Assembly: GCA_016290665.1 (NCBI GenBank)
Contig: JAEEUW010000004.1
Coordinates: forward strand, 1 to 46,978
Direction of reading: 5' to 3'
Source: Clostridiaceae bacterium
GTDB lineage: Bacteria > Bacillota > Clostridia > Oscillospirales > Acutalibacteraceae
DNA: 46,978 nt
Part shown: piece after piece, positions 1 through 46,978 of the stretch
Layout: every line of letters begins with the position of its first letter
Numbering within the stretch: position 1 is the first letter of the stretch
The notes under the pieces: generated by a model
Database searches by the model: none
Told to the model about the DNA's origin: nothing
The model's input: the letters and a program-made list of their open reading frames with translations, nothing else
Translations under genes and position numbers: made by a program

Positions 1-1156
1 CGAGGAACAGGCAGCGCTCAAAGTCCTTGTAGCCGAGTTTTTTGAGCACCGGCGCCAGCGGCGTTTCGTCCACGTTATAGAGGTGGAGCATCAGCGAGGT
101 TTCCTCGGGGTCCGACAGACGGAACACCGACGAATAGCCGCATTCGCACTGCATCATTTCGCGGGCGGCCTCCATAGCGACCTCCCAGCTTTTGAACATA
201 TAGGAGAAGCGCACGCGGTTTTCGGGCATCCAGCGGAAGACTTTCAGCGTGACCTCGGTCAGCACGCCGAAGGTGCCCTCGCTGCCCATCATGATCTGGT
301 TGAGGTTCGGGCCGGTCGCTTCACGCGGGTAATGGCTCGTTTCGATTTTGCCGATCGGCGTCGCGTATTTCTGCGACAGAACGATGTCCGCGATCGTGCC
401 GTAATAGGTGCTGTTCTGGCCGGCGCCGCGCGTGACCACCCAGCCGCCGACCGAGCTGTATTCGAACGACTGCGGGAAGTGGCCGCAGGTGTAGCTGCGC
501 TTCGCGCCGAAGAGGGCGGGCGCGTTCTGCAGCGTTTCCTCCAGCTTCGGGCCCGACATGCCGGCCTGCACGGTGATGGTCTGGTCGGTTTCGTTGAAGC
601 GGATCACCTTGTTGAAGTTGCGGCGCATATCCAGCGAGACGCCGCCCCTGACCGGCTCCACGCCGCGGGTGACGGAGGAGCCGCCGCCGTAGACATAGAG
701 CGGAAGCTTTTGCTCTGTGACGTAGGCGACGATTTTTTCAATCTGTTCGCTCGTTTCGGGGAAGACCACCAGATCGGGAAGCGAATCGAAGCGGCGGTGG
801 CGCATGCGCAGAAGGTCGTACATCGTCTGGCCGTAGGCGACGGCAAGGCGGTCGTAATCGCTTTGCGACACGTTCTGCTCGCCGACGATGGCGGCGATGG
901 CGGCCACGTGGGCGTCGTCGATCTGCGGCGCGTGCGCGGGGCCGAGGGTCACCGGCTCCATGCCGATGTCGTCGTTGTACTGCCGGAAATCGTCGTCTTT
1001 CAGATTGCAGCGGGTCTTGACGTAGTTGTAAAGGCTCTCTTTGGGATACTTGAAGAAGTCGGGGTCGCCCCAGCGGAAGATGGAACGGTAGCTGTTTTCG
1101 GGCGCGCGGTCCAGCACCCACTTCGGTTCAAAGCCCTTGTACGGTTTTGTGCTCAC
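1..1156 (-). CDS. FAD-linked oxidase (FAD_binding_4 family), 3' end outside window
   Basis: About 385 codons lie in the window; the C-terminus is cut off by the left edge. The fold looks like the PCMH-type FAD-binding oxidases (glycolate oxidase GlcD, alkyl-dihydroxyacetonephosphate synthase). I see LPDLVVFPETSEQIEKIV followed by YVYGGGSSVTRG, the FAD-pyrophosphate loop, then GGVSLDMRR and IMMGSEGTFGVLTEV, all characteristic of the family. The start is GTG at 1156, because AGGAGGA sits 8 nt upstream and the preceding kinase stops inside the same GTGA overlap. That overlap indicates translational coupling. It is the last visible gene of a minus-strand operon. The substrate is uncertain: the kinase and GlpA-like neighbours suggest a 2-hydroxyacid, polyol or glycerone phosphate. 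An alkyl-DHAP-synthase-like role in ether lipids is an alternative I cannot exclude. Confidence 0.85.
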   Translation of the reverse strand, partial: MSTKPYKGFEPKWVLDRAPENSYRSIFRWGDPDFFKYPKESLYNYVKTRCNLKDDDFRQYNDDIGMEPVTLGPAHAPQIDDAHVAAIAAIVGEQNVSQSDYDRLAVAYGQTMYDLLRMRHRRFDSLPDLVVFPETSEQIEKIVAYVTEQKLPLYVYGGGSSVTRGVEPVRGGVSLDMRRNFNKVIRFNETDQTITVQAGMSGPKLEETLQNAPALFGAKRSYTCGHFPQSFEYSSVGGWVVTRGAGQNSTYYGTIADIVLSQKYATPIGKIETSHYPREATGPNLNQIMMGSEGTFGVLTEVTLKVFRWMPENRVRFSYMFKSWEVAMEAAREMMQCECGYSSVFRLSDPEETSLMLHLYNVDETPLAPVLKKLGYKDFERCLFL

Positions 1157-2712
1157 GGTGTCGTCCTCCTTTTCTTGATCGCTGCCAGCGCCTTGTCTAC
1201 GGGGTGCAGACGGCCGGGCAGTCTGGTATAGGCGGCTCTGTAATAATCCATATAGATTTCATGGACCTCCGGGTCGGGGGCAAAGGTGTCTTTCATCTGC
1301 ACCATGTGCGAGATGGCGTCGTCGTAATCCGCGAAGACGCCCTTTGCCACAAAGGCAACCATGGCCGCGCCGACGGCGCTGGCCTCGTGGGTCTGGATCC
1401 GGCTGACCGGCAGACCGAACAGGTCGGCCGCCATCTGGCAGACCACGTCGCTGCGCGCGCCGCCGCCGCCGGCGAACAGGGCCTTCACGGTCTGCTTCGA
1501 GCGCTTCTCCATCGTGGAAAGACCGTGATACAGCTCCAGCAGGATGCCTTCGATGATGGCGCGGTAGAGATGATAGCGGGTGTGATAATCGGCAAAGCCG
1601 ACGATGGCGCCGCGGGCGCTGGGATTGGTGATGCCCGGCGTCCAGAACGGCTGCAGCAGCAGGCCGTCGCTGCCCGGCGGAATCGCTTTGATCTGCTCGT
1701 CCAGATACTGCTCGGCGGAGATGCCGCGCTTGTCGGCCTCGCGCCTGTCGGCGGCGCCGAACTGCTCAATGAACCACGACAGCATCCAGAAGCCGCGGAA
1801 AACCTCAAACTCGGGGTTGAACAGATCGTTCGGCACGGCGGGATAGGCCGGCATGAACGGCTGCGGCTCAAAGTAGTCCTTGACGGCCATCTGCAGCGTG
1901 GCCGTGGTGCCGAACGACACGGCCGCCCGGTCGGCGTGGACCACCGAAAGGCCCAGCGTCTCGCAGCCCTTGTCGGACCCGGCGGCAATCAGCGGCAGGC
2001 CGGCGGGGATGCCGGTGCGCGCGGCCGCCTCTTCAGTGATCGGGCCGATCACCGTGCCCGAGGGCACGAGGTCGCACAGCTTTTCCTGCGGCACGTTGCA
2101 CACGCAGCGGGTCAGGTCGTTTTCCTTCATCCAGCGGCGGTTTTTGTAATCGAACGGCACGTGGCCGATCACGTTGGCCACGGAGTCGGCCAGCACGCCG
2201 GTCAGCTTATAGTGGAGATAGGCGGGCAGCATCACGTATTTCGCCGTGTTTGCCCAAAGCTCCGGCTCGTTCTGCATCAGCCAGTTGGCTTTTGTGGCGC
2301 GGAAGAGGATGCGGACCGATTCGCCCATGCCGACCAGCGAAAACAGCGCCGATTTGAGCGGCGGGATCCGGCCCTTGTCGTCCGCCTGCCGTTCGTCGAG
2401 CCAAAGGATGATGTCGCGCAGGGGACGGTTCTCCGCGTCCAGACAGAGCACCGTGTCGCGGATGCAGGTCAGCGAGACCGCGATCAGGCGATCCCGTTTG
2501 TCCCGGTTGCGGTCCAGCAGCCTTTTTGAAAGCTCCGCAATGGCGTCAAAATAGAAATCGGGCCGCTGCTCCGCCCACCCGGGCTGCCGGGAAACGTAGG
2601 GCGTTTCGTATTTTTGCTGCACCATGTCTTCAAAGCCGCCGGTTTCGTTGACCAGCAGACACCGGGCGCTCTGGGTGCCGATGTCAAAGGTCAGAACAAG
2701 GGGATGTTCCAT
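1153..2712 (-). CDS. FGGY-family carbohydrate kinase (glycerol/xylulose kinase-like)
   Basis: This 519-residue protein has the normal length for FGGY kinases, which phosphorylate a sugar or polyol with ATP in the cytoplasm. The N-terminal phosphate loop is DIGTQSAR (residues 10-17). The region between the domains has AGSDKGCETLG (about 245) and SFGTTATLQ (about 265). The adenosine loop is FAGGGGARSDVVCQM (about 413-427), followed by ASAVGAAMVAF. The ATG at 2712 is preceded by a GGAGG-type site. The gene lies 14 nt after the DUF1667 gene and overlaps the next gene by 4 nt. The operon (GlpA-like, NAD/FAD oxidoreductase, DUF1667) argues for glycerol or a related polyol, but the sequence does not look like a textbook glycerol kinase, so I do not assign glpK. 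Confidence 0.9.
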   Translation of the reverse strand: MEHPLVLTFDIGTQSARCLLVNETGGFEDMVQQKYETPYVSRQPGWAEQRPDFYFDAIAELSKRLLDRNRDKRDRLIAVSLTCIRDTVLCLDAENRPLRDIILWLDERQADDKGRIPPLKSALFSLVGMGESVRILFRATKANWLMQNEPELWANTAKYVMLPAYLHYKLTGVLADSVANVIGHVPFDYKNRRWMKENDLTRCVCNVPQEKLCDLVPSGTVIGPITEEAAARTGIPAGLPLIAAGSDKGCETLGLSVVHADRAAVSFGTTATLQMAVKDYFEPQPFMPAYPAVPNDLFNPEFEVFRGFWMLSWFIEQFGAADRREADKRGISAEQYLDEQIKAIPPGSDGLLLQPFWTPGITNPSARGAIVGFADYHTRYHLYRAIIEGILLELYHGLSTMEKRSKQTVKALFAGGGGARSDVVCQMAADLFGLPVSRIQTHEASAVGAAMVAFVAKGVFADYDDAISHMVQMKDTFAPDPEVHEIYMDYYRAAYTRLPGRLHPVDKALAAIKKRRTTP

Positions 2713-2726
2713 GTCTGCTTCCTCCT

Positions 2727-3092
2727 TTATGCGTCCGTTTCTTTTAATACACTGCTCGTGGCGACGACGTCAACGCCGAGGCCGAGCACGTTTTCCAATA
2801 CGACGTCGCCGCGGCCGAGCCGCGTGCGGACGGTGGTGCGGTTGATTTCGCGCATCACGTCGAAGATCCGGCTTTTCGGAATCTCAGCGGAAACGCGGAC
2901 GGGCAGCACCGGCACGCCGGGAAACGCGGTGCGCACCGTGGTGCAGATGGTGCGGCGCGGGTCGCGCGTTTCGCTTTCGGCAAAGGCGGCGCCGCGCTTG
3001 CAGCCGTTGCCGGTGACGGTCAGCCTGCCGTTCTCTTCGGCAAGCTGCATCCGGCAGCCGCGGGGACAGACGATACAGACCAGCTCTTTCAT
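2727..3092 (-). CDS. DUF1667 family Cys-rich small protein
   Basis: This 121-aa protein belongs to the DUF1667 group, which typically sits beside GlpA/GlpB-like flavoproteins in anaerobic Firmicutes. Four conserved cysteines lie near the N-terminus (C6, C9, C13, C31; CxxCxxxC then CKRG), consistent with an Fe-S or other metal site. The C-terminal half (IFDVMREINRTTVRTRLGRG, then ENVLGLGVDVVATSS) matches the family pattern. Its ATG overlaps the TGA of the upstream oxidoreductase by 4 nt, so the two are probably made in step and may form one complex. By analogy with the anaerobic glycerol-3-phosphate dehydrogenase, it could be the small electron-transfer or anchoring subunit; that is inference. 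Confidence 0.88.
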   Translation of the reverse strand: MKELVCIVCPRGCRMQLAEENGRLTVTGNGCKRGAAFAESETRDPRRTICTTVRTAFPGVPVLPVRVSAEIPKSRIFDVMREINRTTVRTRLGRGDVVLENVLGLGVDVVATSSVLKETDA

Positions 3093-4363
3093 GTGCGCAC
3101 CTCCTTTTGCCGTTTCAGTTCGAACCGCACGACGCTTTGCCCGGTCAGACCCCAGTCGGCCGTCTGCAGCGTGAGCTGTTCCATTTCGGGCGGCCGCAGA
3201 AAGGCGTACTTTTTGGAAAAGACAGCCCTGCCGTCCACGGTGATCTCCAGCGTGCAGGCGTTCTCCTCGCCGCGGGAACGGAAATAGACCGTGAGCGGAT
3301 CCTTCCCGCCGGTGAGGTCGAGCGTCTGCGGCACCAGACAGAGCAGGTCGTCCGACGGCTGCAGCTCAACGAGCGTGCGTGCGTGCGGCGCATAGCGGGC
3401 GGCGGCACGGCCGGCCTGCTCGCCGTTTTGCGATACGTAGTCCACCAGATCGTTGACGTGCAGCGCGTTGCCGCAGCAGAACACGCCGTCCACGCTCGTC
3501 ATGCAGTCGTTGTCGCAGACGGGGCCTCTGGTGCGCCCGTCGAGCCGCACGCCGAGCGATTCGGCCAGCTCGTTTTCGGGAATCAGGCCGACGGAGAGAA
3601 TCAGCGCGTCGCAGTCCACGCGGCGCTCCGTGCCGGGAATCGGCCGCATGCGGTCGTCCACTTCGGCAATTTCCACGCCCTCCAGGCGGTCGGCGCCGAA
3701 CACGCGGGTCACGGTATGGGAAAGATACAGCGGAATGTCGTAATCATAAAGGCATTGGTGCAGGTTGCGCGTCAGGCCGGAAGGGGTCGGCTTCACTTCA
3801 TAGACGCCGAGCACCTCGGCGCCCTCCAGCGTCAGCCGCCGCGCCATAATCAGGCCGATGTCGCCCGAGCCGAGGATGACGCACCGTCTGGTCGGCATCA
3901 GACCCAGCAGATTGGTGAAATGCTGGGCGGTGCCCGCCGTGAACACCCCGGCGGGGCGGGTGCCGTGGATGGAGACCTGCTTCGCCGTCCGTTCGCGGCA
4001 GCCGGTGGCGAGCACCAGCGCTTTGGCCGTCACCGTCCAAACGCCGCCGCGGTCCACGGCGTGGACGCAGAAGGCGCCGTCGTCCGGACGGTCGATCTTT
4101 GTCACGAAGGTCAGCGTGCGCGCTTCGATCTGCCGCGCGCGCAGTTCGTCGATGAACCGCTCGGCGTATTCGGGGCCGCTGAGCTTTTCGCCGAAGCGCA
4201 AAAGGCCGAAGCCGTCGTGGATGCATTGCTTGAGAATGCCGCCGAGCCGCGCCTCGCGCTCCAGCAGCAGCACCTTCGCGCCTTCGTCGTGCGCGCTGAT
4301 CGCCGCGGCAAGACCCGCCGGGCCGCCGCCGATCACGATCACGTCATAGAAGGATGCCGTCAT
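3089..4363 (-). CDS. NAD(P)/FAD-dependent oxidoreductase (GlpB-like position)
   Basis: This 424-aa protein is a two-dinucleotide-domain flavoprotein. The FAD Rossmann motif is IGGGPAG (11-17), followed by an acidic residue at the end of the second strand (LLLERE). ATGCRER (119-125) is the second FAD-contact loop. The NAD-binding motif is GSGDIG (165-170). The C-terminal FAD segment is VDGVFCCGNALHVNDLVDY. A C-terminal sandwich-like tail of about 80 residues (after TLDLTGGKD) follows the flavin core. It starts at 4363, overlapping the upstream gene by 4 nt, and its own stop overlaps DUF1667 by 4 nt. Orthologous gene sets usually reoxidise or work beside GlpA-like dehydrogenases. The exact substrate is not readable from the sequence. 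Confidence 0.88.
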   Translation of the reverse strand: MTASFYDVIVIGGGPAGLAAAISAHDEGAKVLLLEREARLGGILKQCIHDGFGLLRFGEKLSGPEYAERFIDELRARQIEARTLTFVTKIDRPDDGAFCVHAVDRGGVWTVTAKALVLATGCRERTAKQVSIHGTRPAGVFTAGTAQHFTNLLGLMPTRRCVILGSGDIGLIMARRLTLEGAEVLGVYEVKPTPSGLTRNLHQCLYDYDIPLYLSHTVTRVFGADRLEGVEIAEVDDRMRPIPGTERRVDCDALILSVGLIPENELAESLGVRLDGRTRGPVCDNDCMTSVDGVFCCGNALHVNDLVDYVSQNGEQAGRAAARYAPHARTLVELQPSDDLLCLVPQTLDLTGGKDPLTVYFRSRGEENACTLEITVDGRAVFSKKYAFLRPPEMEQLTLQTADWGLTGQSVVRFELKRQKEVRT

Positions 4364-6090
4364 GCGTTCTCGCCTCCTTCCCCGTCCTTGGTGGTTCGCC
4401 AGTTGATGACAGAAGCGGCCGACGATTTGCGCACGGCGGTCGGTTCGGTCTTCAGAAAATCGGCGATGATCTTTGTCACGAGCGGCGAACAGAAGCCGCC
4501 CTGGCAGCGGCCCATGCCGGGCCGCACGCGCTTTTTGATCCCGTCCAGCGTGGGCACGCAGATCGGCGCGCGCAGCGCGTCGAGGATCTCGCCCTTGCTG
4601 ATTTCTTCGCAGCGGCAGACGATCTCGCCGTAATCGGGATTTTGCCGGATCATGGCGTCGCGGTCTTCGTCAGACATCTCGCGCAAAACGGGGACGCCCT
4701 TACGGATCGGATTGAACGCCGGGTTCTTTTCCACGGGCCGCGTCTTTTGCAGCATCTCCACGGCCATCTGCGCCACGTCCTCGGCCACGGCGGGGGCCGT
4801 CGTCAGCCCCGGCGACTGAATCCCGGCGCAGTGGATCAGGTTTTCGGTGTTCCGCCCGGGCTCGATCACATAGTCCTCCTCGAACGTCGGGGCGCGCACG
4901 CCGGTGAAATAGGTGATGATGTCGCGTTCGGAAAGCGCGGGCATGGTGCCCTTTTGCCGGTCGAATACCGTGCGGATGCTTTCCGGGTGTGTGGCGACGT
5001 TTTCTTTTTCGCGGGTTTCCACGGCGTCGGGCCCGGCCAGCAGGTTGCCGTGCACGGTGTGCAGCAGGCCGCCGCCCTTGGAATGGGTCTTGCCGTGGAC
5101 GCTCAGCTCCTTGACCGACGCGATCGACTGCAGCCAGGCGCCGGCCTTCTTGTCCAGAATCGAATTTGTGCCGCGGCGCGGGTGGATCGAATAGAAGCGG
5201 TCGTTCGCCATCTTTGCAATCTCTTCGGCGAACACGCCGGCGGCGTTGATCACGAGCTTCGGATGCAGGGTGCCGCGGTTGGTCCGAACGGCGGTGATGC
5301 GGCCGTCCTCCACGGTCATGCCGAGCACGGCGGTGTTCAGCCGCACGCGCGCGCCGTTCTGCACGGCGTTTTCGGCATAGGCGATGGTCAGCCCGTAGGG
5401 GCAGACGCAGCCCGCGCTGGGGTTATAGAGCGCGAAGGCCGTGTCGGGCGCGAGGTTCGGCTCGCGCGCCAGCAGCTCTTTGGCCGAAAGCAGCTTGGTG
5501 TCCTCAATCCCGTCGTGATGCTTGCGCCAGAAGGCATAGAGCGCGATCAGCGGGAACAGGGCGCGTTTTTTGAACACGACGTATTGCCCGACCCGCCGGA
5601 ACGGCACGTCGAGCTCTTTGCAGACCCGGTCATACATCCGGTTGGCCGGGCGGATATATTTGTGCTTGAGCGAGCCCTTGCCCAGATCGATGCCCGGGTG
5701 GACCTCGCCGTCGTTGCGGCCCGAGGCCTGCAGCGCGAGATCGGCTTCCTTTTCCGTCAGCAGCACGTCGAGCTGCCATCTGGTCAGCTCCCGCGCAATC
5801 GAGGCGCCGGAGACGCCGCCGCCGATCACCAGCACGTCGGGCGCGTCGCCCTCCAGCGAAGCGTCGCTGTCTGCGGGCAGGCGCATGGGCGCGTCCGCCG
5901 GGCCGGTGCAGACGATGTCGTTCAGCACGTGGACGGTGCTGTTTTTGACCGCCGCCGTCTGGCAGGCGGCCACGACGTCCGCCCAGTCGTCCAGTTCGCC
6001 GCGCAGCACAACGCAGCCGTTTTCCGCCGAAGCGCGGACCCGGCCGCCGAACTGTTTTTGCAGGGTTTTGTTCAGCTTTGAAAGGTTCAT
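4360..6090 (-). CDS. GlpA-like FAD-dependent dehydrogenase with C-terminal BFD-type [2Fe-2S] domain
   Basis: This 576-aa protein is the first gene of the operon. The core is a DAO-type flavoprotein: DVLVIGGGVSGASIARELT (85-103), then ASGRNDGEVHPGIDLGKGSL, as in glycerol-3-phosphate dehydrogenases. The C-terminal region has cysteines C492, C494, C529 and C534 (CRC, then RCQGGFC), the BFD-like 2Fe-2S arrangement seen in GlpA. Before the flavin domain there is an extra segment of about 80 residues with a BON-like pattern (VVLRGELDDW, then TVHVLNDIV). The start at 6090 has GGAGGG 5 nt upstream and a promoter at 6123-6151. Predicted role: cytoplasmic or membrane-associated oxidation of glycerol-3-phosphate or a similar polyol phosphate. 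No quinone or cytochrome partner is visible here. Confidence 0.88.
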   Translation of the reverse strand: MNLSKLNKTLQKQFGGRVRASAENGCVVLRGELDDWADVVAACQTAAVKNSTVHVLNDIVCTGPADAPMRLPADSDASLEGDAPDVLVIGGGVSGASIARELTRWQLDVLLTEKEADLALQASGRNDGEVHPGIDLGKGSLKHKYIRPANRMYDRVCKELDVPFRRVGQYVVFKKRALFPLIALYAFWRKHHDGIEDTKLLSAKELLAREPNLAPDTAFALYNPSAGCVCPYGLTIAYAENAVQNGARVRLNTAVLGMTVEDGRITAVRTNRGTLHPKLVINAAGVFAEEIAKMANDRFYSIHPRRGTNSILDKKAGAWLQSIASVKELSVHGKTHSKGGGLLHTVHGNLLAGPDAVETREKENVATHPESIRTVFDRQKGTMPALSERDIITYFTGVRAPTFEEDYVIEPGRNTENLIHCAGIQSPGLTTAPAVAEDVAQMAVEMLQKTRPVEKNPAFNPIRKGVPVLREMSDEDRDAMIRQNPDYGEIVCRCEEISKGEILDALRAPICVPTLDGIKKRVRPGMGRCQGGFCSPLVTKIIADFLKTEPTAVRKSSAASVINWRTTKDGEGGENA

Positions 6091-6122
6091 GATGACCCTC
6101 CGATTTCGCTTTTCTCAGGTTA

Positions 6123-6151
6123 ATCATACACCGCGCCCTGCGGTTTGTCAA
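6123..6151 (-). promoter_or_regulatory. Promoter of the glp-like operon
   Basis: Read on the minus strand: TTGACA, 17 nt, TATGAT, about 33 nt upstream of the GlpA-like start codon. It faces away from the GH51 promoter, so the two operons share a divergent control region of about 155 nt. Confidence 0.75.
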
Positions 6152-6185
6152 TCGGTTTGCGCGCGCGGGGGACGATACTTTTTTA

Positions 6186-6215
6186 TTGACTTTATCCGCG
6201 GTTTTATATTATAAT
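6186..6215 (+). promoter_or_regulatory. Promoter of the GH51 gene
   Basis: TTGACT, 18 nt, TATAAT, ending 31 nt before the start codon at 6247; a GGGAGGG ribosome site follows at 6234-6240. Confidence 0.7.
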
Positions 6216-6246
6216 CAAACCGAAGATCAAACCGGGAGGGAATACA

Positions 6247-8985
6247 ATGAAATATACTGTGCTTGCAAAGTTGCGCCGATGGTTCGCCGCGATCGCCGCG
6301 CTGCTGGCGACGTTCTGCGCGGGCAAAACGCCGCCTGCGCCGGAGCCGGTGCGCCCGGAAGCGAACACCGTGAGCGCCTACAGCGCCGAAGACGCCGATT
6401 ACGGGCTGCAGATCAGCGCCGACGAAGCGGTCGACGAGATCAGCGACCTGCTGTTCGGCATCTTCTTTGAGGATATCAACTTCGCGGCGGACGGCGGGCT
6501 TTACGCCGAAAAGGCGGTCAACCGTTCGTTCGAATACACCGCGCTTGCCCGGGACGACGCGCTCTACGGCTGGAGCGCCGTCGGCGGCGCTGCGCTGCGC
6601 GTGGAAGACGCGAAGCCCGACGAGGCGCTGAACGAAAACAACCCGTCCTTCGCCGTGGTTACAAACGGCACGGACGCACCCGCCGGACTTGCGAACCGCG
6701 GCTTCCTGGACGGGATGAGCATCGAAAAGGATGCGGATTACCGCCTGTCGTTCTATGCGAAAAGCGCCGATTACACCGGCCCGGTCACGGCGCAGCTCTG
6801 CGTCGGGGAGACCGTGGCCGCCGAAGCGTCTGTTCCTGCCGTTGCGTCGGCGTGGACAAAATATGCGCTGACGCTGCAAGCGGACACAACGGCAAACGCG
6901 GACGTAACATTGCGCCTGCTGTTCGGCAATGGCACCGTCTGCTTCGACATGGTTTCGCTGTTCCCGACCGACACCTACAAGGGCCGCGAAAACGGCATGC
7001 GCAAGGATCTGGGCCTGATGCTCGAAGAACTGCACCCGCGGTTTCTGCGGTTCCCCGGCGGCTGCGTGATCGAAGGCGTTGACAAAAACAGCGCCTACAG
7101 CTGGAAAGATTCCATCGGTACAGGCAGCGACGGTCTGCCGCTGGAATTTGAAGGCACCTTCGGCAACATCGCCGCGCGCAAACAGGGCGTGAACCTCTGG
7201 ACGGATCTTGCCGCCACGGACGATCCGCTTCCTTGCTTCATGAGCTACGGCCTCGGCTTCTTTGAATTCTTCCAGTTGGCCGAAGACCTCGGCGCGGCGC
7301 CGGTGCCGGTGCTCAACTGCGGCCTGTTCTGCCAGATGCGCGGCCGCGGCCCTGTGGCGATGGACGACCCCGCCTTTGCGCAGTACGTGCAGGATATGCT
7401 CGACCTCGTGGAGTTCTGCCGCGGCGGCGCGGACACCACCTGGGGCAAGGTGCGCGTTTCGCTGGGGCACCCGGAACCGTTCGATCTGCCGTTCATCGCG
7501 ATCGGCAACGAGAACGAGGGCACAGACTATTATGAGCGCTTCACCGCGTTCCGGCAGGCGTTTGACGACGCCAAGGCGCAGAATCCCGCCCTGTTTGGCG
7601 GCACGGAGCTGATCTATTCCGCCGGCGCCACCGACGCGACCCACGGCGCGCACTATATCAAGTCCTATGAATACGCAAAGCAGTGGCTGGAGCTGCACCC
7701 GGACAAGACCGCGCGCGACTTTGCCGGCGCCACCGAGCAGCACTACTATAACGACCCGGAATGGTTCCTGCAGAACGCCGACTACTATGACCGCGGCGTC
7801 TACGGCCGCACCGACGACGCCATCACCGCCACCCGCTACGGCGGCGCGATCCCCGTGTTCCTCGGCGAATACGCCGCCCGGTCCAACCGGCTGCGCGCCG
7901 CGCTGGCCGAAGCGGCCTATATGACGGGTCTGGAGCGCAACGGCGACATCGTGCGCATGGCCGCCTACGCGCCGCTGTTCGGCAACCTGACCGCGACCCA
8001 CTGGTCGCCCGACCTGATCTGGTTCAACAACCATCAGGTCACCGGCTCCATCAACTACTATGTGCAGAAGCTGTTCATGAACCATCAGGGCAGCGAACTG
8101 CTGCAGTCGGAACTGACCGGCGCGCTGGTGCCGCAAAAGGACATTGTCGGTAAGGTCGGCGTGGGCACCTGGTACACCTCGGCGGCGTTTGACAACGTGA
8201 AGGTGACCGATAACGAGACAGGCCGCGTGCTGGCCCGCGACTGCTTCACCGTGCCCGGCTATTTCATCAACTGGACCACGCCCACCGACGGCAAGTTCCG
8301 CACCCGGGGCGGCAAGCTGGTGCAGCTGAACACCGACATGACCTATTCCGAAACCGGCTCGGTCGCCTATTTCGGCGACGAGACGTGGTCGAACTACACC
8401 TATGAAGTCGACGCCCAAAAGCTGGCGGGACAGGAAGGCTTCATGATCTCCTTCGGCGTGCAGGACGTCAAAAACAACATCATCTGGAACATCGGCGGCT
8501 GGGACAACACCGTTTCCTGCCTGCAGATCATTGAAGACGGCGCGAAGACCGGTCAGATCCCCGGCACGGTGCGTCCGTTCACGGCCGAAGAGGGGAAGAC
8601 CTATCACCTGAAGATGGTGCTGAACGGCCGAAACGTCAAGTGCTATATCGACGACGAGCTCTACGTGGACTTTTCCACCGGCTCCAACTGCGAGGCGGAG
8701 GCTTATCAGGTCGTTTCCACAGACGAAAGCGGCGACGTCATCATCAAGCTGGTCAACGTGACCGATTCTGCCCGCACCTTTGCGGTGCAGATCGACACCG
8801 AAAAAGCGCTTGCGCCCGAGGCCGCCGTGTCGCAGCTCAGAGGGCAAAGCCTCGATGACGACAACATTCTCGGCCAGCCGGAGGCCTGCAAGATCGAAGA
8901 CTTCACGCTGACGGGCGTTTCGGACGCGTTCAACTACACGGCGCCGCAGTACTCCGTGACGGTGCTGCGCGTGCACCCGCAGTAA
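6247..8985 (+). CDS. Secreted GH51 alpha-L-arabinofuranosidase-like enzyme
   Basis: This 912-aa protein starts with a basic, hydrophobic export signal (LRRWFAAIAALLATFCAG) and a Pro-rich linker. The Cys there could be lipidated, but the lipobox is poor. A carbohydrate-binding-like beta domain (about 60-240) precedes the catalytic barrel. RFLRFPGGCVIEG is a GH51 hallmark. The presumed acid/base is E422 in IAIGNENEG and the nucleophile is E541 in LGEYAAR. A LamG/DUF1080-like sandwich (about 640-800; GYFINWTTPTDGKFRTRGGK onward) is inserted before the last strands of the C-terminal arabinofuranosidase domain (ending YSVTVLRVHP). The enzyme should release arabinofuranose from arabinan, arabinoxylan or arabinogalactan outside the cell. 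It is convergent with a GPH sugar symporter that may import the product. Confidence 0.88.
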   Translation: MKYTVLAKLRRWFAAIAALLATFCAGKTPPAPEPVRPEANTVSAYSAEDADYGLQISADEAVDEISDLLFGIFFEDINFAADGGLYAEKAVNRSFEYTALARDDALYGWSAVGGAALRVEDAKPDEALNENNPSFAVVTNGTDAPAGLANRGFLDGMSIEKDADYRLSFYAKSADYTGPVTAQLCVGETVAAEASVPAVASAWTKYALTLQADTTANADVTLRLLFGNGTVCFDMVSLFPTDTYKGRENGMRKDLGLMLEELHPRFLRFPGGCVIEGVDKNSAYSWKDSIGTGSDGLPLEFEGTFGNIAARKQGVNLWTDLAATDDPLPCFMSYGLGFFEFFQLAEDLGAAPVPVLNCGLFCQMRGRGPVAMDDPAFAQYVQDMLDLVEFCRGGADTTWGKVRVSLGHPEPFDLPFIAIGNENEGTDYYERFTAFRQAFDDAKAQNPALFGGTELIYSAGATDATHGAHYIKSYEYAKQWLELHPDKTARDFAGATEQHYYNDPEWFLQNADYYDRGVYGRTDDAITATRYGGAIPVFLGEYAARSNRLRAALAEAAYMTGLERNGDIVRMAAYAPLFGNLTATHWSPDLIWFNNHQVTGSINYYVQKLFMNHQGSELLQSELTGALVPQKDIVGKVGVGTWYTSAAFDNVKVTDNETGRVLARDCFTVPGYFINWTTPTDGKFRTRGGKLVQLNTDMTYSETGSVAYFGDETWSNYTYEVDAQKLAGQEGFMISFGVQDVKNNIIWNIGGWDNTVSCLQIIEDGAKTGQIPGTVRPFTAEEGKTYHLKMVLNGRNVKCYIDDELYVDFSTGSNCEAEAYQVVSTDESGDVIIKLVNVTDSARTFAVQIDTEKALAPEAAVSQLRGQSLDDDNILGQPEACKIEDFTLTGVSDAFNYTAPQYSVTVLRVHPQ

Positions 8986-9000
8986 CACGACAGACAACAG

Positions 9001-9033
9001 AAAACGGCCGCTGCGTTCTGCAGCGGCCGTTTT
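9001..9033. terminator. Bidirectional terminator between GH51 and GPH genes
   Basis: A perfect 14-bp inverted repeat (AAAACGGCCGCTGC and its complement) with a 5-nt loop lies between two convergent genes. Flanking A/T runs give a U-tract on both strands. Confidence 0.85.
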
Positions 9034-9059
9034 GACGGTGCGTTATTCTTTCGGTCGGC

Positions 9060-10520
9060 TCAAAGCAGCTTTTCCAGGCCGGCGTCGGAGTATTCTTCGC
9101 CGGCGCGCTTTTTGCCCAGCTGCGTCCGCAGCGCGTTATACGTTTTGCGCGTCATCGGATACAGCACCAGCCACAGCAGGGCCAGCGTCATGATGGCGGC
9201 GGGAATCAGGGAGGAAATGTTTTCCATGCCCTTCACGATGGATTCGGCCGGGCGCACAAAGGTCGCGGCGTCCGCGCCGGATTCGCTGGCGGCGTCATAG
9301 CCGTAGGCGCTCAGGATCAGGCCCTGCGACAGAATGCCGGCGGCGGAGCCGAATTTCTGCACCAGCTGCGGCAGCGCGGTGGTCATGCTTTCGCGCCGCG
9401 CGCCGTCCTGGCCGTTGACGTACTCGTCCAGCTCCACGATGTCGTACGCCATGGAGTAAAACACCGTCCAGAAGGTGGAAAGGCCGGTGCCGAGCAGAAG
9501 CGGCGTCAGAACCAGCATGATTTTGAAGGAACCGATCTGTGTTTCAAAACCGATGATCTTCAGCAGAATCAGACCGACGACCGTCAGGGAGATGAAAATC
9601 AGGCAAGCCGTGCGGCGGTCGGTCTTTTCGCAGACCTTCGTCACGATCGGCACGGCGACGGCCATGGTGATGACCAGCACGCCGATCACGATGGCAATGC
9701 CGGAGTTATAGTCGGTATTGATGCAGTCGACCACCATGTAGGAGAGGTTGCTTTGCAGCATGGAGGCGCCCGCAAGGAAGAAGAAGACGAACAGCAGGAA
9801 GAACTTCACGGGACGCAGCTTGGTGATTTCGCGGAAGCTGCGCAGCGTGGTGCCGATGCCGAGACCCTTCGGCACGACCTCGCCCTCTTTCGCCTGTCTG
9901 GCCTGATAAACGCCCTTGAGCGACGCGGCGCAGACAAGGCCGGACAGCACGGCGAGAATCGACAGGCCGCCCGCCACGTGCATATAGGTGATGGCGCCGA
10001 CGCCCACCAGCGCGGGCATGATGTTGCCGATACCGATGCAGAACGCGTTGACAAAGGAGGACTGGGAGCGCAGCACGGTGCGTTCGTCATAATCCTCGGT
10101 CAGCTCCGCGACCACGGCGTAATAGGGGATCGTGTAGATGGTGTAGAACAGCCAGATCAGCATGGACACGGCGGTATACAGCAGCACGTTGGGCAGCTGG
10201 GCGTCGCCGAAGGCGTTGGGGCCGAGCGTGCTCCAGACAACGGTGAAGCAAAGCGCCAGCGGCAGCACGGATTTGAGCATCATCTTGCGCTTGTCCTTGC
10301 CCGGGCGGTCGGAAATGGTGCCGATGATCGGGTCGGTGATGGCGTCCCAGCCGATGGAAATGAAAATCACAATGCCCGCAAGATGCGGCTTCACATGTAC
10401 GATCTGCACCAAAAAGGTGAGGAAATAGGTGTAGTACATGTTGTAGAGCAGCGAGTCGGCGGCAATGCCGAGCGCATACCCAACCTTTTTTCTTCTGGTC
10501 AGTTTCGCGTTTTCAGCCAA
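9060..10520 (-). CDS. GPH-family (glycoside-pentoside-hexuronide:cation) symporter
   Basis: This is a 486-aa, 12-helix transporter of the MelB/XylP/YicJ type. The N-terminal GPH motif is WDAITDPIIGTISDR (58-72), followed by the basic loop RPGKDKRKM. The frame stays open to an ATG at 10706, but I choose the TTG at 10520: AGGAGG lies 7 nt upstream, a strong promoter sits at 10561-10589 between the two candidates, and the LAENAKLTRRKKVGYALG sequence from there matches usual GPH N-termini. GPH carriers import sugars or glycosides with Na+ or H+. Convergence with the GH51 gene suggests an arabinose-containing product, but the substrate is inferred from context only. Confidence 0.9.
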   Translation of the reverse strand: MAENAKLTRRKKVGYALGIAADSLLYNMYYTYFLTFLVQIVHVKPHLAGIVIFISIGWDAITDPIIGTISDRPGKDKRKMMLKSVLPLALCFTVVWSTLGPNAFGDAQLPNVLLYTAVSMLIWLFYTIYTIPYYAVVAELTEDYDERTVLRSQSSFVNAFCIGIGNIMPALVGVGAITYMHVAGGLSILAVLSGLVCAASLKGVYQARQAKEGEVVPKGLGIGTTLRSFREITKLRPVKFFLLFVFFFLAGASMLQSNLSYMVVDCINTDYNSGIAIVIGVLVITMAVAVPIVTKVCEKTDRRTACLIFISLTVVGLILLKIIGFETQIGSFKIMLVLTPLLLGTGLSTFWTVFYSMAYDIVELDEYVNGQDGARRESMTTALPQLVQKFGSAAGILSQGLILSAYGYDAASESGADAATFVRPAESIVKGMENISSLIPAAIMTLALLWLVLYPMTRKTYNALRTQLGKKRAGEEYSDAGLEKLL

Positions 10521-10560
10521 TGAAAGCCCTCCTTTTTCCGGCGGAAACCGGATTGTTTTG

Positions 10561-10589
10561 ATTTTAGCACCAAATGGGAGTCTTGTCAA
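10561..10589 (-). promoter_or_regulatory. Promoter of the GPH symporter gene
   Basis: On the minus strand: TTGACA, exactly 17 nt, TAAAAT. It lies downstream of the longest possible ORF start, so it supports the shorter TTG start at 10520. Confidence 0.8.
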
Positions 10590-10699
10590 TGGGTTTGCTT
10601 TTCTTTGCCGAAGCGAAGGGCGGCCCGCCGCGGGGGCCGGCGTTTTTGCGGCCGCGTTTCGGGTTTTTGCTTCGCGGCGTATTTTTTTGAAAAAAGAAC

Positions 10700-10728
10700 T
10701 TGACAACCGCGGGCGTTTGTGATAGTAT
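10700..10728 (+). promoter_or_regulatory. Promoter of tRNA-Arg
   Basis: TTGACA, 17 nt, TAGTAT, ending 18 nt before the first tRNA base. Confidence 0.8.
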
Positions 10729-10746
10729 ACTTTGGCACAAGCAAAT

Positions 10747-10823
10747 GCGCTGGTAGCTCAGCTGGATAGAGTGTTTGGCTACGAACCAAAAGGCCGGGGG
10801 TTCGAGTCCCTTCCAGCGCGCCA
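10747..10823 (+). tRNA. tRNA-Arg (anticodon ACG), CCA encoded
   Basis: This is a 77-nt cloverleaf: acceptor GCGCTGG pairs with CCAGCGC, the anticodon stem is TTTGG/CCAAA around CTACGAA (anticodon ACG), and the T-loop is TTCGAGT with two G-U pairs at the base of its stem. The discriminator is G, followed by an encoded CCA. Confidence 0.95.
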
Positions 10824-10924
10824 TTGTGCAGCGAGCCGTTCGAAAGAGCGGCTCGTTTTTTATTTGGAAAAAGGAAGAGAAGAAGAACGCCGGAAGGGGC
10901 TCGAACCCGGAGCGGGTGAGGCGC
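10806..10924 (+). repeat. Direct repeat copy 1: tRNA-Arg 3' end, terminator and inverted tRNA-like fragment
   Basis: The copy starts inside the T-arm of the tRNA, continues through the terminator, and ends with a segment whose complement (GGGTTCGAGCCCCTTCC) is a degenerate version of the same tRNA 3' end in the opposite direction. It is repeated at 11019-11136 with about five differences. Confidence 0.85.
10832..10865 (+). terminator. Rho-independent terminator of tRNA-Arg
   Basis: A 10-bp stem (CGAGCCGTTC / GAGCGGCTCG, one G-U) is closed by a GAAA tetraloop and followed by TTTTTTATTT. A near-identical copy sits at 11044-11078. Confidence 0.85.
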
Positions 10925-10929
10925 GTGAA

Positions 10930-10954
10930 GAAAACAGTCCGGTGGACTGTTTTC
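10930..10954. repeat. Perfect 11-bp hairpin inside the tRNA-adjacent repeat region
   Basis: GAAAACAGTCC, a 3-nt loop, and GGACTGTTTTC. It lies between the two direct repeats. It has no T-tract and no gene reads into it, so it is more like a dispersed palindromic element than a terminator. Confidence 0.7.
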
Positions 10955-11018
10955 CGCGCCGAAGTCCGAGCGCCCCGGCGCGAGGACGGCAGACGCAAGG
11001 CGAAGCCGCAGCGGATGC

Positions 11019-11136
11019 GTCCCTTCCAGCGCGCCACTGTGCAGCGAGCCGTTCGGAAGAGCGGCTCGTTTTTTATTTGAAAAAAGGAAGAGAAAAAGAA
11101 CGCGGAAGGGGCTCGAACCCGGAGCGGGTGAGGCGC
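11019..11136 (+). repeat. Direct repeat copy 2 (tRNA-Arg 3' fragment without a tRNA 5' half)
   Basis: It begins with CCCTTCCAGCGCGCCA, the last bases of tRNA-Arg including CCA, but only unrelated GC-rich sequence lies upstream, so no second tRNA exists. Terminator and inverted fragment follow as in copy 1. Apart from the two repeats, the hairpin and the promoter at 11258, I see nothing else in the gene-free stretch 10824-11317. Confidence 0.85.
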
Positions 11137-11257
11137 ATTCCGCTTTTGGCGTTGCGCATGTGTGCTGCAGCGTCCGTTTTGAAGGCTGTCAACCGGGGAT
11201 TCTTGTGCGCAACCGGCAGTTGCAGAAAGAAAAGCGCGGTCTGTCAGCTTCACTTGC

Positions 11258-11286
11258 TTGTTGTTTTTGTGCGGATGTGCTATAAT
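11258..11286 (+). promoter_or_regulatory. Promoter of the HTH-lipase gene
   Basis: TTGTTG, 17 nt, TATAAT; the -10 box ends 31 nt before the start codon. An AAAGGAGA ribosome site is at 11303-11310. Confidence 0.65.
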
Positions 11287-11317
11287 GACGCCAGAACCCG
11301 AAAAAGGAGAGAGAACC

Positions 11318-13000
11318 ATGACCATTGGTATGCGGATCGCCGCCTTGAGAAAAGAGCACGGATTGTCGCAGGAGGCGTTTGCCGAACAGATCGGCGTGTC
11401 GCGGCAGGCGGTTTCCAAATGGGAATCGGACGCAAGTGTGCCGGAGGTTGACAAGCTTGCACAGATTAGCACCCTGTTTGGCGTTTCCATTGATTATCTG
11501 ATCAAGGGCACGCCCGACGAGCCGGCGCCGCCGGTTGAACCGGAAACGCCGCCGGTCACGCCGCCCGCGAACGCCGACGCTTTTCATATTGACGTGGGTG
11601 CGGAAGAGTTGCCGCCTGTGCCGCACACACCGGAGCCTGCACCGGCTGCTACGTCTGCCGCAGCCGCAAAGCCTGAGAAACACGGAAAAAAGAAAATGAA
11701 AAAATGGATTGCACTGCTGCTCGTCGTGTGCCTGCTTGCTGCCGGCACGGTGCTGCAGATCCGATACGACGTTATCCGCGAAGCGTGGTGGGCGCTGAAC
11801 GGCGGCAAGGTGCAGTATCCGTATGTGCTGGTACACGGACTCGGCGGCTGGGGCAGCAGCGACGGGATCAACCGGACCGCGCAGTATTGGGGCGCGGACA
11901 CCGGCGATCTGGTGGAATATCTCAACAGCGAAGGCTATACCGTCTGTGCACCGAGCGTCGGCCCGGTGTCGAGCGCCTGGGATCGCGCGTGCGAGCTTTA
12001 TGCTCAACTGACCGGCACCACCGTGGATTACGGTGCCGCCCACGCGGCACAGCACAACCATGCACGCTTCGGCCGCAGCTATTCTCAGCCGCTGGTTGCA
12101 AATTGGGGCGGCCGGGAACACGGCTTTCAGCGGGTGAAGATCAATCTGGTCGGCCATTCCTTCGGCGGCGCCACGGTGCGGCTGCTGACCAGTCTGCTTG
12201 CGTTCGGCAGCGAAGCGGAACAGGAAGCAACCGGCAAGGAGACGTCGGGCCTGTTTACCGGCGGCAAGGGCAGTTGGGTCAACAGCGTTACAACGCTGTG
12301 CGCGCCGCACAACGGGTCGTCGCTGACCTGTGTTCTGGGAACGCTCGGCGGCATTGTCGGCATCAGCGACCCGACGCAGCTGCTGGCCAATTTGTGCTTT
12401 GCGCTGGCCGGCGCAGCCACGCCGCTTGCCGGGACCTATGATTTTATGCTCGACCAGTTCGGCATCTCGCAGACCGCCGGCACGGCCGACAGTCTGCGGC
12501 AGGCGGTCGCCATGCTGACCGCGCAAGGAAACGACCATGCGGGCTATGACCTTTCGCCGGACGGCGCAAAAGCGCTGAACGACACGATCCGTACCGTGAA
12601 GGGCGTCTATTATTTTTCCTATTCCTACTGCACAACAAAGCAGGGCAAGCTGCTGGGCGGTCAGGTGCCTGTGGCCGGAACGCTGCCGGTGCTGTTGCCG
12701 TTTGCAACGGCGATGGGCATGTATCGCGGCACAACGCCCGGCGGGATCGAGATCACGGCCGACTGGCAGCCGAACGACGGCCTTGTGAGCGTTGTTTCCG
12801 CGCAGTATCCGGCCGGCGAACCATCCGCCGCTGTGCCGGAACAGGCAGATGACACACGTGCCTATCACAAAGGCGTCTGGTATGTGGAGGAAACGCTGCC
12901 GGGCGATCACGGCACGGTGATCGGTCTGCATGCCGACGCCGAAGCGACACACATGTTTTGGAATGCGCATCTGTCACTGGTCGACGATCTTCGAAGATAA
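11318..13000 (+). CDS. XRE helix-turn-helix / transmembrane / family I.5-type lipase fusion
   Basis: The 560-aa protein has four parts. Residues 5-62 are an XRE HTH (LSQEAFAEQIGVSRQAVSKWE). Residues 65-125 are a Pro/Ala-rich linker. Residues 129-147 are one membrane helix preceded by KKKMKK. From 165 on it matches the Geobacillus/Staphylococcus true-lipase group: YVLVHGLGGWGS, then WDRACELYAQLTGTTVDYGA and AAHAAQHNHARFGR, the usual zinc-site region (D222, H242, H248). The catalytic triad appears complete: S281 in GHSFGG, D487 in NDGLV and H531 in GDHGTV. The positive-inside rule puts HTH in the cytoplasm and lipase outside. ATG 11318 is chosen over an earlier in-frame start because of the ribosome site at 7-nt spacing. 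Function could be lipolysis, membrane-anchored regulation, or both. Confidence 0.88.
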   Translation: MTIGMRIAALRKEHGLSQEAFAEQIGVSRQAVSKWESDASVPEVDKLAQISTLFGVSIDYLIKGTPDEPAPPVEPETPPVTPPANADAFHIDVGAEELPPVPHTPEPAPAATSAAAAKPEKHGKKKMKKWIALLLVVCLLAAGTVLQIRYDVIREAWWALNGGKVQYPYVLVHGLGGWGSSDGINRTAQYWGADTGDLVEYLNSEGYTVCAPSVGPVSSAWDRACELYAQLTGTTVDYGAAHAAQHNHARFGRSYSQPLVANWGGREHGFQRVKINLVGHSFGGATVRLLTSLLAFGSEAEQEATGKETSGLFTGGKGSWVNSVTTLCAPHNGSSLTCVLGTLGGIVGISDPTQLLANLCFALAGAATPLAGTYDFMLDQFGISQTAGTADSLRQAVAMLTAQGNDHAGYDLSPDGAKALNDTIRTVKGVYYFSYSYCTTKQGKLLGGQVPVAGTLPVLLPFATAMGMYRGTTPGGIEITADWQPNDGLVSVVSAQYPAGEPSAAVPEQADDTRAYHKGVWYVEETLPGDHGTVIGLHADAEATHMFWNAHLSLVDDLRR

Positions 13001-13004
13001 ACCA

Positions 13005-13028
13005 ACCGCCGCCCCTCGGGGCGGCGGT
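13005..13028. terminator. GC-rich hairpin after the HTH-lipase gene
   Basis: ACCGCCGCCCC pairs with GGGGCGGCGGT around a very short loop. No clear T-tract follows on the plus strand, so termination is probable but not certain. It lies between convergent genes. Confidence 0.5.
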
Positions 13029-13058
13029 GCTGTTGACTGAAGACTGAAGACTGTCGAC

Positions 13059-14078
13059 TTATTTCCCGAACATCGCTTTGACGTTTGCAAACCTACAGAC
13101 GAAGATCTCGCGGCAAAGGATCATGCACACGAAGGCGCAGGTGCCGCCGACCAGCACGTCGCTGAAGAAGTGGGCGCCCACGATGATGCGGCTGACGGCG
13201 GTCAGGCCGGTGATGACGACCGGGCAGATCCACAGCAGGGCGCGCACGCCCTTGTTTTTGATGTTCAGCGCATCGTTCAGCATCGGCAGGAAGTAGGAGG
13301 CGCCGGCGGCGTTCGTGTGGCCGCTGGGGAACGACTTGAGCGCGTCGGTCGTGCCGAACATCGTCATCATCTCATCCTTGCTGATCCACTGGCCGTTCCA
13401 TTCATACCACTTGGCAAAACGCGAAAAGCCGTATTTGTCCACAAGCAGCGGGTCGGCTTCGGCCACGTTCATGGCGCGGTAGCGGATGCGGCCGACCGGC
13501 TTTTTGATCACGTGCAGCACGACGGTGGACACAATCAGGAAGGCCAGCGTCGCAATGGCGACGGAGCAGAGCTTTTCAATCTGCTCGTCGGTGAAGTTCT
13601 TCGTTGCCAGAAGGCCGAGCGCGGAGATCAGCAGCGCGGTCAGGATGACGATCAGCAGCAGCCAGCCGTGCGTTTCCAGAGAATCATGCTCCACAAAGGC
13701 GCCGTATTCGCCGGTGATGTGCTCTTCGATGTAGCCCATGGTGTCGCTGACCAGCACGTAGTTCGCAATGAACGAGGCGCCGCCGGCCGCGCCGGCCAGC
13801 ACCGTCTTGGCTGCGGCGGGGAACGTCTTCTTGCGGATCGCGTACCAGAACAGGATCTGGAACGCGAAGGCAAACGCCAGATAGACCGGGTCGCTGCCGA
13901 TCGCTTCAAACGCCACGCCGAACACGGACGCGTTCGTCAGATAGGTATGGGCGGCCAGGGCGCTGTTTGTCAGAATCCGGCTGACCTGAAGATCGGTGAA
14001 GGTCGCCGTAATCAGCAGACCCGCAAAGATCACCAGAAACAGCGAAACGGAGAGCCAGGCTCGTTTTTTTCTTGTCAT
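13059..14078 (-). CDS. PAP2-family membrane phosphatase
   Basis: The 339-aa protein has about six membrane helices and all three PAP2 motifs: KKPVGRIRYR (192-201), FPSGH (250-254) and SRIIVGAHFFSD (296-307, with H303 and D307). The R-P of motif 1 is replaced by R-Y, a common variation. Such enzymes remove phosphate from phosphatidate or undecaprenyl diphosphate at the outer membrane face. The start at 14078 is chosen because GGGAGG is 8 nt upstream; the in-frame ATG at 14084 would be only 2 nt from that site. A promoter at 14109-14137 supports it. A soluble, acidic insert (TMGYIEEHITGEYGAFVEHDSLETHG, about 113-138, described here in two parts: TMGYIEEH and GAFVEHDSLETHG) separates two helices. 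Confidence 0.88.
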   Translation of the reverse strand: MTRKKRAWLSVSLFLVIFAGLLITATFTDLQVSRILTNSALAAHTYLTNASVFGVAFEAIGSDPVYLAFAFAFQILFWYAIRKKTFPAAAKTVLAGAAGGASFIANYVLVSDTMGYIEEHITGEYGAFVEHDSLETHGWLLLIVILTALLISALGLLATKNFTDEQIEKLCSVAIATLAFLIVSTVVLHVIKKPVGRIRYRAMNVAEADPLLVDKYGFSRFAKWYEWNGQWISKDEMMTMFGTTDALKSFPSGHTNAAGASYFLPMLNDALNIKNKGVRALLWICPVVITGLTAVSRIIVGAHFFSDVLVGGTCAFVCMILCREIFVCRFANVKAMFGK

Positions 14079-14108
14079 GGTCATTTCCTCCCGAGAGTTG
14101 GTAGCTTC

Positions 14109-14137
14109 ATTGTAGCACGCCGTTCGGCAGATTGCAA
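14109..14137 (-). promoter_or_regulatory. Promoter of the PAP2 gene
   Basis: On the minus strand: TTGCAA, 17 nt, TACAAT, about 30 nt upstream of the start codon. Confidence 0.65.
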
Positions 14138-14139
14138 GC

Positions 14140-14174
14140 AAAAAAAGAAAACAGGCAGCCGTTCGGCTGCCTGT
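14140..14174 (-). terminator. Terminator of the DUF4474 gene
   Basis: On the minus strand a 10-bp stem (ACAGGCAGCC / GGCTGCCTGT) is followed by TTTTCTTTTTTT, directly downstream of the DUF4474 stop and overlapping nothing else. Confidence 0.85.
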
Positions 14175-14180
14175 CTGGCG

Positions 14181-15404
14181 TTAAAACGTCACGTAGATGG
14201 TCAATCCGTCGATCACGTAGGTGATGTCGCCGGTGCCTTCCTTGTCGATGGCGCCCGCAAAGGCGGCAAGCATGTCTTCGTCCGGCATGTCGATGGAAAA
14301 CTTCATCGTCAGATCCTTCGGCTGATAGATGGTCTTCGTGATCTTGAATCCGTTCATCCACCAGTGCTTCATGGGGCCGATGGAGAACAGCTGGTCGTCG
14401 TGGTGATAGAGCTGCAGGGTCATATCCATCAGCTCGTCGTCGCTGGCGCAGCTGTAATAGGTGCCCTTGGAACCGGGTGCGCGGTTATAGACGCCGACCT
14501 CCGCGCCGTTGGTGATCAGCGCGTAGTTGCCCTTCCAGATCTGGATCATCCATTCCTTGTTGTTGTAATCGAACTTCAGACGGCGGGTCTGATAGTTGAA
14601 CAGCGGAGAGGAGTTGGCCAGAATGTCATAGAGCAGCATGAAGCCGAGGCTGCGCTGCCACGCGCCGACCGTGGCGTAGACCACGAGCTCGGGGATCTGG
14701 CAGTTGAAGCCGAGGTTGATCATGCCCTGATCGGTGTAGCCGGTGGCTTCGCCGGTCACGGTGTTGATGAACAGACCGGGATACATGACTTCCTGCGTGC
14801 CGTCGTAATAGGTGACGGTGACTTCCACCATCACTTCGTCCGGGTCGCGGTAGGACGGCACGGCGCGGATGTCGGCCCGTTCGATCACGCTGAAATAGGC
14901 GCCGATCAGATAGAGCACGTTGGCCTTGAAGGAATCGCCCTCGTCGTCCGCTTCGTTGCGCTTTTCATAGATCTTTTCGCGCAGCTCCGTGGTGTTGACG
15001 TGCAGCACCTCCGCGCCGAATTCCGCCGGGCCGTTCAGGTTCGGCAGATGGGTGATCAGCCGTTCCAGATCGAAGCCGGTGTTCTTGGCGATATAGGTGC
15101 AGTATTCAGACAGCGTTTCGTCCAGACGGGCGTCCAGATAGGCTTCCTCTTCGCGGTCAAGCACCTGGCCGTGCAGAATCTTGCGGGCAATGTCGCCCGG
15201 GGCCAGCACGCGCAAAAAGGCGTCGGTGTCAAACGACGGCGCGCCGCGCTCCTGCACGTAGTTGATATAGTCGCTTAGAGAATGCAGATCCTTCAGATCG
15301 CTGAGATGGAAGCACTGGTCGTTCCTTGCGCCGAACGCCGCGGGCATCAGCGTATAGAGGAACAGCAGGGGAATCATCAGATACGAGGTGATTTTTTGAA
15401 GCAT
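14181..15404 (-). CDS. Secreted DUF4474-domain protein
   Basis: This 407-aa protein has an export signal at 1-26 (ITSYLMIPLLFLYTLMPAAF, then GA). The C-terminal part, about 255-395, matches the DUF4474 pattern I know from Clostridia: LKFDYNNKEWMIQIWKGNYA, TNGAEVGVYNR, then TYYSCASDDELMDM and MKHWWMNGFKI. No catalytic signature is known to me for this domain. The middle is mixed helical and acidic without recognised motifs. The ATG at 15404 is chosen because GGAGG lies 6 nt upstream and a promoter sits at 15469-15497; the longer frame to 15497 would begin inside that promoter. Role unknown; probably cell-surface. Confidence 0.8.
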   Translation of the reverse strand: MLQKITSYLMIPLLFLYTLMPAAFGARNDQCFHLSDLKDLHSLSDYINYVQERGAPSFDTDAFLRVLAPGDIARKILHGQVLDREEEAYLDARLDETLSEYCTYIAKNTGFDLERLITHLPNLNGPAEFGAEVLHVNTTELREKIYEKRNEADDEGDSFKANVLYLIGAYFSVIERADIRAVPSYRDPDEVMVEVTVTYYDGTQEVMYPGLFINTVTGEATGYTDQGMINLGFNCQIPELVVYATVGAWQRSLGFMLLYDILANSSPLFNYQTRRLKFDYNNKEWMIQIWKGNYALITNGAEVGVYNRAPGSKGTYYSCASDDELMDMTLQLYHHDDQLFSIGPMKHWWMNGFKITKTIYQPKDLTMKFSIDMPDEDMLAAFAGAIDKEGTGDITYVIDGLTIYVTF

Positions 15405-15468
15405 GGGGAACCTCCGGTCTTGTCGAAATAGGAACAAAGACAGGCGATGCTGTCGGGCAATATGCAAT

Positions 15469-15497
15469 ATTATATATGCAACCGGCAAAAAATGCAA
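15469..15497 (-). promoter_or_regulatory. Promoter of the DUF4474 gene
   Basis: On the minus strand: TTGCAT, 17 nt, TATAAT. It is divergent from the GH30 promoter, 47 nt away. Confidence 0.75.
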
Positions 15498-15544
15498 GAC
15501 GTTCCGGCCTGAATTTTAATAATATTTTGTTTTTCATCACTTTG

Positions 15545-15573
15545 TTGACACTCCTCCGGAAATATGGTATAAA
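15545..15573 (+). promoter_or_regulatory. Promoter of the GH30-FN3 operon
   Basis: TTGACA, 17 nt, TATAAA, ending 36 nt before the start codon at 15610; AAAGGAGG at 15594-15601 is the ribosome site. Confidence 0.8.
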
Positions 15574-15609
15574 AAGAGCAGACGACAACCGGAAAAGGAG
15601 GCAGCGCAG

Positions 15610-17136
15610 ATGGAGAAAATCAACCGCGCCTGGATCAAGATCGTCGTGTTCCTGATGGGCCTTCTGACCACTGTGGCCGCCTGGAGCGGTCAGCTCGGAA
15701 AGGAGGGGCCCGATGTGGTGATCTGCATCTCGCCGCTGGCGTCGCAGCAGCAGGTCAATGGGTTCGGCACGTCCGCCTGCTGGTGGAGCCAGATGGTGGA
15801 GGACGACGCGACCCGGACCGACATCATCAGCCGGCTGTATGGCCGGGACGGCCTGCGGCTGAACATCTACCGCTACAACGTGGGCGGCGGGGTGAACCCG
15901 GCGCACAACCGCGTGGGCGATCCCTGGCGCAACACCGAAAGCTTTTATGTGTTCAACGAGGAGACGCAGACCTGGGGCTATGACTTCACGCGCGACGCCA
16001 ACGCCCAGAAGGCGCTGTTTGAAGCGCTGTCGCTCGGCTGTGTGGACACGGTGGTCCTGTTTGCCAACAGTCCCCACTATTCCATGACCGTTTCGGGCGA
16101 AGCGAGCGGCGGCTTCACGGACTATGCGCCGAACCTCGACCCCGCGCACGAGCAGGACTTTGTCGATTACTTTTTGACGATTACGGAGTATTTCCTTTCC
16201 AAAGGCGTGCCCGTGAAATATATCTCGCCAATCAACGAGCCGCAGTGGAGCTGGGGCGGCGCGTGGGTCGGGCAGGAGGGCTGCCACTATGAGCCCGAGC
16301 AGCTGGCCCGGGTGCTGCGCCTGTTTGCCGAAGGGATCGAGCGGCGGGGGCTGCCTGTGCAGCTCTCGGTGCCCGAGGCGGGTGAGATCTCCGACCTGAC
16401 CAGGACCTATTTCGACCTGATCGGCGGCGACGAGGTGACGCTGCGCAACACCGGCTCGTTCGCCTACCACAGCTATTGGCGCGACGTGCAGCTGCAGGAC
16501 AAGGCGAACTTCCGCGCCTGGTTTGACGAGCAGCCATACGGCGACCGCACGCTGGACATGACCGAATGGTGCGAGCTGCCCAACCGGCACGCCACGACCG
16601 ACCCGATGGCGGCGGTCATCATGGCCCGCGTGATCGCCAACGACTTCAACTTTACCCGCGCCAACAGCTGGACGTCGTGGGTCGCGGTCAACGGCCGCGG
16701 AATCAACGCCGAGGACGGGCTGGACTACAGCGACGGCCTGTTCAGCGCCGATGCGGATTTTGCAACCTATGACCGGAGCTACCGCTATGAGGCGCTGGGC
16801 CATTTTTCCAGATTCATTCCGGCCGGCTCCAAAATCCTGCTGTTCACCTCCAAGCCGGATGAGTACGGCGAGGCATCCTGGGAACGCCGGGTGGAAACCG
16901 ACTTCGCCGCGTTCCTGACCCCGCAGGGCAAACAGGTGCTGGTGATCTCCAACGAGGGCGGCGAAAAGACGATCCGCCTGGCGGCGTCCGGCCTGCACAT
17001 GCAGATTTTCACCACTGATGCAGACCACCGGCTGGAGAAGACCTATAACGGCAGACGGCTGCGCACGGTGGAGATTCCGGCGTGCAGCGTGACCACGATC
17101 GTGGTCGACAACGATCTGAAAGGGGTCTTCCAATGA
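15610..17136 (+). CDS. GH30-family glycoside hydrolase
   Basis: This 508-aa enzyme has an N-terminal signal or anchor (IKIVVFLMGLLTTVAAW), then the GH30 core. NGFGTSACWWSQMV and LRLNIYRYNVGGG are typical of clan GH-A family 30. The presumed acid/base is E210 in SPINEPQWSW and the nucleophile is E319 in MTEWCELP. The barrel is followed by the usual C-terminal side beta-sandwich (GHFSRFIPAGSKIL, then strands to the end). The SACWW start resembles the endo-beta-1,6-galactanase subgroup, but subfamily assignment needs a tree. It acts outside the cell or on its surface. The stop codon overlaps the next start by 4 nt, so it is translationally coupled to the FN3 protein. Confidence 0.87.
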   Translation: MEKINRAWIKIVVFLMGLLTTVAAWSGQLGKEGPDVVICISPLASQQQVNGFGTSACWWSQMVEDDATRTDIISRLYGRDGLRLNIYRYNVGGGVNPAHNRVGDPWRNTESFYVFNEETQTWGYDFTRDANAQKALFEALSLGCVDTVVLFANSPHYSMTVSGEASGGFTDYAPNLDPAHEQDFVDYFLTITEYFLSKGVPVKYISPINEPQWSWGGAWVGQEGCHYEPEQLARVLRLFAEGIERRGLPVQLSVPEAGEISDLTRTYFDLIGGDEVTLRNTGSFAYHSYWRDVQLQDKANFRAWFDEQPYGDRTLDMTEWCELPNRHATTDPMAAVIMARVIANDFNFTRANSWTSWVAVNGRGINAEDGLDYSDGLFSADADFATYDRSYRYEALGHFSRFIPAGSKILLFTSKPDEYGEASWERRVETDFAAFLTPQGKQVLVISNEGGEKTIRLAASGLHMQIFTTDADHRLEKTYNGRRLRTVEIPACSVTTIVVDNDLKGVFQ

Positions 17137-18302
17137 AATTGAAACAATACCCGAGACAGGCGCTGGCAATCCTGCTTTGCCTGACGATGCTTTGCGCGTG
17201 CGCGATCCCCGCGTTTGCGGCAAAAAAAGAACCGACGTCGTTCCGGCATTCCAGCGTGAAGGTGAAGCTCGCCTACACCCATACCGTTTACAGCGGCAAA
17301 GAGAAAACGCCCGCCGTCACCGTGAAACACGACGGTAAGGTGCTGAAGGAAGGCAAGCACTACACGCTCCGCTACAAAGACAACGTGGAAGTCGGCGACG
17401 CGACGGTAATCATCAAAGCGAAGGACGGCAGCGGCTACACCGGCAAACGGGTCTATACGTTTTCCATTATGCCGAAAAAGGCGGAACAGCCGACGCTGGT
17501 GAAGGCGACCGAAGACACGATCAAAATCCGCTGGGAGCCGGTCAGGGGCGCGACGGGCTACGTCGTTTACTACTATGACGCGATCGGGAATACCTACCAT
17601 AAGATCAAAGCGACGCACAAGACCGCGCTGAAAGTTCGTTCTTTGCAGCCGGACACGACCTACCTTTTCGTCGTCCGCGCCTACGCCCTCACCAAAACCA
17701 ACCGGCTCTACGGCAAATACTCCCCGTGGCTGAACGCCCGGACGAAGGCTGCTGTTCCGCAGGGCACAAAAGCCGCGGCGGTCCGCGCCGTGATTGAAAG
17801 CGGCGTCTACACGCTGGCGTTCACCGCCGACCGCGGTCTGCTGGCGGGCAAGCAGGTCACCGTCTGGCGGGAAGGCGACAATCTGGCCGTTGAGACCCGG
17901 ATCGGCGGCAACCGGCTGCGGATGCTCCGGCGCGACGACGGCCTGTTCGTGCTGATGCCGGCGCGGCAGCGCTACACGAGGCCCGACCCCGCCATGTTCG
18001 AAGAAGCGCTGCAGGAGACCGCCGCGGACGAGCTGCTGCAGGATCTGCTGGAAAAAACGGACGGCGCCCCGCAGCGCACGGAGGTCCGCAGCGGAAAAAC
18101 GCTGCTGCAGCGCGAGCTTTACCGCGCCGAAGACGGCACCGCCTTTGCGCTGGACTTTGACGGCGACGCCCTTGTGCGCGCGGTTTATTACAGCGCCGAC
18201 GGGGACGTGAACGTGACCGCGATCCATACGTTTTCGCCTGCGGTGCCGCTGGACATCTTCGAGATCCCGCCGTCCTATCAGAAACTGGAATCCGCCGTTT
18301 GA
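17133..18302 (+). CDS. Secreted fibronectin type III-domain protein
   Basis: This 389-aa protein has a signal peptide ending near AIPAFAA (24-30). Residues 40-113 form a bacterial Ig-like strand pattern (TVYSGKEKTPAVTV, then EGKHYTLRYKDNVEVGDATV) common in clostridial surface proteins. Residues 118-205 are an FN3 domain (IKIRWEPVRGATGYVVYY, then LQPDTTYLFVVRAY). The last 180 residues are unfamiliar, with alternating strands and a short acidic helix (DPAMFEEALQETAADELLQD). The ATG at 17133 is used because it sits in the ATGA overlap with GH30 with an AAAGGGG site 8 nt upstream. The coupling suggests a binding or scaffold partner of GH30; this is inference. Confidence 0.8.
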   Translation: MKLKQYPRQALAILLCLTMLCACAIPAFAAKKEPTSFRHSSVKVKLAYTHTVYSGKEKTPAVTVKHDGKVLKEGKHYTLRYKDNVEVGDATVIIKAKDGSGYTGKRVYTFSIMPKKAEQPTLVKATEDTIKIRWEPVRGATGYVVYYYDAIGNTYHKIKATHKTALKVRSLQPDTTYLFVVRAYALTKTNRLYGKYSPWLNARTKAAVPQGTKAAAVRAVIESGVYTLAFTADRGLLAGKQVTVWREGDNLAVETRIGGNRLRMLRRDDGLFVLMPARQRYTRPDPAMFEEALQETAADELLQDLLEKTDGAPQRTEVRSGKTLLQRELYRAEDGTAFALDFDGDALVRAVYYSADGDVNVTAIHTFSPAVPLDIFEIPPSYQKLESAV

Positions 18303-18330
18303 TGCGGGAAGAAATCGGCAACCTTCACAA

Positions 18331-18354
18331 AAAGGGGGCCGCTTTTTTGTCGCT
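18331..18354 (+). terminator. Possible weak terminator after the FN3 gene
   Basis: CAAAAAG and CTTTTTTG can pair around a GC-rich 7-nt loop with one bulged T. Stability is doubtful; position after the operon is the main support. Confidence 0.35.
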
Positions 18355-18372
18355 TTGGTTTCGCGGGGTCGA

Positions 18373-18401
18373 TTGCTTTTTGCCGTTTGTTTTGATATAA
18401 T
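18373..18401 (+). promoter_or_regulatory. Promoter of the metallophosphoesterase gene
   Basis: TTGCTT, 17 nt, TATAAT, leaving a 5' leader of about 50 nt. Confidence 0.7.
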
Positions 18402-18457
18402 GAAACCAATCCGGGTAAGCTTCGGCTTATTCGACTTTCAGAAAGGTGTGTTAAAAG

Positions 18458-19675
18458 ATGAAGAAAGCACTCGCAATCATATTATCCGTTTTGATGCTTC
18501 TTTCCTGCTGCACGTTTGCGTTTGCGGCGGAAAAGGCGACAACCAACGACAAGGGGGAAAAGGTCTTGCAGTTCAACGAAGACGGCAAGTTCAAGATTCT
18601 GCAGATCAACGACACGCAGGACACCGACAAGATGAACAAGAGAACGGAGGCCTTCATCCGCGCCGCGGTGGCGCAGGAGAAGCCCGACCTTGTGGTCATT
18701 CCCGGCGACGTCTGCAACGACATCTTCATCGGCGCCAACACCAAGCGCGTGAAGCAGTCGCTGCGCAACCTGGCGGCGCTCCTCAACGAGCTGCAGGTTC
18801 CGTTCGCCTACACCCCGGGCAACCACGACCACGACAAGGACGACAAGGTTTCCACCAGAGAGCAGATGGAAGTGTTCGATGAGTTCGAATACAACATCTG
18901 GAACAAGGAAGACAAGGACGCCGATCCCGGCACGTACAACATTCCCATTCTGTCCAGCGACGGCAGCAAGACGGCGCTCAACGTCTACATGATCGATTCG
19001 CAGAACAAGGACGGTCTTGCCAACGGCTACACCGGCTGCTATCCGGAAACGACCGCATGGTACAAGCAGAAGAGCAACGAGCTGAAAGCCGCCAACGGCG
19101 GGGAAGCGGTTCCCTCCGTCGTGTTCCAGCACGTCCCCGTGAAGGAGATCTATCAGTGCCTGCAAAAGACCGACGTGAAGCACGCGAACGACGCGATCTT
19201 CAGCCTGAACGACTATCAGTGGTATCTGGAAAAAGAAGAGTATATGTTCACCGATCCCGACCGCATGAAGAGAAACGACAACTACGTGGGCGAAGCGCCC
19301 TGCTCCGAGGTCTTTGACACGAAGTCCGGCGAATATGAAGCCTGGCTTGCACAGGGCGATATCATCGGCGCGTTCTTTGCCCACGACCACGTGAACCACT
19401 TCATCATGAAGACCGACGACGGGATTATCATGGGCTACAACGGCGGCACGGGCTTTGCGGCCTACGGCAGAGGCGCCCACCGCTCCATGCGCGTTTATGA
19501 GTTCGACGAGAACGACGTCAAGAACTACACGATCGATTCGGTCTATTACGATGAGATCACCGGCGACAACGTCAAGATCGTCCCGATCGACATCATGTCC
19601 ACCGCCATCTTCGGCGATATCCTGCGGTTCCTTTGCCGCCTGGTGTTCATCACCCCGTGGAAGGGCAGCAGATAA
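18458..19675 (+). CDS. Secreted calcineurin-like metallophosphoesterase
   Basis: This 405-aa protein has a signal peptide (LAIILSVLMLLSCCTFAFAA, 5-24). The phosphoesterase motifs are in order: ILQINDTQD (D52; the usual DxH histidine is replaced by Gln54, as in many class III family members), PGD (82-84), PGNHDHD (120-126), QHVP (H225) and AHDHVNH (H309, H311). This gives a dimetal site for phosphate ester hydrolysis outside the cell, for example of nucleotides or phosphorylated sugars. The last 25 residues are hydrophobic with basic ends (FGDILRFLCRLVFITPW) and could touch the membrane. It has its own promoter. The substrate cannot be read from sequence. Confidence 0.88.
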   Translation: MKKALAIILSVLMLLSCCTFAFAAEKATTNDKGEKVLQFNEDGKFKILQINDTQDTDKMNKRTEAFIRAAVAQEKPDLVVIPGDVCNDIFIGANTKRVKQSLRNLAALLNELQVPFAYTPGNHDHDKDDKVSTREQMEVFDEFEYNIWNKEDKDADPGTYNIPILSSDGSKTALNVYMIDSQNKDGLANGYTGCYPETTAWYKQKSNELKAANGGEAVPSVVFQHVPVKEIYQCLQKTDVKHANDAIFSLNDYQWYLEKEEYMFTDPDRMKRNDNYVGEAPCSEVFDTKSGEYEAWLAQGDIIGAFFAHDHVNHFIMKTDDGIIMGYNGGTGFAAYGRGAHRSMRVYEFDENDVKNYTIDSVYYDEITGDNVKIVPIDIMSTAIFGDILRFLCRLVFITPWKGSR

Positions 19676-19691
19676 ACCGACAAGCTTTTTC

Positions 19692-19726
19692 GGGGGCCGC
19701 GGCAGCGGTCCCTGTTGCTTTTTCCG
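19692..19726 (+). terminator. Probable terminator after the metallophosphoesterase gene
   Basis: GGGGCCGC pairs with GCGGTCCC (one G-U) around GGCA; a T-rich stretch follows after a short interruption and also forms the next gene's -35 region. Confidence 0.5.
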
Positions 19727-19743
19727 GCGCCGTTTGCTATAAT
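19715..19743 (+). promoter_or_regulatory. Promoter of the isomerase/epimerase-like gene
   Basis: TTGCTT, 17 nt, TATAAT, 22 nt before the start codon. Confidence 0.7.
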
Positions 19744-19765
19744 ACCGAAAAAGGGAGGTGACGCC

Positions 19766-20548
19766 ATGCGGATCGGCATGTCCTCGTCCTGCTTCTATCC
19801 GGAAGAGACCGAAGTCTCTTTGCGTAGGGTCGGCGAAGCGGGCGCCGAAACGGCGGAGATCTTTTTCAATTCGCCGAGCGAGCTGCACGGCGACTTGCTG
19901 CGCGAGCTGTGCGCAATCAAAGCGCAGTACGGCATGGACGTCGTTTCCGTCCACCCGTTCATGTCGTTTGCCGAAGGGTTCTGGCTGTTCAGTGAATATG
20001 AGCGGCGCTTTCGAGACAGTCTGGACTTTTACCCGCGCTTTTTTGAAGCGGCCGAGGCGCTCGGCGCGCATCTGTTTGTGCTGCACGGCGCGAAGCACCT
20101 GAAAATCGAACCGGAGCGCTATGCCGAACGGCTCTTTCTGCTGAACGAACGGGCAAAGCCCTTCGGCGTGCAGGTGGCGCACGAGAACGTGGTGTATTAC
20201 GTCGGCGAGGACCCCGCCTTTATGCGGCAGATGCAGAAGCAGCTCGGCCGCGACTTCGCCATGGTGCTCGACCTCAAGCAGGCCTGCCGCGCCGGGGTGG
20301 ATCCCTTTGCTTTCATTGAAGCGGTGGGGGACGGCATCGTCCACGTTCATATCAGCGACAGCGACGCCGACCACGACTGCCTGCCGCCCGGCAAGGGCAC
20401 GTTTCCGTTTCCGCGGCTCTTCCGCGCGCTGGAGGGCGCCGGCTACGGCGGGAAGTACATCATTGAGCTCTATCGCCACAATTTCACCGACGAGCGCGAC
20501 CTCAGCGAAGCGCAGGCGTTCCTGCGCAGAACGCTCGGCGAAGACTGA
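19766..20548 (+). CDS. Sugar phosphate isomerase/epimerase-like TIM barrel (AP endonuclease 2 superfamily)
   Basis: This 260-aa protein is cytoplasmic, with no signal. The metal-binding pattern of the xylose-isomerase-like barrels is present: E140 in VAHENV, D169 in MVLDLKQ, H193/H195 in VHVHISDSD, and E234 in YIIELYR. VLHGAKH (106-111) is the usual third-strand motif. Length is normal for the group. The start at 19766 has GGGAGGTG upstream at good spacing, and the promoter at 19715-19743 excludes the longer frame starting at 19715. Members isomerise or epimerise sugars, sugar phosphates or inositols; the substrate here is unknown. Context of GH51/GH30 enzymes makes a sugar role more likely than DNA repair. 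Confidence 0.85.
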   Translation: MRIGMSSSCFYPEETEVSLRRVGEAGAETAEIFFNSPSELHGDLLRELCAIKAQYGMDVVSVHPFMSFAEGFWLFSEYERRFRDSLDFYPRFFEAAEALGAHLFVLHGAKHLKIEPERYAERLFLLNERAKPFGVQVAHENVVYYVGEDPAFMRQMQKQLGRDFAMVLDLKQACRAGVDPFAFIEAVGDGIVHVHISDSDADHDCLPPGKGTFPFPRLFRALEGAGYGGKYIIELYRHNFTDERDLSEAQAFLRRTLGED

Positions 20549-20555
20549 AAAAAGC

Positions 20556-20595
20556 AACCGACCATGTAAAGCAAGACAGCTTTACATGGTCGGTT
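20556..20595 (+). terminator. Terminator after the isomerase-like gene
   Basis: A perfect 17-bp stem (AACCGACCATGTAAAGC) with a 6-nt loop starts 7 nt past the stop codon. The T-tract is weak (TTCCCTTT), but the stem is long. Confidence 0.7.
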
Positions 20596-20611
20596 TCCCT
20601 TTGCTTACGAT

Positions 20612-20682
20612 GTGGAAAACCCTGAGGAAAACGTGGAAAACGGCGTGAAAAGCGTGGAAAACCCGGGCGAAAATGTGAATTC
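20612..20682 (+). repeat. 21-bp tandem repeats with DnaA-box-like cores
   Basis: GTGGAAAAC starts at 20612, 20633 and 20654, exactly 21 nt apart, with a fourth diverged copy at 20675. A related half-unit sits 12-13 nt into each. The complement of the first, TTTTCCACA, fits the DnaA-box consensus TTWTNCACA; the others differ at the last base. An ORF over it is only a reading of the repeat and I do not call it a gene. The rest of 20549-20861 holds the terminator above and the outer arm of the DUF559 unit. Confidence 0.6.
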
Positions 20683-20828
20683 GGCGGGGAGAAGTCCTGC
20701 AAAACGTGGCGGAAAAAGCCGATGCGCCCAGACGCCGCGGGCAGTCGCCGATGTGGAAAGCGCCCCGGGGCACCTCATCCGTCACGCGCATGAAGCAGAC
20801 TGCCTAACCGCGAATCGTGTGGGCGCGT

Positions 20829-20862
20829 GCCACCTTCCCCGCCAGCGGGGAAGGCAAGGCCT
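20829..20862 (+). repeat. Left inner inverted repeat (34 bp)
   Basis: It is the exact reverse complement of 21308-21341. It contains CCTTCCCC-6 nt-GGGGAAGG, a hairpin that may also end transcription of the DUF559 gene. It reaches the DUF559 stop codon. Confidence 0.85.
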
Positions 20863-21248
20863 TAGTCTTTTTGTATGTCCTGTTCCAAGAGGTAGATTCT
20901 GTCTTTTACCTCATTATCGATCCATTCACATACATTGTAGAAATTATGATTGACGTCATTGTTTGTGATACGCAGCACCTTATAGCCAAAGGATTCCAGA
21001 ATAGCGGTTCGTTCAGAATCATAGGCTTCACCTTCTTCTGTGTAATGCTGGGAACCGTCAATTTCAAGAATGAGCTTTGCCTTTGCACAATAGAAATCTA
21101 CAATAAAATGATGCATTGTGACTTGACGACGAAAGCGAATCGGATATTTGCGCAGGAAACCAAACCATAATCGGTTCTCTTGCTCTGTTCCTTTTCTGCG
21201 CAATTCCTGCGCTCTTTTTGTCAGCTTATTATTTCTGATATGATCCAT
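20862..21248 (-). CDS. DUF559 / very-short-patch-repair-like endonuclease domain protein
   Basis: This 128-aa protein has the PD-(D/E)XK-like DUF559 pattern. RKGTEQENRLWFGFLRKYP is followed by FRRQVTMHHFIVDFYC (catalytic D) and LILEIDGSQHYT (E, D), then DSERTAILESFGYKVLRITN. Length fits the small DUF559 family. The longer open frame reads into the flanking repeat; I start at 21248 because a TTGTCC-17-TATAAT promoter lies at 21265-21293. The whole gene is enclosed by inverted repeats, so it is likely a passenger or active part of a mobile unit. DUF559 proteins resemble Vsr mismatch endonucleases. Whether it cuts DNA, RNA or the repeat itself is unknown. Confidence 0.88.
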   Translation of the reverse strand: MDHIRNNKLTKRAQELRRKGTEQENRLWFGFLRKYPIRFRRQVTMHHFIVDFYCAKAKLILEIDGSQHYTEEGEAYDSERTAILESFGYKVLRITNNDVNHNFYNVCEWIDNEVKDRIYLLEQDIQKD

Positions 21249-21264
21249 TTCAATCACCGAAAAG

Positions 21265-21293
21265 ATTATATCACGCCCTGCGGCTTTGGACAA
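21265..21293 (-). promoter_or_regulatory. Promoter of the DUF559 gene, inside the mobile unit
   Basis: On the minus strand: TTGTCC, 17 nt, TATAAT, 16 nt before the start codon. It lies inside the inner repeats, so the unit would carry its own expression signal. Confidence 0.7.
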
Positions 21294-21307
21294 GCATAGA
21301 AAGTTTA

Positions 21308-21341
21308 GGCCTTGCCTTCCCCGCTGGCGGGGAAGGTGGCG
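21308..21341 (-). repeat. Right inner inverted repeat (34 bp)
   Basis: Mate of 20829-20862. A further small hairpin (CCGCC GATA GGCGG) and the outer arm follow. From 21371 to 21570 I see nothing but A-rich sequence before the rplM promoter. Confidence 0.85.
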
Positions 21342-21570
21342 CCGCCGATAGGCGGTGACGGATGAGGTGGCCCTGCGCGTGACGTGTGAGGCCGTCCGGC
21401 TGAACGTTTTGCGTTTCATCGTCGCCCCGCGGGGCTGCGGTTTGGCCCGCTTCCCGTCTGCCCGCGTCACAAAAAGGAAAAATCGATTGAAAGAAAACAG
21501 GAGAAAAAAAGAGATATTCAAAGAAAACGGGAGCATCCGATTTGTATATTGAAAAACTTTCAAAAATGGG

Positions 21571-21599
21571 TTGACAAAGCCGGGACGCTGTGATACACT
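21571..21599 (+). promoter_or_regulatory. Promoter of rplM-rpsI
   Basis: TTGACA, 17 nt, TACACT. The leader of about 55 nt includes a small GGCGC/GCGCC hairpin; I cannot show that it is an autoregulatory L13 leader. Confidence 0.75.
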
Positions 21600-21659
21600 A
21601 TGTCAGCAATTTGACATCCGGCGCGACTGCGCCAAAGAATTTGATTGGAGGAAACCAAC

Positions 21660-22088
21660 ATGTCAACTTATATGCCCAAAGCCGGCGACATCACCCGCAG
21701 CTGGTATATTATTGATGCCGAAGGCCAGACTCTCGGCAAGGTGGCGACCAAGGCTGCCGACCTGCTGCGCGGCAAGCACAAGCCGACCTTTGTGCCGCAC
21801 ATGGACTGCGGCGACCACGTGATCATTGTCAACGCCGACAAGATCGTGCTCACCGGCAAAAAGCTCGAGCAGAAAATGTATTATCACCACACCGGTTACA
21901 TCGGCAACATGAAGCAGGTCAAATACAGCACCCTGCTTGCGAAGAAGCCGGAATTCGTGATGACAAAGGCTGTCAAGGGTATGATCCCCGACACCACCAT
22001 CGGCCGTCAGGCGCTCACCAGACTGCGCGTTTACGCCGGTCCCGAGCACAACCACGCAGCCCAGAAGCCCGAAAAGGTCGAACTTTAA
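21660..22088 (+). CDS. rplM: 50S ribosomal protein L13
   Basis: This 142-aa protein has the usual length for L13. The family pattern is clear: SWYIIDAEGQTLGKVATKAA, then LLRGKHKPTF, GDHVIIVNADKIVLTGKK, YYHHTGYIG and VYAGPEHNHAAQKPE at the C-terminus. It is an early-assembly protein of the large subunit that contacts 23S rRNA. The ATG at 21660 follows GGAGG at good spacing; a TTG at 21645 in frame lies in the ribosome site and is rejected. It is followed after 17 nt by rpsI, the conserved bacterial gene pair. Confidence 0.98.
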   Translation: MSTYMPKAGDITRSWYIIDAEGQTLGKVATKAADLLRGKHKPTFVPHMDCGDHVIIVNADKIVLTGKKLEQKMYYHHTGYIGNMKQVKYSTLLAKKPEFVMTKAVKGMIPDTTIGRQALTRLRVYAGPEHNHAAQKPEKVEL

Positions 22089-22105
22089 AAAGGAGGTAAC
22101 GAACC

Positions 22106-22504
22106 ATGTATGAAACCATTCCGTTCTTCTACGGCACCGGCCGCAGAAAGAAGTCCATCGCGCGCGTTCGTGTCTATGCCGGCACGGGCAAGATCACGAT
22201 CAACGACAGAGACATCGACGACTACTTCGGTCTCGACACGCTGAAACTCATCGTTCGTCAGCCTCTCACCGTGACCGAGCTGACCGACAAGTTCGACATC
22301 GTCTGCCGCGTCACCGGCGGCGGCGTAACCGGTCAGGCCGGCGCCATCCGCCACGGTCTTGCGCGCGCCCTGCTGCAGTATGACGAGTCCCTTCGCCCGG
22401 TGCTCAAGAAGGCAGGCTTCCTGACCCGCGACCCGAGAATGAAGGAACGCAAAAAGTACGGCCTCAAAGGCGCCCGTCGTGCACCGCAGTTCTCGAAGAG
22501 ATAA
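22106..22504 (+). CDS. rpsI: 30S ribosomal protein S9
   Basis: This 132-aa protein matches S9 throughout: [20 protein letters not shown] at the N-terminus, then [55 protein letters not shown] and the conserved QFSKR tail. That C-terminal tail reaches the P-site tRNA in ribosomes. A strong AAAGGAGGT site precedes the ATG, and the gene ends before a terminator at 22520-22552, so rplM-rpsI is a closed two-gene unit. Confidence 0.98.
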
Positions 22505-22519
22505 CAATTTCAAAAGCAA

Positions 22520-22552
22520 CAACCGCTCACGATCGTGGGCGGCTGTTTTTTT
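22520..22552 (+). terminator. Terminator of rplM-rpsI
   Basis: An 11-bp stem with one mismatch and one G-U surrounds GATC, followed by TTTTTTT. Confidence 0.85.
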
Positions 22553-22608
22553 ATTATTTGTGACGCGGGGAATATATATTGTATGGGGGACCGTCGTGGC
22601 CGCGAATC

Positions 22609-22668
22609 GTAGCGCCGCGCTCCGCGCGGCTGGGTATCGACGGACGGACAAACAAGCCGCGGCGCTAC
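22609..22668. repeat. Paired REP hairpins (BIME A), GCCGCGC type
   Basis: Left unit at 22609-22630: GTAG, C, GCCGCGC, TCC, GCGCGGC. The right unit, inverted, ends GCGCTAC at 22668 and is shortened in the middle. The pair ends 5 nt from the RAYT stop codon. Confidence 0.82.
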
Positions 22669-22672
22669 GGGG

Positions 22673-23143
22673 TTATGAATCCGCCACACAGGGCGCCCAA
22701 TAATATTTGTCTTCGTTCCATTTGCGGGGATTATCCTCGATATAATTCCAGATTTTTTCGTATTCATCCATGTTGCGGATGATGCGGTCGTGGAAGGAGT
22801 GTTGAAAAATGGGTTCGCCGACCGTTTTTGTGATGAATCCTTTTAAATGGCGAACAATGGTGCTGACTGAAATGTCGGAATGATTCAGCACGAGAATCAT
22901 GTGTACGTGATTCGGCATGATCACATAATTATCAACCGAAACGCCGGGATAATGGAGGGGTATTTGCCGAATGGCAGTTTCGGCAGTTTTGCCGCAGGCA
23001 GACAGTGCGATGGTTTCGTTTTCCTGAAAAACATCCTTTTCCCAAAACCGATTCAGCTTTTCAAAGGTACAGAATGTGATAAAATATGCCCCGTTTGATG
23101 CGTAATCGTAGTTTTTCAATCTTCTGCGTTTATGATATTTCAT
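22673..23143 (-). CDS. REP-associated tyrosine transposase (RAYT, Y1_Tnp)
   Basis: This 156-aa protein is a HUH/Y1 transposase of the RAYT group. It begins RRLKNYDYASNGAYFITFCT, has the HUH metal motif in NYVIMPNHVHMIL, and ends with the RAYT-typical HSFHDRIIRNMDEYEKIWNY and NPRKWNEDKYY. The catalytic Tyr is likely in the DEYEKIWNYI helix. RAYTs nick single-stranded REP hairpins with a conserved foot tetranucleotide, GTAG in E. coli. REP-like hairpins with GTAG feet flank this gene on both sides, which supports the call and suggests this copy serves them. A promoter is at 23160-23188. The length is normal and the frame is intact. Confidence 0.93.
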   Translation of the reverse strand: MKYHKRRRLKNYDYASNGAYFITFCTFEKLNRFWEKDVFQENETIALSACGKTAETAIRQIPLHYPGVSVDNYVIMPNHVHMILVLNHSDISVSTIVRHLKGFITKTVGEPIFQHSFHDRIIRNMDEYEKIWNYIEDNPRKWNEDKYYWAPCVADS

Positions 23144-23159
23144 TTAAATCACCGTAATC

Positions 23160-23188
23160 AGCATAACATAAAACCCGTTCAAATGCAA
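23160..23188 (-). promoter_or_regulatory. Promoter of the RAYT gene
   Basis: On the minus strand: TTGCAT, 17 nt, TATGCT, 17 nt before the start codon. Confidence 0.55.
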
Positions 23189-23212
23189 TAATCAGCAAAA
23201 ACATAACGCCCC

Positions 23213-23348
23213 GTACTGCCGATCAGTGATTGGCAGTGGTACGTTCGGTTCACCAACAATACGGCGGCAAAGGAACAATCGTAGTGCCGATCAGTGATCG
23301 GCTGAGGCGCGTTCGGTTTGCCGACAACGTGGTGGTATTGGAACCGTT
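23213..23348. repeat. Tandem 68-bp repeats, each led by a REP hairpin
   Basis: Units 23213-23280 and 23281-23348 align along their length (shared GCCGATCAGTGAT and CGTTCGGTT blocks). REP1 at 23213-23234 has a GTAC foot; REP2 at 23281-23302 is GTAG, T, GCCGATC, AGT, GATCGGC. Confidence 0.75.
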
Positions 23349-23353
23349 GCAAA

Positions 23354-23375
23354 GCCGATCGATGATCGGCACTAC
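23354..23375 (-). repeat. Inverted REP hairpin, mate of REP2
   Basis: On the minus strand: GTAG, T, GCCGATC, ATC, GATCGGC. With REP2 it forms a BIME-like pair about 95 bp long. Confidence 0.78.
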
Positions 23376-23427
23376 GGCATTGTTACATCCATATGACAAA
23401 CCTGTAACACGCGCGTGAAAAACGAAA

Positions 23428-23470
23428 CGGGGCCTCTGTCATTTTGCACAATGGGCGAGCCCCGCTTTTT
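23428..23470 (+). terminator. Possible orphan terminator-like hairpin
   Basis: CGGGGC pairs with GCCCCG around an imperfect arm, then CTTTTTAAC. No plus-strand gene reads into it, so its role is unclear. Confidence 0.35.
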
Positions 23471-23520
23471 AACAGATAAACCAAACTTTTTAATTCCATT
23501 AAAGTTTTGCGGATCATTGC

Positions 23521-23549
23521 TTGATTTCTTGCTTTTTGAATGCTATACT
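23521..23549 (+). promoter_or_regulatory. Probable promoter of the 2,270-aa surface protein gene
   Basis: TTGATT, 17 nt, TATACT. It would give a leader of about 265 nt that includes REP pair C. Confidence 0.55.
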
Positions 23550-23704
23550 GATACCGACTAAAATTGTCTTCGTGTATCTTTGCGCCCTTTTTTAAGGCGC
23601 CACACGGTTCGGGTCAGAGGACCGGCGCCGCAAAACGGAGGGCAGGGCACGGCGAAGGCAGCTTGGTTTGCGGGAAGGCAACGCTGACAGGCGGGTGGTT
23701 TTCC

Positions 23705-23769
23705 GTAGCGCCGCGCGCCGCGCGGCTTGACGGGAGAACAGCACCGAGTCGCGCGGAGCGCGACGCTAC
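23705..23769. repeat. Paired REP hairpins (BIME C)
   Basis: REP6 at 23705-23726: GTAG, C, GCCGCGC, GCC, GCGCGGC. REP7 at 23748-23769 is inverted: GTAG, C, GTCGCGC, TCC, GCGCGAC on the minus strand. Within the stretch 23144-23820 I see the RAYT promoter, these repeats, the orphan hairpin, one promoter, and a ribosome site AAGGAGG at 23804-23810. Confidence 0.8.
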
Positions 23770-23820
23770 AGGCCCCCCGCACACAAACCATTTCGGATTT
23801 TCTTAAGGAGGAACCAACTT

Positions 23821-26800
23821 ATGAAAAAAACAGTGAGAACATACACCAAGCGGACACTTTCCGTGTTTATGGCTGCTCTCATGCTGCTGACAGCATGGGT
23901 GTTTGTTGCGCCGACGGCTTCAGCGGCGACGGCTCAGCCGAAGCATACATACCGTTTTATATTGAAAAAGACGTCCGGTACCGGTAACTGGCGCGGCGAT
24001 TTTGACGGCGCAACCGGCAATGCTACCATCCAAATTACGGCGAAAAACAAAAACGGTACGAGCACAAGTACGACGATTAACACTACATATAACAGCAGCG
24101 ACTGGCTTCCCTCAGGAACGGGCGCAGGAAGCGAGAAAACCGTTTACACAAGCAGCAGCACCGAATACTTCCCGACCAGCATCAAGGTTACAACGAATAT
24201 CAACCGAAATGGTTCGGCGGTTGGCGGTCAGACCGGCTATGTGGATTGCTATCTGGAAGTTTTAAATGTAGAAAGCAATTCTTATGTCAGAAGTAACTGG
24301 GGCAATAAGGGGTTTACAGCTGATACAAACTTGATTGGTTCTGGCAGTACCAGTAAGAGTCAAACATGGACCTCATCTGCCGGTATTCCTGCAATTACGG
24401 CTGTTCGTTGGGCAAATGTGACGGAACAAAGTGTGACGGTTCCTGCCGATACAACAACAAATACGGTTACCGCGCCGACCGCAAAGGTCATCGACCAATA
24501 CGGTGTGGAATGGTGGGAGAACCCGAGCTATGCATTCAAGGGTGCCAGCAACAGCAACGCAACATCCAGCGATACGATTAGCGGTATTACGATTCAGAGC
24601 AGCACGGCAACCAGTACGCAATGCAAGATTGATTTCAAAAATGCAGCGAAAACGTGGGTGGCGAACTCGACAAACGGCGTCCCGGATGGAACGACCTATC
24701 AAAGATATGTCTATGTTACAGCATACTATAATAACAATGGAACATATCTGTATGGCAGAACGTATGGTTCTAGTTCCGACCAACGGTTCCCGATCAAGGT
24801 GACGAACTGCAAGTATACGCAGGAATATAATGCCAGTTTGCCGACGGTGGATGCGGATAAATACTCGACTTATACAGTTTCTCCGACCAGCTATTCTGTC
24901 TATTATGGTATCACTCCAACGAGGCAGAAAGCGATTGATAATAAATCAAGCACAAAAGACATTTATCCGCAAGAGTTAAAAGCGGCAGGTTATGAGTTCA
25001 AGGGCTTTTATGATTTTACAAGTGCAGCGTCCGCTGTGAGTTATGCTACTGCATGGTCAAATCCGGCATCCACATATACAAAGCTTGGAGATTCAACAAA
25101 ACTGACCGCTGAACATAAAACGACCACGAACAACAGTTCCCATCCATGGTATGCCGCATGGCAAGCGAAAAACGTCAAAGTTACCTATATCAACAATGAC
25201 GGGTCTGTGTTGAAAGAAAGCAATTACGGTAAGTACAATCAGAAAGCAAGTTATGTTGCTTCCGGCACGAACACAACCGATAAACTTTCTTCGGCTGCTC
25301 CGGCCAACCCGACCTTTGTCCATGCCCCCGGCGTGCAGGGTACTTATAAGTATAAGTTCGACCACTGGGAAGTCGTTTCCGCAAAGCAATTTGTGATGAG
25401 CAGTGACGGCACGCAAGAGCAGGTGGATTACAGCGACCTGGTCGGCACGCCCTATGATACCGCCGTGATGCGCGGCGACACGGTGTTCCAGGCGATTTAT
25501 GTGCTTGATACGGAAAACGGCACCTATGAGAACTATACCATTACTTATTGGAACGGTTATTTGAACAACAGTTCCGAGTATAACACGACGTACGGTACGT
25601 ACAATTATCTTGCCAACGGTTACAAGACCGTGACCTATGAACCGGCAAACGAGGTAGAAGAAGGAACCTATGAATATGAATTCCTCGGCTGGGCGCAGAA
25701 GGTTCCAGGCGACGACAACCATGTCTACTTCCAGGATTGGGATCCGAGCGCGAACGAAGGCCAAGGCGGCTATGTGCCGGTGAGCAACGCGCAGACCCCG
25801 CTGAGCGACACCAAGGTCTATCGTACCACCACCTGGGTCGCCGTCTACGGCCGCAAGTTCATTGACTATACCATCAACTTCATTTATACCGACCGCACGG
25901 AGACCCCGGACGGCTACAGCTACGCGCTGGCGCAGAACCACGAGCAGACGCCGCTGCACTACGGCGATTCGATCACGGTCCCGGTCTATAACGAAGACTT
26001 CTTCGATTACACCGGCAAGGTGGAAGGCCAGGCGAACAACAAGCTCGGCTATACCTATAAGTTCAACGGCTGGAATACAACGCCTGCGGCAACCGTGACC
26101 GGAAATGTGACCTATACCGCGCAGTATACCGAACGCGCGGGTATCTATCACATCCAGTTTGTCGATTACGACGAAACGGTGCTGAATCCGGAAGATTACG
26201 ATCCGGACAGCTATGACCCGCTGGACGAAGAACACACCGCGCCGCAGGGGATCGGCTGGTTCAAATACGGCGACGACATCACCGCCGCGGAAGCGGCCGC
26301 CCGCGCCCTGCTGACCGGCAAGACCTACCGCGACGATGAGTTTGAATACACCTTCGACGGTTGGGATAAGACCGTGCAGACGACCGCGAAGGACGACGCA
26401 GTATACACCGCCGTTTATACCAGAGACCGGCTGTATACCGTGACCTATGTCAACGAGGGCAGCGAGGTCGCGACCTGGAAGGGCGTGGCGGGCGAATACG
26501 TGCCCGCGTTCCCGCAGGTGGAAACCGTTGACCCCGACACGAGCAACCCGATCGCCGCGCCGCTTGCCGCGCCGCAAAGAGGCCGCGACGACTATGCGGA
26601 AGCCTATACCTTCGAAGGCTGGGCCGACGAGGCGTATAATCCCAAGACCCCGGCAGAGGTCCTGGTCAACAAAGACGGCATGAGCAATTACGAGATGCCG
26701 GCAGAGGATATCACGCTGTATGCGCAGTATACCTGCACCCTGACCGATTATGAAATCAACTTCATCTACGGTCGGCCCGACGAAAACAACGTAATGCCGG

Positions 26801-29800
26801 ATCATAAGCAGTCGCTGCATTACGGCGACGACGTCGAGATTCCGACAGACGTTGCGAGACCGGACGACACGACCTATCATTATGAGTTCCGCGGCTGGGA
26901 CAAGACGGTCAGCGAAACCTGCAAGGGCAGCGCGACCTATACCGCGCTTTACAGAAAGAGCTATGTCTATTACACCGTGATGTGGTATCAGCCCGATCTG
27001 TCGAGCGAGCAGCAGACCATGACAGTCGGCGGCGAACCGCGGTTCTACTATGCGCCTTCGACCGAAAAGGTCCGCGACGACGAAACCTATATCTACAACA
27101 ACCTGATCTCGGCGCCGTATCAGGAGCCGAACGCGCCGCCGAAACCGGACGCCGAGCATGAATATGTGCTTGCCGGCTGGCTGTATAAGGACACGCTTGG
27201 CAACGAGACGCCGACCCTGCTGACCCGTGCCGACCGTGTGACGATCACGAACCACATGGTATACGATAACCTGCCCGAGAATCGAGCGGGCAAGATCGAG
27301 CTGGTCCCGCTCTTTGAGAAAGCAGCGGACGTCAAGACCGTGACCTTCCTGGATGAAGACGGCACCCTGCTCGGCACGCAGAAGGTGCCCTACGGCACAC
27401 TGTTCAAGGACATCAACATTGGCACCCTGCCCGCCAAGACCGCAACGGAGACCGACCACTACTCGCTGGACGGCTGGCTACTGAAAGACGAGCAAACCGG
27501 ATTGTTTGCGGAAACGATTCTTGACAAAGATACCTACGAGGTGGAAGTCCACATCACCGTCAAGGCGAAGTTCTCGGCAAAGCCGCACGAATATGAACTG
27601 GTTGCGACCACGACAGCCCCGACTTTCTTTGCAGAAGGCGAAGGCGAGCTCCTGTGTGCGGCCTGCAACAAGTCGGGCACCACGACGCTGCCGAAGCTGA
27701 AAGACGGCGTTGTACCGACCGGCCGCATCAAGGTGAAGGACCAGCAGTGGCTGGATATTGCGGATGACGAGGGTCCTGTTCTGGCCGCCGGACAGAGCGT
27801 GTTCATCGTCAACACCGCCGACACGGCAGCCGCAACGACCTATTATCTGAACAAGCACACCAAGCAAACCGTTCTCTCGCTGCCCGACGGCGCGAACCCG
27901 AACGACTATCAGGCCCTGACCTATAACGACGGCGGCGTCGGCAGTCAGGTCGGAAATATCTATCTCTATGCGTCCAAGACGGCTGTCACGCCGGAGGATG
28001 TTGCAGCAGACGACTGGTACCGCTGCTTCAACTATACAGAATACCACCAGCATAACCCCGATGCGACCGAGGCAAACTTCAGCGCGACGGTCGGCGACCT
28101 TGCAAGTGCAATCGAGGTGGCAGATGGCGAAACCTTCATCATCTATGCGAAGATCGTTGACCGCGGCGATCCCGCGAACGTCACCTATATCAGCACCGCG
28201 AAGCTGACCTATGACGGCACTCCGCCGGTCATCACGATTACCAGCACCGACGAAAAGGAGACCGTCAAGCACTGCGTGGACGCGACGGTGGAAGTGGAAG
28301 AAGGCTCCATATTCTTCATCACAAAGAACGGCGAGGAACTGTCCACCGTTCAAAGAACGTATACGGAGAAGGGCGAATACACCGTTATCGCCTATGACGA
28401 AGCCGGCAACGTTTCCCGCAAGTCGTTTGAGATCATCGGCAGCCACAGCCCGAAGACGGTTGTCACGGCGTCCACCTGCACCGAAGGCGGCGAACAGTTT
28501 GACGTCTGCCGTACCTGCGACAAGGTTATTTCGGAAGTGAGCGAAACACCGCCGCTCGGCCACAAGCTGAAATACCGCGTCAAGCAGCCGACCTGCACCG
28601 AAGACGGCACGGTCACCGTGACCTGCCGCCGCTGCGGCGAGGCGATCAACGATCTTGTTGACGGCTACACCGCCGAAGACGGCGTCTACACCGGCGCGAT
28701 TCTGGCCCAGTTGGCGGATCCCGACACCGAAGACGGCACCTTTGAACGCCTGATTGCCGTCGGCGCGCACACCTGGGGCGACTGGGAAGTCAAGACGCCC
28801 GCCACCTGCATGGCCACCGGCGAAAAGGTGCGTTACTGCACGAAATGCGGCGAAGAGGATTCCGATGTGATCCCGATCGACGAGAACGCGCACCGCTGGA
28901 GCGCTTCGACCTACAGCAAGCCCGCAACCTGCACGGAGCCCGGCGAAACCTACCGGATCTGCCGCTACAACGAAGCGCACCATCAGCACGTCGCTGACAT
29001 CGAGCCGACCGGCCACATTGCCGCGGACGAATGGGTCGAGACCCTTGCACCGACCTGCACCGAACCGGGCACAGAGGTCCAGTATTGTAAGTTCCACGGC
29101 CTTGTGAACGGCGAAGTTGCAGCGTCGACGGTTGTTGTGAACACCCGTGAAGTCGCCGCGCTCGGCCACGACTTCTCCGTCTTTGTGGAAACGGTTCCTC
29201 CGAGATGGGACGGCGCGACCCCGGTTCAGGGCTATGACGTTTACAAGTGCAGCCGCTGCACGGAAACGACGCATCTCAACTTCAAGGATCCCGAAGACAA
29301 CGTGACGGTGACCTTCGTGGTCAACGGCGTTGTCGGCGAGCCTGTTGAAACCGCCAAGGGCAGCACGCTGAACACGGTTGCGAAGCCTGACACCGCAAAG
29401 GCGAGCGACAACACCTACAAATACACCTTCGCCGGCTGGAAGAAGGCCGTGAAGAACGACGAGGACGTTTGGGTAGCCACCGGCGAAGTTCTGAAGGATA
29501 CGTTCGCCATTACCGAAAATGTGACGCTGATCGCGACCTATACGGAAAGCTACATCAACTACTGCGTCGAATTCCTGTATGATACCGGCTTGAGATACAA
29601 GATCAAGGGCTATTCCCACTGGAACGAAGTCATCACCGTTGAAGATCCGACGAAGGACGCCGACGTTAACGCGACTTACACCTTTGCAGGCTGGAAGAAG
29701 GCCGTCCAGAATGAGGATGAGACCTGGAGCGCCACCGGTGATATCGTGAATGAGATCATCTGCAAGGGCGATGCGACCTATATCGCCGTGTTCAACCCCA

Positions 29801-30633
29801 CAGCGATCAAATACACCGTGATCTGGGCTGACCGCGCCGGCGCGAACTATGTTGCGCTGAAGACCTTGACCGACGTGGACGGCGGCAGCGACGTCAGCGC
29901 CCAGGCGCCCGACCTGCCCGCTTCGACCAAGACCGCCAACGTCAACGGCCACTGGGTCGTGACCGGTTGGGACATCTCCCCGACGAACGTGACGCAGAAC
30001 CTTGTCATCCGTCCGGTGGAAGTCCAGGAAGCGCACAACTACGCCACGACGAATACGCCCGCGAGCTGCACAGAACCCGCAAAGACGACCTACACCTGTG
30101 CCTGCGGTTACAATTATTCGACCACGAGCGGCAGACCCAACGGTCATACTTGGACCGTGACCGAACGCGTGAACCCGACTGCCACAACCGACGGCTATGA
30201 GCTGCGTGAATGCTCCGTCTGCCACGTTCAGGATCGCGTTGTACTCGACAAGACCGGCATGATCAACCTGAAGGTTACCGTGAAGGATCAGAACGGCAAC
30301 CCGGTCAGCGGCGTCACTGTAAAGGTCTATGACGGCGACACCTTCATCGGCAGCGACGTTTCGAACTCCAGCGGCGTTGCGACCATCCCTGTACCCGAGG
30401 CGAAGACCTACCGAATCGTCATCGAAGGCAAGGAAGGCACCGTCACCGTTGACGCAAACGGCAGAGTGACCGGCGGCAACATTCCGACGGTGGACCGCAA
30501 TAACGGCGGCAGCCACGGCTGCGACTGCACCTGCCACAAGAGCGGCTTCTGGCCGATGATCTTCCGGTTCTTCCACAAGATCATCAAGATGATCACCGGC
30601 GAATTCCGGTGCTGCCCGGATGCCAACTATTAA
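23821..30633 (+). CDS. Giant secreted multidomain repeat protein (2,270 aa)
   Basis: The signal peptide ends near TASAAT (about 36). Residues 37-440 are Ser/Thr/Asn-rich beta sequence without recognised family. About 448-1255 holds InlB B-repeat-like units (strands ending in FDHWEV, FNGWNT, FDGWDK, FEGWAD, FRGWDK, with AxYT between). About 1260-1535 is mixed Ig-like sequence (TPPVITITS, AYDEAGNVSRKSFEI). About 1541-1830 repeats TCTExG followed by CxxC (CRTCDK, CRRCGE, CTKCGE, CSRCTE). About 1835-2080 has more InlB-like units (TFAGWKKAV twice). 2148-2222 is a carboxypeptidase-regulatory-like domain (VKDQNGNPVSGVTVKVYDG). The tail (2232-2270) is Cys-rich: CDCTCH, a helix FWPMIFRFFHKIIKMI, then RCC. 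There is no LPXTG motif. Likely a surface adhesin or matrix protein. Confidence 0.9.
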   Translation: MKKTVRTYTKRTLSVFMAALMLLTAWVFVAPTASAATAQPKHTYRFILKKTSGTGNWRGDFDGATGNATIQITAKNKNGTSTSTTINTTYNSSDWLPSGTGAGSEKTVYTSSSTEYFPTSIKVTTNINRNGSAVGGQTGYVDCYLEVLNVESNSYVRSNWGNKGFTADTNLIGSGSTSKSQTWTSSAGIPAITAVRWANVTEQSVTVPADTTTNTVTAPTAKVIDQYGVEWWENPSYAFKGASNSNATSSDTISGITIQSSTATSTQCKIDFKNAAKTWVANSTNGVPDGTTYQRYVYVTAYYNNNGTYLYGRTYGSSSDQRFPIKVTNCKYTQEYNASLPTVDADKYSTYTVSPTSYSVYYGITPTRQKAIDNKSSTKDIYPQELKAAGYEFKGFYDFTSAASAVSYATAWSNPASTYTKLGDSTKLTAEHKTTTNNSSHPWYAAWQAKNVKVTYINNDGSVLKESNYGKYNQKASYVASGTNTTDKLSSAAPANPTFVHAPGVQGTYKYKFDHWEVVSAKQFVMSSDGTQEQVDYSDLVGTPYDTAVMRGDTVFQAIYVLDTENGTYENYTITYWNGYLNNSSEYNTTYGTYNYLANGYKTVTYEPANEVEEGTYEYEFLGWAQKVPGDDNHVYFQDWDPSANEGQGGYVPVSNAQTPLSDTKVYRTTTWVAVYGRKFIDYTINFIYTDRTETPDGYSYALAQNHEQTPLHYGDSITVPVYNEDFFDYTGKVEGQANNKLGYTYKFNGWNTTPAATVTGNVTYTAQYTERAGIYHIQFVDYDETVLNPEDYDPDSYDPLDEEHTAPQGIGWFKYGDDITAAEAAARALLTGKTYRDDEFEYTFDGWDKTVQTTAKDDAVYTAVYTRDRLYTVTYVNEGSEVATWKGVAGEYVPAFPQVETVDPDTSNPIAAPLAAPQRGRDDYAEAYTFEGWADEAYNPKTPAEVLVNKDGMSNYEMPAEDITLYAQYTCTLTDYEINFIYGRPDENNVMPDHKQSLHYGDDVEIPTDVARPDDTTYHYEFRGWDKTVSETCKGSATYTALYRKSYVYYTVMWYQPDLSSEQQTMTVGGEPRFYYAPSTEKVRDDETYIYNNLISAPYQEPNAPPKPDAEHEYVLAGWLYKDTLGNETPTLLTRADRVTITNHMVYDNLPENRAGKIELVPLFEKAADVKTVTFLDEDGTLLGTQKVPYGTLFKDINIGTLPAKTATETDHYSLDGWLLKDEQTGLFAETILDKDTYEVEVHITVKAKFSAKPHEYELVATTTAPTFFAEGEGELLCAACNKSGTTTLPKLKDGVVPTGRIKVKDQQWLDIADDEGPVLAAGQSVFIVNTADTAAATTYYLNKHTKQTVLSLPDGANPNDYQALTYNDGGVGSQVGNIYLYASKTAVTPEDVAADDWYRCFNYTEYHQHNPDATEANFSATVGDLASAIEVADGETFIIYAKIVDRGDPANVTYISTAKLTYDGTPPVITITSTDEKETVKHCVDATVEVEEGSIFFITKNGEELSTVQRTYTEKGEYTVIAYDEAGNVSRKSFEIIGSHSPKTVVTASTCTEGGEQFDVCRTCDKVISEVSETPPLGHKLKYRVKQPTCTEDGTVTVTCRRCGEAINDLVDGYTAEDGVYTGAILAQLADPDTEDGTFERLIAVGAHTWGDWEVKTPATCMATGEKVRYCTKCGEEDSDVIPIDENAHRWSASTYSKPATCTEPGETYRICRYNEAHHQHVADIEPTGHIAADEWVETLAPTCTEPGTEVQYCKFHGLVNGEVAASTVVVNTREVAALGHDFSVFVETVPPRWDGATPVQGYDVYKCSRCTETTHLNFKDPEDNVTVTFVVNGVVGEPVETAKGSTLNTVAKPDTAKASDNTYKYTFAGWKKAVKNDEDVWVATGEVLKDTFAITENVTLIATYTESYINYCVEFLYDTGLRYKIKGYSHWNEVITVEDPTKDADVNATYTFAGWKKAVQNEDETWSATGDIVNEIICKGDATYIAVFNPTAIKYTVIWADRAGANYVALKTLTDVDGGSDVSAQAPDLPASTKTANVNGHWVVTGWDISPTNVTQNLVIRPVEVQEAHNYATTNTPASCTEPAKTTYTCACGYNYSTTSGRPNGHTWTVTERVNPTATTDGYELRECSVCHVQDRVVLDKTGMINLKVTVKDQNGNPVSGVTVKVYDGDTFIGSDVSNSSGVATIPVPEAKTYRIVIEGKEGTVTVDANGRVTGGNIPTVDRNNGGSHGCDCTCHKSGFWPMIFRFFHKIIKMITGEFRCCPDANY

Positions 30634-30643
30634 ACACAGCTTG

Positions 30644-30669
30644 AAAAAACCCGCTTCGGCGGGTTTTTT
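30644..30669 (+). terminator. Terminator of the 2,270-aa protein gene
   Basis: A perfect 11-bp stem AAAAAACCCGC with TTCG loop is followed by the T-tract, 10 nt past the stop codon. Confidence 0.93.
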
Positions 30670-30860
30670 CTTTTGCCGCGGCGGCGGGACGGCGGGTTGG
30701 GTTCGTTGCGGCGTCGGGGCGCGAACCGCCCGCCCCAAAAAGACAGATTGCAACACGCCGGAAACAAACCCGACACATTTATTGCGACGGCAAAGTCATT
30801 CTACACAAAAGGGAATCGTGCCGATTATTCAAAATGTAGAAAATGAAGAGATATTAAAAA

Positions 30861-30894
30861 AAGCATTGCATTGCTTTTTTTTTGCTGCTATAAT
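30861..30894 (+). promoter_or_regulatory. Promoter of the giant repeat gene, overlapping an A/T palindrome
   Basis: TTGCAT (30866-30871), 17 nt, TATAAT (30889-30894). The -35 box is in the loop of a palindrome of about 10 bp with A-rich and T-rich arms (AGCA, TTGCAT, TGCT centre). The leader to 31038 is about 140 nt. The rest of 30634-31037 holds the upstream terminator and otherwise featureless sequence. Confidence 0.7.
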
Positions 30895-31037
30895 TAGTAC
30901 GATTATAGGTGTCTCTATCGGTGAATTCTGCCCATTTTTCGGTTTTTACCAAAAAAATCGGGACTTTTTCGGAATTATTGTAGGGAAATCCTATGTTGTT
31001 CATATACACTTTTCAATGGTTCTAAGGAGGAATCACA

Positions 31038-34000
31038 ATGAAACTTGGAAAGAAAGCATTGAGCTGCCTGCTTGCGATTATGATGATCGTGACCAGTATT
31101 TCCGTTTGCTTCAGCGTGCTTGCGGCGGGCGACGGAACGACACAGCTCAACAACCTTGCCAATCAGATCGTCATGAACTGGGACGGTCTGAATGCGGCTG
31201 TGACTGCGTTCAACGCGAACAAGAACGAAAGCACGGCGGCTAAGGTGCCTGTTTTGAAAACAGACACCTCCCATGCGATTGTGGAGGTTGACACCTATCT
31301 TGGCGGCTGGCTTGCGGTTGCGCAGGCGTATTCTGCCTATGTGGCGGCGGTGCGCCCGACCAACACGACGCTGTCGGTCAACGGCACAACCTATGATGTG
31401 CGGACCTATGACGGCCTGTGGGGCTATGCCGTTGCGAAGATCGGCGATGCAGGCGGCCTGACGTCGGCGCAATATAACAGCGTCCTTTCCTTCTTCCGCT
31501 TTAACCAGAACGCGACCGGACAGGCGCAGGTGCCCAGCACTACAAGCTTTACGCTGGATATTGAGCCGGGCTATGACATAACGGCTTATCCCGACGTCGC
31601 CTCCATCGATCCGAGCAAGGCGTATAAGACCGGCACCATGACCTTCTCGTTCAGCGGGAACTTTATCAACGGTTCCTCGTTTACGTCTTCGACTGAAAGC
31701 TATGCGAGTGAGATCGGCGACCTGAAAACGGTTCTGGAAAGCCTTGTCAGCACGAGCGGCACCAATAACTTCAATTACTGGCTGAACACCTGGTCCAACC
31801 AGCCGCATACGAACGAAGAGTATGTGGCAATGGCAAATGAAAACGGTCAGGCTGGCTGGGTCTTCAACAGTTACTCGCTTGCGGTCAACGATTTGTCCTC
31901 CAACGCCTATTTCCCGGAAATCGCCGCCGACAGCAGCAAGGCCGAGCTCCTTTGGGACCACTTTGTTGCGCCTGTTGTGGGCAAAAGCTATGACGAAACC
32001 TACAACTGGCTGTACAGCGACCTGCGCGACTACGCGCTGCGCGGCTATGCCAACGCGCATATTGCCACGATCGACGCCCTGATGGCCGAAAACGCCAATT
32101 CCGGCAACTATGCCGGCTACCAGATGAAGGATTACTATGTCCGTCTGGCAGCGGAAAAGGAGCAGCTCGACAACCAGAGAGACTTCAACCAGGTGCTCTG
32201 CGCCGACGAAGTCAAGGCGATTATCACCTCCGGCGATCCGTTCAGGGGCGCGAACTATCTCAACGAGTTCGAAGCGCTGGTTGCGGCCGTGAAGGTCAAG
32301 GTGGCGAAGTATTACGCTGCGGAATACGGCGACAACTTCGATTTGCTGCTCAACTACCGTGTGCCGGCCTATAACCACTCCATCGACACCGAAGCTACGG
32401 CCTGGGAAGCCAACGATTACTTCCCGGCGGACGCGGGCATGGAGGGCGTGAGCTACGCCAAGATCATCGGCGCGCAGAATTCGGCGAGCAACGTGGTGGA
32501 ACAGCTGACCACGGAAGACATCACCTATGTCATCGACCCGGATACCGGCGAGGTTTCGGGCTCCGCGGGCACCGACGGGAAGACCCTTGCCGCGAAGTTC
32601 GTGCGGGAAGCCACGATCCTGATCGCCCTCATTGACACCAACATTCTGCTCTACGGTACGTTTGACGACATTTCGGCCAGCGTTTCCGCCCATAACCATG
32701 TCATTACCGAGGCGGACTACAACGCACTGAAAGCCAAGCTCAGCGCGGCCGAGATCGAAGTCGGCGGCGCCAGTGCGTTCCGGCTGAAGGCGCAGATGGA
32801 CGATTTCATGTCCAAATATATCCTCGGCGGCAAGCGTTTCTCTGAGCTTTATGCGCTGGAAGAGGAATACCGTGCCCTCTATAATCAGGCGACAAACATC
32901 CAGGCGAGCAACCACGCCCTCTTTGAGGCGGTCTTCTCGTCCGATGAGGCGTTCGCCGCGACCTATACGGTCTATATGAACCACATCAAGGGCATGATGG
33001 CGAAGCGCGTGTATGAGCAGTATGCCCGCGTCAAGAAGTATTATGACGAAGGCGCCCCGGCCAACGCCAGCGGCAACAGCACCTATTTTGATTCCTACTG
33101 GAACTTTGAAGCGATTCTGAATCTTTGGGATAACATCGACCTTGCGAACCCGACGTCACTGTTCAACGCGCTGGCAACTGTGCCGGCCTATGACCCGACC
33201 ACGGAAGAAGCTGTGGCGGAAGGGCTGCCGACCGTTGCGCAGATTCAGAACCTTTACAACCTGATCACGAACACCACCAACGGTTATGTCAAGGTTGCAA
33301 CCGATTATAAGAACGCTCTGGCGGCGCTGCGCAACAGCCTGATCAGCGGCACTGACTACAGCATCATGACCGGCATTCTGACGCAGAACGGCGGCAGCGG
33401 CAAATACGGCTGGGTCTCCTCCATCGGCAGACTGAGCGTGACGGACATCTATAACTTCGTCAAAGAGATCGGTCTGACCTCCTACAGCAACCTGACGGAG
33501 CCCAACATCCGCGACCTGATGGACGGCTCGATCTCCGATTTCGACGACATCCTTGTTTCCGAGGATATCGGCACCTTGCTCGACAACCTGATTTCGGTGG
33601 ATGTAACCGACGATCAGGGCAATCCCGTCATCGACCCCGCCACCGGCGAGCCGCAGAAGACGGGCTTCCTCGGCGTGTGGCAGTATGACTATACCGAGGT
33701 CAACGGCACCTATCACAAGGGCCGCTTCTATACCCCGACGTCCGGCAACAACGCCGGCAAGATGGTGGAGCGCACCGGAGACGCCGGTACGTCCAACGGT
33801 CCCGACAAGGTCAAGAACCTGCGTGAATTCCTGATCAACACGATCCGCAACCTGCTGTTCAACGGCAACCTGCAGACCACGCTGTTCAAGACCATTTACC
33901 CGATGATCGGCAACCTGCTGCAGGATCCCGGTACCTATTCGGACTTCGCGAACGAAGGCGGCGTCCCGGGCAAGATGAAGATTTACGACGTTTGGGTATC

Positions 34001-37000
34001 GAGCGCGTATGCCTATCTGGATAAGCTGGTTCCGTCCGTTGTGGCGGCGGCAATTCCCGCCGAGCCGCATCACTTCTTCTGGCATTCCGGTCACGGCAAC
34101 CAGGATAACAACACCGGCCAGCAGATCGGTAAGGATATTGTCTGGTATAAATTCTTTAACTCGAGTCTTTATACCTCGGCCACGAGCGGTTACTCCTATA
34201 ACAAGTATTATTACAATGACTTTTTGAAGATTTTTGACACGTATACAGAAACCTTGCCGAACGTTGTCGGTTTGAACGGTAGCGGCATTTCGATTACGCT
34301 GGACTACTACAAATCCTATTGGAACAGCACGCAGTCCGATCGCAAGATTGATTGGGAAGCGATTGACAGCCGCAAGGTCTGGCATATCACCGACCCGGAC
34401 GGTCTGTACCACACTCTCGCGACTGTGTTCTGCGGTTTGGCTGCCCCGCTGGCGGCTCTGGTCAAAGGCTCTTCCATTCAGCTGGATTTGACAGTGGGTT
34501 CTGTTCTCTATGGTCAGGCCACGGTGAACCCGGGTTCCTCCGACGCGCTGTATGAGCGCCTGTTCGTGCCGCTGTATGAACTGCTCGGCATCACATCCCG
34601 AGCGAGCGGCAACGCGAACGGCTACCACAGCATAGATGATATTAATAGTGCAACCGAGTTTGTTTGGGTTCCGAAGAACAGCAACGGCGACCAGCGCACA
34701 AAGTCCATGCAGGGTTACGGCGTCACATTCTGGCAGTATCTGCTGGAGCCGATCACCTACTGGATGGAGAACACCCTCTTCGTCAAGCCGGTGGAAACGA
34801 TCCTGAACCTCCTGCCGAACCTGCTGGGCGCGATCGAATACGACCAGCTCGTCAAGAAGCTGAACAACCTTAAAATCGCATTGTCTTTGGATTCGTTCCA
34901 TTTCCACATCATTACAAGTAGCGGTATTCCCATCAACCTTAACAGAGAGTTGACCACCTTCGACGTCGGCAACATCCTTTCGACGAACGCTACGGTCGCC
35001 CCGATTCTGAATGCGGTTGAAAACGGTGTAAACGGCAACGGCATCATGTCGATGCTGCTGAAGGCGGAGGCAACCACCCAGGCGCCGGATGACAATGCGG
35101 CGGAAGACGCCGCCAACAACCCGAAGACCTACCTGATGACGGTCTATAAGGATCCGGAGACCGGTGAAAACACAGTCGGCACTTCTGCGAATGACGCCGT
35201 GAAATATACCTCGACAAACGGCACGGCCTTCTACTTCCGACAAAAAGGCTTGCTGACGCAGACGCTGTATAATTTGTTCACCACCAAGGAGGAGACGCGG
35301 GCCATCGACGACGCGACCTACCGCATCACCACCAACAAGGCGCAGAACGGCAAGATCCAGAAAGAAGAAGGCGGCACGATAAACAAGGGCTACACCTGGG
35401 ATAAGGGCTACCTGTTCATCAACTGGCTGACCGATCTGACGGTGCACACGACCAAGCACAGCGTGCAGCCTGTGAACGGCAGAACCTACACGATGAATTA
35501 TGACATCCCGGTCAACCGCTTCATGGCGCCTGCAACGATCCGCAACGGCGGCACCTATGACGGCCATGTTATCAGCTACAGCTTCCCCGGCAACAAGGCG
35601 ACCATCCGCGGCTACCACCTGGTCGTTGACCCGGGCGATACGCTGCTGACGCTCTTCCGCTGGATCATGGATGACAACACCATCTACTTCCTGAAGCCGC
35701 TGCTTGACGGCCTCATGGAGCCCGATCCGGAGACCGGAAAGACCATCCTTGACACCATCATCCCGATTCTGGACGGTCAGGCGGATTACATCATGGCGAT
35801 CCTGATCCTCCTGCTTAACGAATACAATATCGGTTTTGACAACTACACAGACCAGGTGGCAAACGGCACCTTCTATGCGAAGGGCACCACCAATACCCTG
35901 ATCGACCATTACAGCGGCTCCGGCTCGAGCCGCAAGGCCTACGGTTTCGCGAGCGAGGCGGCCTTCCTCGGCGCCTATCTTGTGGAAAGCACCGGCCCCG
36001 ACAACGCGGGCGAGCTGGGTCTGACCGGCCTTGCCAAGGCGGACCGCGCCGTGAAGAACGCGGATAAGATCCTCGATTCCCTTGTGCCGATGCTGGTGAA
36101 GCTGCTTGCGGAAACCATCACCAAGCTGCTTCCGTTCACCGAGGATATCGTGGAAAAGGTCAACAATGACGAAATCACCCATTTGGGCGACGTGGTGGCG
36201 CAGATCGTGCTCAACGACGACTTCATGACCTGGGTCATGCAGCTGCTGTTCGGCACAGGCACCAACACAACGGCGATGGGCGCAGTGGCCGAAGGCGGCG
36301 TTGACAAGGGCATCCTCGGCGGTCTTCTGAGCGGCGACAGCGGCCCGATGATCGGCAAGATCCTCAACATCCTTGCGCAGTTCGACCTGGATATCACCCC
36401 GCTGAACCTGCTGAGCGTTTCGGCAAGCGGCACCTTCGCAAGCACGGGCGTCCACAACTGGCTGGTTGCCAACGGCACCATCACCAAAGACACCACCTGG
36501 GCTGACATCTCCGTCCCGGCGGGCATCGACTGGTTCCAGGGCGACGACGCGATTGCCGCCACCGGCACCATGTATCAGAAATATAACACGCTGTTCACAC
36601 AGCTCAAGAAGATGCTTGAATGTGTGCTGGCGCCGCTGAGCCCGGTTTTGAACCTGCTTCTCACCGGCGAAGACCTGACGCTGGCCGACAAGCTGACCAT
36701 CCGTGGCAACGAAGGCTTCGGCGAAGCGATCGTGCCGATTCTGGAAGCGCTTGACATCGACCTCGGCATGAACCAGACGCAGTTCACCAACTATGTTTAC
36801 GGCGTGTCCAACGGCCAGGTCCCGGCTCCGGCCTCCGGCAACCACTTTGCCACGAGCGTCCGCAGCCCGCTGGAACCGCTGCTTGCGGCAATTCAGGAAC
36901 TGCTGCTCGGCACCTCCAGCAACAGCGACTGCCTGCTTGCAACACCGATCTACACGCTGTTCACCAAGCTCCCGAACGCGCTGTACTTCCTTGACCGTTA

Positions 37001-40000
37001 TGACACCGACGGCGACCAGAAGGATGATACCTCCAACTTCATCCTTGCGATCACGAACCTGATCCAGCCGATCCTGACCCTGCTCGACATCGCGGATCCG
37101 ATCCTGTCGCGCGTCACAACCCTGAATATCAAGAAGACCCTGAACGAGTTCCTTGACCTTGAAGGCTTGCTCAACAAGGTGCTTTCGCAGCTGCTTGACC
37201 GCAACTGGTCCAGCCTGTCTGAGATTGAAAAAGAAAACGCCAACGCCAACTATGTTTCGATCGATCTGTTCGACTTCGGCGAAATTGCCGCGAAGTCTTC
37301 GAGCGAGATCCAGATCAACGCCACAACGCGCCGCACCGTGCCCGCCATCGGCCGTCCGGCCACCGGCACAAACTCGGTGGGAGCCAACGCCCTTGACTAC
37401 AGCAAATTCATCGGCTCGCCGGGCCAGCTGTTCATCTCGCTGCTGCGCTCGATCCTGACGCCGGAGCTGGTTGCGCGTATAGGCGATCTGATTAAGGATC
37501 TGATGGCAGCGGAAGGTCTGGAGGATACCGAATCCGCCGCTTCCCGTGCCCGTAACCTGAAGATCGTTGACAACATTGTCGCCCTGCTGAACAGCCCGGG
37601 CGAAAGCGGCGCCATGAAGGTCGATATCCTGACGGGTATTCTGATCGACCTGCTGACCGACTATGAGTCCGACGATCCCTACGATTACTTCTATGAGTTC
37701 ATGAACCGCGCGGGCGACACCCTGCAGCAGGAGAAGTGGAACGAGTATTTCATCGAAAGCAACACCTATGACTGGGAACATGTTGCGGTAGATGACAACG
37801 GCGACAAGATCTTCACCAAGCAGGAAGTCGAAGACGCGATCTCCAACCTCGACTACGTCATTCAGAAAGCCCTGCCCGACATCCTTGACGCGCTCTATGA
37901 AGAAGGCATGATCGACCTCGGCACGGTCTCGCTGGTGTATGATTACACAAGCGGCTCCGGTCTGTGGGAGCTGGTCAAGGCCCTCATCACCGAAAACCTG
38001 CTCAAGGACGACATGGTCAGCATGATTGCCAACGCGCTGTTCGGCCTGCTCGGCGGCGCCAGTAACACGATCGACGTTGTGATGAGCCTGCTCAAGGGTG
38101 CAGGGATCAACCTTACCGCTTCCGACTTCTACGGCAAGACGGCCGGTCTGGACTCCTATCTGAGCTACGGCTTTGACAAGCAGAACGGCGCGATCAAGTT
38201 TGCGCCCGGTTCCAACAACAGAAAAGCCTATATCAACGACGAAGAAGTGGACTTCGACTGGCAGCAGATCATCGAAAACCACCAGAAGGATGCCGACGGC
38301 AACATCAACTGGGCCTATGAGACCTATGAGAAGCACAGCGACTTCCTGGTGCCTGGTCCGGACAACAAGCCTGTCAAGCTGACCGAAAAGACCAAGGACG
38401 AAGACGGCAACGAAATCGACAAGACGGTCTATAACGAAGAGACCGAAGAATTCGAAATCGTCTATGCCAAGAACCTTATCGCCTCGCAGTATCCGCAAGT
38501 GAAGGAAGACGGCAAGTACGTCTATGAATACAAGAACGCGGACGGCGAAATCGTGGAATACAAGTCCGAATACAACTTCCTGAAGGCCTTCATCATCATG
38601 AAGGACGAAGATGGCAACGAGGTCGGCGACCCGATCATCTGCCCGACGGAAGAACAGATCGAAACCGGCAACCAGTATAAGCTGACCGCAAAGCGCAACA
38701 CGGACCTTGCCGTCGCCCTGTGGAGCTGGGGCCTGGATGCCGTGACCGGCGAAACCAGCGCCGAAAAGTATATCGGCAAGAAGAACAAGTTCCTGGAAGA
38801 CGTCTGGCAGATCATCTCCCCGCTGGAAGGCGTGCTGAGAATGCTGTTTGCCGACGAAGGCTTCCAGGCGTTCGGCGACGCGCTGAACCTCGAAGGCGCC
38901 AACGGCTATGAGAATGTGTTCATTCCGCTGTTCAACGCCCTCGGTCTGGATCAGATTCTGACCTACATTAATACGCATCCGGCGGACGCCTCCAATCCGT
39001 CCGGCGAAACGATGCTGCAGTACATCAACCGTGTGTCCGGCAGAACCGGCGACGAGGCGATCAAAAACGCCCTGATGTCCTCTGAAGACTATCAGAAGCT
39101 GCTGAACGGCCAGACGACTTACAACGGCGAAAGCGGCATGGGCGCTTGCATCAAGTACATTGCGAACGACGTGCTCGGCTTTATCGAGATCGTAACGACC
39201 TTCCCGATCGCGACGCTGACTCAGGCGCTGCCGACCCTTGCCTACTTCATTTATGGCGACGGTCTGACCACGCTGGCCGAAAATCTGCTGATCCCGATCA
39301 CCACGCTGACCAACCGTATCAGCCAGATCGGTCTGCCGCTCGACCTGAACAAGATCGCCGCAGGCTTGATCGACATGCTGGCCACCGGTTCCTGGGAGGA
39401 CTTCCAGACCGCGCTCGGCGCTTACATCAAGCTGGAAGAGTATGAAGAGGAAGATCCCGTAACCCACGAAATGGTTTCGAAGATCCGCATTGTGGAAGGC
39501 GAAAGCTACAACAACACCGAACTGAACTTTACCAACTCCCTGCTGCGTTATCTCAGCTCGCTTGAGTTTGACCTGACCTCGCTGCTTGCGCCGAAGGACA
39601 CGACGGTCACTGATAAGACACCGTATCAGCACAGCCTGGTGTTCTTCCTCAACAGAGTCGCGGAAACCGCCGCCAAGACGAAGCTTGCCGAGGCAGCCCA
39701 GCTGCTCGAGCACGAAGAAGGCCAGAACGTCAGCGACGAGGCCAGGGCGCAGGCTGCTGCCCTGACCGCGGAAGCGCGTGAAATCCGCAAGGATGCGCTG
39801 CGTGAGTTCATCAAGAGCATTGCCGCCATCGGCGACTCCTATGCTGATCTTGGCCAAACTGCGCCGATTTCCGAAATCACAGCAAGAGATCCCGAAACAA
39901 ATGAACTGCTGTTCACCGGCAACGTGAACGATCTGGTCAAGATCGACAACAAGGGCCAGGTCACCGTCAGCAAGTCCGAAGTGCTGATGTTCCTTGTGAG

Positions 40001-43000
40001 TTTCATCAAGCAGAACACCACGCTGATGGAAATGATCGGCAACATTCTCGGTTACGATCTGACCGACGAGCACACCGATGACGACGAAGTCCTCGACGAA
40101 GTCCTGACCAACGTCTTCAACAATCCGGAAGCGCTGGTCGACCTGGTCGTTGACCTGCTCACCGGTTACAAGGTGAAGGACGGCAAAGACGTCATTCTTG
40201 CCGACATCGAAAGCGAAACCCACTACGAATTCTATGAAGACGCCGGTTACAGCACGCTGGAAGAAGTGCTTGCCGAAAACAAGCGCGTGACCGAAGCGGC
40301 GGAAGCAGCCGGCACGGAAGTCAACAAGGACGACCTCGTTTCCGAGATCTCCCGCGTCAAGACCTCCGCAGCCATCGACAACCTTGACAATCTGGTCGGC
40401 ACGATCCTTAACCTGTTCAAGGATAAGTTGCTTGCAGTGGATGATCCGGCAACAGAAGAAGACGAAACCGGCCTTCTGACGAAGCTAGGCTTGGCGCCCA
40501 ACGACGATCTGACCCTGAAGAGCATCGTCAGCAAGCTGATCACCTCGAAGCTGCTGTCTGACGACATGCTCAACGATCTGGTCTCCATGCTGATCAACAC
40601 GCTCGGCACCGGCAGCTCCACGAACATCATCAACGTGATCGTGAAGGTGCTTGACGGCGCCGGCTACTCCTTCACACCGCAAACCGTGAAGGGCAACGTC
40701 AGCCAGCTGAGCAGCATCATCGGCAGCCACAAGAAGTGGAACGAAGTTGCGGCAGACAACCTCGAATTTGTCTATGAATATGTCACCGGCACCAACGACG
40801 ACGGTGAAGAGACCACCGCAAAGGTTTACAGCAAGACCCAGCTGATTCCCGAAGGAGAGGATACCGCAACGGTACTGATCGACCTTGCCACCGGCAAGAT
40901 CACGACGGATGAAACCGTTGGTACCGAAAAGGAAATCAGACCTGTCTGGGTCGAGGAGCAGAAGAAGACCGGCGAAGGCAACAACACGCGTTACTGGTAC
41001 ACCTATAAGACCGACAACAACGCGGAGCCCACCCCGGTTGATCTTCCGGATGCCGGCGAGACCAAGATTACAGTGAACGGCGTGGAATACAATCTGTCCC
41101 CGCTGATGGTTCCGACCGACGAACAGCAGAAGACCGTGCGTATCCATGTGGAGTGGGGTCTGACCGGCCTTACCGACGCGAAGCAAGGTCTTGACAAACT
41201 GGTTAACCTTGTCTGGAGCCTGATCAAGCCGCTGCACGGTGTGTTTGAACTGCTCTTCACGGGCAACCACCTGAAGATTTATGATAAGATCAAGATCGAA
41301 GGTCTGGAAGGCTATCAGACCGTGATTCTCCCGCTGCTGAAGGCGCTTGCCATCGACAAGCTCTTCAAGGCAGATCCGACGAAGGTTCATACGGACTCCA
41401 GCGAGCTCTATCTCGCGGGCGGTCTGGTCACGCCGGAAACCTTCATGAAGACCATCTATGGCGATGACAAGGTGGAGGAAAACGACCAGACTCACGTCTG
41501 GCAACTGAAGGCGGACGCTGACGTCAGCGGCGTGAACGTTGACAACTATAAGACCATTCTCACAACACTGGTCGATTCCCTCTGGGCACTGGTTGAATCG
41601 CTGTGCGATCGTCCGGTCAACACGCTGCTGATTATCCTGCCGCATCTGGCGCGCTTCCTGATCAGCGACGGCGCCGACAAGATCATTGAAAACCTGCTTG
41701 CTCCCGTGACGACCATCACCGATAAGATCAAGGTAATCTATGATCTCGATATCATGGGTATGCTGAAAGAGCTGCTGCAAGGCATCATCGCAAAGGATGA
41801 AGCGGCAGAAGGAGGCTCTGAAGGCGGCTCGCAAACGAGCGGTGCGCCGAGACGCAGAGGCGCTGCCGCGCCCAAGACCAGATCGGCAGGCGCGATGTTC
41901 GCGCAGTATCTGCTCGATGTGATTGAAGAGGCCGAGACGCCCGAAAGAACAGACAACAGCGAGCTCCTTGCTGAAATCTTTGAGCCGCTGATTGAAGAAG
42001 AACCCGCAGCCGCGGCGGCGCCGAAGTCTGCGCCGCGCAGAAACGGCAACCGCAACGACGCCGAACCCGACAATGAACTCTCGATCCTTGACATTCTGCA
42101 GCAACTGATCGACAGCGTTTCCATCACGATCAGCAAGGATGAAGAGACCGGCGTGGAAACCAAACTCGTTCTGAGCGAGATCCTGCCCGATACCATCTTC
42201 ATCGACCTTGCTTCTTGCGCATGGCTGGAAGCGCACCACAGCATGAAGGAATATGCGGAATTCACAGAGATCGAAACCCTCACCAGAGGCGAAGGCGAGA
42301 ATCAGATCACGATTCTGAACAGACGCGACGGCAGAATGCAGCGTACAGAAGCGGGCGACTATGACGTCGACCGTGAAACGGTTCTGCTCAAAGTCCTCGA
42401 CTGGGTCGTCTTCAACGACGGCATCCGCAGTCTGGCAGAAAATCTGCTGAAGATCAACTACGAGAAGCTCGGCGCCGGTAAGGAACTTGGTGAAAGCTTC
42501 AACCTTGACGACCCGAATACCGACTATCTGATGGCGGTTCTGATCTACTCGATCTTCAACGACGCGGAACCGGTCGAACGCCTACTGATCGACCTGCTCT
42601 CCTGGTATAAGATCGAATATCAGCCGGCAAGAGTCGCAAGCGAATATCCGGAACTCGAAGCGAGAATCGCAGAAGAACGTGGCATCGACTATGAGGGTGC
42701 CGGAATCAACAAGGACGAACTGGAAGTCCTGCCGTCGCAGATCGATACGCTGGTTGCCGGCCTCCTGCCGTTTGTGACCAGCCTGCTGCCCGCAGATATG
42801 CTCGGCGGCATTACCCTGAGCGGCAACAACGCGCAGGAACTGGTTGAAAACCTGCTGGTCGGCCTGATGAAGGACAGCACTGTCGACGGCGAGTTCAAGC
42901 CAGGCCTTGCCACGAAGCTGGTCGCCCTGCTTGTCAACGCGATCGGCGGCAACGAGACCATCACCAAGGTCATCGGCATGCTGCCTGAGATCGTGGACGG

Positions 43001-46000
43001 CCTTGACCTGACGCTGAAACACTTCATGGACAGCTCCGAAGCGTTCAATACCTTCTTCGCGCCGTACGACGTGGACAACGACGGCAAGGTCACCTGGGCG
43101 GAAGCCTATGAAGGCCTCAAGACGATCAAGATCTATGAGGATACCACGATCCGCGAAGCCGGCGACGACGAAAAGGCAACGACTTCCGACGACGGCAACA
43201 CCATCACCATCACCGACAAGAGCGATGCGACGAAGGTCCACTACGTGATCACCATCTCCGGCACCGAAAACGACAAGACCGTTTTGACGGTGGACGGCGA
43301 AGGCGAATTCGTCAGCAAGACCCGCACGGTGAAGGCAGACGGCATCGGCTGGCTGTACACCTATGACAAGGACGACGAGATTACCGGCTGTACGGCGTAT
43401 GATCTGGAAACCAACGAGATCTTCAAGACCGAAAAAGACGGTAATACCGAGATCTACAAGATCGTCTATGAACAGATGGTTGACGCAGAGAACGAGCCGA
43501 TGTTCGACGACGAAAACAACCCGATCTATGACACGACCAAGCCGGTCTATGTCTATGAGATCAACCTGACCGGCACGAACAGCTTCGGCATCAACACCTA
43601 TGACGACGTTCTTACGCTGATCAGCCAGATCCTGACGCCGCTGGTACCGGTGCTCCGCATGCTGCTCACCGAAGAAGATCTGATCATCCTCGACGGTGTT
43701 CATATCACGGGCGGCGACGGTTATGACAGATTCATCGTTCCGGTCTTTGAAGCGCTCGGTATCGACGGATTTGAGATTAAAATTTCGGAAACCGAAACGA
43801 AAACAATCAGGATCCTTGACAAGGTTGCGTTCAAGGCGCTTGACGACACTGCTTATGCGAAGCAGATCCTTGACTATGTGGACGCGCTCATCAAGAAGAT
43901 CGTGGGCTCTCCGGTCCAAACGATTGTCGGCGCGCTGCCGCAGCTGGTCTGGTTTGTCTACAGTGACGGCCTTGCCCAGGGCGTTGAACAGTTCGTGGCT
44001 CCGCTGATTACGCTGGTTGACCTGGTCAACGACGTGACCGGCGCAAAGGTGACCATTCCAGATGCCAGCGTGAACACGCAAGGCACGAAGGAATATGTTG
44101 CGCTTGACATCTATGCGATCATTCTCGGCTTCATCAAGAGCAACGAAACGATGAAGAAACTGATCCCGAACATTGACAATATCACAAATGTTTATGAGCT
44201 GGTCGACAACCTGCTGACATGCGATGCGATTGAACATCTGCTGGCGAACCTGCTGACCGAAAAGAACATCAGCCTTGGCGAGATCCCGGTGATCGGTCTC
44301 TTCGAGTACATCATCGTGAAGACCTGCCATATTGATGATGTTGAAACGGTCCGCTATTATCAGGCGACCATCGACGGCGAACGACGCACCGTGAAGGGCG
44401 TTGTGTCCACCATGGCCGACACGCTGATGGCGATTGTGGGCGACACGATCCTTGGCGGCGACCTGGTCGAAAGCCTGATTGAACAGATCAGCGGAGAAGA
44501 AGTCAGCGACACCGTGAAGCAGATCCTTGACGCGATCACGGGCGAAAACAGATACGTCATCTTCAAGATCCTCCTGAAGTACTTCAACGAGTACGATGTG
44601 GAGAATATGTTGCTTGAGTACCTGTCCTTCGAAAGACTGACCTACGACTATGACACCTTTATCGCCGGCAGCGAAGTCGGTATCGGCAACAAACAGCGCA
44701 AGGTTCGCCGCGCGATCAAGAAGCTCGACAAGACGCTTCTTGCCGCAATTCCGGAGCTGATCCCGATCCTGAAAGAGAACGACACCTTCAAGGCGATCCT
44801 GAAGACCGTGCCTGAGCGCGCTTCGCTAAAGGATGCGGTTGACGCGATCCTGCAGCAGTATGTCATCAAGGATGAGATCGTGAACACGCTGGTCAGTCTG
44901 ATCATCGGTCTGCTGGGCGAAAACGGCGATACCATCAACGGCATTGCGCCGCTGCTGAACCAGATCGTCGGCCTCGACATTGCTCCGGCTGCCTATGCTG
45001 CAGAAAGCTCCGGCGCGTTCCAGACCTTCCTGAACAACCGTATTGACGCCGCGCTCGAAAACAACCCGACGAAGATCGATGACGAAGGAAACGAAGCTTC
45101 CCGTGAGCGCGCTGACGTCACTTGGTCCGAGATTGTGTTCCCGACCGATTATGCACCGCACTTCGCCTATGTGACCTATGAATTCGCAAAGGACGAAGAC
45201 GGCAAGGTCATCCTTGACACAAACGGCAACCCGACCTATAAGCTGGTCGACGGCAACAAAGTCGTTGTGAAGGACAAAAACGGCAACATCATCTATAACG
45301 ACTATTACACCAAGAGTGCGGAAGAGATGGGCCTCAAGAAGGCAGACGTTGAGGTTGACACCTACACCGTTACAGTCGATCTGATCCCGGTCATCCGTTA
45401 TCAGTACACGGTTGGTACGGGCAGCGACGCCAAGACTGAGACCGTCTACAAGCCGGAAGGCACGACGACGATCACGGTCAAGGACGGCGACGACGAAGTC
45501 GAATACAGCCTGACCCAGGTTTCGCACTACACCTACACCATCGGCACCGGCAACGACGCTGAGATCTTCGATTACTACGGCCCGGCCGGTGAAACGACCT
45601 ACACGATCGAAACAGGAGACAACGCCGGCACCTACACGCTGGAGGTGGCTGACGAAACAGTTCAGGATAAGAAGGTCCAGCTCGACGAAGTCTGGGGTGT
45701 TGATTCCGCTGCGAATATGGACGCGAAGAAGGATGCGTTCGTCAATGCGATCTATGGCCTTGTGAAGCCGCTTGAACTGGTACTCAACTTCCTGCTCAGA
45801 GGCGAAGATATCCAGATCCTGAAGGCAGAAGGCGCCGAAAAGGGCGTTCTGGAACTGAAGGGCAACACCGGCTACGAGCACGCGATCCTGCCGTTGCTGA
45901 AGGCGCTCGCGATCGATCCGGAATACCTGACAAGTGCTGATGATTACATGAGCGGCAAGGGCACGGCTGTGACGCTGAGCGCGCTGACCGACGCGATCTA

Positions 46001-46978
46001 CGGTCTGGTCGAACAGCTTGCAAACGGCCCGGTTCAGTACCTGCTGACCCTGCTTCCGACCCTGTCCTACTTCCTAGCCTCCAACGGCGTGGAAGTGGTC
46101 GTACGCAATCTGCTCGCGCCCGCGCTTGCGCTCGTGAATATTGCGGAACCGATCCTTGGACCGATCCTTGAAAAGGTCATTAACGAAAACGCCAGCATCT
46201 ATGAGATCCTTGAAAAGTATCTGCCCACCACCGCGGGCAAGAAGGATCCGGCAACTGGCACGTTCATCCTGAACAGCAACGGCAAGAAGATCTACACGCT
46301 GAATGATATTCTCGGCATCGCAGGCGAAGACGGCTCCAACATCGTCCGCATCCTGAACGAGCTGCTGTCCGGTCTCATCGTGAAGGCGGTTGAAGGCGAC
46401 GAAACCACCGTAGTCTGTGATCCGCTGCCGAGCGACTTCTTCTGGCAGTATGTCCAGCATACCGTCAACATTCCGGCAAAGCAGACCGGTGACAAGGTCT
46501 ACTACTGGGTCGGCGAAGACAACGTCAAGATCGCTGAAAGCGTCTACAACATGGGTCACAACGAAGAGATCAACGAGACCCGCTATGTTATCCGCGACGG
46601 CATCTTTACGGTCGACATTGCAGACTCCCTGGTCTTCCTGCTCGATACGGTCCTGTCGAACGACGTACTTTCGGATATCAACCTGATCCTTGACAAGAAG
46701 GTCGAATCCGACGATACGAAGGAACTGATCGGCGGTATTCTTGAAACCATCATCAACGGTGAAAACAACGGCCTGAAGCTGACTGATATCATTACAAAGC
46801 TGTTTGAAGGCTATGAGATCACCTATGTGGAGCTCAACGGCAAACTCATTGAGCCGGATCACTCCGCGTATGATAATCTTGACGCGAACCTGCAGTCGCA
46901 GGTTGAAGAGATTCCGGGCAAGCTTGACACTGTGATCAGCGAAGCAGTCAAGACGCTGCTGCCGGTTCTGCCGACGCT
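31038..46978 (+). CDS. Giant secreted modular protein, 3' end outside window (>5,300 codons)
   Basis: The frame is open from ATG 31038 (site AAGGAGG upstream) to the window end, 5,313 codons without stop. The signal peptide is KKALSCLLAIMMIVTSISV, then CFSVLAA (about 5-30). Residues 31-1000 are mainly helical, Tyr/Asn/Ala-rich, with no known family. From about residue 1130 the protein repeats a module in the fixed order A-W-B-C, at least five times. A is a Leu-rich helix pair (as in MVSMIANALFGLLGG). W has a D-x-TW-x-E motif plus beta strands. B is PLxxVLxxLLxGEDLxI, then G-Y-x-x-x-I-x-PLLxALxID. C is LPxLxYFxxSDG then NLLAP. Single EF-hand-like loops occur (DVDNDGKVTWAE). I do not recognise the module. 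Likely an extracellular or wall-associated fibre; function unknown. Confidence 0.92.
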   Translation, partial: MKLGKKALSCLLAIMMIVTSISVCFSVLAAGDGTTQLNNLANQIVMNWDGLNAAVTAFNANKNESTAAKVPVLKTDTSHAIVEVDTYLGGWLAVAQAYSAYVAAVRPTNTTLSVNGTTYDVRTYDGLWGYAVAKIGDAGGLTSAQYNSVLSFFRFNQNATGQAQVPSTTSFTLDIEPGYDITAYPDVASIDPSKAYKTGTMTFSFSGNFINGSSFTSSTESYASEIGDLKTVLESLVSTSGTNNFNYWLNTWSNQPHTNEEYVAMANENGQAGWVFNSYSLAVNDLSSNAYFPEIAADSSKAELLWDHFVAPVVGKSYDETYNWLYSDLRDYALRGYANAHIATIDALMAENANSGNYAGYQMKDYYVRLAAEKEQLDNQRDFNQVLCADEVKAIITSGDPFRGANYLNEFEALVAAVKVKVAKYYAAEYGDNFDLLLNYRVPAYNHSIDTEATAWEANDYFPADAGMEGVSYAKIIGAQNSASNVVEQLTTEDITYVIDPDTGEVSGSAGTDGKTLAAKFVREATILIALIDTNILLYGTFDDISASVSAHNHVITEADYNALKAKLSAAEIEVGGASAFRLKAQMDDFMSKYILGGKRFSELYALEEEYRALYNQATNIQASNHALFEAVFSSDEAFAATYTVYMNHIKGMMAKRVYEQYARVKKYYDEGAPANASGNSTYFDSYWNFEAILNLWDNIDLANPTSLFNALATVPAYDPTTEEAVAEGLPTVAQIQNLYNLITNTTNGYVKVATDYKNALAALRNSLISGTDYSIMTGILTQNGGSGKYGWVSSIGRLSVTDIYNFVKEIGLTSYSNLTEPNIRDLMDGSISDFDDILVSEDIGTLLDNLISVDVTDDQGNPVIDPATGEPQKTGFLGVWQYDYTEVNGTYHKGRFYTPTSGNNAGKMVERTGDAGTSNGPDKVKNLREFLINTIRNLLFNGNLQTTLFKTIYPMIGNLLQDPGTYSDFANEGGVPGKMKIYDVWVSSAYAYLDKLVPSVVAAAIPAEPHHFFWHSGHGNQDNNTGQQIGKDIVWYKFFNSSLYTSATSGYSYNKYYYNDFLKIFDTYTETLPNVVGLNGSGISITLDYYKSYWNSTQSDRKIDWEAIDSRKVWHITDPDGLYHTLATVFCGLAAPLAALVKGSSIQLDLTVGSVLYGQATVNPGSSDALYERLFVPLYELLGITSRASGNANGYHSIDDINSATEFVWVPKNSNGDQRTKSMQGYGVTFWQYLLEPITYWMENTLFVKPVETILNLLPNLLGAIEYDQLVKKLNNLKIALSLDSFHFHIITSSGIPINLNRELTTFDVGNILSTNATVAPILNAVENGVNGNGIMSMLLKAEATTQAPDDNAAEDAANNPKTYLMTVYKDPETGENTVGTSANDAVKYTSTNGTAFYFRQKGLLTQTLYNLFTTKEETRAIDDATYRITTNKAQNGKIQKEEGGTINKGYTWDKGYLFINWLTDLTVHTTKHSVQPVNGRTYTMNYDIPVNRFMAPATIRNGGTYDGHVISYSFPGNKATIRGYHLVVDPGDTLLTLFRWIMDDNTIYFLKPLLDGLMEPDPETGKTILDTIIPILDGQADYIMAILILLLNEYNIGFDNYTDQVANGTFYAKGTTNTLIDHYSGSGSSRKAYGFASEAAFLGAYLVESTGPDNAGELGLTGLAKADRAVKNADKILDSLVPMLVKLLAETITKLLPFTEDIVEKVNNDEITHLGDVVAQIVLNDDFMTWVMQLLFGTGTNTTAMGAVAEGGVDKGILGGLLSGDSGPMIGKILNILAQFDLDITPLNLLSVSASGTFASTGVHNWLVANGTITKDTTWADISVPAGIDWFQGDDAIAATGTMYQKYNTLFTQLKKMLECVLAPLSPVLNLLLTGEDLTLADKLTIRGNEGFGEAIVPILEALDIDLGMNQTQFTNYVYGVSNGQVPAPASGNHFATSVRSPLEPLLAAIQELLLGTSSNSDCLLATPIYTLFTKLPNALYFLDRYDTDGDQKDDTSNFILAITNLIQPILTLLDIADPILSRVTTLNIKKTLNEFLDLEGLLNKVLSQLLDRNWSSLSEIEKENANANYVSIDLFDFGEIAAKSSSEIQINATTRRTVPAIGRPATGTNSVGANALDYSKFIGSPGQLFISLLRSILTPELVARIGDLIKDLMAAEGLEDTESAASRARNLKIVDNIVALLNSPGESGAMKVDILTGILIDLLTDYESDDPYDYFYEFMNRAGDTLQQEKWNEYFIESNTYDWEHVAVDDNGDKIFTKQEVEDAISNLDYVIQKALPDILDALYEEGMIDLGTVSLVYDYTSGSGLWELVKALITENLLKDDMVSMIANALFGLLGGASNTIDVVMSLLKGAGINLTASDFYGKTAGLDSYLSYGFDKQNGAIKFAPGSNNRKAYINDEEVDFDWQQIIENHQKDADGNINWAYETYEKHSDFLVPGPDNKPVKLTEKTKDEDGNEIDKTVYNEETEEFEIVYAKNLIASQYPQVKEDGKYVYEYKNADGEIVEYKSEYNFLKAFIIMKDEDGNEVGDPIICPTEEQIETGNQYKLTAKRNTDLAVALWSWGLDAVTGETSAEKYIGKKNKFLEDVWQIISPLEGVLRMLFADEGFQAFGDALNLEGANGYENVFIPLFNALGLDQILTYINTHPADASNPSGETMLQYINRVSGRTGDEAIKNALMSSEDYQKLLNGQTTYNGESGMGACIKYIANDVLGFIEIVTTFPIATLTQALPTLAYFIYGDGLTTLAENLLIPITTLTNRISQIGLPLDLNKIAAGLIDMLATGSWEDFQTALGAYIKLEEYEEEDPVTHEMVSKIRIVEGESYNNTELNFTNSLLRYLSSLEFDLTSLLAPKDTTVTDKTPYQHSLVFFLNRVAETAAKTKLAEAAQLLEHEEGQNVSDEARAQAAALTAEAREIRKDALREFIKSIAAIGDSYADLGQTAPISEITARDPETNELLFTGNVNDLVKIDNKGQVTVSKSEVLMFLVSFIKQNTTLMEMIGNILGYDLTDEHTDDDEVLDEVLTNVFNNPEALVDLVVDLLTGYKVKDGKDVILADIESETHYEFYEDAGYSTLEEVLAENKRVTEAAEAAGTEVNKDDLVSEISRVKTSAAIDNLDNLVGTILNLFKDKLLAVDDPATEEDETGLLTKLGLAPNDDLTLKSIVSKLITSKLLSDDMLNDLVSMLINTLGTGSSTNIINVIVKVLDGAGYSFTPQTVKGNVSQLSSIIGSHKKWNEVAADNLEFVYEYVTGTNDDGEETTAKVYSKTQLIPEGEDTATVLIDLATGKITTDETVGTEKEIRPVWVEEQKKTGEGNNTRYWYTYKTDNNAEPTPVDLPDAGETKITVNGVEYNLSPLMVPTDEQQKTVRIHVEWGLTGLTDAKQGLDKLVNLVWSLIKPLHGVFELLFTGNHLKIYDKIKIEGLEGYQTVILPLLKALAIDKLFKADPTKVHTDSSELYLAGGLVTPETFMKTIYGDDKVEENDQTHVWQLKADADVSGVNVDNYKTILTTLVDSLWALVESLCDRPVNTLLIILPHLARFLISDGADKIIENLLAPVTTITDKIKVIYDLDIMGMLKELLQGIIAKDEAAEGGSEGGSQTSGAPRRRGAAAPKTRSAGAMFAQYLLDVIEEAETPERTDNSELLAEIFEPLIEEEPAAAAAPKSAPRRNGNRNDAEPDNELSILDILQQLIDSVSITISKDEETGVETKLVLSEILPDTIFIDLASCAWLEAHHSMKEYAEFTEIETLTRGEGENQITILNRRDGRMQRTEAGDYDVDRETVLLKVLDWVVFNDGIRSLAENLLKINYEKLGAGKELGESFNLDDPNTDYLMAVLIYSIFNDAEPVERLLIDLLSWYKIEYQPARVASEYPELEARIAEERGIDYEGAGINKDELEVLPSQIDTLVAGLLPFVTSLLPADMLGGITLSGNNAQELVENLLVGLMKDSTVDGEFKPGLATKLVALLVNAIGGNETITKVIGMLPEIVDGLDLTLKHFMDSSEAFNTFFAPYDVDNDGKVTWAEAYEGLKTIKIYEDTTIREAGDDEKATTSDDGNTITITDKSDATKVHYVITISGTENDKTVLTVDGEGEFVSKTRTVKADGIGWLYTYDKDDEITGCTAYDLETNEIFKTEKDGNTEIYKIVYEQMVDAENEPMFDDENNPIYDTTKPVYVYEINLTGTNSFGINTYDDVLTLISQILTPLVPVLRMLLTEEDLIILDGVHITGGDGYDRFIVPVFEALGIDGFEIKISETETKTIRILDKVAFKALDDTAYAKQILDYVDALIKKIVGSPVQTIVGALPQLVWFVYSDGLAQGVEQFVAPLITLVDLVNDVTGAKVTIPDASVNTQGTKEYVALDIYAIILGFIKSNETMKKLIPNIDNITNVYELVDNLLTCDAIEHLLANLLTEKNISLGEIPVIGLFEYIIVKTCHIDDVETVRYYQATIDGERRTVKGVVSTMADTLMAIVGDTILGGDLVESLIEQISGEEVSDTVKQILDAITGENRYVIFKILLKYFNEYDVENMLLEYLSFERLTYDYDTFIAGSEVGIGNKQRKVRRAIKKLDKTLLAAIPELIPILKENDTFKAILKTVPERASLKDAVDAILQQYVIKDEIVNTLVSLIIGLLGENGDTINGIAPLLNQIVGLDIAPAAYAAESSGAFQTFLNNRIDAALENNPTKIDDEGNEASRERADVTWSEIVFPTDYAPHFAYVTYEFAKDEDGKVILDTNGNPTYKLVDGNKVVVKDKNGNIIYNDYYTKSAEEMGLKKADVEVDTYTVTVDLIPVIRYQYTVGTGSDAKTETVYKPEGTTTITVKDGDDEVEYSLTQVSHYTYTIGTGNDAEIFDYYGPAGETTYTIETGDNAGTYTLEVADETVQDKKVQLDEVWGVDSAANMDAKKDAFVNAIYGLVKPLELVLNFLLRGEDIQILKAEGAEKGVLELKGNTGYEHAILPLLKALAIDPEYLTSADDYMSGKGTAVTLSALTDAIYGLVEQLANGPVQYLLTLLPTLSYFLASNGVEVVVRNLLAPALALVNIAEPILGPILEKVINENASIYEILEKYLPTTAGKKDPATGTFILNSNGKKIYTLNDILGIAGEDGSNIVRILNELLSGLIVKAVEGDETTVVCDPLPSDFFWQYVQHTVNIPAKQTGDKVYYWVGEDNVKIAESVYNMGHNEEINETRYVIRDGIFTVDIADSLVFLLDTVLSNDVLSDINLILDKKVESDDTKELIGGILETIINGENNGLKLTDIITKLFEGYEITYVELNGKLIEPDHSAYDNLDANLQSQVEEIPGKLDTVISEAVKTLLPVLPT
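36216..46200 (+). repeat. Coding tandem modules A-W-B-C of the giant protein (five copies)
   Basis: Approximate starts of A/W/B/C: 36216/36495/36601/36957; 38004/38255/38802/39217; 40560/40736/41210/41625; 42840/43095/43618/43923; 44871/45120/45751/46044. B-to-B distances are 2.1-2.4 kb. A degenerate B (LFVPLYELLGI) at about 34432-34600 may mark an earlier copy. Protein similarity is clear in core motifs but the DNA is diverged, so the copies are old. Confidence 0.8.

What the first reader, a model, noticed from the sequence alone, without database searches (positions are those of the whole stretch)
31038..46978. Giant secreted protein built from an unrecognised repeated A-W-B-C module
One frame stays open for 5,313 codons after a clear signal peptide. 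Five modules of about 710-800 residues share the same internal order: Leu-rich helix pair, TWxE/beta segment, PLxxVLxxLLxGEDL...GYxxxIxPLLxALxID, and LPxLxYFxxSDG...NLLAP. I know no named family with these signatures. Highly helical, Leu-rich giant modules are unlike the usual Ig-like or InlB-like surface repeats next door.
Basis: partly seen in the sequence, partly recalled or inferred. Interest (0 to 1): 0.82.

Follow-up and report, generated by a model that had tools for sequence, protein, structure and literature searches.

The report
Giant secreted repeat protein, new module
Rumen bacteria of the Ruminococcaceae carry a very large secreted protein built from 13 to 18 copies of a helical module that matches no family we could search, and a two-copy version of the module is encoded beside its own membrane ATP-driven machine, which gives a first handle on what the giants might do.

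Summary
The frame is open for 5,313 codons and is cut only by the contig end. Eight fetched relatives carry the whole gene: 8,971-11,576 residues, 13-18 modules. Selection is purifying. Pfam, NCBIfam, PHROGs, PDB sequences and PDB folds gave no convincing match. The module occurs in 37 of 250 sampled genomes of one family and hardly outside it.

The best functional clue lies outside the window. The smallest form (signal peptide, two modules, C-terminal membrane helix), present in the window's own genome too, is co-encoded with a MacB-like ABC ATPase-permease: 13 of 14 copies of that ABC clade are adjacent to it; the last is cut by its contig. The giants themselves are not beside this ABC.

I propose that the module is an extracytoplasmic partner domain of a type VII ABC machine and the giants are fixed-order, surface-held arrays of it. 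Partnership is inferred; the ligand is unknown; an adhesive or structural role is nearly as likely.

The parts
31038..46978 (+). giant ORF, 5,313 codons, open at the contig end
31024..31030 (+). AAGGAGG ribosome-binding site 7 nt before the ATG
   Evidence: read by eye
31038..31127 (+). signal peptide (residues about 1-30), similar in 8 fetched full-length relatives
   Evidence: hydropathy; cleavage site not predicted with a dedicated tool
31128..34397 (+). N-terminal region without a clear module
34398..34886 (+). B-C unit 1 (degenerate, profile match ends before the C end)
36597..37112 (+). B-C unit 2
38784..39344 (+). B-C unit 3
41193..41750 (+). B-C unit 4
43602..44048 (+). B-C unit 5
45732..46163 (+). 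B-C unit 6
44685..46175 (+). A-W-B-C block of the AlphaFold model (10-residue pLDDT means mostly 62-92, lower at both ends): helices, beta insert, helices
   Evidence: model residues 362-858 of window:43602-46178
30643..30670 (+). hairpin with T run, probable terminator between the upstream gene and the giant
   Evidence: -19 kcal/mol, z -5.0; not called by the pattern scan
23821..30633 (+). neighbouring 2,270-aa secreted InlB/Ig-like protein with an amphipathic C-terminal tail; syntenic in relatives

Best explanation
The gene encodes a secreted, surface-held chain of 13-18 diverged copies of a helical module (A-W-B-C-D). The module's basic role, seen in its smallest form, is to be the extracytoplasmic partner of a MacB-like (type VII) ABC ATPase-permease: a two-module protein held in the membrane by a C-terminal helix, made from the gene directly upstream of the ABC gene. 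ATP-driven movement of the ABC's large external domain would act on the modules, or pass hydrophobic or peptide ligands to them. The giants would be fixed-order arrays of the same kind of module, kept at the envelope by a conserved basic, aromatic amphipathic C-terminal helix and reaching out through the wall. Shown: the repeats, the family, the two-module form and its predicted membrane helix, the pairing with one ABC clade, the conserved tail. Inferred: physical partnership, ligand handling, envelope retention by the tail, and that the giants do the same job as the short form.
For: Eight fetched full-length relatives, 8,971-11,576 aa, 13-18 B-C units at E below 1e-10. Two-module forms of 826-1,073 aa read in 14 genomes: 14 of 14 have an N-terminal hydrophobic and a C-terminal membrane segment and two module regions by profile. 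In 12 of these 14 the next gene on the same strand encodes the ABC (Pfam ABC_tran + FtsX in the 3 scanned, the others by similarity); gaps -14 to +11 nt in 10, 21 and 62 nt in 2. Control: the ABC's external domain was searched in the same 250 genomes: 14 copies in 13 genomes score 434-1049 bits, the next best 268; all 13 genomes are among the 37 module-positive ones. 13 of the 14 copies are adjacent to a two-module gene, one of them to its end fragment (G478, profile E 2e-33); the 14th starts at its contig end. 17 of 17 lower-scoring ABC loci examined (of 98 further genomes with a match) hold no module ORF at E 0.01 in the fetched stretch and no such neighbour. The 12 paired ABCs in the tree form one clade against the 17, support 100/100. 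Topology by hydropathy: one membrane segment, about 480 external residues, then three or more. Type VII ABCs act outside the membrane through partner proteins (PMC12646458, PMC5985334; passages). Tail: 8 of 8 full-length giants by eye. Module positions 1, 2, 3, 5 and 6 are single clades across five sequences and position 4 needs two changes: an old array whose first part keeps its order.
Against: 24 of the 37 module-positive genomes lack the ABC clade, and 2 of 14 two-module genes (G434, G516) have no ABC beside them, so the module can work without it. None of the eight giants' loci, the mid-size loci fetched, four left-out short or broken loci, or the window holds this ABC. The pairing may be one ancestral event inherited in 6 genera. 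Positions 7-12 of the giants are not single clades, as module number differs. Several genomes of the genus show only weak matches and no giant frame (e.g. G032, 97% complete), so the giant is not universal. The tail count is biased because loci were chosen around module genes. No ligand or pocket is shown; model confidence is moderate (mean pLDDT 66 and 64) and D is poorly predicted.
Confidence: 0.4

Rival explanations
1. The giants are structural or adhesive surface fibres (attachment to feed particles, neighbours or host), unrelated in job to the ABC-linked form; the module is just a stable helical spacer.
For: Among huge bacterial proteins the major clusters are peptide/polyketide synthases, then attachment or recognition surface proteins (PMC11573180, passages); giant surface proteins occur in Apilactobacillus kunkeei (PMC12863079, abstract start). 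The syntenic neighbour is an InlB/Ig-like secreted protein. Copy number and size vary widely in the family. The giants are not beside the ABC.
Against: Repeats are about 20-30% identical and the first six positions are conserved between species, unlike homogenised adhesin repeats (recalled). No adhesion domain, LPXTG-like, SLH or dockerin match found in what was scanned.
Confidence: 0.34
2. The modules bind and neutralise membrane-active peptides or other hydrophobic toxins; the ABC-linked pair is a detoxification module and the giant a multivalent sponge.
For: MacB-type systems of Gram-positives protect against peptides (PMC5985334, passages). A MarR-type gene (Pfam in the one scanned; three homologues by similarity) precedes the pair in the 4 loci of the window's genus. 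Leu-rich amphipathic helices.
Against: No ligand evidence; the MarR gene is seen in only 4 of the 10 ABC-paired loci; no regulator or transporter was found conserved beside the giant.
Confidence: 0.15
3. The frame is an artefact: a spurious open frame in a high-G+C, codon-biased genome or an assembly chimera.
For: Long antisense ORFs overlap it; the contig is cut.
Against: Signal peptide, tail, module order and uninterrupted frames in 8 of 8 fetched full-length relatives; dN/dS 0.31-0.46.
Confidence: 0.02

Closest known systems
MacB / type VII ABC systems with an extracytoplasmic partner (MacAB-TolC, FtsEX-EnvC, LolCDE-LolA, YbbAP-TesA, YknXYZ)
   Same: The ABC beside the two-module form has an ABC ATPase domain and an FtsX domain in one chain, and a large external domain after its first membrane segment, with a co-encoded external protein.
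   Different: That external protein matches no Pfam or NCBIfam family; it is membrane-anchored at the C-terminus and built of a module that also forms giants. Physical partnership is not shown.
Giant bacterial surface proteins (e.g. Giant1-5 of Apilactobacillus kunkeei, 3,000-8,000 aa)
   Same: Extracellular, thousands of residues (PMC12863079, abstract start seen).
   Different: Here Leu-rich helical modules and 9,000-11,600 aa; I did not compare the sequences or structures with the A. kunkeei giants.
InlB-B / bacterial Ig-like surface proteins
   Same: The syntenic neighbour 23821-30633 is of this kind (weak Pfam hits below cut-off) and shares the type of C-terminal tail.
   Different: No such domain found in the window's part of the giant.

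Membership tests
type VII (MacB-like) ABC, for the protein downstream of the two-module form | ABC ATPase domain and FtsX permease domain in one chain | tested here: met
   Pfam ABC_tran and FtsX above cut-off in 3 of 3 scanned; the other paired copies by similarity only
type VII (MacB-like) ABC, for the protein downstream of the two-module form | four membrane helices, large external domain between helix 1 and 2 | tested here: met
   hydropathy of 12 proteins: 4 to 6 segments in 11, 3 in the truncated one; about 480 residues between the first and the rest
MacB equivalog | NCBIfam MacB score cut-off 966 | tested here: not met
   281 bits, best stretch residues 2-289
MacA-type adaptor, for the two-module form | HlyD/lipoyl/beta-barrel domains by Pfam | tested here: not met
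   no such family among hits at E up to 1 in 11 members; best E of any family 0.012
physical partner of the ABC | direct contact with its external domain | not testable with these tools
   no co-folding available; adjacency only
sortase (LPXTG) surface protein | LPXTG-like motif in the last 80 residues | tested here: not met
   0 of 23 proteins checked, one of them the window fragment whose true C-terminus is missing
described domain family (Pfam, NCBIfam) | match above curated cut-off | tested here: not met
   PHROGs, which has no curated cut-off, best E 0.075
known PDB fold | significant structural match | tested here: inconclusive

The most novel reading that the evidence does not exclude
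A new kind of envelope machine: a type VII ABC whose dedicated external partner module has been multiplied into megadalton secreted chains that relay ligands or force from the membrane outwards through a single-membrane envelope, a bacterial counterpart of the long lipid-transfer bridges of eukaryotes.
Probability: 0.1. Interest if true: 0.9.

Novelty: new variant of a known kind. Interest (0 to 1): 0.64.

Why it matters
In three genomes for which I computed it, this single gene takes about 1.1-1.8% of the genome and would give a product near 1-1.3 MDa (rounded genome sizes), yet I found no described domain in it. The family has a small, expressible two-module form tied to an ABC machine of a well-studied class, which turns 'giant protein of unknown function' into a testable partnership. 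It also points to a C-terminal amphipathic tail as a possible surface-retention signal.

Tried and rejected
Artefact reading rejected. Match to known domains: Pfam, NCBIfam, PHROGs, PDB sequences and profiles, Foldseek against PDB (two models) and BFVD (first model): nothing convincing; sub-threshold names such as XFP_C, AgrD and CueP are read as chance. The weak profile hits to designed helical proteins (E 0.035 and up) are read as common helical composition. G964 looked like a relative in another family (E 7.6e-4) but the match covers only the first 76 profile positions and its locus otherwise shows nothing of the module. The G795 hit has stops. G100 (another family of the order, 3.3-kb contig of a 75% complete genome) does carry the module; contamination cannot be excluded. 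An insertion common to the paired ABCs was looked for and none was printed. The promoter scan found nothing on the plus strand before the giant, two weak minus-strand sites; a TATAAT at 30889-30894 is my own reading. Rfam found only a tRNA in the window. Literature: seven searches showed no paper in their listings that I recognised as being on this family; I saw passages of PMC11573180, PMC12646458 and PMC5985334 and only listings and abstract starts of the rest. The comparison with eukaryotic lipid-transfer bridges, and the remark on adhesin repeats, are recalled, not tested.

Left out of the count of 14 two-module forms: L086, L090 and L100, cut by contig ends at their 5' side, and L093, where the frame is in two pieces; none of the four holds the ABC. 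L090 and L100 (same genus g3) also end in a membrane-like segment by eye. The genome search tallies are samples, long lists were cut in their outputs, and matches per genome were scored only up to a limit, so copy numbers are lower bounds.

Full report
Observation. The frame at 31038 is real as read: 5,313 codons, signal peptide, no stop. The window is the complete contig C58 of its draft genome, so the gene is cut by the contig end. A profile built from five of the window's B-C stretches and iterated over eight full-length relatives finds six units in the window and 13-18 at E below 1e-10 in the relatives, whose lengths are 8,971, 10,263, 11,497, 11,576, 10,378, 9,342, 9,396 and 10,263 residues. 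They are 8 of the 16 genomes for which one search listed frames above 8,000 codons. dN/dS is 0.31-0.46 among three sequences.

Distribution. With a single window module as query, 33 of 34 genomes of the genus (own included) and one of another genus match at E 0.001, 34 of 59 in all; but several of these are weak matches in smaller frames, and 16 genomes show a giant frame in that (truncated) list, so the giant is common but not universal in the genus. With the B-C profile: 37 of 250 genomes and 19 of 135 genera of the family (own genome included, one, G435, barely at E 6e-4), 3 of 295 in the order sample, two of them in the family, 2 of 299 in the phylum sample, one own and one a hit with stops. 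With the two-module profile, 2 of 341 in the class sample, one own and one false. So the module looks like an invention of one family. Frames range up to giants outside the genus too (10,516 aa in G490, 7,069 aa in G478).

The two-module form. Fourteen were read: 826-1,073 aa, N-terminal signal segment, two modules, C-terminal membrane segment in 14 of 14. The window's own genome has one (L081:8075-10663). In 12 of 14 the next gene, same strand, encodes an ABC ATPase-FtsX permease of 912-924 aa (the G378 copy, 882, runs off its contig); in the two exceptions, G434 and G516, it does not. A MarR-type gene precedes the pair in the four loci of the window's genus (G000, G016, G009, G032; similarity, Pfam for one).

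Control for the pairing. The external domain of the ABC was searched in the same 250 genomes: 111 genomes match, but 14 copies in 13 genomes stand apart (434-1049 bits, 45-100% identity) from the rest (268 bits and less). All 13 genomes are among the 37 with modules; drawing 13 of 13 from 37 of 250 has a chance of 2e-12 if genomes were independent, which they are not (6 genera). 13 of the 14 copies lie beside a two-module gene, one of them (G478) beside its end fragment (E 2e-33); the last (G378:C81) starts at its contig end. In 17 of 17 fetched loci of lower-scoring ABC homologues, from 98 further genomes with a match, no ORF matches the module profiles at E 0.01. A tree of 12 paired and 17 unpaired ABCs splits them with support 100/100. 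Against the link: 24 of 37 module-positive genomes lack this ABC clade, and it is found in none of the fetched giant, mid-size or left-out loci nor in the window.

The giants. The eight complete copies end in a basic, aromatic amphipathic stretch such as LNWFQRLIKKIKDFFAKIFSIFK. A pattern search of 347 ORFs in the fetched loci for this kind of tail gave 17 hits: 9 module proteins (6 giants, 3 mid-size), 6 copies of the InlB/Ig-like neighbour, one other ORF (L081:4466-5287) and one antisense artefact; two giants, G007 and G033, are not among the hits though their tails are alike by eye. The loci were chosen around module genes, so the ratio is biased. The neighbour is found in 8 of 9 loci, window included (7 upstream, in G033 downstream); in G014 the fetched stretch ended 387 bases past the giant. 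A strong hairpin and T run separates it from the giant in the window. In a tree of 104 B-C units, positions 1, 2, 3, 5 and 6 of five giants are each one clade, position 4 needs two changes, and positions 7-12 two or three, as module numbers differ; few columns make this tree weak in detail. The first part of the array is thus old and of fixed order.

Mechanism. Type VII ABCs couple ATP hydrolysis to work outside the membrane and are defined by their partners (PMC12646458, PMC5985334; passages). I infer that the two-module protein is such a partner and that the giant is an expanded, surface-held array of the same module. Conserved residues in the module are mostly L, P, G, D, Y, N and W, which argues for a binding or structural role more than for catalysis, without excluding it. 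A purely structural or adhesive role for the giants is nearly as likely.

Noticed in passing
window 23821-30633: 2,270-aa secreted InlB/Ig-like protein (Big_1 at E 1.5e-5, below cut-off) ending CDCTCHKSGFWPMIFRFFHKIIKMITGEFRCCPDANY; syntenic with the giant and with the same kind of amphipathic tail between cysteines.
   Followed up: partly
giants and mid-size module proteins, L081:4466-5287, L021, L026, L033, L034, L036: A basic, aromatic C-terminal amphipathic stretch recurs on unrelated secreted-looking proteins of these bacteria; possible envelope-retention signal.
   Followed up: partly
window 11258-13000: ORF with an N-terminal helix-turn-helix and a C-terminal lipase-like Lip_C domain (Pfam 2e-50), an odd fusion of a regulator-like and an enzyme-like domain.
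   Followed up: no
window 20862-21563: DUF559 / MTES_1575 endonuclease-like ORF on the minus strand.
   Followed up: no
window 1153-18302: Carbohydrate kinase, MFS sugar transporter, arabinofuranosidase, GH30 and fn3 ORFs, a likely polysaccharide-use region; a tRNA-Arg lies at 10747-10823.
   Followed up: no
W segment of window modules, e.g. 44004-46187: Nested beta repeat of about 45 residues (YTYTVGxGxDA...YGPAGETTYTI) inside some modules only; repeats within repeats.
   Followed up: partly
G490:C33 (L096, L097) and G478:C44: Open frames of 10,516 and 7,069 aa with the module in other genera: giant size is not limited to the window's genus.
   Followed up: partly
L098:18955-19998 and L146:14683-15999: A divergently oriented secreted-looking ORF (start like KARKFSHKLLALFMAIVM) sits head to head with the 2.4-2.9-kaa module genes in two genera.
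   Followed up: no
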